DNA from: a virus
Strand: one strand, 5' to 3'
DNA length: 64,000 nucleotides
Virus record (IMG/VR): IMGVR_UViG_3300044950_000375
Location: 17,509 to 81,508 of that record
Shown here: positions 1-64,000 of the stretch, one piece after another
Numbering within the stretch: the first letter of the stretch is position 1
Layout: every line of letters begins with the position of its first letter
Program-made: the position numbers and the translations under genes
The notes under the pieces: generated by a model
The model's database searches: none
Told to the model about the DNA's origin: nothing
Seen by the model: the letters and a program-made list of their open reading frames with translations, nothing else

Positions 1-109
1 CTGGCTGGTATTGCACTAGATCAAAGTGCTGTTGCACCAGGTGAGCAATAGCACCTTGTGTGAAATTGGGGTAGTCCTCCTCTAAATATAACAATTTAAT
101 TTTGGTCAT
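1..109 (-). CDS. Partial CDS at window edge, N terminus only, unknown
   Basis: Only the first 36 codons are present; the gene runs off the left edge. Reading the minus strand from the ATG at 107-109 gives a peptide beginning MTKIKLLYLEEDYPNFTQGA with no stop. The start overlaps the last 14 bases of the upstream radical SAM gene, as expected for a translationally coupled operon, and an AT-rich GAGGAGG stretch lies just inside the coding region. The hydrophobic first strand (IKLLYL) resembles the first beta-strand of a Rossmann-like fold, but this is too little to name a family. Confidence 0.6.
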   Translation of the reverse strand, partial: MTKIKLLYLEEDYPNFTQGAIAHLVQQHFDLVQYQP

Positions 110-1316
110 TGTGATAGTTTAAAATATCAGCCAATTCTGGTGCAACGTCACGCAAGTTTTGTTCTCGTTTGCGATCCAAGTCACGTATCTTCATGTTGGT
201 CATAAACCCATCAGTACTTGCACCATTATTCATAAAGTCAATAATGCGATTGAATTCTTCACGGTATTTAGATGGCACTGACGCCGAGCGCAAATGTTCT
301 GTAATTTGCGCCTTGGCCGAGTCTGGCAGTGTGGCAATTGAAAAATACCATGCGTCATGCATGATATTCCAGTACATAAAGTCAAACCGTTGCAGTGCTA
401 TCCAGTGTGCTAGTTGGTCAATATAACGCACATTAAACACATTGACGGTACTACAGCATTGTAAACGTAGGTTGGGCAGAGAATCTTTGAGATATTGAAA
501 ACTTGTAATGTTGTCCAGCACCACAGCCCAATCTGCATTGGTGCGTTGATATTCAAATCTTGCACCCACATCGTCAATTGAGAATGCTACTTCTACTGTT
601 TTAAAATGTCGCCAAATTTCTGGTCCGCGTGTGGGCCATTGTGTGCCATTTGTGTTGTAGTGTATTTCAACTTGATGTGCAATACCACGATCCACAATGC
701 CTTGCAACATATCAAAGTGTTCAGCAATCATAAATGGTTCACCACCGGTGAATTCAATGTAACGTATGTCATTTAAACAGGTGTCAATTTCTGTCCAAAA
801 TGATTGATTTTCTCTGGGCCAAGCGCCGGCACGAAGCATTTGATAGGGAAATGATTTCTTTTTGTCTTCATCAGGCGGCATATCATTGAGCTCTTCTGTG
901 GCAAATTGGCTTGATGACCATGATCCGCATATACGGCATTTTAAATTGCAGATGTTGCCCAGTTTTAAATCCAAGAACATTAAGGGCTTGGCGTCTGCGG
1001 TCCATTCACCTGATATGCCCATGTGCTTCATTCTGTCTAGTGTGTGCATGCGTTTTGACGTGCGTCCTGACCGTTCTTCCATCCAGCATTTTCTACAGGT
1101 CTGTGGTTTCTTGCCTGCTAAAAATTCTTCACGCAGTTCAGTCATTGCCCGAGAGTTTTGTATGCTTGCAAAGTCAGCTGTGAGCAATGAAAACTTTTCA
1201 CCGTTATCATCCGTCAGTTCGTCGTCGGCTAAACAACATGGGCGCACTGTGCCAATGGGCGAAGCTTCTAGGCTAACCCAGGGCAATACGCAAAATTTAT
1301 CGTGTGGTATGTTCAT
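96..1316 (-). CDS. Radical SAM protein with N-terminal twitch/SPASM-like domain (PCC type)
   Basis: A 406-residue radical SAM enzyme. The core motif CNLKCRIC (Cys123, Cys127, Cys130) would bind the 4Fe-4S cluster that cleaves S-adenosylmethionine, and a GGEP motif follows downstream, as in many radical SAM barrels. Before the core lies a cysteine set arranged as FC-x-LPW (Cys9), PCC (Cys27/28) and CRKC (Cys74/77). This is the pattern of a SPASM/twitch auxiliary cluster domain, which is normally C-terminal but is N-terminal here. Its start overlaps the stop of the next upstream radical SAM gene by four bases (ATGA), so the two are probably translated together. The substrate is unknown. The family assignment is secure from motifs; the function is not. 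Confidence 0.88.
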   Translation of the reverse strand: MNIPHDKFCVLPWVSLEASPIGTVRPCCLADDELTDDNGEKFSLLTADFASIQNSRAMTELREEFLAGKKPQTCRKCWMEERSGRTSKRMHTLDRMKHMGISGEWTADAKPLMFLDLKLGNICNLKCRICGSWSSSQFATEELNDMPPDEDKKKSFPYQMLRAGAWPRENQSFWTEIDTCLNDIRYIEFTGGEPFMIAEHFDMLQGIVDRGIAHQVEIHYNTNGTQWPTRGPEIWRHFKTVEVAFSIDDVGARFEYQRTNADWAVVLDNITSFQYLKDSLPNLRLQCCSTVNVFNVRYIDQLAHWIALQRFDFMYWNIMHDAWYFSIATLPDSAKAQITEHLRSASVPSKYREEFNRIIDFMNNGASTDGFMTNMKIRDLDRKREQNLRDVAPELADILNYHNDQN

Positions 1317-2689
1317 AAGTTATATTTTTTAAATTCATCAACCAGCCAGGGAAATACTGTGGGCCAATGTGTGTTACGTCTGTGATCCATTGTATTTAAA
1401 AAATCAAACAACTCTCGTATTTGTTTTGGCTTGGGCCCACCATGTTTACTTTGTTTTGCTATGCCCACAAGATAGTGTTTGCTGGCAATCTCTTCTGGCG
1501 TTTGGGTGGGTTTTAAACTGATTGCAAGATCAAAGTCTTCACAAAATATATCTCCAAACAAATCAATAAACATGTGATCAGGACTGTTAACAGAGTTTTG
1601 ATAGTGATATACTTTTCTTTTAAGATTCCATTGATTTATCTTGTGCAACAAGTCTGGTAATGTCTTTACAGTTAACGGAGTCACAGTGGAAGAAACAATC
1701 AAATTGATCCAAGATTGATCCAGCAAATATTCAAAGTTTCTTTCCCATTCTTGTAAGTTTAAGGGATATCGCACATATTCCTGTGGTGCACCCCAACAGT
1801 CCAGGCTGGCAGTAATTTCAAATTCTCTAATGCTTCCACGGTCAATCAACTTGCGAACTCGTTGCACTATCTTTTGCAGGTATGGCAATCGAGCATTTAA
1901 ATTTGTAAACATTTGCAATTTAAGCTCAGGCGCTGGATACTGCTCAAATAATGTAAGGCATTGTTCTAACTCTGGCTGATACAGTGGTTCACCGCCCAGG
2001 ATGTTGAACACTGTGAGTGTATGCCCGTGCAGTTTCAACCATTCAAATAGTTTTTGTTTGTTGCTTTCGATGTTGGTGCTTTTGGCAAATGCAGGAATAC
2101 CATGCCGCACATTCTCAGCGTCCCATAAACTGCTAAAATGCGGGCCGCAATAAAGACATTTTAAATTACAAGCGTTGTCAAAATACACTTCTAGTATTCT
2201 GGGAGTAACATGTACTGCCACAGGATTCTGATCCAGTTCAGGTGGTGCATGTATACCGGGAAAATCCAAGTTTGTTATTCTATCACTTTGACCACCTGCT
2301 GCTTCAATGTCTTGACAGTAGGTGCATCCTTTTGCAGGCCATTTGCCGTCAAGCATTCTCATGCGATCATCTATTTTGGTAGCTGTGTTATGAAAATCAA
2401 AGTCAGAACCAAATTTATGCCCATTGGTTCTATGACAACTGGCAGTTTGATCAGTGGTTAAAAATATTGTACTCCAGGTCCATTTGAGTTGGCAAGCTGT
2501 GTTGCTCACAATGGGAAAACGTTTGTTAATCAATTTGGATTTGTTTTGAAAACTGACCGGAACATATCCAAATTGATTGATACATTCTGATTGAATTGAT
2601 TCTGGAAGTTGTGTGAAATTTTCTTCAGACTCGCAATCCGGCCACTGTGGGTCACGTACAGCTGAATAAAACTCTTTCCATGTGCTCAT
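1313..2689 (-). CDS. Radical SAM protein with N-terminal twitch-like domain (KW/SCH type)
   Basis: A 458-residue radical SAM enzyme with core motif CNLKCLYC (Cys174, Cys178, Cys181) followed by a GGEP motif. The N-terminal auxiliary cysteines are Cys66 (in ACQLKW), Cys85 (in ASCHRT) and the pair Cys122/Cys125 (CTYC), with the sequence HNT between them. This differs from the PCC-type neighbours: there is one central cysteine followed by His instead of a Cys-Cys pair. The same arrangement recurs in the genes at 3935-5266 and 6306-7703, so these three form a subfamily. ATGA overlaps on both sides place it inside a tight operon. Substrate unknown. Confidence 0.87.
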   Translation of the reverse strand: MSTWKEFYSAVRDPQWPDCESEENFTQLPESIQSECINQFGYVPVSFQNKSKLINKRFPIVSNTACQLKWTWSTIFLTTDQTASCHRTNGHKFGSDFDFHNTATKIDDRMRMLDGKWPAKGCTYCQDIEAAGGQSDRITNLDFPGIHAPPELDQNPVAVHVTPRILEVYFDNACNLKCLYCGPHFSSLWDAENVRHGIPAFAKSTNIESNKQKLFEWLKLHGHTLTVFNILGGEPLYQPELEQCLTLFEQYPAPELKLQMFTNLNARLPYLQKIVQRVRKLIDRGSIREFEITASLDCWGAPQEYVRYPLNLQEWERNFEYLLDQSWINLIVSSTVTPLTVKTLPDLLHKINQWNLKRKVYHYQNSVNSPDHMFIDLFGDIFCEDFDLAISLKPTQTPEEIASKHYLVGIAKQSKHGGPKPKQIRELFDFLNTMDHRRNTHWPTVFPWLVDEFKKYNL

Positions 2690-3945
2690 TTTAATGCTGC
2701 TAATTCTGGAATTGTATCCAGGATGTTTTCCGTTCGTATAGCATCAAGTTCGTTTGTTTTGCGCCAGAATGTATCTATTAGGTGTGTGTTGTCTGTGGCA
2801 TTCATAAAGGTAATAGCTGATTCAAAACCTTGTGTGGCACGATTTAAAGGGTCCTGCCCGTGAAGCCATTGGATATGACTTTGATACAGTGCTGTGAGTG
2901 AGTGTTTGTATTCAGCTGTGGCAATGTCTATTCTATAGTGTACAGGATCTTGCAGGATATTTACATTTAAATCCTGTGCGCGGATCAGACCTTTTTCCAC
3001 CCAGTCACGATGGAAATTGGGCAGGTGCCAGGCATTCATTATGCTCAAGGTAGGTGAAATGTAGAAATCCACTTCAGGGCACACACGCAACATATCACGT
3101 CTGTTCTGTTCTACTACGGCCCAGTCTGTGCCTTTTCTAATGTATTCGCCACGGCTACCCGATGCGTCTAGACTTGCACCCACTGCCACTGATCGAAACT
3201 GTTTCCAGTATTCAAATACACTATTGCCTTTTAAATCAGTGTGTGTGAAGTTTGTGTTGTAGATCAGTCGCACATCAAAGCGTTTGCGACGGACCAGCTC
3301 GTCTAGAATGCGGTAGTGTTCTTCCATCAACAGTGGCTCACCACCGGCAAAGTAGATTTGTTCTACATAATCCAAATGGGGCTCCAGTTGCGACCACATG
3401 TCTGTTTCCGTGCGGCCAGCATAGTTAAGAACTGTGTTGCGAGCTTTCCAGTCACCGCCTGCTAGTTTCACTTGATCTTGATACCATTGTGAGCTAAAGA
3501 TATGCCCACATGATCTACACTTTAAATTGCATAGGTTTGAAAAACGAATATCCCAGTAAGTCATTTCAAATGGATTTTCCGCCAGCTTCTTTATGTGATG
3601 TCCATGATGTTTGTTGGCTGACTTACGGCCTGAAAAGAATCCTGACTCTTCCTGCTCATAACAGCGTGTGCAGGCGGCGTGTGGCGTTTCGCTCAACATA
3701 TCTGCACGTAGTTTCTGCATGGGTGCATCCTGCCATATTTCTGCCAGTGTAGTTGTACGGCAATTGCCCACTATGCCTGGTTTCATTTCAGCATGGCAAC
3801 AGGGATATGCTTCGCCAGTGGGATAGGCGTGTAAATGAATCCAAGGATAGATGCAAAAGGTCTTGGACTCTTTTAATAAGAATTCTTCACGTTTTGTTAA
3901 TTCTGTGGGTCTTACTAGATCTGTTGAGTTGTAATTATAGCTCAT
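2686..3945 (-). CDS. Radical SAM protein with N-terminal twitch/SPASM-like domain (PCC type)
   Basis: A 419-residue radical SAM enzyme. The core motif CNLKCRSC holds Cys139, Cys143 and Cys146, with GGEP downstream. The N-terminal auxiliary cysteines are Cys31 (FCIYPW), Cys49/50 (PCC) and Cys92/95 (CTRC), followed by an EESG motif and SGRKSANKH. It is closest in layout to the gene at 96-1316 and to the plus-strand gene at 44839-46452. It overlaps the downstream gene by four bases and the upstream gene by eleven. Internal TGEAYPCCH spacing matches SPASM-type cluster domains, supporting a second iron-sulfur cluster. Substrate unknown. Confidence 0.88.
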   Translation of the reverse strand: MSYNYNSTDLVRPTELTKREEFLLKESKTFCIYPWIHLHAYPTGEAYPCCHAEMKPGIVGNCRTTTLAEIWQDAPMQKLRADMLSETPHAACTRCYEQEESGFFSGRKSANKHHGHHIKKLAENPFEMTYWDIRFSNLCNLKCRSCGHIFSSQWYQDQVKLAGGDWKARNTVLNYAGRTETDMWSQLEPHLDYVEQIYFAGGEPLLMEEHYRILDELVRRKRFDVRLIYNTNFTHTDLKGNSVFEYWKQFRSVAVGASLDASGSRGEYIRKGTDWAVVEQNRRDMLRVCPEVDFYISPTLSIMNAWHLPNFHRDWVEKGLIRAQDLNVNILQDPVHYRIDIATAEYKHSLTALYQSHIQWLHGQDPLNRATQGFESAITFMNATDNTHLIDTFWRKTNELDAIRTENILDTIPELAALK

Positions 3946-5266
3946 TGTACCATTCTATTAAGTTGGGAAACGCAGTACCAAAGTCTTTATTTCGTCGTTG
4001 ATCATATTGTGTATAAAACTGTTTAAAATCATTTAGCAGTTTGGGCATTTCAAATGCGTCTGAATGCGGAGTTTTCACTACATCTAAGTAATCAATTAAT
4101 CTTTGTAGATGATTGATCTCATGTTCGTGTAAGAATTCACTTTGGCTGTTTTGTGTGAGCCAAGTTTCTAATACTGTTTTGTAGTGTGTTTTTGATGCGT
4201 CTGGCAGTATCAGCGGGCTTTGAAATGATGGAAAGCGCAGAATATTTAATGTGAATGACACAGCATCGCGCCCGTATTCTGTTTTCCATTGCAGTATGCA
4301 TTCCAGCAATTGATCCAGGCTGTCCAGGCACAGTGCGTTAATGGTACACATCACATGTATGCCGCGGAACTGTCCAGAGTCTAGCAGTCTTTTGACAGTA
4401 TTAGCCCAACTGTCCCACTCGAGCCCGTCACGAATGTATTCGGCTTGCAGTCCGACTGCTTCATTTGAAGTGTACAAATCAATTGCCATGCCTTTTGTGC
4501 TTGAGAGCAAACGGTCGATGTCCACTTGTGATCCCAGGTTACTATTGATAGCCAAGCGTGTGCTACTCTTGCCTGAATTTGTTTTAAACCAGTCAATGAG
4601 CCGCCAGGTGTGAGCAGACATGAGGGGTTCTCCTCCGGTGATTCTGAGCTCTTGCAGTGTGCGATGCAGATCCGACTCCCACCACTTAAAAAATGCATCA
4701 ATGTAAGGATTGCTTTCTCCATAATCGTAAAGTTGTGCGTTAGCATGATCATGGGTAAAATGGTTGCGACCATCACTGACCAAGTTCTGGTAAGCTCCGT
4801 TGCGTCGGATGTCTTTAACCCATGTTGAACTGAAAGCTGGATTACAATAGCTACAAGCAAACTGACAAGTGCGATCAAAAGCGATCTCAAGAGTTCTAAG
4901 GTTGACGTCTTCAGTGTATGGTGTATTTCTAGCTTCATTTAGGGCCTCTATGGGATATATCTTTGATTTGTACACACGGTCACTCACAGCATCGCGACCC
5001 ATGTCTTCAATTTTCCAACAGTACTCGCAGCCAGGGGGACGCTCCCCTGCGATCATCTTGCGACGATCTTCTTTCTTTTGATCGGTATTGTGCAGCAGCC
5101 TAGAGTTGATACTGACTTTATCTTTGTCGATCAAATGGGCTGGCGGGTGATGACAACTTGTGGTCTGTCCACTTCCTAACCAAATGGTCGCGTTGTACCA
5201 TTTTGCTGCACAAAAACTGGCTGAGAGAGGGTCTAATACTGTGTGTTTGAATTCTAAATCATTCAT
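3935..5266 (-). CDS. Radical SAM protein with N-terminal twitch-like domain (KW/SCH type)
   Basis: A 443-residue radical SAM enzyme with core motif CQFACSYC (Cys134, Cys138, Cys141) and GGEP downstream. The N-terminal auxiliary set is Cys19 (FCAAKW), Cys38 (SCHHPP) and Cys80/83 (CEYC), with LLHNT between. It resembles the gene at 6306-7703 strongly in both halves (KW, SCxHPP, HNT, CEYCW, SDR, NPY), so the two are probably ancient duplicates. It overlaps both neighbours (four and eleven bases). A long out-of-frame reading frame lies inside it but has no family features. Substrate unknown. Confidence 0.87.
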   Translation of the reverse strand: MNDLEFKHTVLDPLSASFCAAKWYNATIWLGSGQTTSCHHPPAHLIDKDKVSINSRLLHNTDQKKEDRRKMIAGERPPGCEYCWKIEDMGRDAVSDRVYKSKIYPIEALNEARNTPYTEDVNLRTLEIAFDRTCQFACSYCNPAFSSTWVKDIRRNGAYQNLVSDGRNHFTHDHANAQLYDYGESNPYIDAFFKWWESDLHRTLQELRITGGEPLMSAHTWRLIDWFKTNSGKSSTRLAINSNLGSQVDIDRLLSSTKGMAIDLYTSNEAVGLQAEYIRDGLEWDSWANTVKRLLDSGQFRGIHVMCTINALCLDSLDQLLECILQWKTEYGRDAVSFTLNILRFPSFQSPLILPDASKTHYKTVLETWLTQNSQSEFLHEHEINHLQRLIDYLDVVKTPHSDAFEMPKLLNDFKQFYTQYDQRRNKDFGTAFPNLIEWYNEL

Positions 5267-6306
5267 TTGTTTGAGTTGATAAATTGAAAGAATCTCGCGG
5301 GCAACTGGTCCATGTGCTGACGAGCAAACTCTTGAAGATGCTGTTGATTGTATTTACAAATGGATTCCGCTGCCTGGACAAAAGCCCCAAGGTCTTGACT
5401 GCACAGGTCCTGGATAGTGTGGACCATGCGATCCATGCGATCTTGGTTGTTATCTAACTGATCAAATGTTTCATCAATCAAACTGTGAAACGTTTGGAAC
5501 CCAAGGTCACGCAGATCACGATAGAATCCGTAATTGGCCACAGCAACAAACGGGTGGCCAATAGCAAGTGGTTTACACATTTTTTCTGAAAACAAACTCC
5601 ACGGATAGTTATAAACAGTTTCTGTAACTACTGAAAAATAAGTGTCAATATATGGCTCAGGTTTAATGTAAATTTCTCCCCATTCGTTATTGAACAATTG
5701 TGCTTTTACATACCCTGATTCCACAGCAGTGCCGTGATATCTATCAACTTCGTAATAGGCAGGCAACAATCGAATTGGCCTTAGATGATCATCAAGATTG
5801 GTCCACAGAGCACCATCAAGCAGGCCCAATTGCTCCAGCTGATTTAGTATAGCACATCTATGCGGTCGACCGCGACCATTTAGGCACAAAAAAGAATAGG
5901 GTTTTGTGAGTTTGGAAAAGATTTCGGGTGTGCGTTTGCAGGCTTCTTTATTTTCTTCATATCTAAAAGGTTGTGTTAGAAAATGTTCAAACAGCATGCA
6001 ATTGTATTCAGGAGGCATGCGACCACCACCTATCAGTTGAATTTGGCCGCCAAGCACCAGATCTTCAACGCCATATTTTCTTAGGTGCCATAATAAAGTT
6101 TCTGAACCTTCTGCAGGATTGGCAAATATAATTTGACATTGCTCACACATGCTTCTCACACGATGGCCGTTCAGTCGCAGTTGCTCACGACCTATCAAAT
6201 ACGTGGCTCCAGGCACCACAGGTAGTTTTTCAAATTCATAATACAATTCGTCAGCGTAAGGGTGCAAAAACTCAGTGAGCTCAGTGCAAGCGTCAAGATA
6301 AAACAT
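5263..6306 (-). CDS. Unknown phage protein, possibly glycosyltransferase-like
   Basis: About 347 residues, not securely recognised. The C-terminal third contains LFSEKMCKPLAIGHPFVAVA, then a Tyr/Leu-Gly-Phe-rich stretch ending in IDETFD. Motifs of the form SEK-x-x-KP-x-x-x-G-x-PF followed by LG-F-x-TF and DE-x-(Y/F)D occur in GT10-like and related phage glycosyltransferases, so a transferase is plausible but unproven. The start could be the ATG at 6321 or the internal ATG at 6306. I chose 6306 because it makes a TAATG junction with the upstream stop and leaves the same fold. It sits between two radical SAM genes, so it may act on the same substrate. Confidence 0.6.
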   Translation of the reverse strand: MFYLDACTELTEFLHPYADELYYEFEKLPVVPGATYLIGREQLRLNGHRVRSMCEQCQIIFANPAEGSETLLWHLRKYGVEDLVLGGQIQLIGGGRMPPEYNCMLFEHFLTQPFRYEENKEACKRTPEIFSKLTKPYSFLCLNGRGRPHRCAILNQLEQLGLLDGALWTNLDDHLRPIRLLPAYYEVDRYHGTAVESGYVKAQLFNNEWGEIYIKPEPYIDTYFSVVTETVYNYPWSLFSEKMCKPLAIGHPFVAVANYGFYRDLRDLGFQTFHSLIDETFDQLDNNQDRMDRMVHTIQDLCSQDLGAFVQAAESICKYNQQHLQEFARQHMDQLPARFFQFINSNK

Positions 6307-7703
6307 TAACGGTGACTCCAATATTCACATTCTGCCCACCATGACTTCATTTCGGGAAAGGTTTTTAAAAAGTCAGTGCCTCTGCGTCGATCGTGTTCCT
6401 GAAAGAATCTATAAAAGTCTGCCTTGGCTTGGGAATGATCTTTGTCCTGCCCTGCTCGCATCCACGCAATATCTCTATCCAACCGTGCTATTTCGTAGTC
6501 TTTGAATCCGTGGAATGGATCTTCGGGGGTTTCACTCTGTCGTATCATCCAGGCCCACAAGTGTTCCAGCCGGTCGGCATAGGCTTCAGGTAGGATTTGC
6601 AAGCTCTGCCAAGCAGGTTCACGCAGTACAGGTGTGTCAAACCACACACGCTGATAGGTCCGTGAGTATGTGTTACGCAAGCCCAAGATGCCAGCAAACA
6701 AGTTTTCCAAGCTGGTCACTGATAAGTTGTTCATAGTAACAATAAATGTTAAGCTATTGTAACTAGGCACTTCTGTTAGGAATTGATTTACTCTATCCCA
6801 TAGCAGGTCAAAATCAAGTCCGTGGCGCATGTATTCTGCTTGTGAGCCCCATCCGTCTAAGCTCACATACTGCATGAAATGTTCGATACGCCCATCGCAT
6901 AGTTGTTTCACATAGCCCAGATATTTTTGCCATGACTTTTCATCCACAGAGAAGTTTGATGTAACATTCAAATGCAGTTTGGCAGACGGATTGGCCAACA
7001 CATGATCAAACACTCTATATGTGTTTTTATCTAGCAGGGGTTCCCCGCCTGTCATGCGGAAGTGTACAAGCTCGGGATACAGAGTAGGCCACCACTCCCA
7101 GAATGCTTCTACATAAGGGTTATGCTCTCTAACCGGTATAACCCGGCGATCTCCACCAAAATGCCCAGGATCATTGTGAACACGAGCAGTAGGGTAGCCG
7201 CCCGATCGGTCCACTTCTTGTTGCCAGCTGCTAGAGAATTGCGGACTGCAATAACTGCACATGAGATTACACACATTATTAAAATTAACCTCAACGTAGC
7301 TAGGGATAACGTCATTTTCTTCTCCTGTAGAGTTCTGGATCTGTGCAAAGTCCACAGCGGCCCAGGGCTCGCCTGATCGATAGTGTCTATCACTCAGTTT
7401 GTTTTCTGCTTCCATGTTCCAGCAGTATTCACACTCTGCGGGCTTTTCGTTCTGTAGCATCATCACACGTTGCGCTTTCTTGTGCGGTGTGTTGTGCAAG
7501 GATCCAGGATTGGCTGCAAGATTTTCCACAGGTATCTTGTGCAGTGGCGGATGGTAACAGGAGTTGTTGAGTCCTGTGGGCAAGTGCAGGCTGACCTGTT
7601 TCCATTTAGCAAGACACAGCGCAGGTCCTAGATTCTCTTTCATCTGTTCAGCAGAGTTTAAGAAACGACTTTTGTTGTCTACTGTTTCGTCGCCTTTGTT
7701 CAT
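6306..7703 (-). CDS. Radical SAM protein with N-terminal twitch-like domain (KW/SCY type)
   Basis: A 465-residue radical SAM enzyme. The core motif CNLMCSYC carries Cys145, Cys149 and Cys152, followed by SPQFSSSW and a GGEP motif. N-terminal auxiliary cysteines are Cys30 (LCLAKW), Cys49 (SCYHPP) and Cys91/94 (CEYC), with LHNTPHKKAQR between. It is the longest of the five clustered copies and pairs with the gene at 3935-5266. Its ATG overlaps the upstream stop by four bases. It is the first radical SAM gene transcribed in this minus-strand run. Substrate unknown. Confidence 0.87.
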   Translation of the reverse strand: MNKGDETVDNKSRFLNSAEQMKENLGPALCLAKWKQVSLHLPTGLNNSCYHPPLHKIPVENLAANPGSLHNTPHKKAQRVMMLQNEKPAECEYCWNMEAENKLSDRHYRSGEPWAAVDFAQIQNSTGEENDVIPSYVEVNFNNVCNLMCSYCSPQFSSSWQQEVDRSGGYPTARVHNDPGHFGGDRRVIPVREHNPYVEAFWEWWPTLYPELVHFRMTGGEPLLDKNTYRVFDHVLANPSAKLHLNVTSNFSVDEKSWQKYLGYVKQLCDGRIEHFMQYVSLDGWGSQAEYMRHGLDFDLLWDRVNQFLTEVPSYNSLTFIVTMNNLSVTSLENLFAGILGLRNTYSRTYQRVWFDTPVLREPAWQSLQILPEAYADRLEHLWAWMIRQSETPEDPFHGFKDYEIARLDRDIAWMRAGQDKDHSQAKADFYRFFQEHDRRRGTDFLKTFPEMKSWWAECEYWSHR

Positions 7704-8251
7704 ATTGTCAATAGTTGTTGTTTGTAAAGATCATCAATTGGTGCCTCAGCACCATAGTTTTCATAGCAATCCCATGCAAAATCAAACCAGAAATTTTTAA
7801 TATCCAATTCTTTGCGCATGATGTCACCAAAGGGTGTGGTATCTGTAGCAATGTCAATTAGTACATCGCAGTCCCAGTCTTGTGTTTTATAGTAGTCTTG
7901 ATGCCACACAATCATGTCAAACATATGAGATACTTGTTGTTGTTGACTGCAAGGCTGCCAATGATATTTCATTTCTACTTCCCATTCTCTACAAAGACTT
8001 GGTTTCAAATCAAATTTAATTTTTCTTATTTCGTGACCTGGCCATAATCGCTTGATGTTGGCAGTGTTTAATGTATGAGTTATTTGTATTGTATTAACGT
8101 CAAACAATTGAGTTGTAATACAAGTATCCAATGCATATCGTATGGGCATGGAATCATTGTGCATGTGAGCACCACGTTTGCCAAAAAATCGATTTTGCAA
8201 AAACAATTTGTAACGATGGCCTCCGCTGCCCGGATAAAATCCAACAATCAT
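7700..8251 (-). CDS. Unknown protein with glycine-rich N-terminal loop
   Basis: A 183-residue protein with no family I can name. It opens with MIVGFYPGSGGHRYKLFLQN: a beta-strand, a glycine-rich loop and a helix, as in P-loop-like or sulfotransferase-like folds, although the canonical Lys-Ser/Thr of a Walker A motif is missing. The gene at 47462-48262, in the other radical SAM island, opens in the same way (a strand, YPSGG, then GHFINAVL), suggesting a shared family. The rest is rich in Trp, Asp and aromatic residues. It overlaps both neighbours by four bases and so is co-translated with the radical SAM and sulfotransferase-like genes. Confidence 0.6.
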   Translation of the reverse strand: MIVGFYPGSGGHRYKLFLQNRFFGKRGAHMHNDSMPIRYALDTCITTQLFDVNTIQITHTLNTANIKRLWPGHEIRKIKFDLKPSLCREWEVEMKYHWQPCSQQQQVSHMFDMIVWHQDYYKTQDWDCDVLIDIATDTTPFGDIMRKELDIKNFWFDFAWDCYENYGAEAPIDDLYKQQLLTI

Positions 8252-9339
8252 AGATTGCCTTTGAGATCACTGTTTAACAGTTTTTGTTGAGAAATGTCTG
8301 CATAAGTTAGTGTGTTGCCGTGATTGTGTGTCCAAGCACTGTGCTCAATCAGTGCTTTATGATTCATTTGGTCTGCTGTGTAAGGCAAAGCATATGAACT
8401 GGGATTGATTTGTGTCCATTTATTGTAGTATTCAAGGCAGGCTGGTGAATTGGCAATCAACTGTGTTTTTTGTTGCAGTGTATGAAGCTTGATTGGTACT
8501 CCAGAAACCAGTATGCCCTGATCTTGAAGATCCTGAATAGCTATTCTACAACGAGTATAAAGATCAATATTGCTAGACATAAATTCTTTTTCTTCATTGG
8601 AGAACACATGATCAAAAGGCACCAAGCTCAGCAAAAAGTGCATGCGATTCCAATCAGTCCAGGTAATATCCCAACGATCATGCCAGGTCCGACCTGGCAT
8701 GGGTTTTTGAAAAACTCTTAGGTTCAAAATATACTGCTCAAGATCAGCAAGATCTCTTTCATATTCAAAATAACTGTTGACTTGAAAGTGACGGTCTACC
8801 CATTCCATGTACTCCTGATACTGATTTAGATATTTTTCAATCATTTCTGCTTGCACAGTTACTGGATTGGATAAAATTTTGTTGTAGATTGTGTGTTTTT
8901 CTTCAAACGAGTAAACGTTTAGTTTTTTAGCTTCCACTGCAATGCACCAACTCATTACATGTTCAAACAAATTCTTTCGACGAGCTGCAATAATATAAAA
9001 GTTTTCATTGAGGTATTTGTAAAACGCCAGTTGATCGTTTGTGCTGTCTTGACGCTTCTTTAGGTGATAATGTGCCAGACGACTCACAATATCGTGATCA
9101 CAGTTATCAATCATACCAGTTATGGTTTGCAAAGTTTGATGGTAGCCCCAGCCGTCTTGTTTTTTGCCTATAACTGATTGGTTGAACGTTTCGTTGTGAT
9201 AACTTACTAGGCCGTTGGTCAACTCATGCAGATTAATTGTTAGTGGATTGTAGTTTTCATTGATGTTTGCATAGATTGTGATCAATCGTTGCAATAATGT
9301 TGACCCCACTCGATCCGGAGTAAGTATTAGAACATTCAT
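8248..9339 (-). CDS. Sulfotransferase-like P-loop protein
   Basis: A 363-residue protein whose N terminus, MNVLILTPDRVGSTLLQRLI, matches the 5'-phosphosulfate-binding loop of sulfotransferases (a strand, then a loop with Gly-Ser-Thr, then a helix; residues 7-19). This family transfers sulfate from PAPS to hydroxyls or amines of sugars or proteins. The remainder (aromatic, with the motif RTWHDRWD around residue 220) is not diagnostic. The gene heads the minus-strand radical SAM run, and its ATG is separated by only 11 bases from the ATG of a divergently transcribed SGNH hydrolase. A sulfotransferase-like fold is likely; actual sulfotransfer is inferred. Confidence 0.62.
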   Translation of the reverse strand: MNVLILTPDRVGSTLLQRLITIYANINENYNPLTINLHELTNGLVSYHNETFNQSVIGKKQDGWGYHQTLQTITGMIDNCDHDIVSRLAHYHLKKRQDSTNDQLAFYKYLNENFYIIAARRKNLFEHVMSWCIAVEAKKLNVYSFEEKHTIYNKILSNPVTVQAEMIEKYLNQYQEYMEWVDRHFQVNSYFEYERDLADLEQYILNLRVFQKPMPGRTWHDRWDITWTDWNRMHFLLSLVPFDHVFSNEEKEFMSSNIDLYTRCRIAIQDLQDQGILVSGVPIKLHTLQQKTQLIANSPACLEYYNKWTQINPSSYALPYTADQMNHKALIEHSAWTHNHGNTLTYADISQQKLLNSDLKGNL

Positions 9340-9350
9340 TAAAAATATTT

Positions 9351-10058
9351 ATGTACCTAGATTTTGTTTCTCAAAAGATCAACATTCCATTTTATGCCAA
9401 TTTACAGACTGACATCCTGGGCATGGACAGCAAACAGCACTGCTTAAACGCAGAACTATTTAATGCTTGGCCCTTAATAACTTATCAATTCAATCAAGTG
9501 GGATTTCGCACTCACAGCATTGACAAATTTGATCCTAACGCAGTTTTAGTGCTAGGCGATAGTTTTACGCTTGGCCTAGGGGTCAATAGTGCTGATCGTT
9601 TTTCAGACATCATTGAACAGCGTATAAAACATCAGGTGCTAAACTTCAGTTTAAATGGGGCAAGCAATGATTGGATTGCGCGAAAACTCCAACAACTATT
9701 GACCGTGTTTCAACCAAGAGCTATTGTTGTACATTATACATTCAGTCATCGCAGAGAACGACCTAATTTGGATTGGTTAGACGACGAGCGCACTGAATGT
9801 GAACCATTTTATTCATCTCAAGAAAATTTTGATAACTGGGCCGCAAACTTTAACAATATTTGTAGTATGACCAAGCATGTTGCATTAATTCATAGCTTTA
9901 TACCAAACTGGCATGATCACACTGTGAACTATTCTAATTTTGGACTCAATGTACTAACACCACAACATCAAATTGATCATGCTCGTGACGGATTTCATTA
10001 CGGGCCGCTTACACATCAACTGTTGGCTGATAAAATTACCAGCCTTCTTGCTGCCTAA
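9351..10058 (+). CDS. SGNH/GDSL-type hydrolase
   Basis: A 235-residue protein with the block I motif VLVLGDSFTLGLG near residue 65 (GDS with the catalytic Ser). A C-terminal DGFHYGPLTHQLLADKI carries the Asp-x-x-His pair expected for block V. SGNH enzymes are esterases or acetyl hydrolases that often trim acyl groups from sugars. It is the only plus-strand gene among about 43 kb of minus-strand genes. Its start lies 11 bases from the divergent sulfotransferase-like start, and its 3' end overlaps the convergent glycosyltransferase by 23 bases. A second in-frame ATG exists at 9423, but starting there would remove conserved-looking N-terminal sequence. Confidence 0.78.
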   Translation: MYLDFVSQKINIPFYANLQTDILGMDSKQHCLNAELFNAWPLITYQFNQVGFRTHSIDKFDPNAVLVLGDSFTLGLGVNSADRFSDIIEQRIKHQVLNFSLNGASNDWIARKLQQLLTVFQPRAIVVHYTFSHRRERPNLDWLDDERTECEPFYSSQENFDNWAANFNNICSMTKHVALIHSFIPNWHDHTVNYSNFGLNVLTPQHQIDHARDGFHYGPLTHQLLADKITSLLAA

Positions 10059-10968
10059 TAACATCAATCTCGCGGGTCATTATGCCTTGGTTGTGCCAGT
10101 TGGATCTGTAGTGCTTCTTAAAGAACTCGCTTTGTTCTGCTTCCATCACAATCATGGGCAAGCCTAACTGTGTGTTTAAATCCTCTGCCAGTCGTCCGGC
10201 CAACAGTCTAGGTTCTGACGTTTCCACAGTTCGCCACAGTTCAGCTAATGCTTCAAAGTTTTGTACTTGAGTGTGATCCCACTGTGTCAGCATGGTCATG
10301 TATGTGCCTTGACGTGCGCCGGCAATGGCCCAGTAGCCGTGCTCTGCGTCAGCACCCACGTTGTGCCAAATGGTCAGGTGATCCAAGTTGCGTTGATGCA
10401 CACGATCTTGAAACTCTGCTGTGGTGGGTTTGCGTCCACGATCCAAGCACATCTTAACACCTTCACGAAAACCTGCACGCCAAGCATGAAATGCTGATCC
10501 ATTTGGGTAGGTAGTCGAGTAGCAGTTATACATGGGCCAGTATAAGGGATCAAAACAAAATTCTACTTGTGTTTCTGCTGTGCCGTCTGTGGCTTCGTGT
10601 GTACGCATGTTCTGTACAAAATCCTTTGTCCAACTACTGAGGCCGCCGTTGCCATACATCAATCCGTTGATATGGTTACGTGCCCGCCACCGGAACACAG
10701 CACTCTCATATTCTTTGCTAGAAAAAACAAGTGTTTGATTAAAGAACGCCGGATCGGGGAGATTGTCGCCATCGATGAGAATGAATCTATCCGTACTACT
10801 CGCCCGGGCTGCCGCTTTGTGAGCCGCATCGCTCCCCAGAACACCGTCCACCCTTCGAGCCCAAGGCACCATATTCCTAATCTTGATCCAAAATTCTTCT
10901 CGTTGTGGTTCATCGTATGTCAAGTATATGCAGTCTAAATCTGCTATGTCAATTTGATTCAAGGCCAT
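10036..10968 (-). CDS. GT-A-like glycosyltransferase
   Basis: A 310-residue protein. After an N-terminal strand (DCIYLTYDEP), the sequence RFILIDGDNLPDPAFF places an Asp-Gly-Asp at residues 66-68 at the end of a hydrophobic strand. This is the metal- and nucleotide-sugar-binding DxD signature of GT-A glycosyltransferases. The preceding segment VDGVLGSDAAHKAAARAS fits the helix that contacts the nucleotide. Its 3' end overlaps the convergent SGNH hydrolase gene, and its start overlaps the upstream 111-aa gene by 20 bases. The sugar and acceptor are unknown; with two further GT-like genes upstream it may glycosylate the tail fibres or a surface polymer. Confidence 0.65.
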   Translation of the reverse strand: MALNQIDIADLDCIYLTYDEPQREEFWIKIRNMVPWARRVDGVLGSDAAHKAAARASSTDRFILIDGDNLPDPAFFNQTLVFSSKEYESAVFRWRARNHINGLMYGNGGLSSWTKDFVQNMRTHEATDGTAETQVEFCFDPLYWPMYNCYSTTYPNGSAFHAWRAGFREGVKMCLDRGRKPTTAEFQDRVHQRNLDHLTIWHNVGADAEHGYWAIAGARQGTYMTMLTQWDHTQVQNFEALAELWRTVETSEPRLLAGRLAEDLNTQLGLPMIVMEAEQSEFFKKHYRSNWHNQGIMTREIDVIRQQEGW

Positions 10969-11284
10969 ATGTTTGTTTGCTCCATGGTGTTCCGTGTTGA
11001 GTGACTACAACCGCAACATTTTGCGGGTGGCACTGTGTACCTGTATTGCCGGGCACAAGTTTGTCTGATGTGCGAGTAGTAATGTATTTGAGCTTGCGGT
11101 CTACCACACGCACATTGGCAGGTGCCAGACCAAATGTTTCAGCATCAATGTCGATGTAATTACCTGGCAGGTCCTCCATGCTGTAATAAACTGGTTTGCC
11201 TGCATCATTGTAATACAAACGATAGAATACTGGTAACGGCTCGGGCGCAGAATGTAAAATGTCCCAAAACTCTTCAGGTGTCAT
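10949..11284 (-). CDS. Conserved small phage protein, unknown
   Basis: A 111-residue protein beginning MTPEEFWDILHSAPEPLPVF. I chose the ATG at 11282-11284 because it forms an ATGA overlap with the stop of the upstream gene; the longer alternative starting at 11362 would overlap that gene by 82 bases. The body (YRLYYNDAGKPVYYSMEDLP, then a GNYI stretch) resembles a hypothetical protein I recall from T4-like cyanophages near tail genes. No catalytic motif is visible. Its position between glycosyltransferase genes suggests a link to the same pathway, but this is inference only. Confidence 0.68.
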   Translation of the reverse strand: MTPEEFWDILHSAPEPLPVFYRLYYNDAGKPVYYSMEDLPGNYIDIDAETFGLAPANVRVVDRKLKYITTRTSDKLVPGNTGTQCHPQNVAVVVTQHGTPWSKQTYGLESN

Positions 11285-12051
11285 TGATGCCAGTCCTTTA
11301 CATGATAGTGAAAGGCACCCCATTGTGTTTGAGTTTGTATACGCATGGGATCCATTTCCCACACTAACTCATTGGTCCATTGCTGTGTCTTTGTGCCGGC
11401 ATGTGCTTGTTTCATGTGTACAATCCGTGGGTATGTAGCAAATGGCATGGTCACTAGTTCTCTGCCAATTATGTCTGCTGCCATTGCGTACACAAGATCA
11501 GTGCTGGGTACATCTTCGGGAAATTTAATCAGCTTTTTAAACTCTGACCAATTGGCAAATATATCACGCACCAGTACAAAGAAATCTCTGGCTGTTTCAC
11601 TCAATCGCCAGTAAGTTATAGCATTGTACACATCTGGTAAATTGTTAGCATCAAACACTTTTCTATAGTGCCTGGCTGTGCTGACCTGATCCTGCCATGT
11701 TCTGCAACCCGTAGATATCACAACATCTCGATGTCTAAACATAGTCCACCAGTGATCAATCGAACTGGCAATCATCATGTCTGCTTCTAGTTTGATAGTT
11801 TCGCGATAAGGCGAATTAAAAAACACTTGCCAGTCGTTTGCATACAAGTTATCGCGATCGATGTTCTCAATCACACGATAGTAATTGTACAAGGGATCGT
11901 TGGCATGAGTCTTGTCCGTGATCAAGCAAACACTGGCATGAGGATTCCATTGTTTGATTGTTTTTGTCAATGTTCTAGCACAATCCAAGTAGTCAACTTG
12001 GGGCGTGTTCAAGGCCATGATCACATAGCCTTGTTCTTCTATGGGTTTCAA
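11281..12051 (-). CDS. Glycosyltransferase-like protein (GT8-like fold)
   Basis: A 256-residue protein with a first strand YVIMALNT, then VDYLDCARTL, and a strand ending in KLEADMMI at residues 88-94. The same positions in the next gene upstream read LVLDADF, so the two are paralogues. Here the usual DxD is changed to Glu-Ala-Asp, which may still bind metal or may mark a degenerate enzyme. The start at 12051 overlaps the upstream gene by 59 bases. I keep it because it preserves the first beta-strand in alignment with the paralogue; an internal ATG at 12018 would cut it. Acceptor unknown. Confidence 0.6.
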   Translation of the reverse strand: MKPIEEQGYVIMALNTPQVDYLDCARTLTKTIKQWNPHASVCLITDKTHANDPLYNYYRVIENIDRDNLYANDWQVFFNSPYRETIKLEADMMIASSIDHWWTMFRHRDVVISTGCRTWQDQVSTARHYRKVFDANNLPDVYNAITYWRLSETARDFFVLVRDIFANWSEFKKLIKFPEDVPSTDLVYAMAADIIGRELVTMPFATYPRIVHMKQAHAGTKTQQWTNELVWEMDPMRIQTQTQWGAFHYHVKDWHQ

Positions 12052-12838
12052 CTATTGCTCCTAAATCTCTTTTGCCCATGGCATGAAAGTCCAGCCCAAC
12101 AATTGAGACTGTTTTACATTTACCTTGTGCATCTTGATACTCAATATTCCAGAACGTTTCGTTATCAAGCGTTAGTTTGTTTTCGGGTACTACACTGGGC
12201 ATGCCCCAGGGTATGGCATCTACTTTTAGTGTCTGGCCACTCACAATACCCAATGCTATGCTTAGTGCATAGTCGTTTCTGTATGTGGGTTGTGAGATGT
12301 GATAGAGATCTCTGTAGTGCTTCCAGTTCTCACGAATCATCTGCATGGCATCAAATATGTACTGTGCGGTGTTTGATCTGCGAAACATCATCACAGTAGC
12401 CCAGTACATGGGAAATTGGTATGTGCCAAAAGTATTTAAAAATTCTTCCTCAGGCCTAGCAAGATTGTATGCTGATCTAAAGCACATGAAATCTTGTGGG
12501 CTGTCAAGCACCACTTTTAAATCTTCACTATTGATCACAAAGTCAGCATCCAACACTAGAGTTTGCTCCCAAGGTGACAAGTTGTAAGCATCTACTCGGT
12601 TGCTGTTATGCCAAGGTACATGATCTTGTATATCACCAAACCAGCGTGAGTTTTCGCCCAACGGATCAGCATATATCACTTGATCAAACACAGTTTCGTT
12701 GCCGGCAGCAGGATTGTTTGTGACCACTGCTACAGGAATGTTTATGAACTGCTGGACTCGTTCAGCACAAAAGGCCGCCATGTCAAGATAGCGTGTGTGT
12801 TCAGTATCAAATGCAAAGATCAGTGCGCCAGTAGTCAT
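11993..12838 (-). CDS. Glycosyltransferase-like protein with DxD motif
   Basis: A 281-residue protein. An N-terminal strand (ALIFAFDTEHTRYLDMAAFC) precedes a typical nucleotide-sugar fold with IPVAVVTNN near residue 37 and LVLDADFVI near residue 95, giving an Asp-Ala-Asp (97-99) suited to Mn-dependent GT-A chemistry. The motif NRVDAYNLSPWEQTL just before it is common in glycogenin/GT8-like proteins, where the substrate pocket is formed. It overlaps the downstream paralogue by 59 bases and the upstream small gene by four. The product is probably a sugar transferase in the same pathway as the two downstream GT-like genes. Confidence 0.65.
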   Translation of the reverse strand: MTTGALIFAFDTEHTRYLDMAAFCAERVQQFINIPVAVVTNNPAAGNETVFDQVIYADPLGENSRWFGDIQDHVPWHNSNRVDAYNLSPWEQTLVLDADFVINSEDLKVVLDSPQDFMCFRSAYNLARPEEEFLNTFGTYQFPMYWATVMMFRRSNTAQYIFDAMQMIRENWKHYRDLYHISQPTYRNDYALSIALGIVSGQTLKVDAIPWGMPSVVPENKLTLDNETFWNIEYQDAQGKCKTVSIVGLDFHAMGKRDLGAIVETHRRTRLCDHGLEHAPS

Positions 12839-13140
12839 CGTTTGGTGCTAACTTCGTTGTGTTCCAACAGCCAAGCATTCATTTGCTCTTGCCAACGTTG
12901 CATGGCCAAGCTGCGCAGTTCTTCTGGACGTATTTGTACTGGAGTTTCATACAAGTCTAACAGAACTGCATCTCCTGGCGGCACAGTAGCCAAGATGTTT
13001 AGGAGTTCAGGACCAGCACGCCACATGCCACCGCTGTGGGCAAATATCATTCGGGCTTGATATTTCTCTTGAAGTATGCGCTTGGCAGCCACATGGTCAA
13101 ATCGAGCACGGCTGTGCGAAATTAAATCGTCAGTGTTCAT
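12835..13140 (-). CDS. Conserved small phage protein, unknown
   Basis: A 101-residue protein starting MNTDDLISHSRARFDHVAAK, then YQARMIFAHSGGMWRAGPEL. I recall similar proteins of unknown function in T4-like marine phages. An upstream in-frame ATG at 13182 would add 14 hydrophobic residues, but it lies within the terminator and promoter-like sequences, so 13140 is preferred. The gene is the first of the minus-strand glycosyltransferase/radical SAM run, directly behind a terminator and a sigma70-like promoter. Its stop overlaps the next gene by four bases. No catalytic motif was identified. Confidence 0.72.
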   Translation of the reverse strand: MNTDDLISHSRARFDHVAAKRILQEKYQARMIFAHSGGMWRAGPELLNILATVPPGDAVLLDLYETPVQIRPEELRSLAMQRWQEQMNAWLLEHNEVSTKR

Positions 13141-13146
13141 GTTACG

Positions 13147-13175
13147 ATTGTACAGGATGTACAGGGAAAAGTAAA
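13147..13175 (-). promoter_or_regulatory. Sigma70-like promoter with overlapping TGTACA repeat
   Basis: On the minus strand, TTTACT (13170-13175), a 17-base spacer and TACAAT (13147-13152) form a plausible promoter. The same -10 hexamer is used before gp55. The -10 overlaps TGTACA-TCC-TGTACA (13149-13163), two copies of a palindromic hexamer that look like an operator. The downstream ATG (13138-13140) begins only six bases after the -10, so the transcript would be leaderless or nearly so. Confidence 0.45.
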
Positions 13176-13195
13176 GGGGCAACAGCCCTTTTTGG
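13164..13195 (-). terminator. Rho-independent terminator after structural gene
   Basis: Directly after the stop of the 332-aa structural gene the minus strand reads AAAGGGC-TGTT-GCCCCTTT followed by ACTTTT. This gives a GC-containing stem with a short loop and a U-rich tail. It separates the late tail fibre genes from the glycosyltransferase/radical SAM run. Confidence 0.7.
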
Positions 13196-14194
13196 TTAAG
13201 CTACTGATGCAGTTACTGTGGGTGTGCCCCAGCTAGCCGATAGGTAAGTAGTTGATGGTGGCTGAATTAAAACCATTGTGGTTGGTGCAGTTCCAAAGCC
13301 AGAATAAGGAGAACCTGTGTTTGTGCCACCTGAAATGTTTGTGCTTTGGCCTGCGCCTGTTCGAGAGGAACTATTCCAAGTTGTGGTGAAAGTCAATGTA
13401 GTGGCACCAGCATTTTTGGCCGCAGTAGTCAAAATATAGTCACCAGTATACGGACTAACGTCATCGTTCAATTGAAATATTGATGTGGCAGCAGCGCCAG
13501 CAGTTAACGAATACCACCCAGTAGTTGTTGCTAGTGTGGTTTGAGTGCCACCTGTGCCACCTGCTCTTGTGGTTCCTGTGTAACTAGTGCCACCGATTGT
13601 TTGTGCAGCACCATTAACACGTCCGACAAATGCAAGACTGCCAACTTTTCCCACAAATGTGTTCCAGTCTGGATCATTATCTGTGCCAGTAGACGACTTG
13701 TTATAGTATACTCGAACAATGCCGCCTGCATTCCAAAAATATCTTGCTTGATCAGCTGACGGAAAAGTTACAGTGTGGGTAAATGTAATAGTCCAGGCAT
13801 TGGTGCCAGTACCAGTGCCTGATGTTTTAGATGTGGTTCCTAAAAAACTTTGATTTAATGTTCCGGCATTTGAAGCACTGCCGCGATTGGTATTGCAATT
13901 GGTAATGTCTGTGGCCACAGCCGCCAACACACTAATAGTTTGCCCCGCGGTAGGAGCAGATCGAGAAGTAATAGTTGTGCCGGTTTGACTGCCCATAGTG
14001 GCAAGTGTGTTGACCAAACTGGCCCAGTTTGTAGCTGTCACAGTGCCGCCAGCACTCACTGTACTTAGAGCACTTTGTCCCCAGCCACTGTCGGTTGAGC
14101 CTGTGCTCCAGATGTTATTGATGTTTGGCGATCCAGTGCTTACAAACCCGTTAAAGTCTGATGCTTGAATTAATCCACCGCTTGAATATGTCAT
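13196..14194 (-). CDS. Virion structural protein, Gly/Ser/Thr-rich, tail-fibre associated
   Basis: A 332-residue protein, very rich in Thr, Gly, Ser and Asn, with almost no charged residues in long stretches. It opens MTYSSGGLIQASDFNGFVST and has a region around residues 150-170 (YFWNAGGIVRVYYNKSS) recalling virion proteins of T4-like cyanophages. The low-complexity beta-rich composition fits a fibre or surface-exposed tail component. It lies directly downstream of the fibre gene (12-base gap with a GGAAC ribosome-binding stretch) and ends at a terminator. No enzymatic motif is visible. Confidence 0.7.
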   Translation of the reverse strand: MTYSSGGLIQASDFNGFVSTGSPNINNIWSTGSTDSGWGQSALSTVSAGGTVTATNWASLVNTLATMGSQTGTTITSRSAPTAGQTISVLAAVATDITNCNTNRGSASNAGTLNQSFLGTTSKTSGTGTGTNAWTITFTHTVTFPSADQARYFWNAGGIVRVYYNKSSTGTDNDPDWNTFVGKVGSLAFVGRVNGAAQTIGGTSYTGTTRAGGTGGTQTTLATTTGWYSLTAGAAATSIFQLNDDVSPYTGDYILTTAAKNAGATTLTFTTTWNSSSRTGAGQSTNISGGTNTGSPYSGFGTAPTTMVLIQPPSTTYLSASWGTPTVTASVA

Positions 14195-14206
14195 TGTTTG
14201 TTCCGA

Positions 14207-15988
14207 TTACTTTATAGTCACAATTGCTTCTATTGTACCTGGACCAGGGGTGAGTTTGTCAACCAGTGCTCGTCCAATTACGTTGAATGCTGTGGCTTCA
14301 CCTGGTTGAGCAGCTCTGGCCATGCCTGAACCTGCTGATACCAATCTGTCACCTTTGCGCACTACTCCAATTACTTGCACCGGAACACGGCCAGTCATTG
14401 CAACTGGTGGATGCGTGTCGTCTTCTCCAGCGCCGCCATTCATTAGGTAGGCTGCTCTTGTACTTATAACGCCAAACACATTTTCGCTTAAATCTTGTTG
14501 AGATCTTGTGATTTCAGCTGTACCGCCTAGTTCAACTACGGTACCAGGTGCCAGTTCTTCATCAGCTGCAAAACGTTCTGCAACGTCAGCATACAAGGCT
14601 GTGGTGGCTGTGGCAAACAATCGATTGAAATAACTAGCAGAGGATCCAATATTGCCCACAGCATTTGTGCCAGTGTGTTCGATACTTGGTGTGCTCAATC
14701 CAGTGACAATTGCTCCGGTAGTGGCCAGCACCATGACATTCCCAATGCCGCCAATTGTAAATGCAATATTGCCGCCGGATGATGTAACATTGCCTTCTGA
14801 AGTGCCGTTTTCAATTTTGGTAACACTAACAGCTGAACTCAATCCAGTAAGCTGACTACCGTTGCCCAAGAAAAATCCAGCACTGACGTTGCCTACACCA
14901 GAAACTCTGCCTGATCCGAATAGTACGTTACCACCTGTAATATTACCTGTGCCAGAAACTATTCCAGAACCAAATAGCACGTTTCCACCAGTGATGTTGC
15001 CTGTGCCACTCACAATGCCAGATCCAAATAACACATTGCCGCCAGTTATATTACCGGTTGCGCTGACCAGACCAGCAGTTCTTATGTTACCACCTTGGAC
15101 GTTTCCAGTTACTGTAGCAAGGCCAGCAGTAATAAGATTGCCGCCTGTAGCATTGCCGGTTGCTGACATTATTCCACCGGTTAAAAGATTGCCACCTGTA
15201 ATATTCCCAGTAGTACTAACTGAGCCGCCGGCAGGTGGAATTACATTGCCAATAAAGTTTGGAGCAGTAATATTGCCAGTGGCACTAACTAATCCAGTGA
15301 CAAAAACGCCTGTGCTGGCCACAGTTTCAACAACACTTCCAGCAACTGCTAACGTGATGTTGGCTGGGTTGCTGATGTTGCCGCTGCTGTTGCCAATATT
15401 CCAGACTGTAAAGCCTTTGTAAATTTTAGGAAATCCCAATCCAACGTATGCACTACTATTACCAGCTGGTGTAAAGTCAGCAACTTTACTAATAATACCA
15501 ACCAAGTCACCAGCAGCATACAATCCTGTGACAACATAACCTGTGGTACCATCGCCAATGGTAAGGGGTATAGCGCCAGATTGTCCTTCGATACTTGAAT
15601 ATGCTGGACCAACCACAATAAATGTGCTAGGGGCCACTGAACAAACTTTTAACTGCTGATTTGTGGTATCATACCACAAGTCTCCTTGTACAGCAGGGCT
15701 TGGTGCTGTAGATGATGATGTGGCACCGCTAATAACTTTCCAGGTTGTTCCTGAATAAACTTTCAATAGTGTATTGGTGCTGTCCCACCATAGTTGTCCA
15801 GTAAGCGGAGCAGCAGGTGCTGTTGTGTTAGCTGAATTTTCCAACAAGTGAATAAAATTGTCGTCTAGGAACTGCCCGTACCCAGCATAATTTTTGCCGA
15901 TCAACGTCATCGAACTGGCAGTGTTTACAGTACCATCTGTTATGGTAGCAAACGTTGTGCCGTTTGTTAGATTAATTGTATATGCCAT
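14207..15988 (-). CDS. Tail fibre-like protein with internal 18-residue repeats
   Basis: A 593-residue protein. Residues 1-115 carry two related segments ending in GQLWWDSTNTLLKVYSGTTW and GDLWYDTTNQQLKVCS, a module seen in marine T4-like tail fibres. The middle (about residues 255-370) consists of beta-repeats of the form GNITGGNxLxxxGxxSxT. The last ~130 residues (from ADVAERFAADEEL) form a more charged globular domain with PGTVVELGG and VPVQVIGVVRKGD, typical of a fibre C-terminal or chaperone-like domain. It has its own TATAAATA late promoter and a strong ribosome-binding site (AGGAACAAGG). Likely a receptor-binding or fibre shaft protein. Confidence 0.75.
   Translation of the reverse strand: MAYTINLTNGTTFATITDGTVNTASSMTLIGKNYAGYGQFLDDNFIHLLENSANTTAPAAPLTGQLWWDSTNTLLKVYSGTTWKVISGATSSSTAPSPAVQGDLWYDTTNQQLKVCSVAPSTFIVVGPAYSSIEGQSGAIPLTIGDGTTGYVVTGLYAAGDLVGIISKVADFTPAGNSSAYVGLGFPKIYKGFTVWNIGNSSGNISNPANITLAVAGSVVETVASTGVFVTGLVSATGNITAPNFIGNVIPPAGGSVSTTGNITGGNLLTGGIMSATGNATGGNLITAGLATVTGNVQGGNIRTAGLVSATGNITGGNVLFGSGIVSGTGNITGGNVLFGSGIVSGTGNITGGNVLFGSGRVSGVGNVSAGFFLGNGSQLTGLSSAVSVTKIENGTSEGNVTSSGGNIAFTIGGIGNVMVLATTGAIVTGLSTPSIEHTGTNAVGNIGSSASYFNRLFATATTALYADVAERFAADEELAPGTVVELGGTAEITRSQQDLSENVFGVISTRAAYLMNGGAGEDDTHPPVAMTGRVPVQVIGVVRKGDRLVSAGSGMARAAQPGEATAFNVIGRALVDKLTPGPGTIEAIVTIK
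14898..15215. repeat. Tandem coding repeat, 51-54 bp units, about six copies
   Basis: Inside the tail fibre gene, units of 54 bp (at 14898, 14952, 15006 and 15060) and then 51 bp (at 15114 and 15165) encode GNITGGN-type segments. The first three copies are nearly identical at the protein level (VLFGSGIVSGT) and differ mainly at third codon positions. Such arrays can expand or contract by slippage or recombination and so change fibre length. Confidence 0.8.
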
Positions 15989-16017
15989 GTTGGTCGCCTT
16001 GTTCCTATATTTTTCTA

Positions 16018-16025
16018 TATTTATA
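16018..16025 (-). promoter_or_regulatory. T4-type late promoter box
   Basis: The minus strand carries TATAAATA, 29 bases before the tail fibre ATG. It is followed by an AT-rich leader and the ribosome-binding stretch AGGAACAAGG. This is the exact T4 late consensus, in one of the few real intergenic gaps. Confidence 0.75.
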
Positions 16026-16644
16026 CAGCATTTATGTTGCTTAGTGTCTGTATACGCAGAGTGTAATCAATCTGAATCTGACGGTTCAAGCTCTTTTGCA
16101 CTGGGTGGAAAATTACATGAGTAATCAGTCGCAAATCTGTTGAGCTGCCGTTCCAAGATTTAAGGCCTAGTTCATCAAACACATATTCGCCGTTAAAATT
16201 GGTAGAATTGTCAAATGCTTGTTGTGTGGGCGGTTCGCCGTAGTCTAACAAACAGGTCACAAGAATATCTGTATAAACAGTACCTGCTGTGTGTATCACA
16301 GTCATAAAGTTTGTGTCAGGATCGCTATCTGCAGCCGAGTTATCGTCAACAACTTTGGCGTAAGTTTCATTGTACAGTCCGGCGTTTTGTCCCACAGTGT
16401 TCGGGGGCAAATATGTAATCACACCTGTAGGGTCCACAGAGCTGCCGCCGTTTCCAAATGCCATAGAATAGATAATTCCCAAACTAGACCCGTTTGCGTC
16501 CAATCTATTGCTTAGGGCTTGTGCCATAGCAATTGATATATTTTCATAGTGAATTGCGTTTTTCTTATCTACCAACACTTCACCTGTGTTGGGATCGTGT
16601 ATTTTAATAAAGCCTTCAATACGGGCCAATCCTGGTTCTATCAT
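16021..16644 (-). CDS. Virion structural protein (T4-like, tail/baseplate)
   Basis: A 207-residue protein starting MIEPGLARIEGFIKIHDPNT. It resembles a conserved virion protein of T4-like marine phages encoded between the large baseplate protein and the fibre genes. An N-terminal beta-hairpin (IEGFIKIHDPNTGEVLVDKK) precedes a helix (ISIAMAQALSNRL) and a beta-rich domain. Its ATG overlaps the stop of the 52-aa upstream gene (ATGA), and that small protein ends with a related hairpin. Probably a baseplate-fibre connector, inferred from position. Confidence 0.7.
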   Translation of the reverse strand: MIEPGLARIEGFIKIHDPNTGEVLVDKKNAIHYENISIAMAQALSNRLDANGSSLGIIYSMAFGNGGSSVDPTGVITYLPPNTVGQNAGLYNETYAKVVDDNSAADSDPDTNFMTVIHTAGTVYTDILVTCLLDYGEPPTQQAFDNSTNFNGEYVFDELGLKSWNGSSTDLRLITHVIFHPVQKSLNRQIQIDYTLRIQTLSNINAV

Positions 16645-16799
16645 GCTCTGCCCTCCATATAAACTTCGCGAGTTTTTGGATCAAAAATACGCACATGAGC
16701 TTCGACGGAAAACGATCCTTGCTCGTTGGGACGTTTAGGCTGAGGTTGTTTTTTCTCAGAATTTGCAGTTACTGGCTGTTTTGGCATAGTAGTTGACAT
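16641..16799 (-). CDS. Small structural-operon protein, 52 aa
   Basis: A 52-codon gene on the minus strand: ATG at 16797-16799, stop TGA overlapping the start of the downstream 207-aa gene. The first 30 residues are polar and Pro/Gln/Lys-rich (MPKQPVTANSEKKQPQPKRP). The last 22 (FSVEAHVRIFDPKTREVYME) form a hairpin with the same pattern as the N terminus of the downstream protein (FIKIHDPNTGEVLVDKK). This suggests duplication of that segment or a small subunit that assembles with it. Coupling to both neighbours and clean coding sequence support it being real. Confidence 0.72.
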   Translation of the reverse strand: MSTTMPKQPVTANSEKKQPQPKRPNEQGSFSVEAHVRIFDPKTREVYMEGRA

Positions 16800-16817
16800 G
16801 ATCGTTTATTTACCTTG

Positions 16818-19800
16818 TTATAATCCACGTAAAAACCTTGCAGCATTTGTGTCAGTGATCTGTAGTGCTTCGCCGTTGCTAGGTGTTCCGTTACCCGGAG
16901 CATACCAAGTTACACCTCTACGCTGTAATATCACCACCTCAACACCTGCACCTGGAGCAGGCAAATCGTTGGCTGTAAGGAACTGTATTGCTAGTGGATT
17001 GTAATCGGTTACTTGGTAGTAGTTGCTGGCCAAACTGGTGCCAGCAACACCTGTTCCTGACCCTGCCCCTGTAGCTGTAAATACCACGCCCGGCAATGGA
17101 TAAACATCGCTTGGCAGGCCAATAGCATGCCAGTTGGTGCTGCCAACACTAGCAATAGTGTAAGTTTGTCCTATCACAAACTGCCCAGCATAGTAACCTA
17201 CTCTAGCACGGTTGCCGCCGACATATACTTCAATACTGTTGACTTCAAAAGAACTGTCACTTAAATCAAATTCAATTGTAGGAGCGTAAAATATTGTGGT
17301 AGATCCATCACCCGTACTGGTATCGCTTACAATATAGTTTTGAAACTCTTGAGGTTGTCTGTTACCAAGCCCCATGTCATACACTTCTGCATTGACTGAA
17401 TGACTGGTAGCGGCTGTGCCAGCAGTACCTCGTTGTAACCCAGTGATTGAATTTGTAGACAAATTTCTTTCGCGATATAGTATGCGTTCACCATCAATTG
17501 TAACTACACCAAAAATACCATCAGTCAAGTTGGGCTCACTAAGGGCTGCGACATTTGCGACGTAGATAATGTCTGCTACAGCTGACACTGCCTGAGCTAC
17601 TGTAGTTGTTGTTGAGGCAGTGATACGGAACGTAGTTTGCACTCCACGCATGTCCTGGAACAATCTAAATGCCATAGCACCTGGCACAACACTCTCAGTA
17701 AATTCAGTTACTGCCAGCACTTGTGCCGAGCCAATAATACCACTGCCCAGTATCAAATATTGTCCTTGCACTGCATAATCCACGCCTGGATACAATCTAT
17801 TGCCATCCAATGTAACCCATAATCTGTTGGCCAATATTCCTTCACGACCTAGATTAAAATCATTAGTTGGAACAGCCACGCCTACGCTGAAGTCAAAGCT
17901 GCCTGATGTGTCATTGGCTGCATCTGGAAAACTGTATCCAGTGCTGTCATATGGCTCAATCACTGTGAGACCTGTGACTATCGGCCCCACAAAAACCAAA
18001 GTTAACGGATCTTGTTGTGATGTATCATTCCAACTGGTAATTGCAATTTGATCGCCTAAATTAAGCAACGGAGTTATTAACAATCTGTTGGGCGAGCCTA
18101 TCACAACTGTGTATTGTGCAATGGTGCTAACTGATATTAAAATCTGTGCGCCATCGGCAGGTGGAGTAAAAAATACCACTTGTCGACCCGGAGTATTACT
18201 GCCATCATAATTGGTTACAGAATAATTACCTACAATAGCACCATAATTTTGTACTTGTAGGACATTGTCTACCCAAACTTGAATATCAGTGTAAGCATTG
18301 ATAGCAGATTGTGGATAGCCACCACCGCGCTGTGGTAACCCAAAACTGCTGCTGGTTCCGTCACCAGTCCATTCAATACCCTCAGGTGGGTGTAGGCGTT
18401 TACCATTAACAGTGACCACTAGGTTGGCCACATTGGTTCCTTGCATGCTGTTGTCAAGATTGATACTGTTGGTCAATATATCAGACTCAGTGGCAGTATG
18501 ATACTGTGTTACTGCTGTGCTCCAGCTGTATTGTGGATCTTCAACACCCATGGCAGTGATAGAAATTCCATCTCCTGGACCATATGGTGCTTCGGTACCA
18601 ATAAATCGAGTCCAATCAATCTCAGTAGTTCCGACAGAGATAGACGGATTTGATGTGCAGACCCATCTTGTGGCAGCATTGGTTGATCCCGATGTAACCA
18701 GGGTAATTGCGCTAGGAATATCTAGAGAATCAACAAAATCTGTTGCTCTGGTCAATATCCAACCAATTGTGCTATTACCAACTCTAGTAACAGTATAGAT
18801 ACCATTAAACGTTGCACTTTGCGTGGTATCATTGGTGTATGTGCCAGTTTCATCCTTGACAAGTATGCGATCTCCTACCAATGGAATAACGCCGTCAATT
18901 GTTAACGCAGTGTAATCATCAAATACGTTGTAATTTGTCAGTGTTGCCCCAACACCGTTTGTGCCATTGTTGTACACATAGCCATAAGTTCCAAATAACG
19001 ATGTTGTGGTTGCATATTTTACATTGGCCATTGGGTACGGAAATGTAACTGTGGATTGCACAGTTGGAACAAATTCTATCCAATACAATGGATCATCTAA
19101 TAAAATTCCCGGCGGCACTGATTGCAACGCTCGATAATACAATTGATTATCTTCAACAACAGTTTGTGCTGCATAAGAATTTTCGTAAGTCCAAGGCACA
19201 CTGTTAGCATAAGATGTCCAGGTAGCACCTGACACATTTGTACCATTTACAAACAATACCAGTTCATAAATTTCATCAGCATTTACAGGAATTACTACAG
19301 AATTATTGACTTCTGTTCCGTTGTAATTTCCGCGGAACAACTGATTGCCACCACCCATTTCGTAAGCAGTAACACTGATCACATCACCATTTGTAATGCC
19401 ACCGTCGGGAACGGCTGTTATAGTTTGGGCCTCCCAATCCACAACGTAGTCTACGTCTGGTGTGAGATCACTATTTGTATTTTCATTAGAAACTTCAATG
19501 TTTACCGGATTTTGCACCAATGTGCCCCAGTATAAGGCATTGCCGTCATAAACATAATTGAATGTGCCTATAGCAAAGCCATGTCCGTCACCTGTCCAGT
19601 CTGCACCTGGACGAGTATACACACGGAAATCTAGTGTGTCGTATTCTGATCCGTTGACCAATTCTTCTGGAGCATGTCCTTCGTATGGTCCAATAAATTC
19701 ACCACCATCTACATTGATATCAGTTGGACGTAGTCCCAAAAACATATCAGTAAAGCTGCTGGCATAGGTAGCATCTATTGGTTCTGGCACATCGGCAACC

Positions 19801-22800
19801 ATGGTGCCGGTGGCAGAAGTCAAACTAAATGTCAACCCATCTGGTGCCAAGGCAACTGTAAAATGTGTTGCATCAACAATGGCATTTACATAATAAACAG
19901 TACCAGCCACGATGCCACCAAACACCGTGCCGTAGAATCTGATTGGATCACCAAGCGACAATCTTGCTGTTTGAACACATGTGATTTCGTTGGTAGTTGC
20001 ATTGGTAGCAGTACACACCAAGGTAGGACTTGCCGGAGCACTGCCCAAGAAATAGTCTCCCCAAACTTGCACACCTGGATAGCTGGTGCCATCTACTAGC
20101 AATTGCAAATCTAATCCAAATTCGTTTACGCCCGGAACATAAAATCCCATGGTACGATTGACACCACTGAGTGTGGCTGCATCTACCAGTGTCCAATCTT
20201 CAAGATTGAAAACTGGGCCAATCACCGCACTACTGCCGTCTGCACTGTCAGCTTGCCATACACGATCATCATACCGAACCAGTGTGCCATTTTCGTATGT
20301 GCCATCTGAACTCCAGGTTAATACAGATGTTTGATATTGATAACGGTCGTATTTGAGAACTGTGCGGAAACTGCGCACAAGTCCGTTGTCCATCTGAGGG
20401 TATGCAGCAACGCCTGTGCCATTGCCACCATCAAACGCCACAGTTGGAGTTGAGCGGTAGCCTGAACCGCCATTGATCAATGTTATAGATACGACATTGC
20501 CTGATGAGTTTAGCACTGCTGTGGCTTCTGCTCCAGACCCAGTGTCACCTTCAGCCGGTACAATCAACACTGTAGGCGCAATGGTATAGCCTGTGCCTTG
20601 ATTGGTAACTGTAATTGAATCTACATGTAGCAAATAGTTGTCAAACCATTGACTGTAAGGCCACTCTGGCCACAGAGTGCTATTAGGAGCAGTGTCACTG
20701 AGTGTGTTAAATGCCTGAGCTGTGGCATGTTCATAAGGTAACAAAATTGGGCTTACATACTGTGGTATAGTCAAATTTGTGTCATAGTATGCTGGCAAAT
20801 CAAAGTCAGTTAAACTGCCTTGGAAGTTATCAATGCCATCATATGTTAGATTGAATTCACGAACTTGTACGTGGTAGGGTTTGACTTCTTGAATATACTC
20901 ACTCACAAAGTCTTGATTGTCACGGATGTAATTTTGATATGGCACCAGATCTCTAACTTTGTGTTGAACATCAATCAAACTGGTTTTAATCAACCATTCT
21001 GGTGCTAGTAACTCGCTTAAAATAAAGTTAAACATCAAAGTAAGTGACTGATTTCTTTCAATTTTCAATTCGTCAACAAACAATTCTTCATTTATAGCTT
21101 GAATAATTTTACGTGTTTCAATCACTGGTTCTTGATCAAAATATTGTGCATCAAACACTTCAACGTCAAACCCAAATCTGCCTAGCGCATAATCATAAAT
21201 TTCAGCAGAAATTTCAATGGTACCATCTTCAAGGCCTACTCGATCCCATCCTGTATCGGTACGCAGATAGATTTCAAACTTGCCTTGTGCATTGGCAGTG
21301 ACTTTAACACTTGATCCAATGGCCACACTTAATGTTTCCAATGTAGCATAGTTTGGTACTTCGGCCACAATAATTGAACTAGAATTGTATCCTGGCTGAT
21401 ACCAGTTAACGTAACTCCAGTATTGTGGCGTGTTATAATTTTGCACACGACTTAACACCAATTCTCTCACTGTTGGATCATTTGTAGCTTGTACTTCATT
21501 AATGGTCCATAATCCACGATTCAAACTATTGGTAACCACAAGATATTTGTAACCCAATGGCACAGCATATATGTCTTGAAATCCTAGTATTTCTAAGTTA
21601 GCCACTCGCAAATTCCACTCACCGCTGGTTGCACTAGGTTCGGGTTCTGCACTGTTTAACAATGCAAAACTTCTAATTTCTGTTATCGGATACAATGCAA
21701 ATACATCATTGGCACGTTGAATATAATTTTTTAACGCTAAAAATCGATCCACAAACATACTCTGGCGTGGTCGGAATTGAACACCATATTGCTGAGCGTA
21801 GTTAAGATTTGGATCTGGAACTTTATTGCCAGTTGTGTCTACTCCACAAAAACTGTCTTGTAGTTTACGATACAAATTATCACTTAAGAAAGCATCATCT
21901 TGCCCTTGTGCAATTAATTCGTATTCAGTGTGTACATTAGCCTCTGTAAGAACTTGATCAAACTCCACACTGATGATAGTATCTGCTGCCAAAATGTATT
22001 CAATTGCATTGTAGATTGCAATAGTGCTAGAGTTAATTGGCGCAACATAACTAATACCACTGGCCTTTGGTTCTTGAATATAAGATGCCACTGTGGCCAC
22101 GCTAAGTGTCTTGCCTGCCTGTGATGCAGTTTCAGTTATGCCACGCACCCAGAAATAATATTCAGTAACAAATGTTCCAGACTGATTTAATCGAGTGCTT
22201 ACTACATAACTAATGATGCTGTATGGTGTGCCAACTCCGGCGTAATTTGCAGGTGGTACTGCGCTAGAAATCCATTGATATACATCCACTGTACTGCCGG
22301 GGAATACTTGTCCCCACCGACGGCTGGCATAAGTTGGATTATCCTGATTTGGATTAATAAATCTTACTGTGCTGATGTCCCACCAAACTTCTCCAACATG
22401 GGTAGTCGCCCAAGTGTCACCGCGATTGTTTACAGGACCAACATTGTAAGAAGCAGGGTCAATTGCGCTGATAAAATCTATATTCTCTTGAGCAGCACCT
22501 AATACTTTTCCTTGCAGTGGATCAAAGAAATCAAAGAATTGACTCTTGGCCGAAGAGATTCTGTCATACATGTACACACTGGTCAACAGTCGTATATCAA
22601 CAACTGGTTGTTGAATAGCAATTGGCTCCCATGCAAGACGTTGTGTGGGATTTTCAAATATATAAGCAGCACCGTATTCGCTGAATGTGCTATCTTCAAA
22701 GTCTTCGCCAGGCGCAGTGGCTACCAAAACACCAGAATTGTAACTTACTGCATAACCATATTGATCCAAATATGATACACCATCAGTTTCAACTTGCTGT

Positions 22801-25800
22801 CCAAATATAAACTTACCCGGATTGGCTACGCTGAGGCTGTTGCTAGGCAAATAGTCATATGTATAAACTGCACCTGCCTGTACTAATGAACGAGTAACAT
22901 AAGAACCGTTGACCAAGACCATAACCACTGAGCTAAAGAATATGGTAGAGTTACCATCAAACGTTGTTCCTGGTTTTTCTGTTGTGGTATTATAATCAAA
23001 CACCATAACTGAATATAGTGTGCCTTTTGGTGATCCAACCACAAGATTAAGTGCAGTGTCATTTACAGCCACTGAGTAACCAAATTGACCAAACTCTACT
23101 GGTCGTGGGCTTGCAATAGTTTGTGTGTATTCAAAAGTCACAAATTCAAGCGCAGAAAACACTGAGCCAACTGAACCCGGTGCCACTTGTAATTTGTTGC
23201 CTTCTGGTGCAGCATCAGTGTTGGTCACAAAAATAGTCAAGTAGCCAGTTGAGGAAACTACCGCGGTAGCATTAGGAGCACCTGAATTGGTTCCTGCTTC
23301 ACCACCATTGATTGCAGCAGCAAGGCCTGCAATATTGTTGTTTGGACTAACAGGCACCACAATGTCAACATTGTTTACTCGTAATGTTTGCCCAGCAGTC
23401 AGACTAGGATTGGCAATGGTAGAAGTAATTGTGCCATAACTTCTGGCTTGGTTTACACTGCGTTCAACCACACCACCTTTCCAAACAACGCTAGAATCTT
23501 GCGGCGCACCCACATACAAACTACAGTTGTATGGACACAAATCCAAACTTTGGCCGTAGTTTGTGAATTCGGCAATTAAATTTTCTGTGATCAATTGTTG
23601 TTCAACAAACTGATTGATTTCAATTTCAATTATATCGCCCACAAACAAATCTTTGTTGATGGTAATGTTGTTGCCACTCACTGAAAATGTGTTGTCGGCA
23701 CCAACAATACTGTTAGTTTGGTTGGTTAAAAATACATTGTTAACTAGAACACTAACTGGTGCTGCCACGGTCCCTAACACAGTATACGTGTTTGAACTAT
23801 CGTCCTGACGAATGAACTTTTGTACATTTCTGTCAACCACATACACTGAACCTGCTTCGGTCAATGTGCTAACTGTGGCGTTAGGACAGCCAATTATAAC
23901 TTGACGTCCATCTGTAGAACACTGAACGCTTGCACCAAATCTTGCACCAGCAGCAACTGCCACTGTTGGTGTAATGGTGCCAGCCAGTTGATAATAAAAC
24001 TGCGATGTCACTATAATATCATTACTTGGGGCACTGGCAAATGTCAGGGTGGTGCCAGAGTAGGTGTAATCAATGTTAGGACGTTGTAATACACTATCTA
24101 CACTGACTGAGAATGAATAAATGTTGTTTGCTGTGGCTGTAAACAACCATGGTGACAATGAATATGTAGTACCACTTGGACTAAATGTTTTGACATATTT
24201 TCTTGAAATTGTAATAACATCACCAGCAGCAGGCATTGCAGTAAATGTCACAGTGGTAAAACCAGCGTCTACAGTGTAATCTGTTGTGAGCGTCAATACT
24301 GCATTGTTTTTAAGCACAGCAATTTGATTGGCATTGTTTATTTGTATAGTATCGCTGATGTCAGCAGTATTGCTAGTGCCGTTGGCAATGTATTGTAAAA
24401 CTTGATCTTGCCATTGCACTTGTCCGTATGCATACACTGTGTTCAGTCCAGGTGCACCAACGTACAACCAGCGTTCGTCAAGACTCATAGCCACACTATA
24501 ACCAAATTCACCAGCACCTGGGGTGGTGGTTGGTGTTGTTCCAGGTAATGTCAACAACTGTGGTTGAGACCAAGGACTGGTGTTGGCTGCCCCAGCTGTG
24601 GGGTCACGCCATAATACTACAGCGTATCCGTTGTTGACAGGTGATCCTGCAGGTGCTGGTCCCAAGCTGGCGCTTGCTCCGCCAACAGCAAATGTTTGAT
24701 TGCCAGCATCTACAGCATTGCCATACCCGCGCAGGCCTGTTGTGCTTAATGTAAGAACAGTGTCTTGTCCGCCAATGGGACTGATTGGCACATACTGGTC
24801 GCTGGCATTTCTTACATACAAATAGATACCGCCCTTGGCAGTACCCAATCCAAACCCATAACGCGGACTACCAACAAACAATGCTGCTCGATTTGTGGCT
24901 TGTGCTACAGATGCTCCGTATTGTTCTGTGGCATCAAGCAACACTGGCGCTAACACTGCTCGGTCAGTAAAAGGATTTTGTTTTTCTAATACTTCCCATA
25001 ATCCGTCACCGTTATCATCAACCCAAACTTTTGCGCCGGGTAAAAATTGTTGTGCGTAAGGCAAATCTATCACGTTGCTGGCCTGGTCTACACGCATGGT
25101 TTCTAGGGTAAACCCAATGCCTGTGCCGTCAACCACAGTGCGATCACCTGCAAGATCCAATGCAATGTTCACAGTGGTCAAATTGGGAACACTTAATACG
25201 GTGTAAACACCATTGACTTCTGTATCAAAAAATCTTATGATCAATTGATTGCCAGTTATCAATCCATGTTGTTTGCTGAATATAACTCTGCTGGTTCCAT
25301 TAAGATTGTCACAAACGTGTTGTATAGTTCCTGGCACAGCTTCTGCACGATAAATGTTCCAGTCATAGTTGTTTACTTTGGCAACCCAGATGCTGGTTCC
25401 AACTATAATAGAATTGATGTTGGCATTGAGATTTGCAGGATCATCTAAATCAAAAACTGTGATATCAACGTCATCAATATTAACATATCCTGCACTAGGC
25501 AAAGATATATCTGTTGGCAATGTGGTTGTGGTTGGTAAAAGTGCAGGAGTGGTCAACGGGAAACTACTTTTCCATACATCGCTAAGGAAAATTTGTTGAT
25601 CAGCAGTGCTTGTTTCGTTTGGCACCACAACCTGTACCAAGCTAGGATTGCTTGATAACAATGCACGATTCAGTCTCAAATCAAAGAAACTGCGATTGGC
25701 GTTTGCACCATATACCCCACGTTGTATTGCCCAGTTTTCAAAAATTTTGTATTCAGCAACTTCTTTGTTGAACTTAGCTTGCCCAAACAAGTCAACACTA

Positions 25801-28800
25801 TTTTTAGTTCCTTTGGTTCCAAGGAATTCTCTATAAATGTTAAGCTGACTAACATCATCAAGATTTAGTGCAGCCATATACTGTCTAGGTCTAAATCCTA
25901 TCAAGCCATAACTTAACAAATCATTGTCACTGACTAAATTTGCTGAGTTGATATCATAACTGTTGCTAAGTTGGTCAGCTTTGTTTGCAAGATTAGCCAA
26001 TAATCCTTGTTCAATAACTGTGTAATCGCTTTGATTCCAGTCATTGTAATTGAACTTGGTGCTGGGTTGTACAATTGTGGCAGCACTCCAGTATGCACCT
26101 TTGTATGTTACTATTTCACCTTTGGCATAAGTTTTTAAACCAGTCCATGCAGGAATGTTGTTTTGATTTAATATAAATCCCTGCGCATCAACACTGCCGT
26201 TCCATTCTGTAGAAGTAGTGCCAGCAATATACAATCTGCTTTGTCTAGCGCCTGTTATAGGTTCAAAAATTAAGTCGCCAAACAAACTGGCGTTATCCAA
26301 CACAATCATACTTTCGAAGCTGGTATAACGCATGTCAATAAAACTCAAACTTTGATTGTTCAAAGGTTGGATAGTAAAGTTGTTGTCAACTCGCACAATA
26401 TTGAGATCACGTGTGGGGAAATCTTTACGATTCTGGTCTAATATTACATGTTCCGCAGTTTGTGATGTTATGTTGTCTACTACTGCTTGTTCCTTGAACA
26501 CAGACAGTCCTATAGCCAACGGATTCAAATTGATTAAGCTGCCATTGCCCCAGCCTTGTTGACTCCAGTATATGAACTCGTACACCATTTGTGACCAGGT
26601 CATCAAGTAACCATTGGTCTGATTGGTAAATTCAAAGCCTTGTGATTCTAAAAACTTTCCATAACTCAACAAGAAATTGGCCACAGCACTTTCAGTTGTG
26701 AACACAAACCCATAGGGAATTTGAGTGACAGTGTCTGTGTAATTGGCAGGTACTTGTATAGTTTTACTGGCCACACTGTATGTTTCAAATTGTCCAACTG
26801 GAATACTGGTGAATGTATTAAAATATGGTCTTGCAGTGCTGTAGCCAAATACTGCGTAGCCACCATCCACAACTTGAATCACCACAGAACTGTAAATTAA
26901 TCTGTCAAATGGTTGATTTTTGTATACCAACAGTTGATAGCTTTCTGGAGGAATCTGCAACGAGGCGTTGGTTGATCTAGGACTAGATTTTTCAGTGTAA
27001 ATTTTCAAGTACTGTTTGTCTGAGAATGAAGCCATTCTGTAACACAAACGTACATCTAAATTTTGCAAATCTGTTTCTAATGCCACAGTGCTGTCAGTAC
27101 CTGTGAGGCGATTGTAATCCACAATCCAGTTGATGTAACTGGCTTTGCTGGTACCGTCACCATACACTTGCACGCCGTTGGCGTCTAATCTGTAACGACC
27201 ATTATAAAGATACTGATCAAATTCTGTGCTATACTTGTACAAGTCTCTGTCAGCAAACAATGCAAAGAATTTTGCTGGACGAGTAAGCGCCAGCAACCGC
27301 ATGGCTGCAAATGGGTAATCGCTTGAATTCCACCACGAAGCTTCTACCGGACCGCCATCACCGGGTGCCCAGCTTTTCTGCCACGTTTGTGGATTGTATC
27401 TACCTACAACTGATTCCAATGGCGCTAACAGATTGCCTGCACTGTCAGTTGGTAGCACAGATAGCAAGCCAGGTCTTGCATAAGCTGGTAGTGTGTATGC
27501 GCCAACCGGATCTCTCACAAGCCCTAGTTCCAAATCATCCCACAAGTTCATGTTGTCAGATGTATAAGGTGCCGGGCCGTATGTTATTTCCCACCAGTCG
27601 GGTTGAACTGAAAAACCAATCATCTCCCAAGGAGTTAGTTCTGGTTGTTGGGTATCGTAAAAATAACGATAGATACCACGCCAGGCACCTAACAAATTTT
27701 CATTGTTAAGTTTGTTGGTTGAAGAACTATAATTGTAGGTAAATGGATTACCAGCATTGTAATTTTGCGTGGTGTAATCCAACTTGTTCCAACCCACATA
27801 AGTCAAAAAACTAGATTCTAATATGGTATTAATTTCAGCATAACTATAACCAGTATTTCTAAACTGACCTGGCAACACATCCACAACATCCAGTGGCACA
27901 GGATTGTCATCTAACTTGATATTGTTATAAATTCTAGTTTCAAATTCTAACAACACTTCGTCACGTATATCACCAAAGATAGGTGTCTGACTGCCATCAT
28001 GTCCTAGTATAACCAGTTGTTCACCTGCGCTGGTCTTGACTGTCAAAATTTCTGGCCGCCATGCAGGATACAATCCCATTTTGCTTGGAGTATTAGGCAC
28101 ATAGGTGCCATAGGTAGCATTGTATTCTTGAATGGTAATTATATCACCAATGGCCAGTGTAATCAAAATCTCAATTCGTGGACCATCTGTGGCCACTGTG
28201 TATTCTAAATCTCTAGTTAAGATTTGGTCATTTACATACACATTCATACCAAGGTAGTTGGCTGATGTGTAGTTGTAAACTTGCACAGTGTCAAACACCT
28301 GCCTGGTAATATAGCTCACAGTGTAAGTTGTTGTGGTGAATACTGCGGTAGCAGGCAGCATGTCACTCCAATAGAATGGATTATTTTCTGTTCGTCCTAT
28401 TGTGATTTCAGCTATCACAGTATCAAGCACTTGTGATGTAGTTTCGTATTGAATAGTCTGTCTAGTCACTGCCTCTAGCAGTTGATTTTTGTACTTTTGA
28501 TATTCTCTGCTGTTGTATTCTATTGCACCAAAAATATTGTACTGCTGAGATCTCATGAAGTATCCAGCTAGGGTCAATGGAGAACTTTGTTGTAAAATCA
28601 GTTGACCGTAAGGAATAACATTACCAAGGTCTCTAGTGTTATTTGCACCATTAATTGATCCTGAGAATGTAGTTAAATTTTGACAAATACTGTCATAGTG
28701 AGTGCGCAATGTACCTAATGTAAAACTTGGGCTGTTGGCATTCAATGGATTGTTATTGAGATTTAACGGAACTTGATAAAAAGCCACTTGGCTGATTTGG

Positions 28801-31800
28801 TCACTAAGCACTTCAACTTCAATTACATCTCCCACAACGTGTGCAGTATGTAATGTAATAGTTGTGGTATTGGCGGTAGTGGCCACTGTGTATGTGCCTG
28901 GATCTTGGAAGATAGATCCCACAAACACTGTTACGCTAGGCACAGTTGTCACAATGTTTGACTGAACAGCAACATCCAATTGTAATGGTTGTAAATTATA
29001 AACAAATTTAAACTGCTGTCTCATTAGTGTAGGCACTACTGCTGTTTGCCAACCAATCAATCGTTCATACACAGTTCTTGATGCATATTCATAAACAAAT
29101 CCTGAACTAATTGGTGCTGTGGTGCTAACATTGTCAATCACATACACAAATGAGTCTGAGTATAAATTATTATCAAATACAATGTCTCCTACATTGGTCA
29201 ATGAAAGATATTTGAGCACTAGTTGTAGCACTGGGTCAGCAGTTCCTGAGCCTGTGGCATAACTAAACAATTTTGTGCCTGTAAATGTTGAACTAGGATA
29301 TGTAGTTCTGTTGGCCAAACTCACTCCGTCAGCATCAAATATGTCAAACAGTGGTGCCTGTTGTACAGCAGTTTTTTGTTGTGCTTCTAACCAATTTACA
29401 CCATCATACCAGTAGGTAACGCCAACTTGCGAACCACTAATGCATGTGGTAGTTTGATCAACAAGTATTTCTCCATCTGATGCTTCTACCAAATTAATAA
29501 TAGGTTGTGTAATCAATGGTGCCACAGTATCTGGTACAATAAAATTTACCACGTAAATTTTGCTTCGTACATTCTGATCTTCGTCAGCAGCAAATATCAC
29601 ACGACTGCCATTGACAAATGTGTAATCATTCACTGAATATCCAGTGCTGCCTTCAATGTTACTGAATGCATCAGTTTCAGTAAAATCAATTACGTTCACT
29701 GGTTGCTTGGCATCTGTGCCCATGTTATACAATCTGATGCCACCACGGAATTGTATAATTGGCCGCTTGCCTTTACGGTCATTGTCTATTACCACAGGCG
29801 TGTCATTGTAAGCACCTGTAGCATTGAGCACATCAATGTGGAACCATCGATTGCTACGACTCCATGCATTTAGATCTGGACTGTCTCGGTTGATTGTGAG
29901 ATAATCAACATTGTAGGCAGACGCATACTCTTCAGGAGTGATATAATTTGTTACTGGCAATAGTTCAATTGCTGTGCCTACACCACTAACATAGTATTGC
30001 GGATTTTGACTGGTAGTTGCAACCATACTACCATTGGCCGAGGTCAACGTCACTGCTGTGCCATCTTTGGTTGTGCTTACTTTAAATTGACTGCTGCTAA
30101 ACACTGTTTGAACGTAATAGGTAACACCAGTGTTTACTCCGCCGAATGCTGTGCCATTAAAAATAATTTCCTGACCTACTGCCATGCCTGCTGTGGATTC
30201 AGTGGTAATGAGATTGATACCTGCTGCGGTGTTTGTGCAAATAAATGCAGCAGACCCAGTGGCGTAGCTGGCAGGTGATACATTACCTAAAAATTGAACT
30301 TTTAATCCATTGGTAAATGTAACACCATTTGGACTGGTGTAGTTGGTTTTTCCTAACACATCTTCGATGTATATTGTACTGCTATTGTCTTGTTCAATTA
30401 GACGGATGGTGCCAAAAATTTCTGGGTCGGTGCCATCTTGGTAATACAATGTATCCAACTTGGCTGTAAGCTGAGGCATTTCAACAATATATCCAGTTTG
30501 GTTTTTGTACCACTGTGTGCTGGAATATTCAGTGCCATATCGTATGGTCCATTTTTCTAAATTAGCTATATTTTGAATGCTGCCTAATGATAGATAGGTA
30601 AAGGCACCCACAACAACATAACTTATACGCCATATGCTATAATAATTAGTAGAAGGATCACCCACACTGTTTGCAAATACCAATGTTCGTGTGTTGAGAT
30701 CAGTGATGCCATCAATGCCACCATAGGTAGCTATAAATTGATCTAGTCTGGCTCCGTCGATATTATTGAAAAACAAATCAGTAACAAGATCAACCGACCC
30801 AATGCTAACAAGATTGTAGAAAAAGTCTTGAGCTGTTTTTTGTGGTACGTTAAAATTAAGTGTGCCAAGATCAATACCATTGTTGGTAACACCGTAGATG
30901 GATCTAGAAGTTACGTTTGGAGTAGTAGGATCTAATCCATTGATTCCGGGTGCTGTCTGAATCCAAAATCCTGGACCGTCACCAGGTTGGGCATCAATCA
31001 CACTGATGGTACCTCTCATGAGACTTTGAGTCTGACAAGAATAATATAGTGTATTAGGTGCGTCTTGGGGTACAGTAAAAGTCACTGTGCCTACTACTGA
31101 TCCATTACGTGTGACACCTGAGTTATACTGATCACCTGTGCCTGTTGTAGGTGCAGTTTTGATCCAGAACGGAAAGTCGCCTTGCACAAACAGGTTAAAA
31201 GTGTATGTGTTACCACGAATTAAAACAATTGGTGCATTGGGTTCGTTGTCAATGTTAAAGCTGGTAACATTAGTGCGTGTTACTTTGTAATTAACAGTTT
31301 CTTTGTTGTTTTGCGATACTTGAAAAGTGTAGTTGCCGCCACGAACTAAATTTATAGTAGGGTTGTTACCAGTTAATCCTGAAAATGTGTAAACTCCATC
31401 AGCTCTGTCTACAACAAAATTTTGGCTCAACGCCACACCCGGTGATTGCACAGTAACTACATCAGGGCCATCTGGCACCCAGTAATACTGACTAAAGTTT
31501 ACAAACGTGTCAAAATCCATAAACGGATCAAGACTATAATAATCACTAGTATACAGTCGACTGGGTTGTGTTGATGGACTACCTTGATATACCAGTGTAT
31601 CAGTTATGCCTGGATACGTAATAGCATCTATTATTTTGTTATTGTCTGCAGGATCAACACTAATCACACCTGGCTCAAGTTGATAGTCAGCGCGAGTTTT
31701 GTCGGGCTCAATCACATACTTGTCGTTGGGATTTACACCTGGGCCAACTGTGCGGCCAATATAACCTTGAGTCTTTTTAAACTTTGGCTCTTGAATCAAC

Positions 31801-31886
31801 TGATCCAAAGTAGCAGCCAAAAATTGCTTGTTGGCGTCCGTCTGAAAAATCTCAGGAAGAAAATCTACACTGCGTACTCGTGCCAT
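16818..31886 (-). CDS. Giant virion protein, 5022 aa, FG-GAP-like repeats; baseplate/tail
   Basis: One uninterrupted 15-kb frame. It begins MARVRSVDFLPEIFQTDANK, an N terminus I recall from large structural proteins of T4-like marine phages. Residues about 160-370 hold beta-sandwich segments resembling cupredoxins (GNTYTFNL, PFWIKTAP, LYYSC near residue 280). Residues about 2330-3070 contain six segments of the form (F/Y)G-x-S-V followed by LYVGAP or VVGSP, which resemble FG-GAP beta-propeller blades. Several hairpin modules with a DYTV strand and a GDVI/GDII turn are scattered through it. It lies immediately downstream of gp6 (shared ATGA), where T4 has gp7-gp10, so it is probably an enlarged wedge or peripheral baseplate/fibre component. 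No gp8 homologue was recognised elsewhere in the window. Confidence 0.8.
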   Translation of the reverse strand: MARVRSVDFLPEIFQTDANKQFLAATLDQLIQEPKFKKTQGYIGRTVGPGVNPNDKYVIEPDKTRADYQLEPGVISVDPADNNKIIDAITYPGITDTLVYQGSPSTQPSRLYTSDYYSLDPFMDFDTFVNFSQYYWVPDGPDVVTVQSPGVALSQNFVVDRADGVYTFSGLTGNNPTINLVRGGNYTFQVSQNNKETVNYKVTRTNVTSFNIDNEPNAPIVLIRGNTYTFNLFVQGDFPFWIKTAPTTGTGDQYNSGVTRNGSVVGTVTFTVPQDAPNTLYYSCQTQSLMRGTISVIDAQPGDGPGFWIQTAPGINGLDPTTPNVTSRSIYGVTNNGIDLGTLNFNVPQKTAQDFFYNLVSIGSVDLVTDLFFNNIDGARLDQFIATYGGIDGITDLNTRTLVFANSVGDPSTNYYSIWRISYVVVGAFTYLSLGSIQNIANLEKWTIRYGTEYSSTQWYKNQTGYIVEMPQLTAKLDTLYYQDGTDPEIFGTIRLIEQDNSSTIYIEDVLGKTNYTSPNGVTFTNGLKVQFLGNVSPASYATGSAAFICTNTAAGINLITTESTAGMAVGQEIIFNGTAFGGVNTGVTYYVQTVFSSSQFKVSTTKDGTAVTLTSANGSMVATTSQNPQYYVSGVGTAIELLPVTNYITPEEYASAYNVDYLTINRDSPDLNAWSRSNRWFHIDVLNATGAYNDTPVVIDNDRKGKRPIIQFRGGIRLYNMGTDAKQPVNVIDFTETDAFSNIEGSTGYSVNDYTFVNGSRVIFAADEDQNVRSKIYVVNFIVPDTVAPLITQPIINLVEASDGEILVDQTTTCISGSQVGVTYWYDGVNWLEAQQKTAVQQAPLFDIFDADGVSLANRTTYPSSTFTGTKLFSYATGSGTADPVLQLVLKYLSLTNVGDIVFDNNLYSDSFVYVIDNVSTTAPISSGFVYEYASRTVYERLIGWQTAVVPTLMRQQFKFVYNLQPLQLDVAVQSNIVTTVPSVTVFVGSIFQDPGTYTVATTANTTTITLHTAHVVGDVIEVEVLSDQISQVAFYQVPLNLNNNPLNANSPSFTLGTLRTHYDSICQNLTTFSGSINGANNTRDLGNVIPYGQLILQQSSPLTLAGYFMRSQQYNIFGAIEYNSREYQKYKNQLLEAVTRQTIQYETTSQVLDTVIAEITIGRTENNPFYWSDMLPATAVFTTTTYTVSYITRQVFDTVQVYNYTSANYLGMNVYVNDQILTRDLEYTVATDGPRIEILITLAIGDIITIQEYNATYGTYVPNTPSKMGLYPAWRPEILTVKTSAGEQLVILGHDGSQTPIFGDIRDEVLLEFETRIYNNIKLDDNPVPLDVVDVLPGQFRNTGYSYAEINTILESSFLTYVGWNKLDYTTQNYNAGNPFTYNYSSSTNKLNNENLLGAWRGIYRYFYDTQQPELTPWEMIGFSVQPDWWEITYGPAPYTSDNMNLWDDLELGLVRDPVGAYTLPAYARPGLLSVLPTDSAGNLLAPLESVVGRYNPQTWQKSWAPGDGGPVEASWWNSSDYPFAAMRLLALTRPAKFFALFADRDLYKYSTEFDQYLYNGRYRLDANGVQVYGDGTSKASYINWIVDYNRLTGTDSTVALETDLQNLDVRLCYRMASFSDKQYLKIYTEKSSPRSTNASLQIPPESYQLLVYKNQPFDRLIYSSVVIQVVDGGYAVFGYSTARPYFNTFTSIPVGQFETYSVASKTIQVPANYTDTVTQIPYGFVFTTESAVANFLLSYGKFLESQGFEFTNQTNGYLMTWSQMVYEFIYWSQQGWGNGSLINLNPLAIGLSVFKEQAVVDNITSQTAEHVILDQNRKDFPTRDLNIVRVDNNFTIQPLNNQSLSFIDMRYTSFESMIVLDNASLFGDLIFEPITGARQSRLYIAGTTSTEWNGSVDAQGFILNQNNIPAWTGLKTYAKGEIVTYKGAYWSAATIVQPSTKFNYNDWNQSDYTVIEQGLLANLANKADQLSNSYDINSANLVSDNDLLSYGLIGFRPRQYMAALNLDDVSQLNIYREFLGTKGTKNSVDLFGQAKFNKEVAEYKIFENWAIQRGVYGANANRSFFDLRLNRALLSSNPSLVQVVVPNETSTADQQIFLSDVWKSSFPLTTPALLPTTTTLPTDISLPSAGYVNIDDVDITVFDLDDPANLNANINSIIVGTSIWVAKVNNYDWNIYRAEAVPGTIQHVCDNLNGTSRVIFSKQHGLITGNQLIIRFFDTEVNGVYTVLSVPNLTTVNIALDLAGDRTVVDGTGIGFTLETMRVDQASNVIDLPYAQQFLPGAKVWVDDNGDGLWEVLEKQNPFTDRAVLAPVLLDATEQYGASVAQATNRAALFVGSPRYGFGLGTAKGGIYLYVRNASDQYVPISPIGGQDTVLTLSTTGLRGYGNAVDAGNQTFAVGGASASLGPAPAGSPVNNGYAVVLWRDPTAGAANTSPWSQPQLLTLPGTTPTTTPGAGEFGYSVAMSLDERWLYVGAPGLNTVYAYGQVQWQDQVLQYIANGTSNTADISDTIQINNANQIAVLKNNAVLTLTTDYTVDAGFTTVTFTAMPAAGDVITISRKYVKTFSPSGTTYSLSPWLFTATANNIYSFSVSVDSVLQRPNIDYTYSGTTLTFASAPSNDIIVTSQFYYQLAGTITPTVAVAAGARFGASVQCSTDGRQVIIGCPNATVSTLTEAGSVYVVDRNVQKFIRQDDSSNTYTVLGTVAAPVSVLVNNVFLTNQTNSIVGADNTFSVSGNNITINKDLFVGDIIEIEINQFVEQQLITENLIAEFTNYGQSLDLCPYNCSLYVGAPQDSSVVWKGGVVERSVNQARSYGTITSTIANPSLTAGQTLRVNNVDIVVPVSPNNNIAGLAAAINGGEAGTNSGAPNATAVVSSTGYLTIFVTNTDAAPEGNKLQVAPGSVGSVFSALEFVTFEYTQTIASPRPVEFGQFGYSVAVNDTALNLVVGSPKGTLYSVMVFDYNTTTEKPGTTFDGNSTIFFSSVVMVLVNGSYVTRSLVQAGAVYTYDYLPSNSLSVANPGKFIFGQQVETDGVSYLDQYGYAVSYNSGVLVATAPGEDFEDSTFSEYGAAYIFENPTQRLAWEPIAIQQPVVDIRLLTSVYMYDRISSAKSQFFDFFDPLQGKVLGAAQENIDFISAIDPASYNVGPVNNRGDTWATTHVGEVWWDISTVRFINPNQDNPTYASRRWGQVFPGSTVDVYQWISSAVPPANYAGVGTPYSIISYVVSTRLNQSGTFVTEYYFWVRGITETASQAGKTLSVATVASYIQEPKASGISYVAPINSSTIAIYNAIEYILAADTIISVEFDQVLTEANVHTEYELIAQGQDDAFLSDNLYRKLQDSFCGVDTTGNKVPDPNLNYAQQYGVQFRPRQSMFVDRFLALKNYIQRANDVFALYPITEIRSFALLNSAEPEPSATSGEWNLRVANLEILGFQDIYAVPLGYKYLVVTNSLNRGLWTINEVQATNDPTVRELVLSRVQNYNTPQYWSYVNWYQPGYNSSSIIVAEVPNYATLETLSVAIGSSVKVTANAQGKFEIYLRTDTGWDRVGLEDGTIEISAEIYDYALGRFGFDVEVFDAQYFDQEPVIETRKIIQAINEELFVDELKIERNQSLTLMFNFILSELLAPEWLIKTSLIDVQHKVRDLVPYQNYIRDNQDFVSEYIQEVKPYHVQVREFNLTYDGIDNFQGSLTDFDLPAYYDTNLTIPQYVSPILLPYEHATAQAFNTLSDTAPNSTLWPEWPYSQWFDNYLLHVDSITVTNQGTGYTIAPTVLIVPAEGDTGSGAEATAVLNSSGNVVSITLINGGSGYRSTPTVAFDGGNGTGVAAYPQMDNGLVRSFRTVLKYDRYQYQTSVLTWSSDGTYENGTLVRYDDRVWQADSADGSSAVIGPVFNLEDWTLVDAATLSGVNRTMGFYVPGVNEFGLDLQLLVDGTSYPGVQVWGDYFLGSAPASPTLVCTATNATTNEITCVQTARLSLGDPIRFYGTVFGGIVAGTVYYVNAIVDATHFTVALAPDGLTFSLTSATGTMVADVPEPIDATYASSFTDMFLGLRPTDINVDGGEFIGPYEGHAPEELVNGSEYDTLDFRVYTRPGADWTGDGHGFAIGTFNYVYDGNALYWGTLVQNPVNIEVSNENTNSDLTPDVDYVVDWEAQTITAVPDGGITNGDVISVTAYEMGGGNQLFRGNYNGTEVNNSVVIPVNADEIYELVLFVNGTNVSGATWTSYANSVPWTYENSYAAQTVVEDNQLYYRALQSVPPGILLDDPLYWIEFVPTVQSTVTFPYPMANVKYATTTSLFGTYGYVYNNGTNGVGATLTNYNVFDDYTALTIDGVIPLVGDRILVKDETGTYTNDTTQSATFNGIYTVTRVGNSTIGWILTRATDFVDSLDIPSAITLVTSGSTNAATRWVCTSNPSISVGTTEIDWTRFIGTEAPYGPGDGISITAMGVEDPQYSWSTAVTQYHTATESDILTNSINLDNSMQGTNVANLVVTVNGKRLHPPEGIEWTGDGTSSSFGLPQRGGGYPQSAINAYTDIQVWVDNVLQVQNYGAIVGNYSVTNYDGSNTPGRQVVFFTPPADGAQILISVSTIAQYTVVIGSPNRLLITPLLNLGDQIAITSWNDTSQQDPLTLVFVGPIVTGLTVIEPYDSTGYSFPDAANDTSGSFDFSVGVAVPTNDFNLGREGILANRLWVTLDGNRLYPGVDYAVQGQYLILGSGIIGSAQVLAVTEFTESVVPGAMAFRLFQDMRGVQTTFRITASTTTTVAQAVSAVADIIYVANVAALSEPNLTDGIFGVVTIDGERILYRERNLSTNSITGLQRGTAGTAATSHSVNAEVYDMGLGNRQPQEFQNYIVSDTSTGDGSTTIFYAPTIEFDLSDSSFEVNSIEVYVGGNRARVGYYAGQFVIGQTYTIASVGSTNWHAIGLPSDVYPLPGVVFTATGAGSGTGVAGTSLASNYYQVTDYNPLAIQFLTANDLPAPGAGVEVVILQRRGVTWYAPGNGTPSNGEALQITDTNAARFLRGL

Positions 31887-34800
31887 TAAATTACTCCGCT
31901 ACCAGGTGCAGTACGCAAATTAGTACTGGTCAATGCATCAATCACAACAATATTGTCAATGGTAGCGCCGTTAACAAATATTTCACTGGGTTCTGCTCTT
32001 ACTTCGTACATGTCGCCAAAGTATTTTTGTGTGTCTAGTGGTACCAATACCACTGAACTGATTATGGTTCCAAGATATCTGTGCAGGTACGCCGCCAGTT
32101 CTGAAAAATAGAATGTATCGCCAAATCCCCATTTGTCAATGCTAAAATATTCATTCATAGCTGCCAACACAGAACTTTGTATTTCGCTAGTGCTGGCTGT
32201 GGAATTTTGAGCACGAATAACTTTGATTGTGGCTTGCAATGTTGTGGCTGCTTTAGGTCCAAACAATGGTTTAAACACTACAGAATTCAAAATAATGTTG
32301 TCACTGATCATCTTGTATTCATTAAGTCCTTGATATTCTGTACTAAGCTCATCAATGGTTGGCACGTCAGGTTCTGTAACTGTTCCGGTGGTGTCTTTAA
32401 TCCAATTTTGATAAGCAGTATAGTATGACTGTGTTACAACATACAAGTCAATAATATTAGTGGTGCCAGGATCAATTCTATTGGTCAATGGTGAGTTGTG
32501 ACGATATTGGAAGTACAATGCTTGTCGTCCTGTTCTAGCAATCCAATCGCCTTCTGCTGCTTGCGTGATAACTCTCACTCCGGCAGTATTAACAGTCAAT
32601 GTAAAAAATAATTCATCGGTGTAGGCATAGAAAACTTGCCCAGGTGAGTATTGAAACTTTACCAGTTCAATATTATCATACGTAGGATAGTCTGAATTGA
32701 CCACTCCAGGTTCTACCAGCAAATATCGTTGCAAATTATCAAAGTCTACAGTTTGTTGCAAGAATATAAGTTTAAGGTTGGGATTAACTGTTGGTGCAAC
32801 AATTTCATTGAAGAAATCTGGATTGTCTGGCACGCCATCAGAGTCAGAATCTCTATAGCTGATCAACACCTGAAAGTCATCAACATAGCCATCAGACTGT
32901 ACAGGCTGTCCAGTGATTGTGGTATAGATATCTCCAGGCAGCGGTGATGAGCTGTCTGGTTTGGTGTTTACTGCCAGCACGTTAATAAAATCTTTAATGG
33001 TGGTGCCTGTGCGGCTGTCGTAAATCTTTTGATTTCCGTAAAAAAAGAATCTTGTTTGCAGTACTGATCCAAAGTAATAAGCAAGTCCTCGAAATGTGAT
33101 TGTGTATTTGTTGTCCACCGCCACAAACTGTGCCATCCAACTTGCATCTAAATTGTTTCCTGATGTGTTACCTGCATACGCTTGACTCCAAGTAGCATCA
33201 GCATCTAGATTGGTACTGGTAATAACATACCAAGTCCCGGCAGTGCCTGTAATGGCACCATTGTTATCATAGCCAAGACCAAAATTTCTGTACAACAAAA
33301 TTTGTTGTGTCATTTGTTCTCTAATAGACGGAGTCAAATCTGTAAGGAATACAGGAATAATACTGTCCACTACAGCACCTGTAGGCACAAAGTTATTGAG
33401 TGCAATAGGGCCTTGGCCATTGGTTAAATTACCAATGCCGTTATTACTGCCGTCACCTACTATGGCAAGTGGACTGGCCCAAATTTCCAAATGGTCTTCG
33501 GGTCTAGTTGGCAGTCCTTGTTTCAATCTATTGTTTGCATCAAAGTAATACGGTTGTCCATTAATAACTGGAGGTATGAATTTAATTAAACTTTTTTGCA
33601 CCACATACTTGAATGCAGTACTGCTAGAAGTTCCAACCATAACTGGTTCACCCAATGCATTTTGAAAATACCCTGTGGTTTCGTTAGCCAGTGTTGTGCT
33701 TTGATTCCAAGTGCTTAGAGCAGTAACACCAGTGTTTACAGGTATTCTTGGAAAGTTTGCATAGTAAAACTGTTTGAATGTGGTATCGATGATAGCAGGC
33801 TGTACTTGGTTGGCAATGAGGTCAGCAATCTCATTGCGATTGATCCAACTAAACAAAATACTAGGAAGAACATTGTATTCCCACATAGCCCCGTCACTGG
33901 AAAATGTGTTGGTAGACGAATACTTGCCTGTGTTGTCCACAAGATCAAGATACCGACTAGTGCCAATACTAGCACGGTTTACTGCTTTTGATTTGATAAT
34001 AGAATTGTAAAGAGTAAACGGAAACAAGTTATAGTCTTCACCGTTGACCATGCGATTCTGTGTGTAGTATCTTGCTGGAGCACGTTGCTTGATAGCATCA
34101 ATGCTTTCACGACTTTGAGCATTGCTTACAGGTTGTGTGATACCACAAGTAAAAGTAATTGTTTGCAGATTACCATTCCGGTCAATGTAACTGATGGGCA
34201 ATACTACATTCTGCATTTCGGCAGGATTGATAATGTATTGAAGGCCATTACTTGCACGAACATATGCACGGAAAATGCCCACTGGTATTTCTGAGAACAC
34301 GCCATCACCAAACACCATAGTAATCTGATCATTGGTTCTGCTGGTCACAGAAAATATTGGTCTTAGTGTTGCAGTTTGTTCCGCAGCAGCTGAGTAAATG
34401 TTGTCAGTAAATGCCCACTCTCGACTGATGCTACCCACATTATCTAATTGGAATAGCCAACGATCTTCGTTGTTAACACCATCAATGTTGATGTTTACTG
34501 TGCGATTGGCAATACGTTCAGCCAAGTTAAAATCTTGATTTTGCAATGTGCCTTGTTTGAAAAAGAAGAAAAATCCATTGTTAGCACTTTGGTATCCTAA
34601 CTTATCATTACGATACAATATATTGAATGTGGCATTGGGTTTTGGACTTGGTTCATAAATGTAGTCTCGACCAGCTGTGGACGACGTTGTGGCTTCAAAC
34701 GGCATGTTTACTCCATCCACTGTGGCAGTGTACGGAATTACTGGCAAGAATCCTGGCACTAAGTTAATGCCATATTCATTGGTATCTACACCCAAAATGG

Positions 34801-35332
34801 TTTGACGATTAGCAGGACGTCCAATTTTTTGACTGCTGACCAAGGACGAATTCACAATAGCATTCCACTGTTCCAACCAATCAAAGTTTGTGGGATCGGC
34901 CCAATTAACTGTGACATTGGCCAAGTTAACACCGTTGTAATCCACAACATTTTCTGTTGTGGTCACTGAGAATGCTTTGAGCAGGCCCTGGGCGGCTGTG
35001 TTACGTTTGGCTGTATAGCTAACAAGATTGGCCAATCGTGTGACTGAATCTCTGCGTTCTGCTGTGTCTAAGTAATTTTCTCTTGTGTTAAGGTCTGTGC
35101 GGAAGGCAAGTGCCTGGCCCATAAACGCAATAACATCTAATAGCGCAATATATTCAGATGACTCAATGTAGTCGTTGAATGTTTCTGGATAGTACAAACG
35201 CAGGTAATCGGTGAAACTCTTGCGTAGAGTTTCAAAGTCGTAGCTTTGAAAATCTGCTTCGCGATAGGTTTGATAGATTTGTTTCCAATCTTCTACACCA
35301 AATATCGCTGTTTGTCTAGTGGTTTTTGCCAT
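31886..35332 (-). CDS. 6: Baseplate wedge subunit gp6
   Basis: A 1148-residue protein. The N terminus (LRKSFTDYLRLYYPETFNDY, then ALLDVIAFMGQALAFRTDLN and ENYLDTAERRDSVTRLA) is the conserved gp6 signature of T4-like phages. gp6 dimers form the inner ring of the baseplate and couple wedge rearrangement to sheath contraction. At 1148 residues it is much longer than T4 gp6 (about 660 aa), as in marine relatives. A region near residue 360 (VFGDGVFSEIPVG) matches baseplate J-like folds. It has its own TATAAATA promoter 30 bases upstream and is coupled by ATGA to the giant downstream gene. Confidence 0.9.
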   Translation of the reverse strand: MAKTTRQTAIFGVEDWKQIYQTYREADFQSYDFETLRKSFTDYLRLYYPETFNDYIESSEYIALLDVIAFMGQALAFRTDLNTRENYLDTAERRDSVTRLANLVSYTAKRNTAAQGLLKAFSVTTTENVVDYNGVNLANVTVNWADPTNFDWLEQWNAIVNSSLVSSQKIGRPANRQTILGVDTNEYGINLVPGFLPVIPYTATVDGVNMPFEATTSSTAGRDYIYEPSPKPNATFNILYRNDKLGYQSANNGFFFFFKQGTLQNQDFNLAERIANRTVNINIDGVNNEDRWLFQLDNVGSISREWAFTDNIYSAAAEQTATLRPIFSVTSRTNDQITMVFGDGVFSEIPVGIFRAYVRASNGLQYIINPAEMQNVVLPISYIDRNGNLQTITFTCGITQPVSNAQSRESIDAIKQRAPARYYTQNRMVNGEDYNLFPFTLYNSIIKSKAVNRASIGTSRYLDLVDNTGKYSSTNTFSSDGAMWEYNVLPSILFSWINRNEIADLIANQVQPAIIDTTFKQFYYANFPRIPVNTGVTALSTWNQSTTLANETTGYFQNALGEPVMVGTSSSTAFKYVVQKSLIKFIPPVINGQPYYFDANNRLKQGLPTRPEDHLEIWASPLAIVGDGSNNGIGNLTNGQGPIALNNFVPTGAVVDSIIPVFLTDLTPSIREQMTQQILLYRNFGLGYDNNGAITGTAGTWYVITSTNLDADATWSQAYAGNTSGNNLDASWMAQFVAVDNKYTITFRGLAYYFGSVLQTRFFFYGNQKIYDSRTGTTIKDFINVLAVNTKPDSSSPLPGDIYTTITGQPVQSDGYVDDFQVLISYRDSDSDGVPDNPDFFNEIVAPTVNPNLKLIFLQQTVDFDNLQRYLLVEPGVVNSDYPTYDNIELVKFQYSPGQVFYAYTDELFFTLTVNTAGVRVITQAAEGDWIARTGRQALYFQYRHNSPLTNRIDPGTTNIIDLYVVTQSYYTAYQNWIKDTTGTVTEPDVPTIDELSTEYQGLNEYKMISDNIILNSVVFKPLFGPKAATTLQATIKVIRAQNSTASTSEIQSSVLAAMNEYFSIDKWGFGDTFYFSELAAYLHRYLGTIISSVVLVPLDTQKYFGDMYEVRAEPSEIFVNGATIDNIVVIDALTSTNLRTAPGSGVI

Positions 35333-35361
35333 TGCGTCTGGGCCTTGTGTTCTTTATCTGT

Positions 35362-35369
35362 TATTTATA
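35362..35369 (-). promoter_or_regulatory. T4-type late promoter box before gp6
   Basis: The minus strand reads TATAAATA, 29 bases before the gp6 ATG, in the 56-base gap between gp25 and gp6. About ten bases upstream of it on the same strand lies AACTACGCCGTTTTT (35376-35390), nearly identical to an element upstream of the 673-aa structural gene. Confidence 0.75.
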
Positions 35370-35388
35370 CGGATAAAAAACGGCGTAG

Positions 35389-35763
35389 TTATACATAGCT
35401 AGCCGACCGGCTGACTTGATTGAAGAATACGTTTAGTATTTCAGCATTGACTCCACCTACAGTTTGAATTTCTAATTCAATCAGCATGCCATTTTCTTGT
35501 GGGTACACATTGATGTTGCTGATGAATACTCTAGGATCGCCGCCTGCCACTCGTTGCACTTCATTAATAATACCTTGTTGAACAGCATCAACTTGATTTT
35601 CAAACAGATAATTCCACAACACTGTGCCATACTCTGGACGGCCAGGCAGTTGACCTTGGCGAATGTTAAACGCATTCAAGAGATCGCGTTTGACCAATTC
35701 AAAATCTACTAGCGTGAATTTTTTGTATTGATTCTGTGTGTTAAAGCCAACAAAGGTAGTCAT
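35389..35763 (-). CDS. 25: Baseplate wedge subunit gp25
   Basis: A 124-residue protein with the gp25 layout: VKRDLLNAFNIRQGQLPGRP followed by EYGTVLWNYLFENQ, then NEVQRV and a C-terminal strand pair. gp25-like proteins are shared by T4-like baseplates, contractile injection systems and type VI secretion (TssE). gp25 forms the wedge core with gp6 and gp53 and nucleates sheath polymerisation. The length matches T4 gp25 (132 aa). An eight-base gap separates it from the upstream 459-aa gene; a CATAAATA box sits just five bases before its ATG. Confidence 0.9.
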   Translation of the reverse strand: MTTFVGFNTQNQYKKFTLVDFELVKRDLLNAFNIRQGQLPGRPEYGTVLWNYLFENQVDAVQQGIINEVQRVAGGDPRVFISNINVYPQENGMLIELEIQTVGGVNAEILNVFFNQVSRSASYV

Positions 35764-35771
35764 AGCAATAT

Positions 35772-37151
35772 TTATGCGGTGGGATTAGGCCTTGGATAGC
35801 CTATTGCAGTGAGACTTGGCAGACCACGACGTAGTCGTTCGGCATTCACCCGATCCCACACTATCTCGTCATTTCCAGTGTAAATTAAATCCTCATCTTT
35901 GGTATTGGAATAAGCACTAGATTCTATGGCTACTGGCAAAATACTAGGCACTTTGGCATTACCCACAATGCGTTTAGCGGCTGCTTCAAGTGTGTCTGTA
36001 TTTACAGTATCAATAGCAGCTATAGGTGTGTACTCCTGAAGCATGGACGGGTCTATTTTAGTTTGCGCCAAATTTACAGCAAACGCACCATTAACTGCGG
36101 CAGCATCAAATTTGGATTTGATGTCAGCCGATAACCCAGGAGTATTTTTGGCCCAATTTAGTGTGTCAGGCACACTCTTTGCAGCATTGGTGGCCAGACC
36201 GCTAAGTGCTTGTGGTGTAAGTTTGTCTGTGGGAATTCCCAGTGATTTTAAGTCAGCCACACCCGAAGTCATCAATCCTTGCTGAATTTTGTTTTGAAGT
36301 CCTTCATTGCCCAGCAACCCATCGAGACTTTTTACACCATCTCTGCCAGTCCACACTGTGGGACTTTTTAACACACTGGTAAGATTACTACTGCCTTGTG
36401 CCAAAAATGTAGCAGCAGTTCCTGGTTTAACAAGACCCCATCGTTCAAGTTGACTGGCATCAAGTCCAAATTTACCTGCACCTGCTGTGTTACTAATAGT
36501 GTCTGCACTTTGACCTACCAACTTTGACGCTTGAGCCAATGTGCTTGTTACATCGGGTAAACTCATGCTACCAAGTCCAGTTAATGCTGGTCCTTGTTTA
36601 GCAAAGTCTGCCACATTGATACCACTTGTAGGAGTTCCTTTAATCAATCCAGATATGGTACCAACTGCGGTGCTAGCCAAACTGCCTACTCGTGCAGCAG
36701 CACCAGTTAACGCACCTGTGATGGCTGATGTTGAAGGTAATGAAAATCCGGCGCCTGCGCCAGCCAATGATGCGCTGATAGCAGCAGTGCTTCCACCTGC
36801 TCCAGTAGTTAATGAATTGAATGCAGCCGCGCCACCTTGTAGTGCGCTGGCCACTTGTGTGCCTGCACCTTGCCCTAGTGCGCCTATACTGGCTGTGAGA
36901 CTGTTCAGATTCGTACCTGCAGGTAATTTGCTAGATAATGATGCCAGTCCTTGTGTGAGCTGACTTTGTGCGGCTGCTAGGCCGCCAGCTGCTTGTGTGT
37001 CAGGACTTAATACATCACCAACTCTAAATCCTGTGAGGCCACCGCTGGCTGTTTGTTGATCAAACACCGCCTTTGCCTGCTCAAATGTAGCGCCAGTTGG
37101 AGCTTTAATTTCAAACTTTTGGCCGTTGAATTCAAAATTAAATGTGCTCAT
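35772..37151 (-). CDS. Ala/Ser-rich virion protein, unknown
   Basis: A 459-residue protein. The first 35 residues form a small ubiquitin-like or beta-grasp-like start (FNFEFNGQKFEIKAPTGATF, then EQAKAVFDQQ). Residues about 65-200 are low-complexity Ala/Gly/Ser/Thr. The rest has several Leu-rich helices (LSGLATNAAKS, LDGLLGNEGL). The C terminus (DEDLIYTGNDEIVWDRVNAE) is conserved-looking and followed by RLRRGLPSL. It lies between gp25 and gp5 and overlaps gp5 by four bases. This placement suggests a baseplate hub or tail protein, but I do not recognise the family. Confidence 0.62.
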   Translation of the reverse strand: MSTFNFEFNGQKFEIKAPTGATFEQAKAVFDQQTASGGLTGFRVGDVLSPDTQAAGGLAAAQSQLTQGLASLSSKLPAGTNLNSLTASIGALGQGAGTQVASALQGGAAAFNSLTTGAGGSTAAISASLAGAGAGFSLPSTSAITGALTGAAARVGSLASTAVGTISGLIKGTPTSGINVADFAKQGPALTGLGSMSLPDVTSTLAQASKLVGQSADTISNTAGAGKFGLDASQLERWGLVKPGTAATFLAQGSSNLTSVLKSPTVWTGRDGVKSLDGLLGNEGLQNKIQQGLMTSGVADLKSLGIPTDKLTPQALSGLATNAAKSVPDTLNWAKNTPGLSADIKSKFDAAAVNGAFAVNLAQTKIDPSMLQEYTPIAAIDTVNTDTLEAAAKRIVGNAKVPSILPVAIESSAYSNTKDEDLIYTGNDEIVWDRVNAERLRRGLPSLTAIGYPRPNPTA

Positions 37152-38662
37152 GCTTTTCTTGTAAATTCAAATCCAGCAGGAACAGGCACAGCACCTGGAT
37201 TTGGTGGCGGTTGTCCTGCTTCTAACGGAATTTCAATATCTACACCTTTGTTGTGATAGGGATATGGCTCGTGTGTGGGTGCTCGCGTCACAATACTGTC
37301 TAGTCCATCTGTTTTGACCGTCCATCCAGTGGCGCTACTAAATGTAGTGTCATCTAAAATAGTTGTGGTCAAGTTATTGGGCGCTGACACTGAGTCAGCT
37401 GCTGGTCCGTTGAGATCAATACCGCCTGCGGTAAATTTTAATGCACTGCCACCGTTCCAACTTCCACTAGCACTTTGTAATGCCAAACTGCCGTCGGCCT
37501 TTATACCAATGTAATTTTTGCTGTATAGTTTTAAATTTTGTTGTGCAATAGCTGTAAGGTCTGCATCAGCTTGTAATGTAATATCTTCTGCAGCCTTGGC
37601 TTTGATACTGCCGCCGGCATACATGTTGATGTCTCTATCAGCATGCAAGTTAATGTCACCACGTGTGCGCAAGTTGATTGAGTTTGTGGCATACACATCT
37701 AGCGTGCCTTGAGCGCCAAGTTCAAACCAGGCTAAGCCATTGGCATGAGTGATGTAAAAGAAGTCTCCGCTATCACTCATTGTGATTTGATGACCAGCTG
37801 TGGTTCTAAATCTTATCAGTCTAGTATTGCCATCAGTATCACCGTCATCCATCACAATACTATGACCACCTACACGTCCGATAACATTGAGATCTTGAGG
37901 TTTCAATTGTCCAGTTTGAACTTTTCGTTGTATTTCTCCCAGTTTCATGCCACCTTTATAAACCGCTGGTCCAGGCGTGCTGACACCAAACACAGCACTG
38001 GGACTTTCTCTCTGGCTTGAACTTGATATAGGACCACGTTGTGGATCTTTAATCAAGCCTTGACGAAACATGGTTTCTGAAACTACACTTTGAATAGGTT
38101 TAGGAGCATCAAAAAATCTAGCGTTTTCTTCAAGAGCAAGATTGTTGGTGTTGATTTCAACTACTGGTAATTGTGATGCTCCTTTAAAATACGCTGCTTG
38201 ATTTTCATTTTCTGCAATCACCTGAGTGGCAACTGGTGCGGCGCCAATGGCAGGAACCATGTGTCCAATGCTCTGATCCGGTGCAGTGCCGATATAAAAC
38301 CCTTGACTGCGGTCTCCATTCACAAAAACACACAGCACTGTGATTCCTACATCTGGTGGTGTAAACCACATGCCATAGCTGTTGGAATTGCCATCAATGT
38401 ATTTTCCCACGCCCGTTGCCGCAGGGTTGTAGGGAGTTGATCCAAAGAACTGCGGCATGTAGCTTACTGTGATCCATTTTGAAGGATCATTTTCGTTGCC
38501 GTTGGAGAATGCATCAATGTAAACTTGTATGCGACCTGATCTTATTGAATCTGTGGTGTTTTTTACCACGCCATAGAATGGTCCAAACTCCGCAGGTACA
38601 CCTCCGCGATCAAACTTGTAGTTTGTGGGGCGTCCTCTACTGCGTTGTACTTCTGTTGCCAT
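37148..38662 (-). CDS. 5: Baseplate hub/spike gp5-like protein without lysozyme domain
   Basis: A 504-residue protein. Residues about 25-130 form the gp5/VgrG OB-fold (FYGVVKNTTDSIRSGRIQVY, then PPDVGITVLCVFVNGDRSQG). Residues about 310-395 are a run of short strands (LDVYATNSINLRTRGDINLH and following) that build the triple-stranded beta-helix needle. The T4 gp5 lysozyme domain that lies between these parts is absent; the intervening ~170 residues show no lysozyme motif. The spike punctures the outer membrane on contraction. A GGATAA ribosome-binding site precedes the ATG. Peptidoglycan cleavage is probably supplied by the tape measure's C-terminal domain. Confidence 0.85.
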   Translation of the reverse strand: MATEVQRSRGRPTNYKFDRGGVPAEFGPFYGVVKNTTDSIRSGRIQVYIDAFSNGNENDPSKWITVSYMPQFFGSTPYNPAATGVGKYIDGNSNSYGMWFTPPDVGITVLCVFVNGDRSQGFYIGTAPDQSIGHMVPAIGAAPVATQVIAENENQAAYFKGASQLPVVEINTNNLALEENARFFDAPKPIQSVVSETMFRQGLIKDPQRGPISSSSQRESPSAVFGVSTPGPAVYKGGMKLGEIQRKVQTGQLKPQDLNVIGRVGGHSIVMDDGDTDGNTRLIRFRTTAGHQITMSDSGDFFYITHANGLAWFELGAQGTLDVYATNSINLRTRGDINLHADRDINMYAGGSIKAKAAEDITLQADADLTAIAQQNLKLYSKNYIGIKADGSLALQSASGSWNGGSALKFTAGGIDLNGPAADSVSAPNNLTTTILDDTTFSSATGWTVKTDGLDSIVTRAPTHEPYPYHNKGVDIEIPLEAGQPPPNPGAVPVPAGFEFTRKA

Positions 38663-38671
38663 GTGTTATCC

Positions 38672-41509
38672 TTAAAAGTCTCTTACTATATCTTGTGGTC
38701 CAGATGGTGAGTTGCCAAGTCCATCTGCAGAAATTCTGCCGGACAGCGTACCTGGTGGTACAAATGGGTCTCCTACATTTAAATTCTCTCCGGAGCCCGA
38801 TGTTGGTGGCTGTGGTGGTGGTGCAGGAACTACTGTGTCTTTTGGTCCCGGCGGCGCCGAATTTATTACATTTGGTGTGCCGCTACCCGGACCAGCACTT
38901 AACGCTGGCACAGCTAGTGTTGTGGGTCTTCCACTTGCGCCCGCGGCAGCTGCGGATGCATTTGTATGACTAGGATTGTCAGACGTGGTTGCATTGTCTA
39001 TTCTTCTTACATCAGCTTGAGTTGCCGGTGGTGGTGCTGTCATTGCTTTATTAGAAGCATTGGGCTTCATAAAGAAATACAACTTGCCTTGTATGTTCTG
39101 ATAGAAACTACCTTTACTAAACTCACTAGTGCATTGCATAGCAGTATATACTCGGCTCTGCACTGGTTGTCGTTTGCTAGATCCAGCATACGGATCAGCT
39201 AACCCAGTATTGATATCATAGTCTTGTGGCCGCTGCCAGGCTATCTCAAACATGACTTCTCTGGCATCAAAATTAATAGTGCCGTCAGGTAAGAATGCGT
39301 TAAAATCAAATTCTTTTGCGCTGACTCCACCCGCAAAACTTCCTTGCTGTATCCAGGCAGGATCACCTACAATTTTAATATTACAATTGGCCAGACCTAC
39401 TGGATCATACAAACTTTCAGCCAAATTGGCTTGTGGTTCGTTTTGTTTGCCATTATCACCAGCACTGTTTTCCGTGCTGGCTGTTTGAAAATTGTAAAAG
39501 GGTTGATCTCTCATGCTACTGGTAAAGGCCTTGCGTTGCTGAAACGCAAGGTTGCCTTTGGTCTGATCTCCACTAATAGTCAAATTGTAGAGATTGTTCA
39601 TGGTTTCTTTGTAATCAATCACAGAGGTATTTTGACCAGTAAACCAATAGTTGTATTGTTTATGTAATCCACGAAACTTGTTGATAGGATAATAACTGCT
39701 GTTAAAGTTCATAGGAGTGTATGTGTTGATTACAAAAGTTATCTTTTGTGCAAAGTCATTGCGTTTGTTATCATAGTCTAATTGTATTGCTTGAAAAGTA
39801 ATATTGAACCACACAATGTCTTTTTTGTTAATATTGTCTTTGACTTGTAATGCATCATTTTCGTCAAAAAACAAAACATTTTGGCCTGTAACAAATGTAC
39901 TGTTTCTTATGGCAAGTTCAATGGCCTGAACCAATTGCATGCCAGCAGTGATAGCATAATTTCTACTTTTGATATCCTTGTAAATTCTCTCCATGTCTGC
40001 TGAGTCTGGACTGGTAGTAACAGGCGGAGCTGTTCCAGACTGCTTTGCATTAGTTTTTGCCCCTGGTGGGATCAATCTAGCATTTTTAATTGCGGTTCCG
40101 CCACCGCCTGGACCAGGATTAGCAAACACAATCTCATATTGATCTGCTTTTTCATACACACCTTCGTCTACTAAGTTTTTTTGGAATTGATTCATTGCAC
40201 CCATAAGGCCTTGGACAATGCTGGTTTTTTTTGTCGTGGGAGCTGCGTCAGCTTTTGGCGGTGGTGCTGCATCCTCGCCAAATTCTCCTTGCAATACAGG
40301 ATTCACAAAAGTAGTAGTAGCGGTACCCGGAGTGGCTGTAGCTGCTTGAGTAGCAGAGTACACTACATCTTGCCCCAATAAGTCGCCAATGGTAGATGCA
40401 GTTAATTCAATATTGTAAGGTATGGTTCCACGACGAGTTCCAGCAGCAGATCCTTCGCCAGGCGCAAGTCCTTCAAAACTGTAGGTGACTAATTTGCTGT
40501 CAATAGTCCAGTCGCATTTGGAAATTTTAAATGGCACAAATTTTTCAATCACTGAATTGGGATCAGACTTGTTACCGCTAATGTTAGTGACCAAATTGCC
40601 TTGCTCGTCGTATCCGTAAAATCTTATTACCATGAGATACACTACAGAAGAATAGTTGATGCCATTTTTTTGACCACTAGCAGGCATAAAGTCTTGTACT
40701 GCTTCATATAGTCTATCTAGCAAAGTAATACCGTTGTTTTCTACAACAGTAAATTTTATATTTTTGACTGAGTGTGGTGCTCTAGTACCGCCACCTGTGA
40801 GAAAGTTTTCAATGGTAACATTGTCAATATAAAAATCCAAAGGAAAAGCTGGGTTGCGACCAGCGTCAGCATCCTTGGCACCTGGAATCTTAACAGCCTC
40901 AACTGATCCATCAGGATATGCTTGTGGTTGTTGGGTGCCTTTTGCGCCTTGAAACCCGCCTGAATTTTGTGGAGCACCACCGCTTTGCACCAGCAACATA
41001 TAACCATTCACTGTTTTTTTCTTGCTGAATACCAACTGCTTGTATTGTGCCGGTGTCATGAGATACCAACTGGCTCTATAGGTGTAGCTGGAAAAACGGT
41101 CTAAAACATTGGCTTGAGGTGTTATTACTTGATTGCTGCCATCAGTAGATATGGTTCCAGTTTGTGTTCTTTGTTGAAGTAATGCTTGATTTAACGCATC
41201 ATTTTCTTCTTGACTGGCACCACCATATGATGATCCAGCATCATCACTTAAGGCTTGTTCAACATTTGTGCCTGCTCCACCTGTTGCATCATCATACTGA
41301 CCAACACCAGTACTGGTAGGAGGAATAGCTCCTTGGCCAACTCCGCCAGTGTCATCGTTGGCACTGGGGTCTTGTCTGACGCTGCCTTCAAATCCAGTTT
41401 CATAATCCGACGTTGACTGTGTTTGTGTAAATGATCGTGTGGCTGCGTTGGTGCCTTGATCGCCGTCACCTGCATTAGTAGTAGGAGTAGTTTCTGGGAG
41501 GGTGGCCAT
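38672..41509 (-). CDS. Large virion protein between gp5 and gp53, baseplate hub-associated
   Basis: A 945-residue protein with a disordered N terminus (residues 1-135, rich in Gly/Thr/Asp/Gln). A folded part starts with RFSSYTYRASWYLMTPAQYK and includes FPLDFYIDNVTIENFL, VKNIKFTVVENNGITLLDRL and KISKCDWTIDSKLVTYSFEG. The C-terminal ~120 residues are Pro/Ala/Gly-rich. The order gp5, this gene, gp53 suggests a hub component in the place of gp27 in T4, but I see no decisive gp27 motif. It lies nine bases before gp5 and four bases after gp53. Confidence 0.62.
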   Translation of the reverse strand: MATLPETTPTTNAGDGDQGTNAATRSFTQTQSTSDYETGFEGSVRQDPSANDDTGGVGQGAIPPTSTGVGQYDDATGGAGTNVEQALSDDAGSSYGGASQEENDALNQALLQQRTQTGTISTDGSNQVITPQANVLDRFSSYTYRASWYLMTPAQYKQLVFSKKKTVNGYMLLVQSGGAPQNSGGFQGAKGTQQPQAYPDGSVEAVKIPGAKDADAGRNPAFPLDFYIDNVTIENFLTGGGTRAPHSVKNIKFTVVENNGITLLDRLYEAVQDFMPASGQKNGINYSSVVYLMVIRFYGYDEQGNLVTNISGNKSDPNSVIEKFVPFKISKCDWTIDSKLVTYSFEGLAPGEGSAAGTRRGTIPYNIELTASTIGDLLGQDVVYSATQAATATPGTATTTFVNPVLQGEFGEDAAPPPKADAAPTTKKTSIVQGLMGAMNQFQKNLVDEGVYEKADQYEIVFANPGPGGGGTAIKNARLIPPGAKTNAKQSGTAPPVTTSPDSADMERIYKDIKSRNYAITAGMQLVQAIELAIRNSTFVTGQNVLFFDENDALQVKDNINKKDIVWFNITFQAIQLDYDNKRNDFAQKITFVINTYTPMNFNSSYYPINKFRGLHKQYNYWFTGQNTSVIDYKETMNNLYNLTISGDQTKGNLAFQQRKAFTSSMRDQPFYNFQTASTENSAGDNGKQNEPQANLAESLYDPVGLANCNIKIVGDPAWIQQGSFAGGVSAKEFDFNAFLPDGTINFDAREVMFEIAWQRPQDYDINTGLADPYAGSSKRQPVQSRVYTAMQCTSEFSKGSFYQNIQGKLYFFMKPNASNKAMTAPPPATQADVRRIDNATTSDNPSHTNASAAAAGASGRPTTLAVPALSAGPGSGTPNVINSAPPGPKDTVVPAPPPQPPTSGSGENLNVGDPFVPPGTLSGRISADGLGNSPSGPQDIVRDF

Positions 41510-41512
41510 AGG

Positions 41513-41815
41513 TTAGAACCCCAGTGTTGATCGCAATGTGGTGATCTTTGGAATGTAAATTCTAGTGTCTGCTTTGAAGTCTAGTGGAGGTGCCGTGAGT
41601 GTGTTGGGATTGCGTTGGTAAAACGTCCACCAAAGTCCAGCATCGCCATACAAGTCATACGCAAGCAAGTCTGGACGATACTGATAGGTGACATTTATGA
41701 TCCACAGCTTGTCATCGCTTTCTTTGGGTATGGGTCTGTTGACCATCACATCCAAATAAAACTGATTGTAGCCAGTTTGAAAGTATGGACTGGTACTTGT
41801 GTAAGTTGCAGCCAT
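41513..41815 (-). CDS. 53: Baseplate wedge subunit gp53
   Basis: A 100-residue protein containing VTYQYRPDLLAYDLYGDAGL, then WWTFYQRNPN and ending KADTRIYIPKITTLRSTLGF. The Tyr-Arg-Pro-Asp-Leu-Leu-Ala-Tyr-Asp-x-Tyr-Gly core followed by a WW motif and RNPN is characteristic of gp53 and its LysM-like fold, which clips wedges together. T4 gp53 is longer (196 aa), so this is a compact version. It forms a TAATG junction with the upstream gene. Confidence 0.85.
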   Translation of the reverse strand: MAATYTSTSPYFQTGYNQFYLDVMVNRPIPKESDDKLWIINVTYQYRPDLLAYDLYGDAGLWWTFYQRNPNTLTAPPLDFKADTRIYIPKITTLRSTLGF

Positions 41816-43836
41816 TACCAGAACCCTCCGCCTGCCAGCAACGAACCATTGGCAAAAGATTTCAAACTAAATTGTTTGCTGACTTGATTGCGTGTTTGCA
41901 TGGGCAATAGTGTTATTGAAATTTCCATCTTGGTCGGAACGTAAGTGCTGTTAATAGAAGTCTGATTGGTGACATTTTGATTGACCTGACTGGGACTAGG
42001 ACGATTGGTTAAACTGCCGTTGCTCAATCCAGCATTGTTCAATCTGTCAAGAATAGCCACCACTGTGCCTAGCGATCCACCTATTGCAGGCCCAGATGAT
42101 TGGTTTCTGCGATTTTCCATGTTCAGTCCAATGTTGTTAAATCCGTTGGCACGAATGTAATCCACATCAGTAGGCAAACTATATCCAAAAGTAGTGACCA
42201 CACAAGGACTTTCGTTAAACTGATATTTTCCAAATCCACTGAGATATACCAAGGGCGGCGGGGTGCCAGCTTCGGCATCTTGGCCGTAAAACATTTTTGT
42301 CACAGATTTAAAAAAGTGTATCACTGCCAACAGGTACGCAGCTTCTCGAGTGTCTTGTGCAGTGAATGTGCCTTTGATAGTGATATTTTCTACTGAACTA
42401 TTTTGGTAAAAATATCCACGATAGTTGGAATGTGTGAGATCATAGTTTGCGTATTTGGCTTGATAACTGGTTTCAATTGCAGGAGTATATGGAAATACCA
42501 CACCGTCAGTAGCAGCCAATGGTGCAAGTATTCCTGGTCCACCATTACCGGCAGGCACTTTGTAAAGATAATTGGCATTTGGTGCCAATCTTAATCGCAC
42601 ACGCCAGTCAGCTGCGGCAGGAGTATTCTGACGAGTTTGCAGTGTGCTTTGATTTTGTGCGTTATTGATCAATCCGCGTGTGACTGCGGCGTTGGCATTT
42701 ACATCATCTTGATTCTGCACTACATTTGGTGTACCAAACTCAGCTTCATTCAATGCAGACAACGAAACTGGAGCAGGTGATGTAGTCGGTGGCGGCGTAA
42801 AGAGATCGGCAACACCATTTGTGTTGTCAACTGGCAGAGGAGTGGCTGACTCGGCAGCTATTTGCAAATCAGCAGCCTCTCGTGCTCTTGCAGCCGCCTC
42901 AAAGCCTGCATCTCCAGAATTGGCCAAATCAACTTCAGCAGCACGATCCAGTCTGGCATTAAAGGCAGCATCTGCATTTGCTTGTGCAATCTGTTCAGCA
43001 TCACTTACATAGCCAGTATCTAAAGGAGATACCGGATTGGCCGATTCAGATGCTATACGCAAGTCAATAACTTCTTGAGCAGCTTGAGTAGCCGCCAATG
43101 CTTCGTCGCCATCAGCCGGCAACGGACTGGTGGCAGTTGCACGTATTGGGTTTGGTGTTGTTCCAAGTTGAATTTCAGTTTGTTGATTTATTGCTGGATC
43201 ATCTCCAGCTGGGGCCTGCACCGGAGTGTTTATTGCGGTGGTTCCACTGGTCACAGTTTGTGTGGTAGTGGTAGTATTTGGTACTCTTATGACCGAAGGT
43301 GTGCCTGGATCTTCAGCGGCTTGTTGTTGCAGATCCAATGCAGTTTTTTGATTCCGAAGTTCTGCTGCTTGTGCGTTTCTTGCTGCTTCTTCTTCTGGTG
43401 TCAGAAGCGGTAGGCCTTGACGTTTGCGAACAAAGTTGCTGGGATTATCTTTGTAGAACTGATTAATTTCAGCTTGTTTTGCACTTGCTTCAGCTGCGTA
43501 TACTTGGCTTTCTGCTGTGGATGTTCTTGCGCCAGCAATAGTTGTAGTAGATCCGCCGCCGCTCACAGTTTCAGTGCTGGTTGTGGTATAATTAATTGGT
43601 GTTTTGCTACCAACAGGTGCGTCAGCTTTTTCGGGATAGTCTACTTGTTTAATTACTTCTACATCTGATCTAGGGCCAGTGCCTATAACCAGTGCGCCCA
43701 TTTGACCATTTGTGCCAAGGGCGTAATTACCAATGTCAGCATCTGTTATTCCAGCCTGTGCCAATGCGGCATCTTCGCTCAAGCCTTGTTGACGAAGTTG
43801 ATTAAATGTTGCTGCTTTATTTGGATCGTAGGCCAT
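41815..43836 (-). CDS. Virion protein, first gene of the minus-strand baseplate operon
   Basis: A 673-residue protein. Residues 1-50 form a short helical start (AATFNQLRQQGLSEDAALAQ). Residues about 90-400 are low-complexity, rich in Ala/Thr/Gln/Asn with repeated ARAREAADLQIAAES-like segments. The C-terminal ~270 residues are folded: WRVRLRLAPNANYLYKVP, YRGYFYQNSSVENITIKGTF and CVVTTFGYSLPTDVDYIRAN. The ITIKGTF and ALLLAVIHF-like region recalls tail tube or tube-initiator proteins such as gp48/gp54, but I cannot confirm it. It is preceded by a GGTAAATA late-like box. Confidence 0.6.
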   Translation of the reverse strand: MAYDPNKAATFNQLRQQGLSEDAALAQAGITDADIGNYALGTNGQMGALVIGTGPRSDVEVIKQVDYPEKADAPVGSKTPINYTTTSTETVSGGGSTTTIAGARTSTAESQVYAAEASAKQAEINQFYKDNPSNFVRKRQGLPLLTPEEEAARNAQAAELRNQKTALDLQQQAAEDPGTPSVIRVPNTTTTTQTVTSGTTAINTPVQAPAGDDPAINQQTEIQLGTTPNPIRATATSPLPADGDEALAATQAAQEVIDLRIASESANPVSPLDTGYVSDAEQIAQANADAAFNARLDRAAEVDLANSGDAGFEAAARAREAADLQIAAESATPLPVDNTNGVADLFTPPPTTSPAPVSLSALNEAEFGTPNVVQNQDDVNANAAVTRGLINNAQNQSTLQTRQNTPAAADWRVRLRLAPNANYLYKVPAGNGGPGILAPLAATDGVVFPYTPAIETSYQAKYANYDLTHSNYRGYFYQNSSVENITIKGTFTAQDTREAAYLLAVIHFFKSVTKMFYGQDAEAGTPPPLVYLSGFGKYQFNESPCVVTTFGYSLPTDVDYIRANGFNNIGLNMENRRNQSSGPAIGGSLGTVVAILDRLNNAGLSNGSLTNRPSPSQVNQNVTNQTSINSTYVPTKMEISITLLPMQTRNQVSKQFSLKSFANGSLLAGGGFW

Positions 43837-43850
43837 GTCTGTTTCCTATA

Positions 43851-43861
43851 GCTTATTTACC
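43851..43861 (-). promoter_or_regulatory. Late promoter-like box GGTAAATAAGC
   Basis: The minus strand reads GGTAAATAAGC, followed by TATAGGAAACAG and the ATG of the 673-aa gene at 43836. It differs from TATAAATA at the first two bases only. The upstream element AACTGCGCCGTTTTT (43868-43882) matches, with one change, the element upstream of the true late box of gp6, which supports a promoter function here. Confidence 0.5.
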
Positions 43862-43892
43862 GCTGACAAAAACGGCGCAGTTTAACAAGAGG

Positions 43893-43920
43893 TTGACAAT
43901 TGTTGTAAATATGCTACAAT
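43893..43920 (+). promoter_or_regulatory. Sigma70-like promoter for gp55
   Basis: Perfect TTGACA (43893-43898), a 16-base spacer and TACAAT (43915-43920), followed by the ribosome-binding site AAGGAGA (43927-43933) and the gp55 ATG at 43946. This would let host RNA polymerase make the late sigma factor before late transcription begins. Confidence 0.75.
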
Positions 43921-43945
43921 CCGATTAAGGAGACCTTGTCATACT

Positions 43946-44842
43946 ATGACTTTATTACCAAAAGCGGCACCTCGTGTCAATTATCTAAACAACCGTGATA
44001 TTTTGAAAGAAATACACCACAGCAAGAACACCTATTGCTGGTATCGTGATCCTGTACAGGACCATCAATTTGATTTGATCCTGCCCGGCCTGGACAAAAT
44101 CAATCAACGCACTGTGGTTGAGGCAAGAAAAAATCGTGCTGATCGTATCAAACGCGAAACAGGCGAAGTAATTGATCAAAAGAAAATACCCAACACTGAC
44201 CTAGTTTTCAGGATCACCTGTTGGGATCACATCCCTAAGGCGCCTAAAAAAATTACCAAGGCCGAAGCCAAACGCAAAAAGCTAGAAGACATTTTTGAAC
44301 TAGATGATATTGCAGAAGATCCACTAGCAGACATTGTGGATGTGCCGGTGCTGGATCTAAATCATGTGCGAGTGAACTTTCCTCCGTTTGAACAGTATAG
44401 ATTGGATGAAGACAAAAAGCCTTACATTGTGGGCCGCTCACATTGGAAGGGCGATTTGGTCACAGGAGAGTTTTCCAAAGATCACGGCAACATGACTCGC
44501 AAGTTGGCTATGATGTTTATGAAACTGTGCGAACGCTATGCCACTCGATCAAACTGGCGTGGCTACACCTACAACGAGGAAATGCGTGGACAAGCTCTTT
44601 TACAACTCAGTCAAATTGGACTGCAATTTGACGAATCTAAATCGCAAAACCCCTTTGCTTACTATACCGCTGCTATCACTAATAGCTTTACACGGATTCT
44701 TAACATCGAAAAGAAAAATCAAAATATCAGAGATGACATCCTGGAAATGAACGGCTTGAACCCGTCATGGACTAGACAAAACTCCGGCAAAGCTGGTATG
44801 GCAGCCATGAGTGGTCCAGTGACCACCACATATGAAGAATGA
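43946..44842 (+). CDS. 55: Late transcription sigma factor gp55
   Basis: A 298-residue protein. The C-terminal part (from residue 183) carries the gp55 signature: helix LAMMFMKLCERYATRSNWRG, then YTYNEEMRGQALLQL, then DESKSQNPFAYYTAAITNSF and RILNIEKKNQ. This is the sigma region 2-like core that recognises TATAAATA. The first ~180 residues have no T4 equivalent (T4 gp55 is 185 aa); they are Lys/Asp-rich with ITKAEAKRKKLEDIFELDDI. The sliding-clamp-binding tail is not obvious. The gene has a sigma70-like promoter and a strong ribosome-binding site, and its stop overlaps the next ATG. Confidence 0.88.
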   Translation: MTLLPKAAPRVNYLNNRDILKEIHHSKNTYCWYRDPVQDHQFDLILPGLDKINQRTVVEARKNRADRIKRETGEVIDQKKIPNTDLVFRITCWDHIPKAPKKITKAEAKRKKLEDIFELDDIAEDPLADIVDVPVLDLNHVRVNFPPFEQYRLDEDKKPYIVGRSHWKGDLVTGEFSKDHGNMTRKLAMMFMKLCERYATRSNWRGYTYNEEMRGQALLQLSQIGLQFDESKSQNPFAYYTAAITNSFTRILNIEKKNQNIRDDILEMNGLNPSWTRQNSGKAGMAAMSGPVTTTYEE

Positions 44843-46452
44843 CAGATATAGTAAAATCTTTCAAAGACAATTTGTTATCTCAGTATCAAATTGATTCGTT
44901 TGTTTTTATAGAAGATCTCGAATCTTCACCAAGCTCAACCTTGTATCAGACTTTAAAACCTCTGATACAAGAAGCGTATCAATCTCACTATAGATTTGTA
45001 TTTTTTAACTTTAGACCTGTCGATATCAAAACATTAACACATGTCTATAACATCATAACATTTTTTGACATATCACCGTATTTTGTTTTGGTCATTACAA
45101 ATCAATTAGCCACAAAAGAATATTTTGAAAATTTGCCAGAGCCTATCAGAGTAGATTACATTGACCAACAAATCAGTGATCATACTGAGATTGGTAGTGT
45201 GACTCCTCTGTTTAATAACAACTTCAAGATGTGTGCGTATGCTTGGAGTGGCATTCATGTCAATCCTTCGGGTACAACACAGATTTGTTGTCATTACAAC
45301 GATATCATTAAAGACAGCCAAGGCAAAGAATTTTCTATCAAAACACACAACATCAATGACATTGTCAACAGTGAGTATCTTGTTAATATCAGAAAACTGT
45401 TTAGAAATGGTATCACTCCTGTTGGTTGTAGAAAGTGTGAACAACAAGAGGCCACTGGTGGTGAAAGCAAACGAAGCCTTGCACCGTATAAGTTAAAAAA
45501 TATATACGGTGATATAGATTGGGAGTCTGAAGTTAAGTTTCAATGGATCGGTGGACACTTAGGAAACTTGTGTAATCTAAAGTGTAGAATTTGTAACGAG
45601 AAATTCAGTTCGTCGATTGCTGCTGAAAAACTCAAACAGATACCTATTAGTGAAGTAAAATCACACCAAGTATATGCTACATTGAAAAACAACAACTGGA
45701 ACAAAGAAGATTCTGATTTTTGGGTGTCAGTAAGATCGTTGCCAACTCTTAAAAACTTTGAATGGCTTGGCGGAGAACCATTGCTTGTGAATGCCAATAT
45801 AAATTTTATGCAATATCTTCTAGACACAGATCAAAGTCAAGATTGCATTTTTGAATTTGTAACCAATGGCACACAATATCCTGACATTCTTGATCAAGCT
45901 CATAAATTTAAAGAATTTTTTATAACAATCAGTATTGACAATATGGGCAAGATGTTTGAGCTTGAACGGTCGGGGGCCAATTGGCATGAAGTTGATACCA
46001 ATCTTGGCAAATTTATCGCTTGTCAACAAAAAAATCCAAACGTAAAAATTGGTATCTCAATCACTGTTGGCATTCAAAATGTGTTGTATCTACCAGAATT
46101 AATTACGTACCTCAATCACAAAAAAGTAAATCACTATTATCTGAATATGCTAACGCACCCCAGTTGGATGTCAATATTCAACCTAACACCACAAGCAAAA
46201 CAGTTGGCGTTAGCTCGATTGACCCAATCAAATTTGAACAACAAAGATATGGACAAGTTGATGTATATAATAAAAAATCTACAGAATTCCAGAATCAGCG
46301 ACGGGTCAGAGTTTCGCAAAAACATGACCTTGTTGGATCAACTTCGGAATGAAAATTTTTCTGACACGCATAGAGAAATTGCTCAAGCTATGGGGTTTGA
46401 GTCATCAAACCATTGCTCAACACCTACTGAATCATATACAATTACACAATGA
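44839..46452 (+). CDS. Radical SAM protein with extra N-terminal domain and twitch-like region
   Basis: A 537-residue radical SAM enzyme. Residues 1-125 are an extra alpha/beta domain (FVFIEDLESS, YRFVFFNFRP, YFVLVITNQL) absent from the left-hand copies. The twitch/SPASM-like cysteines follow: Cys132 (MCAYAW), Cys150/151 (ICC) and Cys197/200 (CRKC). The core CNLKCRIC has Cys245, Cys249 and Cys252, with GGEP downstream. It belongs with the PCC-type genes at 96-1316 and 2686-3945. ATGA overlaps at both ends wedge it between gp55 and gp47, so it is expressed with the replication and late-transcription genes. The coding DNA looks more AT-rich than gp47 beside it, a sign of separate acquisition. 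Confidence 0.88.
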   Translation: MTDIVKSFKDNLLSQYQIDSFVFIEDLESSPSSTLYQTLKPLIQEAYQSHYRFVFFNFRPVDIKTLTHVYNIITFFDISPYFVLVITNQLATKEYFENLPEPIRVDYIDQQISDHTEIGSVTPLFNNNFKMCAYAWSGIHVNPSGTTQICCHYNDIIKDSQGKEFSIKTHNINDIVNSEYLVNIRKLFRNGITPVGCRKCEQQEATGGESKRSLAPYKLKNIYGDIDWESEVKFQWIGGHLGNLCNLKCRICNEKFSSSIAAEKLKQIPISEVKSHQVYATLKNNNWNKEDSDFWVSVRSLPTLKNFEWLGGEPLLVNANINFMQYLLDTDQSQDCIFEFVTNGTQYPDILDQAHKFKEFFITISIDNMGKMFELERSGANWHEVDTNLGKFIACQQKNPNVKIGISITVGIQNVLYLPELITYLNHKKVNHYYLNMLTHPSWMSIFNLTPQAKQLALARLTQSNLNNKDMDKLMYIIKNLQNSRISDGSEFRKNMTLLDQLRNENFSDTHREIAQAMGFESSNHCSTPTESYTITQ

Positions 46453-47465
46453 CTAATCTATTCCGCAAGGCCGCAATCTTCACTGACATACACTTTGGAC
46501 TCAAAAGCAATTCAACACTACACAATGAAGATTGTTTGGCTTTTGTAAAATGGGCCACTGCCAAAGCCAAAGAGGAAGGCTGTGAAACTGCCATGTTCCT
46601 GGGTGACTGGCACAACAACAGAGCCAGCCTAAACATTGTTACACTCAACTACAGCCTTCGATCACTGGAGCACCTAAATGACAATTTTGAACATGTGTAT
46701 TTTATTCCTGGTAACCACGATTTATATTATCGCGATAAACGTGACATTCAAAGCGTGGAGTGGGCAAAGCACCTCCCTCGTGTTCAAATCTGCAATGATT
46801 GGTTTAGCAGTGGTGATGTCGTTATTGCCCCTTGGCTATGTGGAGACGATCATAAGAGGATACCCAAGCTAACTGGCAAGTACATGTTCGGGCACTTTGA
46901 ACTGCCCGGCTACTTGATGAATGCCATGGTAGAAATGCCAGACCACGGAGAGGTGCGTAGAGAAGACTTTGAGAATTTTGAACATGTATTCACCGGACAC
47001 TTTCACAAGCGACAGACTAAAAAGAATATTACCTACATCGGTAATGCGTTCCCTCACAATTATGCAGATGCTGGTGACGACGAACGAGGCCTCACTATAC
47101 TGGAGTGGGGAGGAACGCCTGAGTTTCATGCTTGGCCTGCTCAACCCACGTACAGAGTATACGGTCTTGCCAACCTTATTGATAACGCTCCGGCTCTTCT
47201 TAAGCCCAAGATGCATGTGCGTGTTGGACTAGACATTGAGATCTCATACGAAGAAGCCAACTTTATCAAAGAAACATTCATCCGCGACTATGACCTGCGT
47301 GAGATGAGTTTGATACCAAACAAGAACTCAGATGTGGACACAGACATGGCGCCTGGCGAGATCAAGTTTGAATCTGTGGATCAAATTGTAACAGACCAAC
47401 TCACAAACATCGAATCAGAATTCTACGACAACAAGCTACTACTGAAGATTTATCAAAACTTATGA
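46449..47465 (+). CDS. 47: Recombination nuclease subunit gp47 (Mre11/SbcD-like)
   Basis: A 338-residue calcineurin-like metallophosphoesterase. Metal-binding motifs are DIHFG (13-17), GDWHNN (52-57), GNHD (88-91) and GHFHKRQT near residue 183, matching T4 gp47 and Mre11. With gp46 it processes double-strand ends for recombination-dependent replication. The length equals T4 gp47 (339 aa). It overlaps the radical SAM gene upstream and an unknown gene downstream by four bases each. Confidence 0.93.
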   Translation: MTNLFRKAAIFTDIHFGLKSNSTLHNEDCLAFVKWATAKAKEEGCETAMFLGDWHNNRASLNIVTLNYSLRSLEHLNDNFEHVYFIPGNHDLYYRDKRDIQSVEWAKHLPRVQICNDWFSSGDVVIAPWLCGDDHKRIPKLTGKYMFGHFELPGYLMNAMVEMPDHGEVRREDFENFEHVFTGHFHKRQTKKNITYIGNAFPHNYADAGDDERGLTILEWGGTPEFHAWPAQPTYRVYGLANLIDNAPALLKPKMHVRVGLDIEISYEEANFIKETFIRDYDLREMSLIPNKNSDVDTDMAPGEIKFESVDQIVTDQLTNIESEFYDNKLLLKIYQNL

Positions 47466-48262
47466 TCTATTGTGTTTGGTATCCTAGTGGCGGATTTGGA
47501 CACTTTATCAATGCGGTATTAACTTTGCATGGCGATAATTTTGTAAGACCATCAAACTCATTAAAATTTTCCAAAACTGGAGATAGCCATAATCTTAACT
47601 TGGTTGTTCCTAAATACTTGCACGAATGTTGGCCTGGCGGAATCGAGTTCCTTAATGATAAAAATTACTGTGTGTTGATAGACAACGGTATTGACAACGA
47701 GTCAACCAAATTTAAATCTATCTTTCTCAATTCAACTATTATCAAAATTTGTTACACAGATCGTACTTGGCCTATTATTGCTCGAACTATGATTGACAAA
47801 GCCATGAAAAGTAGCATTGAACAACAATTGCCAACTGATAATTGGGATACAGATGAACCTTGGGCACGTCGTGAAAAGTATTTTTTGTTTTTGCGTGATC
47901 ACAAATTTAGGCATGCCTGGAAATCTCAAGAAGATAGTGCAGTATATATAGACGAGTTATACAATGACTATGATGAGTTTTTTTACACATTAAATTCTAT
48001 TGTAAAACTAAACTGGTGCAAAGAGTTATGGTCCGAATGGCGTACTGCAAATGCCACGTACATTGATCCAATCAAAGACGCAAAAAGTGTTTTGAACTAT
48101 GTAAAAATGCAATGTTCGTCTGACTTGACACATATTACAGATGTATGGACGCAGGCTGTGATTTATTATTACATCTGGCTGGAGTTTGGTATTGAAGTTC
48201 CACACAACGATTTTGCCAACTTTTTTACCAATACAGATCAAATTATAGGATTAATACAGTGA
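47462..48262 (+). CDS. Unknown protein with glycine-rich N terminus
   Basis: A 266-residue protein starting MIYCVWYPSGGFGHFINAVL: a strand, then a Ser-Gly-Gly-x-Gly loop and a helix, like the 183-aa protein at 7700-8251. Further segments (KNYCVLIDNG, IIKICYTDRTWPIIARTMID) suggest an alpha/beta fold. The middle is rich in Trp and acidic residues. I do not recognise a family. It is inserted between gp47 and gp46, genes that are usually adjacent in T4-like phages, and overlaps both neighbours by four bases or less. AT-rich codon use differs from gp47. Confidence 0.65.
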   Translation: MIYCVWYPSGGFGHFINAVLTLHGDNFVRPSNSLKFSKTGDSHNLNLVVPKYLHECWPGGIEFLNDKNYCVLIDNGIDNESTKFKSIFLNSTIIKICYTDRTWPIIARTMIDKAMKSSIEQQLPTDNWDTDEPWARREKYFLFLRDHKFRHAWKSQEDSAVYIDELYNDYDEFFYTLNSIVKLNWCKELWSEWRTANATYIDPIKDAKSVLNYVKMQCSSDLTHITDVWTQAVIYYYIWLEFGIEVPHNDFANFFTNTDQIIGLIQ

Positions 48263-49002
48263 GACTATTAACCCTGTCAGACGGGTATGGCGATAGTGTT
48301 GCGGTACCGCCCTGGTATCCTAAGTATTGGAAGTGGCCAGAAATTATCAAGTTGATGACCAAGGGTGTGGCTCTCAACAATTGTAGCAGATATGGCGCTG
48401 GCAATGAGTTTATAGTTAATCAATTAAAAAACAATATTGATTCTGCCGATATGGTAATAGTACAGTGGGCACAACCAAATAGATTAGACTTGGTTCTTGC
48501 TCACCCTGATCCTACATTTTGGAAAAATGTAATTGCAAGTGATCAAATATACAATAACAACATAGTAGATTGTGGTAACAACAAATTTTGGATTAGCAGT
48601 GCATCTAAAACTGACGCAGTACAAGAGTATCATCGACGGTATATATCTGTTAACCAACACCGATTGAGATCGCAAATATTTGTTGAGTATGCTAAACTGT
48701 TACTTGAACAACGCAACATTGATTATCAATTTATGCTGGTAGATGATAGTGATTATCTTGGCATCAATGCCAATTGGATTTGTCACGAGCCGTTTAAAGG
48801 TATGAGTGATTTCAAACACAAAAGCAAATATTCTAATCTAGATCTTGGTATTGTGCAACCAACTCCATTGGTTGCATTTGATTTTATCAAGCAGTATATA
48901 ATGCCCAAAGTTGCTCTTCAGTGGCGCACTGATCACGAAATTAACGCAGTTGAAAACATGCTATACAAACATTATCAAGAGGCAATAAAAAATAAACCAT
49001 GA
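48259..49002 (+). CDS. SGNH-like unknown protein (GTG start)
   Basis: A 247-residue protein starting with GTG at 48259, which overlaps the upstream stop (GTGA). The first strand leads into TLSDGYGDS; GNEFIVNQLKNNIDSADMVI then QWAQPNRLD and later NIDYQFMLVDDSDY resemble the layout of SGNH-like proteins (strand, Gly-Asn, strand). The classical block I Gly-Asp-Ser is not in its usual place, so enzymatic activity is uncertain. It overlaps gp46 by four bases and belongs with the preceding gene as an insertion between gp47 and gp46. Confidence 0.58.
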   Translation: MRLLTLSDGYGDSVAVPPWYPKYWKWPEIIKLMTKGVALNNCSRYGAGNEFIVNQLKNNIDSADMVIVQWAQPNRLDLVLAHPDPTFWKNVIASDQIYNNNIVDCGNNKFWISSASKTDAVQEYHRRYISVNQHRLRSQIFVEYAKLLLEQRNIDYQFMLVDDSDYLGINANWICHEPFKGMSDFKHKSKYSNLDLGIVQPTPLVAFDFIKQYIMPKVALQWRTDHEINAVENMLYKHYQEAIKNKP

Positions 49003-50762
49003 TTCAAATACGCAATCTCACTGTTAAAAACTTCATGAGTGTGGGCGCAGCCACACAGGCCATTGACTTTGATCGCACGGACCTTACCTTGGTACTGGGA
49101 GAAAACTTGGATCTAGGTGGTGATGGATCACGCAACGGTACAGGCAAGACCACAATCATCAATGCATTGAGTTATGCCCTATACGGACAAGCACTTTCAA
49201 ACATCCGCAAAGACAATCTAGTAAACAAGACCAATGCCAAACACATGTTGGTCAGTTTAGACTTTCACATTAACGGCACAGACTACAAAATTGAGCGTGG
49301 ACGCAAACCAAACGTGCTCAAATTTTATGTGAACAACGAACACAAAGCCGCAGAGGACGAAGCACAAGGGGATTCAAGAGAAACACAAGATGCCATAGAA
49401 CGTATTATCGGCATGAGTCACGACATGTTCAAACATGTGCTGGCCTTAAACACCTACACCGAACCGTTCCTAAGTTTAAAAGCCAATGACCAACGCACCA
49501 TCATTGAGCAGTTGTTGGGCATTACCCTATTGAGTGAGCGTGCAGATCGCATCAAAGAACTCAACCGGCTGACCAAAGATGCTATCCAGGCAGAAGAGTT
49601 TAGAATCCGTGCTGTACAAGAAGCCAACAAGCGCATTGAAGAACAGATTGTCAGTTTAGAAAAACGCCGAACCATGTGGTTCAAAAAACAACAGGAAGAC
49701 TGTGCAGGATTTGAAACCGCCATTGGCGACCTTGAACACATTGACATTGATGCCGAAGTGCAGGCACACAGAAATTTAGAAGCGTTTCACATTAAGAAAA
49801 AAGCCATAGACGAGGCCAACCGATACATTCGACAGATTGCCGCAGATGATGTCAAGCAACAAAAACTGTTGGACAAGCTACGAACCGAAATTGCAGCCTT
49901 AGACGATCACAAGTGTCACTCATGTGGTCAGGACTTGCATGACAACAAACAGGACGAACTCAAGCAGGCCAAAGAAGAACTGCTTAAAGAAACTGCGTTG
50001 CAGATGTTGGCTAATGATACACAACGACAAGAACACCAAGATACACTGGCCAGTTTAGGAGAACTAGGTGTAGCGCCCACTGTGTTTTATGATACACTAG
50101 AAGATGCACTGAATCATCGCAACACTCTTAGCACCTTGCGCACTAGTTTGGATACACGAAAAACAGAATCTGATCCATACACAGAACAAATTGCAGACAT
50201 GCAAGGGCAAGCCTTACAAGTTGTAAGTTATGATCATTTGAATGAGCTCACTAGAGTGCAGGATCATCAGGACTTTTTGCTCAAACTGCTCACAAGCAAA
50301 GACTCATTTGTGCGCAAGAAGATTATCGAACAAAACTTGAGCTATCTCAATCAACGTCTAACACATTACTTGGATAGGATTGGACTGCCACATACAGTAA
50401 AGTTCATGAACGACTTGACAGTAAGCATCGAAGAACTGGGTCGTGAATTAGACTTTGACAACTTGAGTCGTGGCGAACGCAACAGATTGATTCTCTCCAT
50501 GTCATGGGCATTCCGTGACGTGTGGGAAAGTTTGTACTCGCCTATCAACTTGTTGTTCATTGACGAGATGATCGACAACGGCTTGGACACACAAGGTGTT
50601 GAGAATGCGCTGGGATTGCTGAAGAAGATGAGCCGCGAACGCCACAAGAGCATTTGGCTGGTGAGTCACAGAGATGAACTCACAAGCAGGGTAGAGAACA
50701 TTCTCAAAGTTGTCAAAGAAAACGGCTTTACTAGTTACAACACGGATGTAGAAATTGCGTAA
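48999..50762 (+). CDS. 46: Recombination nuclease ATPase subunit gp46 (Rad50/SbcC-like)
   Basis: A 587-residue SMC-like ATPase. It has Walker A GSRNGTGKT (43-51), coiled-coil arms, a zinc-hook CHSC near residues 305-308, the ABC signature LSRGERNRL near residue 488 and Walker B LLFIDEMID near 518, followed by the SHRDE switch. It pairs with gp47 in end resection. Length is close to T4 gp46 (560 aa). It is preceded by two accessory genes and followed, with an eight-base overlap, by a radical SAM gene. Confidence 0.94.
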   Translation: MIQIRNLTVKNFMSVGAATQAIDFDRTDLTLVLGENLDLGGDGSRNGTGKTTIINALSYALYGQALSNIRKDNLVNKTNAKHMLVSLDFHINGTDYKIERGRKPNVLKFYVNNEHKAAEDEAQGDSRETQDAIERIIGMSHDMFKHVLALNTYTEPFLSLKANDQRTIIEQLLGITLLSERADRIKELNRLTKDAIQAEEFRIRAVQEANKRIEEQIVSLEKRRTMWFKKQQEDCAGFETAIGDLEHIDIDAEVQAHRNLEAFHIKKKAIDEANRYIRQIAADDVKQQKLLDKLRTEIAALDDHKCHSCGQDLHDNKQDELKQAKEELLKETALQMLANDTQRQEHQDTLASLGELGVAPTVFYDTLEDALNHRNTLSTLRTSLDTRKTESDPYTEQIADMQGQALQVVSYDHLNELTRVQDHQDFLLKLLTSKDSFVRKKIIEQNLSYLNQRLTHYLDRIGLPHTVKFMNDLTVSIEELGRELDFDNLSRGERNRLILSMSWAFRDVWESLYSPINLLFIDEMIDNGLDTQGVENALGLLKKMSRERHKSIWLVSHRDELTSRVENILKVVKENGFTSYNTDVEIA

Positions 50763-51606
50763 GATCAAAGTATTACATCTTGAGCCCACTGACGTGTGCC
50801 AAGCTGCATGCCCGGCATGTGCTAGAGAAACTGACTCAAAGTTTCGCAAAGATCAAAAACATCATTTGACCATTGGGCACATACAACGACACTTTTCAGA
50901 CCGCAGAATCAAAAGCCTAGACAAAGTGTTCATGTGCGGCAACTATGGCGATCCAGCCGCAGGTGCGCATACTGGTGATATTTACAAATGGGTTCGACAG
51001 CTAAACCCCACAATCACACTTGGTATGAATACCAACGGTGCCATACAAAACACTTTCTGGTGGCATGAAATTGGACGCTTGTTCAATCAGCCCCGAGACT
51101 ATGTGGTATTCAGCATTGATGGGCTGGAAGATACCAATGGCGTGTATAGAAAAGGTGTGAGCTGGACCAAGCTCATGCAAAATGCACAAGCATTTATCGA
51201 AGCAGGTGGGTCAGCACACTGGGACATGTTGATCTATCAACACAACGAACATCAAGTGGATGAGTGCGAGCAGCTGGCTCGCGACATGGGTTTTAAGTGG
51301 TTCCGTGCCAAGGTCAGCAAACGACCATTGATCGGCAGACTGGAGTGGCCACGCAACTATCAAGCACACTCATTTGAAGGTGCTATAAAGTGTCATGCAC
51401 AGCAAGAAAAAAGTGCGTACATAGATGCTCGCGGCAATCTCAGCCCGTGTTGTTGGATAGGTGGCACACAAACAGATTTTGTTCGCACTGATTCTGTGGT
51501 GGACTTTTATCCAAAGAAACATGAGACTTGTGTTGCAACTTGCTCAACAGATCAATCACAAACGGCATTTTTAAATCAATGGCGCAAAGAAATTGAGTTA
51601 TGTTAG
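50755..51606 (+). CDS. Radical SAM/SPASM protein, C-terminal auxiliary cluster (TTG start)
   Basis: A 283-residue radical SAM enzyme. The core motif CQAACPAC lies at Cys15, Cys19 and Cys22. The C-terminal auxiliary set is Cys213, Cys232/233 (PCC), Cys259 and Cys263 (CVATC), with YIDARGNLSPCCW: the normal SPASM order. The start is TTG at 50755. No ATG is available nearby, and TTG puts the core cysteines at exactly the positions seen in the next gene (15, 19, 22), which supports it. It overlaps gp46 by eight bases and the next gene by seven. Substrate unknown. Confidence 0.85.
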   Translation: MRKIKVLHLEPTDVCQAACPACARETDSKFRKDQKHHLTIGHIQRHFSDRRIKSLDKVFMCGNYGDPAAGAHTGDIYKWVRQLNPTITLGMNTNGAIQNTFWWHEIGRLFNQPRDYVVFSIDGLEDTNGVYRKGVSWTKLMQNAQAFIEAGGSAHWDMLIYQHNEHQVDECEQLARDMGFKWFRAKVSKRPLIGRLEWPRNYQAHSFEGAIKCHAQQEKSAYIDARGNLSPCCWIGGTQTDFVRTDSVVDFYPKKHETCVATCSTDQSQTAFLNQWRKEIELC

Positions 51607-52610
51607 CAACTTGGCATTTTCACATTGAGATTTCCAGCAAGTGTACCTTGCGGTGTCCTCGGTGTGCCCGTCAAGAAGTACCCGATGGACTTGTGAACAC
51701 AGAACTAGATTTAGAATTTTTTAAACGTAACTTCACTCCTGAGTTTGTGAGAGCCAATGTAGAGAAGATTACATTCTGTGGTGATGATGGTGACCCTATC
51801 TATGCACATGATTTGATACCCGTAATTAGCTATCTTAAAAGTATAAAACCTGTTGAAATTGTCATTGTTACCAATGGATCACATAAAAAATTAACTTGGT
51901 GGACTCAATTGGGTACTTTGTTGGACTCAAAAGATAGTGTTCACTTTAGTATAGATGGATACGACAACGCCAGCAATAACTTGTATCGAGTAAACAGCGA
52001 TTATGACAGCATCATTGACGGTTTGCAAACATTACGTGGCATGAGTGATTGCCAAATTGTGTGGGCTGCCATTGCATTCAAGTTCAACGAACATCATATA
52101 GACACAATGAAAAAAGTTGCCCAACAACTTGGTGTGGACAGATTTCAATTGACCAAGAGCACAAAGTTTGGCAGTGTGTATCCATCGTATGGTGTTGACG
52201 ATCCACTTGAACCCAGCGTAAAATTTGTCAGCAGTTCACATCGCTTCGAACGTGAAGTTACCCCGCTAACAGAAGCAGGCGAATGGACTGCAATTCCACT
52301 CACAAACAACCGACTATTCAATCAAACTCAAAGTCGTAACGGTGTAACACCGTTATGCGAAATAGGCAACAAAGGATTGTACATTGATGCCCGCGGCAGG
52401 CTATTCCCTTGCTGTTGGGTGGCCAACAGATACAATCACAATTCAGACTGGCAACAACTAGCAAACAACTTTGATCTAAATACAAAAACACTAACAGACG
52501 TATTGTCAGATAACTTTTGGGCTAACGAGTTCCAAACTTTCAAATGGCAAGAATGTCAAACCAAATGCTCTAGTGCATTAGTTGACGAAAAATACGCCAC
52601 TTCTTGGTAA
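51600..52610 (+). CDS. Radical SAM/SPASM protein, C-terminal auxiliary cluster
   Basis: A 336-residue radical SAM enzyme paralogous to the preceding one. The core motif CTLRCPRC is at Cys15, Cys19 and Cys22; the C-terminal set is Cys253, Cys271/272 (PCC), Cys319 and Cys323 (CQTKC), with YIDARGRLFPCCW. Both proteins share the FCGDDGDP/MCGNYGDP stretch and the SIDG motif of the barrel. The ATG overlaps the upstream stop. SPASM-type enzymes often modify peptides, but no precursor-like peptide gene was seen next to it. Confidence 0.86.
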   Translation: MLATWHFHIEISSKCTLRCPRCARQEVPDGLVNTELDLEFFKRNFTPEFVRANVEKITFCGDDGDPIYAHDLIPVISYLKSIKPVEIVIVTNGSHKKLTWWTQLGTLLDSKDSVHFSIDGYDNASNNLYRVNSDYDSIIDGLQTLRGMSDCQIVWAAIAFKFNEHHIDTMKKVAQQLGVDRFQLTKSTKFGSVYPSYGVDDPLEPSVKFVSSSHRFEREVTPLTEAGEWTAIPLTNNRLFNQTQSRNGVTPLCEIGNKGLYIDARGRLFPCCWVANRYNHNSDWQQLANNFDLNTKTLTDVLSDNFWANEFQTFKWQECQTKCSSALVDEKYATSW

Positions 52611-52644
52611 AAGGACTAACTATAGCACATACGCAAAATCACAC

Positions 52645-53073
52645 ATGACATGGCTTTATCAAGATACCCCAATTGAGACACTGCCCGAAGAATGTGTAGG
52701 TTTTGTTTATCTAATCACAAATAATCTATCTGGACGCAAGTACATAGGCAAAAAATTAGCAAAGTTTAGCAAAACAACATACAAAATAGTCAAACAAAAG
52801 AACGGCACAAAGAAACGGAAGAAGATACGCTCAAAGATTGACTCAGATTGGAGAGAGTACTATGGGTCAAGCCCAGAATTAACCGCAGACGTAATCACTT
52901 TAGGCACCGAAAACTTTACCAGAGAAATACTTTACTATTGTAAATCAAAATCAGAATGTTCGTACATTGAAGCAAGAGAACAGTTCACAAGAAAAGTATT
53001 AGAATCAATAGATTATTACAACGGCCATATTCAAGTTCGTGTGCATGGCTCACACATCATAAACAAACTTTAA
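52645..53073 (+). CDS. GIY-YIG-like endonuclease
   Basis: A 142-residue protein with GFVYLITNNLSGRKYIGKK near residues 18-36 (the GIY-YIG half-motifs: VY and YIG). It continues with a basic KKRKKIRSK stretch and SDWREYYGSS, then NFTREILYYC and ECSYIEAREQF. This layout matches small GIY-YIG nucleases common in T4-like phages (compare endonuclease II and Seg proteins). An in-frame TTG at 52582 would extend it by 21 residues into the previous gene. I chose the ATG at 52645 because relatives I recall begin at this Met-x-Trp-Leu-Tyr. It may degrade host DNA or act as a homing-type nuclease. Confidence 0.75.
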   Translation: MTWLYQDTPIETLPEECVGFVYLITNNLSGRKYIGKKLAKFSKTTYKIVKQKNGTKKRKKIRSKIDSDWREYYGSSPELTADVITLGTENFTREILYYCKSKSECSYIEAREQFTRKVLESIDYYNGHIQVRVHGSHIINKL

Positions 53074-53460
53074 TCACGACTCTGTGCTGAGTGTTTGACT
53101 CAGCCCCATTGAGGAACGGTGCAATACCCGGTCCAGACTTGGGCGTCAAAGGCAACTGTTAACTTAAGGCAGCAAATGGTTTGGGCTCTGTGAAAAAGCA
53201 ACCCATGCTCGTAGAATTTAGATCTATTCTGGATTACTAGGGTTCCGTTGATATGTGAAGCTAGAGTAGGGGGTACCGGTCAACCGCCTCCGCGTTGGAA
53301 ACAACAATCTCTTTAGAATAGATGACTGCGGTCACTCAGATGATGCATTCAATTCACCGTGCATACGGTGAATTATGACCACAGTATCTAGATGATACTA
53401 ATTCAAAGAAACAGTTAGTTGTTGAGCGATAGCGAAAACAACAGACTTGCGTAGCAAGTC
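53074..53460. other. Gene-free 387-base gap with many hairpins; candidate structured RNA
   Basis: This is the only gap over 300 bases, lying between convergent genes. There is no credible reading frame. On the plus strand: a perfect 7-bp hairpin (53086-53104), ATGGTTTG pairing with CAACCCAT around 53176-53206 with one mismatch, and a long stem in which ACTGCGGTCA (about 53325) pairs with TGACCACAGT (about 53375). Inside that stem is AATTCACCGT-GCAT-ACGGTGAATT, and then GTATC-N5-GATAC. Such nested pairing is more than two terminators need. I could not match it to tRNA, tmRNA, RNase P RNA or a group I/II intron core, so the identity is open. Confidence 0.5.
53086..53104 (+). other. Perfect hairpin after the endonuclease gene
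   Basis: GCTGAGT-GTTTG-ACTCAGC, 13 bases after the stop. It lacks a U tract (CCCC follows), so it is either a weak terminator, a processing or stability hairpin, or the first helix of a structured RNA. Confidence 0.5.
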
Positions 53461-53461
53461 T
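53434..53461 (-). terminator. Terminator of the minus-strand oxygenase operon
   Basis: The minus strand immediately after the oxygenase stop reads AGACTTGC-TAC-GCAAGTCT, an 8-bp perfect stem, followed by GTTGTTTT. This is a good rho-independent terminator for the operon ending here. Confidence 0.65.
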
Positions 53462-54006
53462 TAAAGTCTTCCATGCAATATCAAAGTAAGTCTTAAACAA
53501 TCTAATTTGTTTGGAGCATGACCAATATGGAATGCTTGACTATCAAATTCTATTAGTTTTCCTGGCTCTGGAAATTCTTGGTGAACGAGTTTTCCATCAA
53601 CTACAAAATCTGTAGTGCCTCCCCATGTGTTGTCCCATTCGGTATTCAAATACACCAAGTATGTTCGAAACGTTCCGTCAAGTGATAAGGTTGTATCAAG
53701 ATGTAGCTCTTGTTCTTGACCATATGTTTGGCCAGTTAGTGCATATCTCATGAGTTTGAAGTTGGGTCCAGCCAATTGATATATCTGTTCAAACAGTGTA
53801 TGCCATGGCTTGCGAACATTTTTTATATTGGGTTGATTCCCATACCATGAACTTTCGTCTGATTGCTGATAGGGAAGTAGCCCGTCAACAAGATAGTATC
53901 TCCAAAATTTATTTCTAAACATCCAATTTGCATTGCTTGTCAGTTCAGTATGCATTTGTTTTAGCGTAGCTGAATCTATAAATTGAGAATGTCGAGAAAA
54001 TATCAT
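53461..54006 (-). CDS. 2-oxoglutarate/Fe(II)-dependent oxygenase-like protein
   Basis: A 181-residue protein with a double-stranded beta-helix pattern: LHLDTTL (His102, Asp104, the HxD pair for iron), then TYLVYLNTEWDNTWGGTTDF, PEPGKLIEFDSQAFHIGHAP (distal His160 or His163) and LRLTLIL (Arg172 for the 2-oxoglutarate carboxylate). This matches prolyl-4-hydroxylase-like oxygenases found in many marine phages. The start at 54006 gives an ATGA overlap with the upstream stop; six codons more would be possible from 54024. The substrate is unknown; it may hydroxylate a protein, nucleotide or lipid. Confidence 0.78.
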   Translation of the reverse strand: MIFSRHSQFIDSATLKQMHTELTSNANWMFRNKFWRYYLVDGLLPYQQSDESSWYGNQPNIKNVRKPWHTLFEQIYQLAGPNFKLMRYALTGQTYGQEQELHLDTTLSLDGTFRTYLVYLNTEWDNTWGGTTDFVVDGKLVHQEFPEPGKLIEFDSQAFHIGHAPNKLDCLRLTLILHGRL

Positions 54007-54341
54007 AGATTTTGATCCGGCCAATCTCTAAACAGGGCATGTTGAATTGTGCCTGAAACAAACTGATTGAATGACTTGTGTTTGTCTTCTAGTTCGCCTT
54101 TGAGTGGTGCTACTCGACGGAATGCTGAGTCCATTTGACCCATGTCCTTAAATTCCATGAGAATCATCCATTCGGGCATGTCTGCAATTGAACGAAATCC
54201 CATCTTGCAACGAGTGATTCTGTAGGATTCCATCTTGCCTTCAGAGATCAAATGATCAAAGAAACTTTTCATTCCGTTCACCCAGTCTAAGTCTGAAATG
54301 TCGCCTTCTTTGTCTGCCCAAATTGTATATAAGTCTGCCAT
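54003..54341 (-). CDS. DUF6614-like small protein
   Basis: A 112-residue protein with a ferredoxin-like pattern: ADLYTIWADKEGDISDLDWV, then YRITRCKMGFRSIADMPEWM, ILMEFKDMGQMDSAFRRVAP and a C-terminal FRDWP. The order (LYxIW, RxTRxKxGF, short strand, DxxQxDxAFxRVA, LFRDWPD) matches my memory of DUF6614 proteins of marine bacteria, whose function is not known to me. It overlaps the oxygenase gene by four bases. A search against Pfam would settle the family. Confidence 0.55.
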   Translation of the reverse strand: MADLYTIWADKEGDISDLDWVNGMKSFFDHLISEGKMESYRITRCKMGFRSIADMPEWMILMEFKDMGQMDSAFRRVAPLKGELEDKHKSFNQFVSGTIQHALFRDWPDQNL

Positions 54342-54343
54342 GT

Positions 54344-54778
54344 TTACTCCAGTGGTCCTAGTATTTCAAATCCCGCCATGTCGGATTTGTATAAGTGTGC
54401 TTGCTCAAGATACAGGTATTGAAATCCGCGTTCCTTGTAGATAGCACACTCTGTTTTCATTGTTTCTATGCCCAAACGCAACTTTGGATTGTTGTAGTTC
54501 CATGCAAATTGATCGCACAGAGCATTGTGATCATCGTAGCGTTTGATTAAACTAAACGCCACTAATTTATCTCGGTCGTAGTATCCAATGACGTCAGTCA
54601 TTTGATCTGTGTATCTGCTGTCAAATATGGGCATTACACTTGCAAAATGTTTGTATTTGCAGTAGTCTCTATAGATAGCATTTAACTGTTTGATATCGGG
54701 GTCAAACAAGTACTCCCACTTTACAGTTGGTACATAATTAGTTCTGCTTAGATCAATTCTTGCAAACTGATAGCTCAT
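54344..54778 (-). CDS. Unknown protein, possibly GNAT-like
   Basis: A 144-residue protein. MTDVIGYYDRDKLVAFSLIK (about 60-80) followed by a strand-helix pair (LGIETMKTECAIYKERGFQY, LYLEQAHLY) is compatible with the central beta-hairpin and acetyl-CoA-binding helix of GNAT or aminoacyl-transferase folds, but the Gln/Arg-x-x-Gly-x-Gly loop is not visible. It sits between two other small genes in one operon and overlaps the upstream gene by four bases. Function not recognised. Confidence 0.6.
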   Translation of the reverse strand: MSYQFARIDLSRTNYVPTVKWEYLFDPDIKQLNAIYRDYCKYKHFASVMPIFDSRYTDQMTDVIGYYDRDKLVAFSLIKRYDDHNALCDQFAWNYNNPKLRLGIETMKTECAIYKERGFQYLYLEQAHLYKSDMAGFEILGPLE

Positions 54779-55275
54779 CGTGGATCCTTCCGATGTTCAA
54801 ACAGGCCTTGCAAGTACTCTTCTGGCCAGCCGTGATAGAACCCCTTCTCGGCCATTGTTCGAGCTCGAGCATCAAGATCACTAAGACTTTGCACTAGAGC
54901 CAGTGCGTATGTGCCTTGGTTCATGCACACACCATTCACCATCTCAACGTCTGCGGGATGATCCTCCAGTGCAAGAAGATCCTTGCGCAGTAAAAATTCT
55001 TTGTTGGCAATTTTCAAACTGTCACTAAACAACTCATATGGCCATTCTGCAGGATCATATGCATAGATTACCACTTCCCAGGTGCCCATGCCCCATCGAG
55101 CTTGATTTTTCAAATCAAAGTAAGGATGTACACCCACTCGCACATCGTAACTTTTTTTCATTCGTGCGGCTCTTGCATACGGACAAGGTGCCCAGCCGCC
55201 AAGAGCAGGATGTGGAACTTCCACAAAGTTCACAATCCACTGCTCAATATCGTGTTTAACTGTATCCGAGTCCAT
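54775..55275 (-). CDS. Unknown conserved protein with HPxLGGWAPCPYARAAR motif
   Basis: A 166-residue protein. The segment HPALGGWAPCPYARAARMKK (about 22-41) looks strongly constrained (Cys31, three aromatics, three basic residues) and resembles a motif I recall in DUF1415-like proteins. The rest is mixed alpha/beta with WEVVIYAYDPAEWPYELF. Its ATG forms a TAATG junction with the upstream gene. The role is unknown; it travels with the oxygenase-like and DUF6614-like genes next to baseplate hub genes. Confidence 0.6.
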   Translation of the reverse strand: MDSDTVKHDIEQWIVNFVEVPHPALGGWAPCPYARAARMKKSYDVRVGVHPYFDLKNQARWGMGTWEVVIYAYDPAEWPYELFSDSLKIANKEFLLRKDLLALEDHPADVEMVNGVCMNQGTYALALVQSLSDLDARARTMAEKGFYHGWPEEYLQGLFEHRKDPR

Positions 55276-55463
55276 TAGAAGAAAGGCAATCCTGATTTTT
55301 TGGTAGTTTCAATATTGTCTTTGGCTAGTTCAGCAATCATTCGTCGTTCGTTGCTGCTGAGTTGTAATACTTGTTCGTAAGTTATGCCGCCGCGCATGTG
55401 CCAGGCCAATTTGAATCCTTCTTCTCGAATTGAATTGGCCTCCTTTTCCATGCCTTCAATCAT
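55275..55463 (-). CDS. Small T4-like hub/assembly protein (gp51-like position)
   Basis: A 62-residue protein beginning MIEGMEKEANSIREEGFKLA, then WHMRGGITYEQVLQLSSNER and ending ETTKKSGLPFF. This short protein, with the MRGGxxYE and KKSGLPFF signatures, is one I recall next to gp26 in T4-like marine phages, where T4 has gp51, the hub assembly catalyst. A longer version from 55565 would overlap gp26 by 76 bases with basic, unlikely residues; 55463 fits the conserved length. A CTG at the gp26 stop is another possible start. Confidence 0.65.
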   Translation of the reverse strand: MIEGMEKEANSIREEGFKLAWHMRGGITYEQVLQLSSNERRMIAELAKDNIETTKKSGLPFF

Positions 55464-55489
55464 GTCATTGATTTGTTCTGCGCTTGCGG

Positions 55490-56332
55490 TCAGGAGGCGG
55501 CGCCGAAAAAATTTGCTGTATCCAAAGTAAAGTTTTGTTCGTATTCGTGTTCGCAATTGGAACATTTCATTTTTATTGGTTTAAATTCGTCATAGGTACG
55601 GATTTTGATTGCATGATCTCTAATCTCGCCGTACAATTGGCGATCACAATTCATTAGAAAGTCTTCAATAAATTCTGGTTCAGACACTAGAGCTTGCGGT
55701 GTTTTGATTCCAACAATGCTGCTTCTAATGGCTTTCACAGTGATCTTAGTAATCTGTTGAATAGCATCGTTTAGCATTTTGGTTTTTTGCTCTTCAGTCA
55801 AATCTGAATTTGGTAACTGTGCCAACACACGTTGTTGTTCAAATTGCAACAGGTTGATTTCAGTTTGCTTTTCGTATCCAACAGACTGAAAATAAATTTC
55901 AAGATCGCCGTGCTTGACAGATTCTGAAAAGTCTGGGGCTTCTAACGTGTCCAATAGATTTTTTAGATCCAATTCAAAATTATTTTCTGTAGAACATTTC
56001 TCACAAGTGGTGTCAACTTCCATCATTGGGCCATAACTGGCAATACGGATGGCTGTGAGAATAGTGTTTAGATCGCAGTTGGGCATGTTCCAAGCATTTT
56101 TAATGCTGGGTATGCAGCTTTGTACCACACTCACAATGGCTGCTCCGTTAAACAATGCATCTGGAGTGCGATAGGTAATTTCGTCCATGGCAGTCATGGG
56201 TAGAATTGGCAGTTCTCGATTGACTGGCATGTCTAAGCTGCCTGGCGGCCAAAATTGTCCATCACTGGGCAAGCGAATGTAAATGGCAGGTTGACGAAAA
56301 AACGCTCGTAGCGGGTTCAAAGATTGGGTCAT
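55490..56332 (-). CDS. 26: Baseplate hub subunit gp26-like
   Basis: A 280-residue protein. The N terminus (RQPAIYIRLPSDGQFWPPGS) and the following ELPILPMTAMDEITYRTPDA are typical of gp26-family hub proteins. Cys110/113 (CEKC) and Cys257/260 (CSNC) would form one zinc ribbon split across the sequence. gp26 is needed to assemble the central hub. T4 gp26 is 208 aa, so this is somewhat longer. It is transcribed divergently from the tape measure gene, with a TATAAGTA box 24 bases before its ATG. Confidence 0.82.
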   Translation of the reverse strand: MTQSLNPLRAFFRQPAIYIRLPSDGQFWPPGSLDMPVNRELPILPMTAMDEITYRTPDALFNGAAIVSVVQSCIPSIKNAWNMPNCDLNTILTAIRIASYGPMMEVDTTCEKCSTENNFELDLKNLLDTLEAPDFSESVKHGDLEIYFQSVGYEKQTEINLLQFEQQRVLAQLPNSDLTEEQKTKMLNDAIQQITKITVKAIRSSIVGIKTPQALVSEPEFIEDFLMNCDRQLYGEIRDHAIKIRTYDEFKPIKMKCSNCEHEYEQNFTLDTANFFGAAS

Positions 56333-56341
56333 TTTTTTACC

Positions 56342-56349
56342 TATAAATA
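56342..56349 (+). promoter_or_regulatory. T4-type late promoter box before tape measure
   Basis: Exact TATAAATA, 25 bases before the ATG at 56375, in the 42-base gap between divergent late genes. Confidence 0.75.
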
Positions 56350-56355
56350 TACTTC

Positions 56356-56363
56356 TACTTATA
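56356..56363 (-). promoter_or_regulatory. Late promoter-like box before gp26
   Basis: The minus strand reads TATAAGTA (one change from TATAAATA), 23 bases before the gp26 ATG. It lies back to back with the plus-strand late box, so the small gap probably drives both directions. Confidence 0.5.
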
Positions 56364-56374
56364 GGTACTAAACT

Positions 56375-59300
56375 ATGGCCACAACAATTGATGATTCAGC
56401 AGACCGAAGCAATGGTGCACTAGAACGATTAGCTGCCTCAGCAGAACGGGCGGAACGAGCCTCTGAAGCAAATGCTGTAGCAACTGCACAAGCTGCGGTT
56501 GTGACCAAAAAACTTGCAGACGAAGAAAAAACCGCTACTGAAGCAGCCGCTCGATTCAAAGCCAAAATGGACACTGCTACCGGTGCTGCCGGTAGTCTAG
56601 TAGATGCATTTGTTACCTACAATAAAGAAGTATACAAAGGATCCAGTGCTAACGAAGCTGCTGCTGCCAGCATGCATAAAATGGGCGAAGCAGCCAAATA
56701 TGCAGGTGCGTTTCTTGCAATTCTAGTTCCAGGTGGTCCGGTAGTCAAAGCATTGGTTGCCAGTTTAGGTCTGCTTGCTGCCAAAGCAGCCGAAGCCGGT
56801 GCAGAACTAGCACTACAAACTGATGCTGTTTACAAGTCCTATCAAGATTTAGCCAAAGCTGGCGCCACTGGTAAAGGTGGCATGCAAGATGTGTTTAACA
56901 GCCTACAAAAAGTAGGATTGGGCACACAAAAATTTGGCGAGTATCTCAAACTTGTCAATGACAATTCTCAAGACTTAGCGTTGTTTAGTGGAACAGTTCT
57001 CAAAGGGCGCAAGATCTTTGAGGCCACCATGGGATCTTTGACGGACCAGCAAAAAGAGCAGATGGAGCTGATGGGCTTGAATGACACTGCTAGAGCCGAA
57101 GCCACCATGAATTACATCAAGCAACAACGCTTGTTGACCATGGGCACCAGAGAGCAGATGAACACATCCAGCACGGCTGTGATGAAGTATATTGACGAAA
57201 CTGATAAACTTGCACGTATAACTGGAATTAATAGAAAAGAACAAGAAAAAGCCGTAGAAGAAGCCATGCGGCGTCAACAATTTGCAGCCACAATAGATCA
57301 GTTGTTAGCAGAAGGAAGAATAGATGAAGCTGCTCAACTGAAACAAGGATTGATATTAGCCAAAGCAGCAGGTAAGACTGTAGAAAACGCTTATCTAGAT
57401 TCTGCTGGTGGATTTGTTGGGTCAAGTGAAGCTGCTGCCAAAGGAGCAATGGCCACTAATTTTGAAATGCAAAACTTCATTGATACACTGAAGAGTGGCA
57501 AGGTCAGCACAGAAGAAATAATGGCAGGTTTTGGCAAAGTTGGCAAAGCAGCCGGCGATGTATACAATGGTGTGGGCCGAATACAAGCTCAAATGGGAAA
57601 TATGGAGTCTTTTGGTCTTTCTATTGAAGATACTAGAAGACTGATACAATTCTCGACCAATGACATGGCCAAAGCATTTAGAGAGGCTGGTATTGATTCT
57701 AAAGAGTCTGCTGATGAGTTAGCTAAAGCACAAGCCAAAACAGCAATAGACACTCAAGCAACTCAACTGGAATTGCAAAGAAAACTCAATGAGTTAATGC
57801 CTGGCTATGTGCGTGAACTTGAAAACACTGCTGAAAAGAATAGAGCATTAGTAGTAGCCACTGGCAAACTTGCCGACGATATATTGGACAAATTATCTCC
57901 AGCGTTTAAGCAATTATTTGAAGCATTAGGCCCTATGGTCACAAAAATAGGCGAGTTAATGAAAGACCATGTGCTGCCAGCACTAGTAAGAGCAATTGAA
58001 AGCCTGGCTAAATTTATAACAAAAGTTACTGGCGGAATTTTTAATGTAATGAATGCCGACGGCACAGATGCTAAAGTTAAAGCCTCTGGCAAAGCTGAAT
58101 TGGGAGAAACCGTAGGCGAAATTGGCGGAGCCTACGCTGGTATGAAAGGAGGGGCAGCTCTTGGCACAGGAATTGGAACTGCGCTTATGCCCGGTGTGGG
58201 TACGGCCGTTGGCGCCGTTGGTGGTGGCATTGTTGGAGCACTTGCTGGATATTTTGGAGGTGGAGCACTAGGAAGAGCCGCGGATGCATCAGCACAAGAC
58301 AAAAGTGGTATGCAACAACTTGCAGCTATGTTCGGCAGAAAAAATGAAGCAGAAGTAGAAATAAGTGAAAGAGATAAAGCCTTTTTAGAAAAACATAAAG
58401 CAGGCATTGGCACAAGAGCTGCTGGTGGACCAGTATCGGCCAAAACTCCATACCTAGTGGGCGAAGAAGGTCCAGAGCTGTTTGTTCCCAGCCTGGCTGG
58501 TGATATTGTACCTACTGGTCAACTGCAAGGAACTACTGGCTCAGCACTAAAGCAAAGTGCTGCAATTGAAAAAATTGTTGATCAAATTGTCTTAGATATC
58601 AAGTCAAGACAAAAAATTTCAGACATTGATGCTGACCGCGCAAAAGATCACAGTGAAGAACAGAAAACTCAAACTGCTAAAATCAACAAGTCTATCAACG
58701 ACATTGTTGTTAGCAGTAAAGAACTAGACAGCATTAGCAAAATAGATCTCAAACGTGCTCAAGACTATAGTATTTTTTACAAAGGATTTATTGAGACCAA
58801 AACCAAGTTTGAAAAAGATCAACTTGAAGCAATAAACTATCAACTTACTGAAGGATCTAGTGGTAGCCAACCAGGCAGTGCTGGCAGTAGTGGCAGCGGT
58901 CTGAAATTACCCAGCATGCCTGGTATCTCTGGAATGGGTGGTGGGCAAGGGCTGCAAACCACCAAGCAAGATGACTTGTCTAAGATGGGATTGAATATCA
59001 AAACTGGCGATGTGCAAGCAGAAGGTGCAGGCATTAGTCCCAGGTTGATTGAACTGGCTCGTCAGATTCAAGGCGGCGTACCAGGATTCAATTATTTCAG
59101 TGCATTCAACGACAAGTTCCATCAAGAAAAAGCCCCCAGCAGTCAGCATGCCAAAGGCCTAGCACTAGACTTTACTGTGGCACAACAGCCTAGCAAGGAA
59201 GAAGGCAAGGCCATCACTGATTGGCTCAAAGGCCTAGGCGCCAGTTTGGCCATTGATGAATACAACAATCCCAGTTCAAAATCCACAGCAGGGCATTTTC

Positions 59301-59551
59301 ATGCACAAATTCCTGCCTTTGAAGAAGGTGGAATGCTGGGTGCAGGCAAAGTGGGCATTGCAGGCGAGGGTGGCAAACCAGAATTGATATCTGGTCCAGC
59401 TAGTATTACACCAATGAATGACCTAATGGGTGCATTGAACAATCTCAATGCTGTGATGGAACGCAGCCATAGCACACTGTCTGAAATTGCTAAAATCAGC
59501 AAAGCCACCAGTGACTCAAGCGCCAAGATGCTGTCGTATGCACAGAACTAA
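56375..59551 (+). CDS. Tail tape measure protein with C-terminal M15-like peptidase domain
   Basis: A 1058-residue protein. It is coiled coil-rich at the N terminus, with a hydrophobic helix pair near residues 108-150 and a Gly-rich hydrophobic stretch at about 583-633, as in tape measures. AGGPVSAKTPYLVGEEGPEL near residue 690, then FVPSLAGDIV, is a motif found in many tape measures. Residues about 915-980 contain SQHAKGLALDFT and GHFHAQIP, the His-x-x-Gly-x-x-x-Asp and His-x-His zinc motifs of M15 D,D-peptidases, so it probably cuts peptidoglycan during injection. It corresponds to T4 gp29 in role and sits between gp26 and gp20. Confidence 0.78.
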   Translation: MATTIDDSADRSNGALERLAASAERAERASEANAVATAQAAVVTKKLADEEKTATEAAARFKAKMDTATGAAGSLVDAFVTYNKEVYKGSSANEAAAASMHKMGEAAKYAGAFLAILVPGGPVVKALVASLGLLAAKAAEAGAELALQTDAVYKSYQDLAKAGATGKGGMQDVFNSLQKVGLGTQKFGEYLKLVNDNSQDLALFSGTVLKGRKIFEATMGSLTDQQKEQMELMGLNDTARAEATMNYIKQQRLLTMGTREQMNTSSTAVMKYIDETDKLARITGINRKEQEKAVEEAMRRQQFAATIDQLLAEGRIDEAAQLKQGLILAKAAGKTVENAYLDSAGGFVGSSEAAAKGAMATNFEMQNFIDTLKSGKVSTEEIMAGFGKVGKAAGDVYNGVGRIQAQMGNMESFGLSIEDTRRLIQFSTNDMAKAFREAGIDSKESADELAKAQAKTAIDTQATQLELQRKLNELMPGYVRELENTAEKNRALVVATGKLADDILDKLSPAFKQLFEALGPMVTKIGELMKDHVLPALVRAIESLAKFITKVTGGIFNVMNADGTDAKVKASGKAELGETVGEIGGAYAGMKGGAALGTGIGTALMPGVGTAVGAVGGGIVGALAGYFGGGALGRAADASAQDKSGMQQLAAMFGRKNEAEVEISERDKAFLEKHKAGIGTRAAGGPVSAKTPYLVGEEGPELFVPSLAGDIVPTGQLQGTTGSALKQSAAIEKIVDQIVLDIKSRQKISDIDADRAKDHSEEQKTQTAKINKSINDIVVSSKELDSISKIDLKRAQDYSIFYKGFIETKTKFEKDQLEAINYQLTEGSSGSQPGSAGSSGSGLKLPSMPGISGMGGGQGLQTTKQDDLSKMGLNIKTGDVQAEGAGISPRLIELARQIQGGVPGFNYFSAFNDKFHQEKAPSSQHAKGLALDFTVAQQPSKEEGKAITDWLKGLGASLAIDEYNNPSSKSTAGHFHAQIPAFEEGGMLGAGKVGIAGEGGKPELISGPASITPMNDLMGALNNLNAVMERSHSTLSEIAKISKATSDSSAKMLSYAQN

Positions 59552-59567
59552 CGGTAAATAAACAACC

Positions 59568-61337
59568 ATGGCAGAACAAAACAAATCCGGCTGGAAAAAG
59601 TATTTCAAAGTAGCAGACACGTCTGGAGTGATGAGTCCAATTTCGGGAACCAATCAGTTTGGGTTTCCAGGATACGGCAAGAACGATGGCGGAATGGGCA
59701 ACACCAATGAGTTTGGATTCCGCAACTATGCCAGCAGACTGCCAGAAGTTTACTCTGGTCACCCCAACAGAATTGAACGTTATAACCAGTATGAGAACAT
59801 GGACATGGACTCAGAAATCAATGCCTGTTTGGATATCATTGCAGAGTTCTCCACACAGCTAAACGAACAGAACGGCACGCCGTTTGAAATTGACTATCAA
59901 GACAAGCCAACAGACCATGAAATAGAAATCATCCGCAAGCAAATGAAACAGTGGGTGAAGCTGAACAAGCTGGACCAGCGCATATTCAAACTGTTCCGCA
60001 ACACCATCAAGTATGGTGATCAAATCTTTGTGCGTGATCCAGAAACATTTGAAATGATGTGGGTGGACATGAGCAAGTTGGCTCGTGTGATTGTGAACGA
60101 ATCAGAAGGCAAGCGTCCTGAACAGTATGTGATCCGTGACATCAATCCCAACTTCCAAAATATGACTGTGGCAGCAAAGACCACCACAGACTACATGACC
60201 AATCCAGTTACTGGATCAATTTCAGGCAGCTCTAACTATACCATGCCTAATGGCGGCACAGGTGGCGGTGTGGGAAACAGTCGCTTTATGACTGCCATGA
60301 ACGAAGTTTGTCTAGACGCCAAGCACGTGGTGCATATGAGTCTGAACGAAGGTTTGGACACGTTCTGGCCATTTGGCAAAAGCATCTTGGAAAACATCTA
60401 CATGGTGTTCAAACAAAAGCAACTGCTTGAAGATGCTATCCTAATCTATCGTGTGCAACGTGCTCCAGAGCGTAGAATTTTCAAGATTGATGTGGGTAAC
60501 ATGCCGTCACACTTGGCCATGCAGTTTGTGGAACGTGTGAAAAACGAAATGCACCAGCGCAGAATTCCCACTGTAACAGGTGGCGGAAACAACATGATGG
60601 ACTCGAGTTACAACCCGCTATCCATCAACGAAGACTACTTCTTCCCCCAAGGTCAAGACGGACGTGGCTCATCAGTTGAAGTGTTACCCGGCGGTCAGAA
60701 CTTAGGCGAAATTGACGATTTAAAGTATTTCAACAACAAAATGGCCCGTGGCCTGCGTGTGCCATCTAGCTATTTGCCCACTGGTCCTGACGACTCAGAC
60801 CGTGTAACCAGTGACGGAAAAGTAGGCACAGCCCTTATACAAGAGTACAGATTCAACCAGTATTGTGAGCGATTGCAAGCACTAATTGTGCAGAAATTAG
60901 ACGATGAATTCAAGATGTTCTTGAAGTGGCGCGGGTTTAATATTGACTCTAGCCTGTTTAATATCAAGTTCAATGCACCACAAAACTTTGCAAGTTATCG
61001 TCAAAGTGAACTAGATAACACTAGAATAACAGCATTTACATCATTAGAACCCTTGCCTTACATGAGCAAGCGTTTTATGCTAGAACGTTTCTTGGGTCTA
61101 ACTGAAGACGAAATTCAGAAGAACGAAGAAATGTGGCGTGAAGAACATGATGACGTTGATGCACCACCTGTGGCTGGCAGCGACTTGCGAGCTGTGGGCG
61201 TGACCCCAAGCGGTATGGAAGCAGACATTGCTACTGGTGAAGAAATGGCCGGCATGGATCAACCTGGTGCAGAAGGCATGACAGGACCGGGAGCAGCGCC
61301 TCCAGCAGCCGGACCGGGCGCACCTGGAACGTTATAA
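59568..61337 (+). CDS. 20: Portal vertex protein gp20
   Basis: A 589-residue protein with gp20 signatures: NRIERYNQYENMDMDSEINA, then CLDIIAEFSTQL, later LIYRVQRAPERRIFKIDVGN and MARGLRVPSSYLPTG. It forms the dodecameric portal for DNA packaging and starts head assembly. T4 gp20 is 524 aa. The C-terminal ~55 residues are a Gly/Pro/Ala-rich tail. A GGTAAATA box lies seven bases before the ATG. Confidence 0.93.
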   Translation: MAEQNKSGWKKYFKVADTSGVMSPISGTNQFGFPGYGKNDGGMGNTNEFGFRNYASRLPEVYSGHPNRIERYNQYENMDMDSEINACLDIIAEFSTQLNEQNGTPFEIDYQDKPTDHEIEIIRKQMKQWVKLNKLDQRIFKLFRNTIKYGDQIFVRDPETFEMMWVDMSKLARVIVNESEGKRPEQYVIRDINPNFQNMTVAAKTTTDYMTNPVTGSISGSSNYTMPNGGTGGGVGNSRFMTAMNEVCLDAKHVVHMSLNEGLDTFWPFGKSILENIYMVFKQKQLLEDAILIYRVQRAPERRIFKIDVGNMPSHLAMQFVERVKNEMHQRRIPTVTGGGNNMMDSSYNPLSINEDYFFPQGQDGRGSSVEVLPGGQNLGEIDDLKYFNNKMARGLRVPSSYLPTGPDDSDRVTSDGKVGTALIQEYRFNQYCERLQALIVQKLDDEFKMFLKWRGFNIDSSLFNIKFNAPQNFASYRQSELDNTRITAFTSLEPLPYMSKRFMLERFLGLTEDEIQKNEEMWREEHDDVDAPPVAGSDLRAVGVTPSGMEADIATGEEMAGMDQPGAEGMTGPGAAPPAAGPGAPGTL

Positions 61338-61345
61338 ATAACAAC

Positions 61346-61564
61346 ATGCTACTGACAGAAATCTACAATCAACAGCCTCAAGCCTATCAGGACCTGAGTC
61401 AAGACAATAGTCAATTGCAACTCAACGACTTGCGTAAAACTCGATTGACCTTGCGTCAGCTAAACAAACTGCGTAAGATGAACGACATTCGTTCTGTGGA
61501 ATTCAAAGACAAACTCAAACTGATACGCAAACAGTATCAACCCCCAGCTCAACCCTTAGCCTAA
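61346..61564 (+). CDS. Small head-module protein, unknown
   Basis: A 72-residue protein, mainly helical and basic: LQLNDLRKTRLTLRQLNKLR then KMNDIRSVEFKDKLKLIRKQ. It lies between gp20 and the acidic core protein, where T4 has gp67. A similar small protein follows gp20 in marine relatives. A TATAAATA box ends five bases before the ATG, and a terminator-like hairpin follows the stop. Possibly a prohead core component; this rests on position only. Confidence 0.68.
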   Translation: MLLTEIYNQQPQAYQDLSQDNSQLQLNDLRKTRLTLRQLNKLRKMNDIRSVEFKDKLKLIRKQYQPPAQPLA

Positions 61565-61569
61565 TCAGT

Positions 61570-61592
61570 CGGCGAGAAAAAACAGCCGTTTT
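61570..61592 (+). terminator. Weak terminator-like hairpin
   Basis: CGGC, an 11-base A-rich loop, GCCG, then TTTT, six bases after the stop of the 72-aa gene. The stem is only 4 bp; AAAAC-AGCC-GTTTT is an alternative pairing. Partial termination is possible. Confidence 0.4.
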
Positions 61593-61618
61593 GAGGGTTA
61601 AACACTATAGTTTTTGAC

Positions 61619-61655
61619 TGTTATATTAAATAACAGCACACTTTACCTATAGGAG
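61619..61655 (+). promoter_or_regulatory. Inverted repeat and ribosome-binding site before core protein
   Basis: TGTTAT-ATTAA-ATAACA is a perfect 6-bp inverted repeat that contains TTAAATAA, a late-box-like core. AGGAG (61651-61655) follows, ten bases before the ATG. The repeat could be an operator or a stabilising hairpin at the 5' end of a head-gene transcript. Confidence 0.35.
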
Positions 61656-61665
61656 TTTACCCAAT

Positions 61666-62526
61666 ATGAACCGTTTTGAACAATTGATTGAATACGTCAT
61701 CAATGACGAAGAACAAAAAGCCCGCGAACTTTTCCACGACATTGTTGTGGAAAAAAGCCGTGCTATCTATGAAAATTTAATGGCTGAAGAAGAATTAGAT
61801 GAAGCAGCCGAAGAAGAGCTAGACGAAGCTGAAGAAGACGACCTTGACGAAGGCAACATGATGGGCGGCGACGCTGCTGATGACCTAATTGACAATGTCG
61901 AAACTGAAGAAAACATGAGCATGGAAGGCGAAGATGATGCCGAATTTGACGACGAAGCCGAAGAAGCTGGCGACGACTTAACTGGTGATTTAGAAGCTGA
62001 TCACGATGAGTTTGGCGGTAGCGAAGGCGGTAGCGATGAAACTGCTACCAAAGACGACATCATGAATTTGGAAGACAAACTGGATCAGTTGATGGCCGAG
62101 TTTGAAGCTGCTATGGGCGGCGACGAAATGGGCATGGGCGATGGTGACGGATTTGGTCCTGACGAAGGTGGTGATGCCATTGAAATGGACGACACCGGCG
62201 AAATGACACCAGGCATGATGGAAGCTATCAGCTTGAAAGCAGCCCCAAAGCCAGTTACTGCTGAACAAGGCAACGGCAAAGCAGGTCCTGTAGCATTTAA
62301 TTCAGGCGCAACTGGTATGGCCAGCAAGCCAGTACACACCGGTGCAAACGAAGGTGGACGTCATGACACTGCTGCTTACAGCAACAACACAAAAGAATTG
62401 ATTGGCAAAGTGGGTAACACACCTGCTCAGTCAACACAAGATCTCAAGCCTGCTACCAAGCCACATTTGGGCCAAGCATCAGGCGTGAACACAAAGAGCC
62501 CACTACCAAGCGGTCGTAAGGGTTAA
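61666..62526 (+). CDS. Acidic prohead core protein (gp67/gp68-like)
   Basis: A 286-residue protein. The first 40 residues form a helix pair (FEQLIEYVINDEEQKARELF, then HDIVVEKSRAIYENLM). Residues about 40-190 are extremely Asp/Glu-rich. The C terminus is Gly/Asn/Ala/Lys-rich and looks flexible. Position between gp20 and gp21 equals gp67/gp68 of T4, which are internal core proteins cut by gp21 to small acidic peptides. It is far longer than T4 gp67 (80 aa). Gly-Glu-rich segments could be gp21 cleavage sites. Confidence 0.68.
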   Translation: MNRFEQLIEYVINDEEQKARELFHDIVVEKSRAIYENLMAEEELDEAAEEELDEAEEDDLDEGNMMGGDAADDLIDNVETEENMSMEGEDDAEFDDEAEEAGDDLTGDLEADHDEFGGSEGGSDETATKDDIMNLEDKLDQLMAEFEAAMGGDEMGMGDGDGFGPDEGGDAIEMDDTGEMTPGMMEAISLKAAPKPVTAEQGNGKAGPVAFNSGATGMASKPVHTGANEGGRHDTAAYSNNTKELIGKVGNTPAQSTQDLKPATKPHLGQASGVNTKSPLPSGRKG

Positions 62527-62530
62527 TTAA

Positions 62531-63169
62531 ATGTCATCAAGATACCTAAGAGAAGATCTTACTTTTAGCCAAGCTAACATCCAAGTTTTGGAAGAAGCTG
62601 ATGTTGGCGGCAAAAAGCACCTCTATCTCAAAGGCATTTGCATTGAAGGCGACAAGAAGAATGCAAATGAGCGTATCTATCCTAGACACGAAATTATCAA
62701 GGCAGTTGAAACCATCAACGAACAGATCCGTAACGGTAACTCCGTTTTAGGTGAAGTGGACCATCCAGACGATCTCAAGATTAACTTGGATCGTGTGTGT
62801 CACACAGTTGAAGGCATGTGGATGGACGGACATGCTGGTTGCGGCAAGTTGAAAATTCTGCCAACCCCAATGGGTGAATTGATAAAGACACTGTTGACAT
62901 CAGGCGTGAAGCTGGGTGTTAGCAGTCGTGGATCAGGTAATGTTGATGACAGAACCGGACATGTAAGTGACTTTGAAATAGTCACTATAGATGTAGTTGC
63001 CCAACCCAGTGCTCCTAATGCGTATCCTACAGCAATCTATGAAGGTCTCATGAATATGAGAAACGGTCATAAGATCTTAGAGATGGCTAGAGAGTCTGGT
63101 CAGGACGACAAAGTGAAGAAGTATCTCGCAGGTGAGGTTAAACGCCTTATCCGAGAACTCAAAATCTAA
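62531..63169 (+). CDS. 21: Prohead core protease gp21
   Basis: A 212-residue serine protease of the herpesvirus-assemblin type. The motif GEVDHPDD gives His78 and VKLGVSSRGSG the nucleophilic Ser131 or Ser132, as in T4 gp21. NANERIYPRHEII near residue 44 is also conserved. It matures the prohead by cutting the scaffold and capsid proteins. T4 gp21 is also 212 aa. Four bases separate it from the acidic core gene. Confidence 0.93.
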   Translation: MSSRYLREDLTFSQANIQVLEEADVGGKKHLYLKGICIEGDKKNANERIYPRHEIIKAVETINEQIRNGNSVLGEVDHPDDLKINLDRVCHTVEGMWMDGHAGCGKLKILPTPMGELIKTLLTSGVKLGVSSRGSGNVDDRTGHVSDFEIVTIDVVAQPSAPNAYPTAIYEGLMNMRNGHKILEMARESGQDDKVKKYLAGEVKRLIRELKI

Positions 63170-63175
63170 GGAGAA
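63168..63175 (+). promoter_or_regulatory. Strong ribosome-binding site of scaffold gene
   Basis: AAGGAGAA overlaps the gp21 stop and stands seven bases before the gp22 ATG. It is one of the best Shine-Dalgarno matches in the window, fitting the high copy number of the scaffold protein. Confidence 0.7.
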
Positions 63176-63181
63176 CCAGGC

Positions 63182-64000
63182 ATGTTTGATGCTATTAAAC
63201 CATTGCTTGACAGCGGCTTAATCAACGAAGATGTTAGTAAAGAACTCAACGAAGCTTGGGAATCTAAACTGACAGAAGCTCGTGAGATTGTGCGTGCAGA
63301 ACTTCGCGAGGAGTTTGCACAACGCTACGAGCATGACAAAACAGTGATGGTAGAAGCCCTAGATAAGATGGTAACAGAAGGTCTCGCAGGAGAATTAGCC
63401 AGCATTGCTACTGAAAAGCAAGCATTGGCTGAAGACCGTGTGAAGTTTCAACACAAGATGAAAGAGTCAGCCACTAAGTTTAACAGCTTCTTGGTTACTA
63501 AACTTGCTGAAGAAATTTCTGAACTGCGCAAAGACCGTAAGATGCACACAGAAGGAGTTGCAAAACTTGAGAACTTCGTGGTGCATGCATTGGCAAAAGA
63601 AATTCAAGAATTTGCTGCTGACAAACGTGACTTGGTGGAAACCAAAGTGCGTTTGGTTAGTGAAGCACGTAACAAACTTGAAACTTTGAAAGCACGATTC
63701 GTTAAAGAAAGTGCCAACAAAATGAGCCAGGCTGTTAGCAAACATCTTAAGGCTGAATTAAACCAGTTGCAAGAAGACATCAAAGTTGCTCGCGAGAACA
63801 ATTTTGGTCGTCGTATCTTTGAAGCATATGCTACCGAATTTGGTGCTACTCACTTGAATGAGAAAGCTGAAGTTCGTAAGTTGCATAACACAATTGCGCA
63901 CAAAGACAAGAAATTGTCCGAGGCAATTAAACTCACCATGAAAGCAAAAGTCCTGGTTGAGAATAAAGAGCGCGAACTGCGTATGATTAAAGAATCCAAT
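63182..64000 (+). CDS. 22: Prohead scaffold protein gp22, N-terminal part (runs off window)
   Basis: Open to the right edge: 273 codons without a stop. It begins MFDAIKPLLDSGLINEDVSK and is almost entirely helical and highly charged, with long heptad-like stretches (ELRKDRKMHTEGVAKLENFV, EIQEFAADKRDLVETKVRLV). The segment SEARNKLETLKARFVKESAN and the EKxEVxKLxxxI region are typical of gp22, the main internal scaffold of T4-like proheads (T4 gp22 is 269 aa). The major capsid gene 23 should follow outside the window. Confidence 0.9.
   Translation, partial: MFDAIKPLLDSGLINEDVSKELNEAWESKLTEAREIVRAELREEFAQRYEHDKTVMVEALDKMVTEGLAGELASIATEKQALAEDRVKFQHKMKESATKFNSFLVTKLAEEISELRKDRKMHTEGVAKLENFVVHALAKEIQEFAADKRDLVETKVRLVSEARNKLETLKARFVKESANKMSQAVSKHLKAELNQLQEDIKVARENNFGRRIFEAYATEFGATHLNEKAEVRKLHNTIAHKDKKLSEAIKLTMKAKVLVENKERELRMIKESN

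Follow-up and report, generated by a model that had tools for sequence, protein, structure and literature searches.

Radical SAM enzymes are oxygen-sensitive, require Fe–S clusters as well as SAM, and carry out chemistry that few other enzymes manage, and the locus described here raises the question of what a phage gains from carrying five of them, one behind the other, in a single operon. The locus lies in a T4-like virus record of 81,508 bases (IMGVR_UViG_3300044950_000375), of which the window, the 64,000-base stretch of DNA analysed here, is a part. The record also encodes a baseplate wedge, a baseplate hub, a portal, a tape measure and a late sigma factor, which confirms the phage origin that an earlier note, made from the sequence alone, had assigned to the array. 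That note left the choice between a multi-step modification pathway and a set of enzymes with different targets; the genomic context now points towards glycan tailoring.

Architecture of the radical SAM array

As first described, the window holds five complete radical SAM genes with a CX3CX2C motif, arranged head-to-tail as open minus-strand reading frames between positions 96 and 7703. In profile searches against NCBIfam NF033640 (N_Twi_rSAM, radical SAM proteins with an N-terminal twitch) all five exceed the curated cut-off of 170 bits, so chance similarity is excluded. A 352-amino-acid reading frame, GTd, lies between the last two, and the successive overlaps measure 4, 4, 11, 4 and 16 bases, in agreement with the range given earlier; the 16-base overlap depends on a TTG start of GTd at 6321, and an ATG five codons inward, at 6306, would reduce it to 1 base. 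The N-twitch genes of the window and GTd are as follows.

96..1316, minus strand: rS1, N-twitch radical SAM, core (NF033640 333 bits; 45/45 dereplicated loci)
1313..2689, minus strand: rS2, N-twitch radical SAM, accessory, an optional insert (207 bits; only 12/80 loci)
2686..3945, minus strand: rS3, N-twitch radical SAM, core, the most conserved copy (386 bits; 77–94% identity across 80 loci)
3935..5266, minus strand: rS4, N-twitch radical SAM, core (288 bits; 53/53 loci)
5263..6321, minus strand: GTd, predicted GT-B (GT10-like) glycosyltransferase from fold search, core with swapped alleles (51/53 loci)
6306..7703, minus strand: rS5, N-twitch radical SAM, core (319 bits; 53/53 loci)
44839..46452, plus strand: rS6, seventh N-twitch radical SAM gene (269 bits), away from the cluster

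Seven genes of the record pass the NF033640 cut-off, one of them outside the window at 13821–15110 of the record. The isolated rS6 adjoins the late sigma factor gene, as judged from PHROG neighbours, and no viral relatives were found with it as bait. Two further radical SAM genes, of another type, are present at 50755–51606 and 51600–52610 of the window (plus strand).

Conservation and divergence across phages

The order rS5–GTd–rS4–rS3–rS1–rS0–u345–carbamoyltransferase (CbT) is invariant in 55 of 55 dereplicated loci, and the conserved operon of radical SAM and predicted glycosyltransferase genes is common to a set of water-borne phages of very large size, as would be expected of the coherent cluster that a neighbourhood survey had been proposed to reveal. 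Its limits need redrawing: four of the five genes first listed are core, whereas rS2 is accessory and the fifth core copy, rS0, is positioned just outside the window, so that the true conserved array reaches past the start at 96 given earlier. The supposition that so many genes of this class are unusual in one phage did not hold, since 33 related virus records carry 5–17 N-twitch genes each; such numbers are not rare among environmental phages.

The N-twitch paralogues are only 19–33% identical to each other and fall into separate old clades, each core orthogroup forming its own clade across phages (that of rS1 includes one further phage sequence), which rules out a recent tandem duplication. 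Seven Fe–S cysteines, three in the CX3CX2C motif and four in the N-terminal twitch, are invariant among the 10–60 orthologues of each gene. In rS1 these are Cys 9, 27, 74 and 77 together with 123/127/130, invariant in 58 sequences; in rS3 the twitch cysteines are C31, C49, C92 and C95, the cluster that they would bind being predicted from sequence. The CX3CX2C motif is likewise invariant in the five core copies, rS0 included (56–61 sequences each), and in rS2 (11 sequences), and the GGEP motif (the GGE(P) SAM-binding motif) is invariant across all paralogues in the alignment. With an omega of 0.07–0.12 the N-twitch genes are under purifying selection, and this, together with the invariant cluster cysteines, rules out a decaying array; the earlier statements that every copy keeps its catalytic cysteines and that the cluster is maintained are thus both upheld. 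Each paralogue has an extra cysteine that is invariant or almost so, but its alignment position differs from one paralogue to the next; this rules out one common extra catalytic cysteine and gives no basis for assigning a shared H-donor residue. That jumbo phages close to saturation at synonymous sites have retained five radical SAM enzymes, with none replaced, implies that all five must bring a gain.

Fold searches with an AlphaFold model of rS3 (pLDDT 81.4; loops 53–62, 148–151 and 170–179 below 50) place it nearest to BlsE and anSME, with the peptide-acting enzymes anSME, SuiB and SkfB scoring similarly to BlsE. A profile of the N-terminal twitch matches, out of order, the C-terminal twitch of BtrN, in which the twitch follows the radical SAM core.

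The predicted glycosyltransferase within the array and the tail protein tf1

The gene between rS4 and rS5, noted earlier as unknown, is present as described, but it is no bystander: it is a core gene of the operon and is predicted to encode a GT-B glycosyltransferase. The prediction comes from a structure model (pLDDT 91.8), whose top Foldseek matches in the PDB are the GT-B enzymes TarM, SdgB and FUT13 (E about 2e-3 to 5e-3); named matches in BFVD include a glycosyltransferase of Indivirus and a mimivirus GT10, and a viral GT10-annotated match reaches E 4e-5. The GTd allele of one other phage (L023) is only 42% identical, although this phage pair is nearly identical elsewhere in the stretch, and the tail or fibre-like protein tf1 has also diverged between the two. 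The orthologues of tf1 have a median of 30.5% Ser+Thr (n=54) against 11.4% overall; the protein is a candidate glycan acceptor. Near-identical phages with swapped GTd alleles offer a natural comparison for learning what the proposed glycan does.

Genes surrounding the array

The operon is co-directional with the tail genes and directly follows them. The features of the window upstream of rS5 are listed below.

7700..8251, minus strand: u183, accessory gene, few loci; no match in family searches
8248..9339, minus strand: accessory gene, its start resembling a sulfotransferase P-loop, LILTPDRVGSTLL (motif only, weak; 6 loci)
9351..10058, plus strand: SGNH/GDSL-like hydrolase, accessory (Pfam Lipase_GDSL E 8e-4, under the gathering score)
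10036..10968, minus strand: GT1, putative GT-A-like transferase with a DGDN motif, core (weak Glyco_tranf_2_3 E 0.05; 50/53 loci)
10949..11362, minus strand: u137, kept beside GT1 (68 loci); no match in a Pfam search
11281..12051, minus strand: GT2, putative GT-A glycosyltransferase, core (phrog_1903; 49/53 loci)
11993..12838, minus strand: GT3, putative GT-A glycosyltransferase with a DAD motif (profile of GT2 and GT3 against glycogenin)
12835..13182, minus strand: u115, small conserved protein between the tail gene and the glycosyltransferases (53 loci); no match in a Pfam search
13196..14194, minus strand: tf1, tail or fibre-like protein (33% Ser+Thr)
14207..15988, minus strand: tf2, virion structural protein upstream of the operon (phrog_14394; 21% Ser+Thr)
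16018..16025, minus strand: TATAAATA, T4-type late-promoter-like site before tf2 (sequence motif)

The sulfotransferase label at 8248–9339 is unconfirmed, with no match in Pfam or the PDB. A combined GT2 and GT3 profile weakly matches glycogenin (E 0.01), and PDB profile searches gave no clear structural relative for GT1 and no useful match for u345. Sites of the TATAAATA type precede 5 of the 10 tf2 orthologues with enough flank, and in the same comparison none was found before the core cluster genes. Other genes around the array encode sugar epimerases and a DegT aminotransferase, as well as an amidinotransferase (AmT), additional predicted glycosyltransferases and tail fibres, the DegT aminotransferase and the NAD (NDP-sugar) epimerases lying in the same record. 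CbT, which is outside the window, has both carbamoyltransferase domains, N- and C-terminal (PF02543 E 1.6e-37, PF16861 E 6e-47), and matches TobZ, GdmN and novobiocin carbamoyltransferases, while AmT matches glycine and inosamine-phosphate (StrB) amidinotransferases. The carbamoyltransferase, amidinotransferase and glycosyltransferase activities are predictions from fold or homology.

Similar associations occur elsewhere. In Vibrio phage K566, which carries six N-twitch genes, GT8 and GT4-like genes are found among them; in an Oligoflexia MAG, N-twitch genes are accompanied by GT1s, sulfate-activation genes and an ABC-2 transporter; and similar blocks of GT3–GT2–GT1 followed by radical SAM genes recur in more distant phages. 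A Pfam survey of neighbours at 79 more distant loci gave no glycosyltransferase enrichment, the neighbours of N-twitch genes there being mostly other radical SAM and Asp/Arg hydroxylase-like genes. With our own profiles, comparison of genes near to and far from N-twitch genes gave a weak enrichment of the GTd and GT1 types (p about 0.04, uncorrected), and none near N-twitch genes in more distant phages for the GT2/GT3-type, carbamoyltransferase or amidinotransferase families.

A proposed role in glycan synthesis and tailoring

We think it probable that these genes are the core of a late, tail-linked operon with which the phage makes and modifies a glycan, the radical enzymes editing its sugars. 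The predicted glycosyltransferases, GTd inside the array and GT1–GT3 and others around it, would assemble sugars that the NDP-sugar epimerases and the DegT aminotransferase supply or alter. The five core N-twitch enzymes would each perform a separate radical conversion of sugar carbons (epimerisation, dehydration, deoxygenation or oxidation), and the carbamoyltransferase and amidinotransferase would cap hydroxyl and amino groups. The glycan would most likely decorate either virus particles or infected cells; the virion is the likeliest target, with tf1, Ser/Thr-rich and beside the operon, as the best candidate acceptor, and GTd allele swaps and optional genes may change the glycan type.

This proposal draws on the fixed gene order, the GT-B fold of GTd, the CbT and AmT matches, the DegT and epimerase genes, the glycogenin likeness of GT2/GT3, and the BtrN and BlsE matches. 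Independent agreement of the K566 and Oligoflexia contexts, the recurring glycosyltransferase–radical SAM blocks, purifying selection, the GTd swap accompanied by tf1 divergence, and co-direction with the tail genes, with TATAAATA before tf2 and no such site before the core cluster genes, also argue for it. Against it stand the similar fold scores of peptide-acting enzymes, the radical SAM and hydroxylase-like neighbours in distant phages, the weak near/far enrichment, and GT1 with no clear structural relative. More tentatively, and with some doubt, the five non-redundant enzymes may work one after another, or on separate residues of a single glycan, to make sugars that cells are not known to contain, and exchange of GTd may switch the glycan type.

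Alternative acceptors and pathways

The same operon might instead serve, in the infected cell, to remodel the LPS or surface polysaccharide of the host, with superinfection block or release as possible purposes. The Oligoflexia N-twitch genes do sit within an apparent cellular polysaccharide export locus, and phage glycosyltransferases are known to bring about serotype conversion (PMC12619734). We nevertheless judge this unlikely, as an operon that comes directly after the tail genes, reads in their direction and lacks a late-promoter-like site of its own suits the time of virion assembly, and the scanned cluster genes included no recognisable flippase or membrane acyltransferase.

Less probable still is a role in protein modification, in which the radical SAM enzymes would act on amino-acid side chains, in virion proteins or in others, to introduce RiPP-like cross-links, epimerised residues or hydroxylations, and the glycosyltransferases would share these protein targets. 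Carbamoyl- and amidinotransferases and NDP-sugar enzymes suit sugars better, and the overlapping core genes of the array have no room for a precursor-peptide gene between them, though one might lie elsewhere. In favour of this reading, Twitch/SPASM enzymes are often peptide-acting (anSME, SuiB and SkfB in the rS3 search), N-twitch genes of other phages have Asp/Arg hydroxylase-like genes close by, and tf1 would be an obvious abundant acceptor.

Both radical SAM enzymes and glycosyltransferases are employed in phage DNA hypermodification, and a DNA or nucleotide hypermodification pathway protecting phage DNA is a further reading. It is very improbable: the array is linked with tail genes rather than with replication genes, a thymidylate synthase/dNMP hydroxymethylase homologue was found in 0 of 7 related records of 286–364 kb (controls positive), and QueC gave no match over the cut-off; ADDT and TET/JBP searches were empty but, having no positive control, uninformative. 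That the operon makes a diffusible aminoglycoside-like small molecule during infection is scarcely credible, for all the resemblance of its carbamoyl-, amidino- and aminotransferases and BtrN-like twitch enzymes to aminoglycoside tailoring sets, given the linkage to tail genes, a late timing that would leave little use for such a molecule, and a scan of families that revealed neither a cyclitol synthase nor any gene for export or resistance.

Comparison with known systems

We found no description of this phage N-twitch and glycosyltransferase system in the literature, in a search that reached few subscription journals, which accords with the earlier view that the family has no assigned function; the Moraphage paper does not mention radical SAM genes. 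A T4-like marine contig, TARA_ERS488813_N000010, likewise has many radical SAM superfamily genes, 12 in all (2017; PMC5332604). In its available passages that paper reads them as Fe–S cluster metabolism and names no cluster, gene order, glycosyltransferase link or N-twitch core. As an ordered, genetically compact set, the operon offers a way towards a first function for the N-twitch family. Related genes occur in Vibrio phages K566 and K567, both of them isolates, so that the question can be asked of a cultured phage.

The five array genes and two more in the record belong with NF033640 by score, but that is a sequence subfamily, and a five-member operon with glycosyltransferases is absent from its definition. 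BtrN is an aminocyclitol enzyme and BlsE a sugar decarboxylase; these enzymes of aminocyclitol and nucleoside-sugar pathways have in common with the N-twitch proteins a radical SAM core and a twitch-like auxiliary cluster domain. The likeness is to BtrN by sequence profile and to BlsE by fold, remote in both cases, and the twitch order is permuted relative to BtrN, N-terminal here and C-terminal there. To our knowledge, virion glycosylation in mycobacteriophages involves no set of radical SAM enzymes, carbamoyltransferases or amidinotransferases. That system, reported as glycosyltransferase-based, likewise places phage glycosyltransferase genes near structural genes (Freeman et al. 2023, cited in PMC12619734), and the Ser/Thr-rich neighbour, here a candidate acceptor, is a further likeness between the two.

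The radical SAM array

Five tandem radical SAM genes had been noted in this phage DNA. All five open reading frames are borne out on the minus strand; successive frames overlap by 4, 4, 11, 4 and 16 bases, and one extra frame, GTd, separates the fourth and fifth.

Window 96-7703, minus: rS1, rS2, rS3, rS4, GTd, rS5, by coordinate
Window 1313-2689, minus: rS2, accessory
Window 5263-6321, minus: GTd, predicted GT-B glycosyltransferase gene
Record 13821-15110, outside the window: rS0, core

In a profile search the five lie far above the curated threshold set for NCBIfam NF033640 (N_Twi_rSAM, here N-twitch); seven genes exceed it in the whole 81,508-base virus record, of which the window covers bases 17509-81508. 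The phage is T4-like by PHROG matches, the structural ones being to baseplate wedge, baseplate hub, portal and tape measure genes, accompanied by late sigma factor and SbcC/SbcD homologues. Other features of the window are:

50755-51606 and 51600-52610, plus: two radical SAM genes in tandem, different in type from the array, downstream of the SbcC homologue
52582-53073, plus: SegE-like GIY-YIG homing endonuclease
16818-31886, minus: single 5022-codon frame between baseplate wedge and tail genes, whose product is a giant virion protein

Two passages of PMC5332604 mention a phage with many radical SAM genes; the literature covered, which is incomplete, yielded no other mention, and no relevant paper on phage radical SAM genes combined with glycosyltransferases, carbamoyl- or amidinotransferases.

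Conservation and selection

Each frame of 80 related viral loci (rS3 identity 77-94%, contigs up to 364 kb) was compared against the genes of the record. As rS3 was the bait, its presence is by construction and the relatives form one broad phage group. Among 55 dereplicated loci, counting for each gene those with sufficient flank, rS5 and rS4 are present in 53/53, GTd in 51/53, rS1 and rS0 in 45/45, the conserved gene u345 in 43/43, a carbamoyltransferase in 42/43, and the putative GT-A-like transferases GT1 and GT2 in 50/53 and 49/53. Gene order is unchanged in 55/55, so that the array is conserved across related contigs, but the unit is not the five genes of the earlier note: rS2 is accessory (12 of the 80 loci) and rS0, beyond the window, is core. 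Full-length searches of 33 related virus records give 5-17 N-twitch genes in each, and Vibrio phage K566 has 6.

The paralogues share 19-33% identity (BLAST), and in a tree of 143 sequences rS0 and rS2-rS5 each form a clade to themselves (support 0.92-1.0); that of rS1 takes in one additional phage sequence. Three SAM-cluster and four N-terminal cysteines show no substitution in any of the 56-61 sequences per core gene or in 11 sequences of rS2, and the core radical SAM genes have median omega values of 0.07-0.10; the claims that every copy keeps its catalytic cysteines and that the cluster is maintained, not decaying, thus hold. Each paralogue has a further invariant or nearly invariant cysteine at its own position. 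The AlphaFold model of rS3 is weak precisely around the cluster regions.

GTd and the neighbouring genes

GTd had no match in family searches. AlphaFold models it with confidence (pLDDT 91.8), and its best Foldseek matches in the PDB, at modest E-values (~2e-3 to 5e-3), belong for the most part to the GT-B glycosyltransferases (TarM, SdgB, FUT13, trehalose and glycogen synthases). The closest BFVD matches are uncharacterised phage proteins; among the first to be named as glycosyltransferases are an Indivirus protein (E 4e-7) and a GT10 protein of a mimivirus (E 4e-5). At a median identity of 42%, GTd is the least conserved of the core genes. One related locus, L023, is ~99-100% identical to the window across long stretches on both sides of ~2650-6400; within that interval its GTd is a different one (44-66% DNA identity) and its rS4/rS3 stand at ~64-88%. 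The tail or fibre-like gene tf1 of L023 has also diverged (~54-71%), and a short stretch at GT2 and its neighbour u137 slightly. The pattern looks like exchange of a type-determining cassette.

Record 1-17.6 kb: ThyX, NAD epimerase, DegT aminotransferase, GDP-fucose-synthase-like epimerase
Record 1-17.6 kb: amidinotransferase related to AGAT/StrB
Record 1-17.6 kb: carbamoyltransferase related to TobZ/GdmN
Locus L009 12791-13828, minus: u345, always overlapping rS0
Locus L009 4140-7346, minus: 1068-aa protein with ~nine W-rich repeats each ending PPY(I/V)Y.FGNQ and a GT1-like C-terminal part, retained in related loci

Several proteins of the 1-17.6 kb segment appear to share the 'KTFKPI' region of GTd. 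No family match was found for u345, a likely partner protein that 11 more distant loci carry near their N-twitch genes. On the array's other side stand GT1, GT2 and GT3, the last two weakly resembling glycogenin, then tf1 and the virion structural gene tf2. Serine and threonine make up 33% of tf1 (median 30.5% in 54 orthologues vs 11.4% overall). The T4 late-promoter core TATAAATA occurs upstream of tf2 in 5/10 assessable loci and never, in the loci examined, upstream of cluster core genes, a distribution that makes late read-through from the tail genes into the cluster plausible; it also lies near an accessory sulfotransferase-like gene in 2/6 loci.

Independent contexts and function

In Vibrio phage K566 N-twitch genes are interspersed with GT8 and GT4-like genes, and among bacteria an Oligoflexia MAG has them surrounded by GT1s, an ABC-2 transporter and APS kinase/PAPS reductase genes. 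Eight N-twitch matches lie within ~13 kb of a Bdellovibrionia MAG contig (L099 275-13034), a counterpart in a cell or possibly in a prophage. In a sample of 79 more distant viral loci, for which family-level statistics are weak, arrays are repeated, the order GT3-GT2-GT1-then-radical SAM recurs in many, and Pfam neighbours are mostly further radical SAM genes.

A DNA hypermodification pathway is disfavoured, because seven large records have no thymidylate synthase/dNMP hydroxymethylase homologue. By sequence and fold the N-twitch enzymes fall between known enzymes of two kinds, resembling both the peptide-acting anSME and SuiB and the sugar- or cyclitol-acting BlsE and BtrN. The genomic context favours sugars as N-twitch substrates, and on this basis we think it somewhat probable that the genes form a glycan synthesis and tailoring operon, whose target is more likely the virion than the host.
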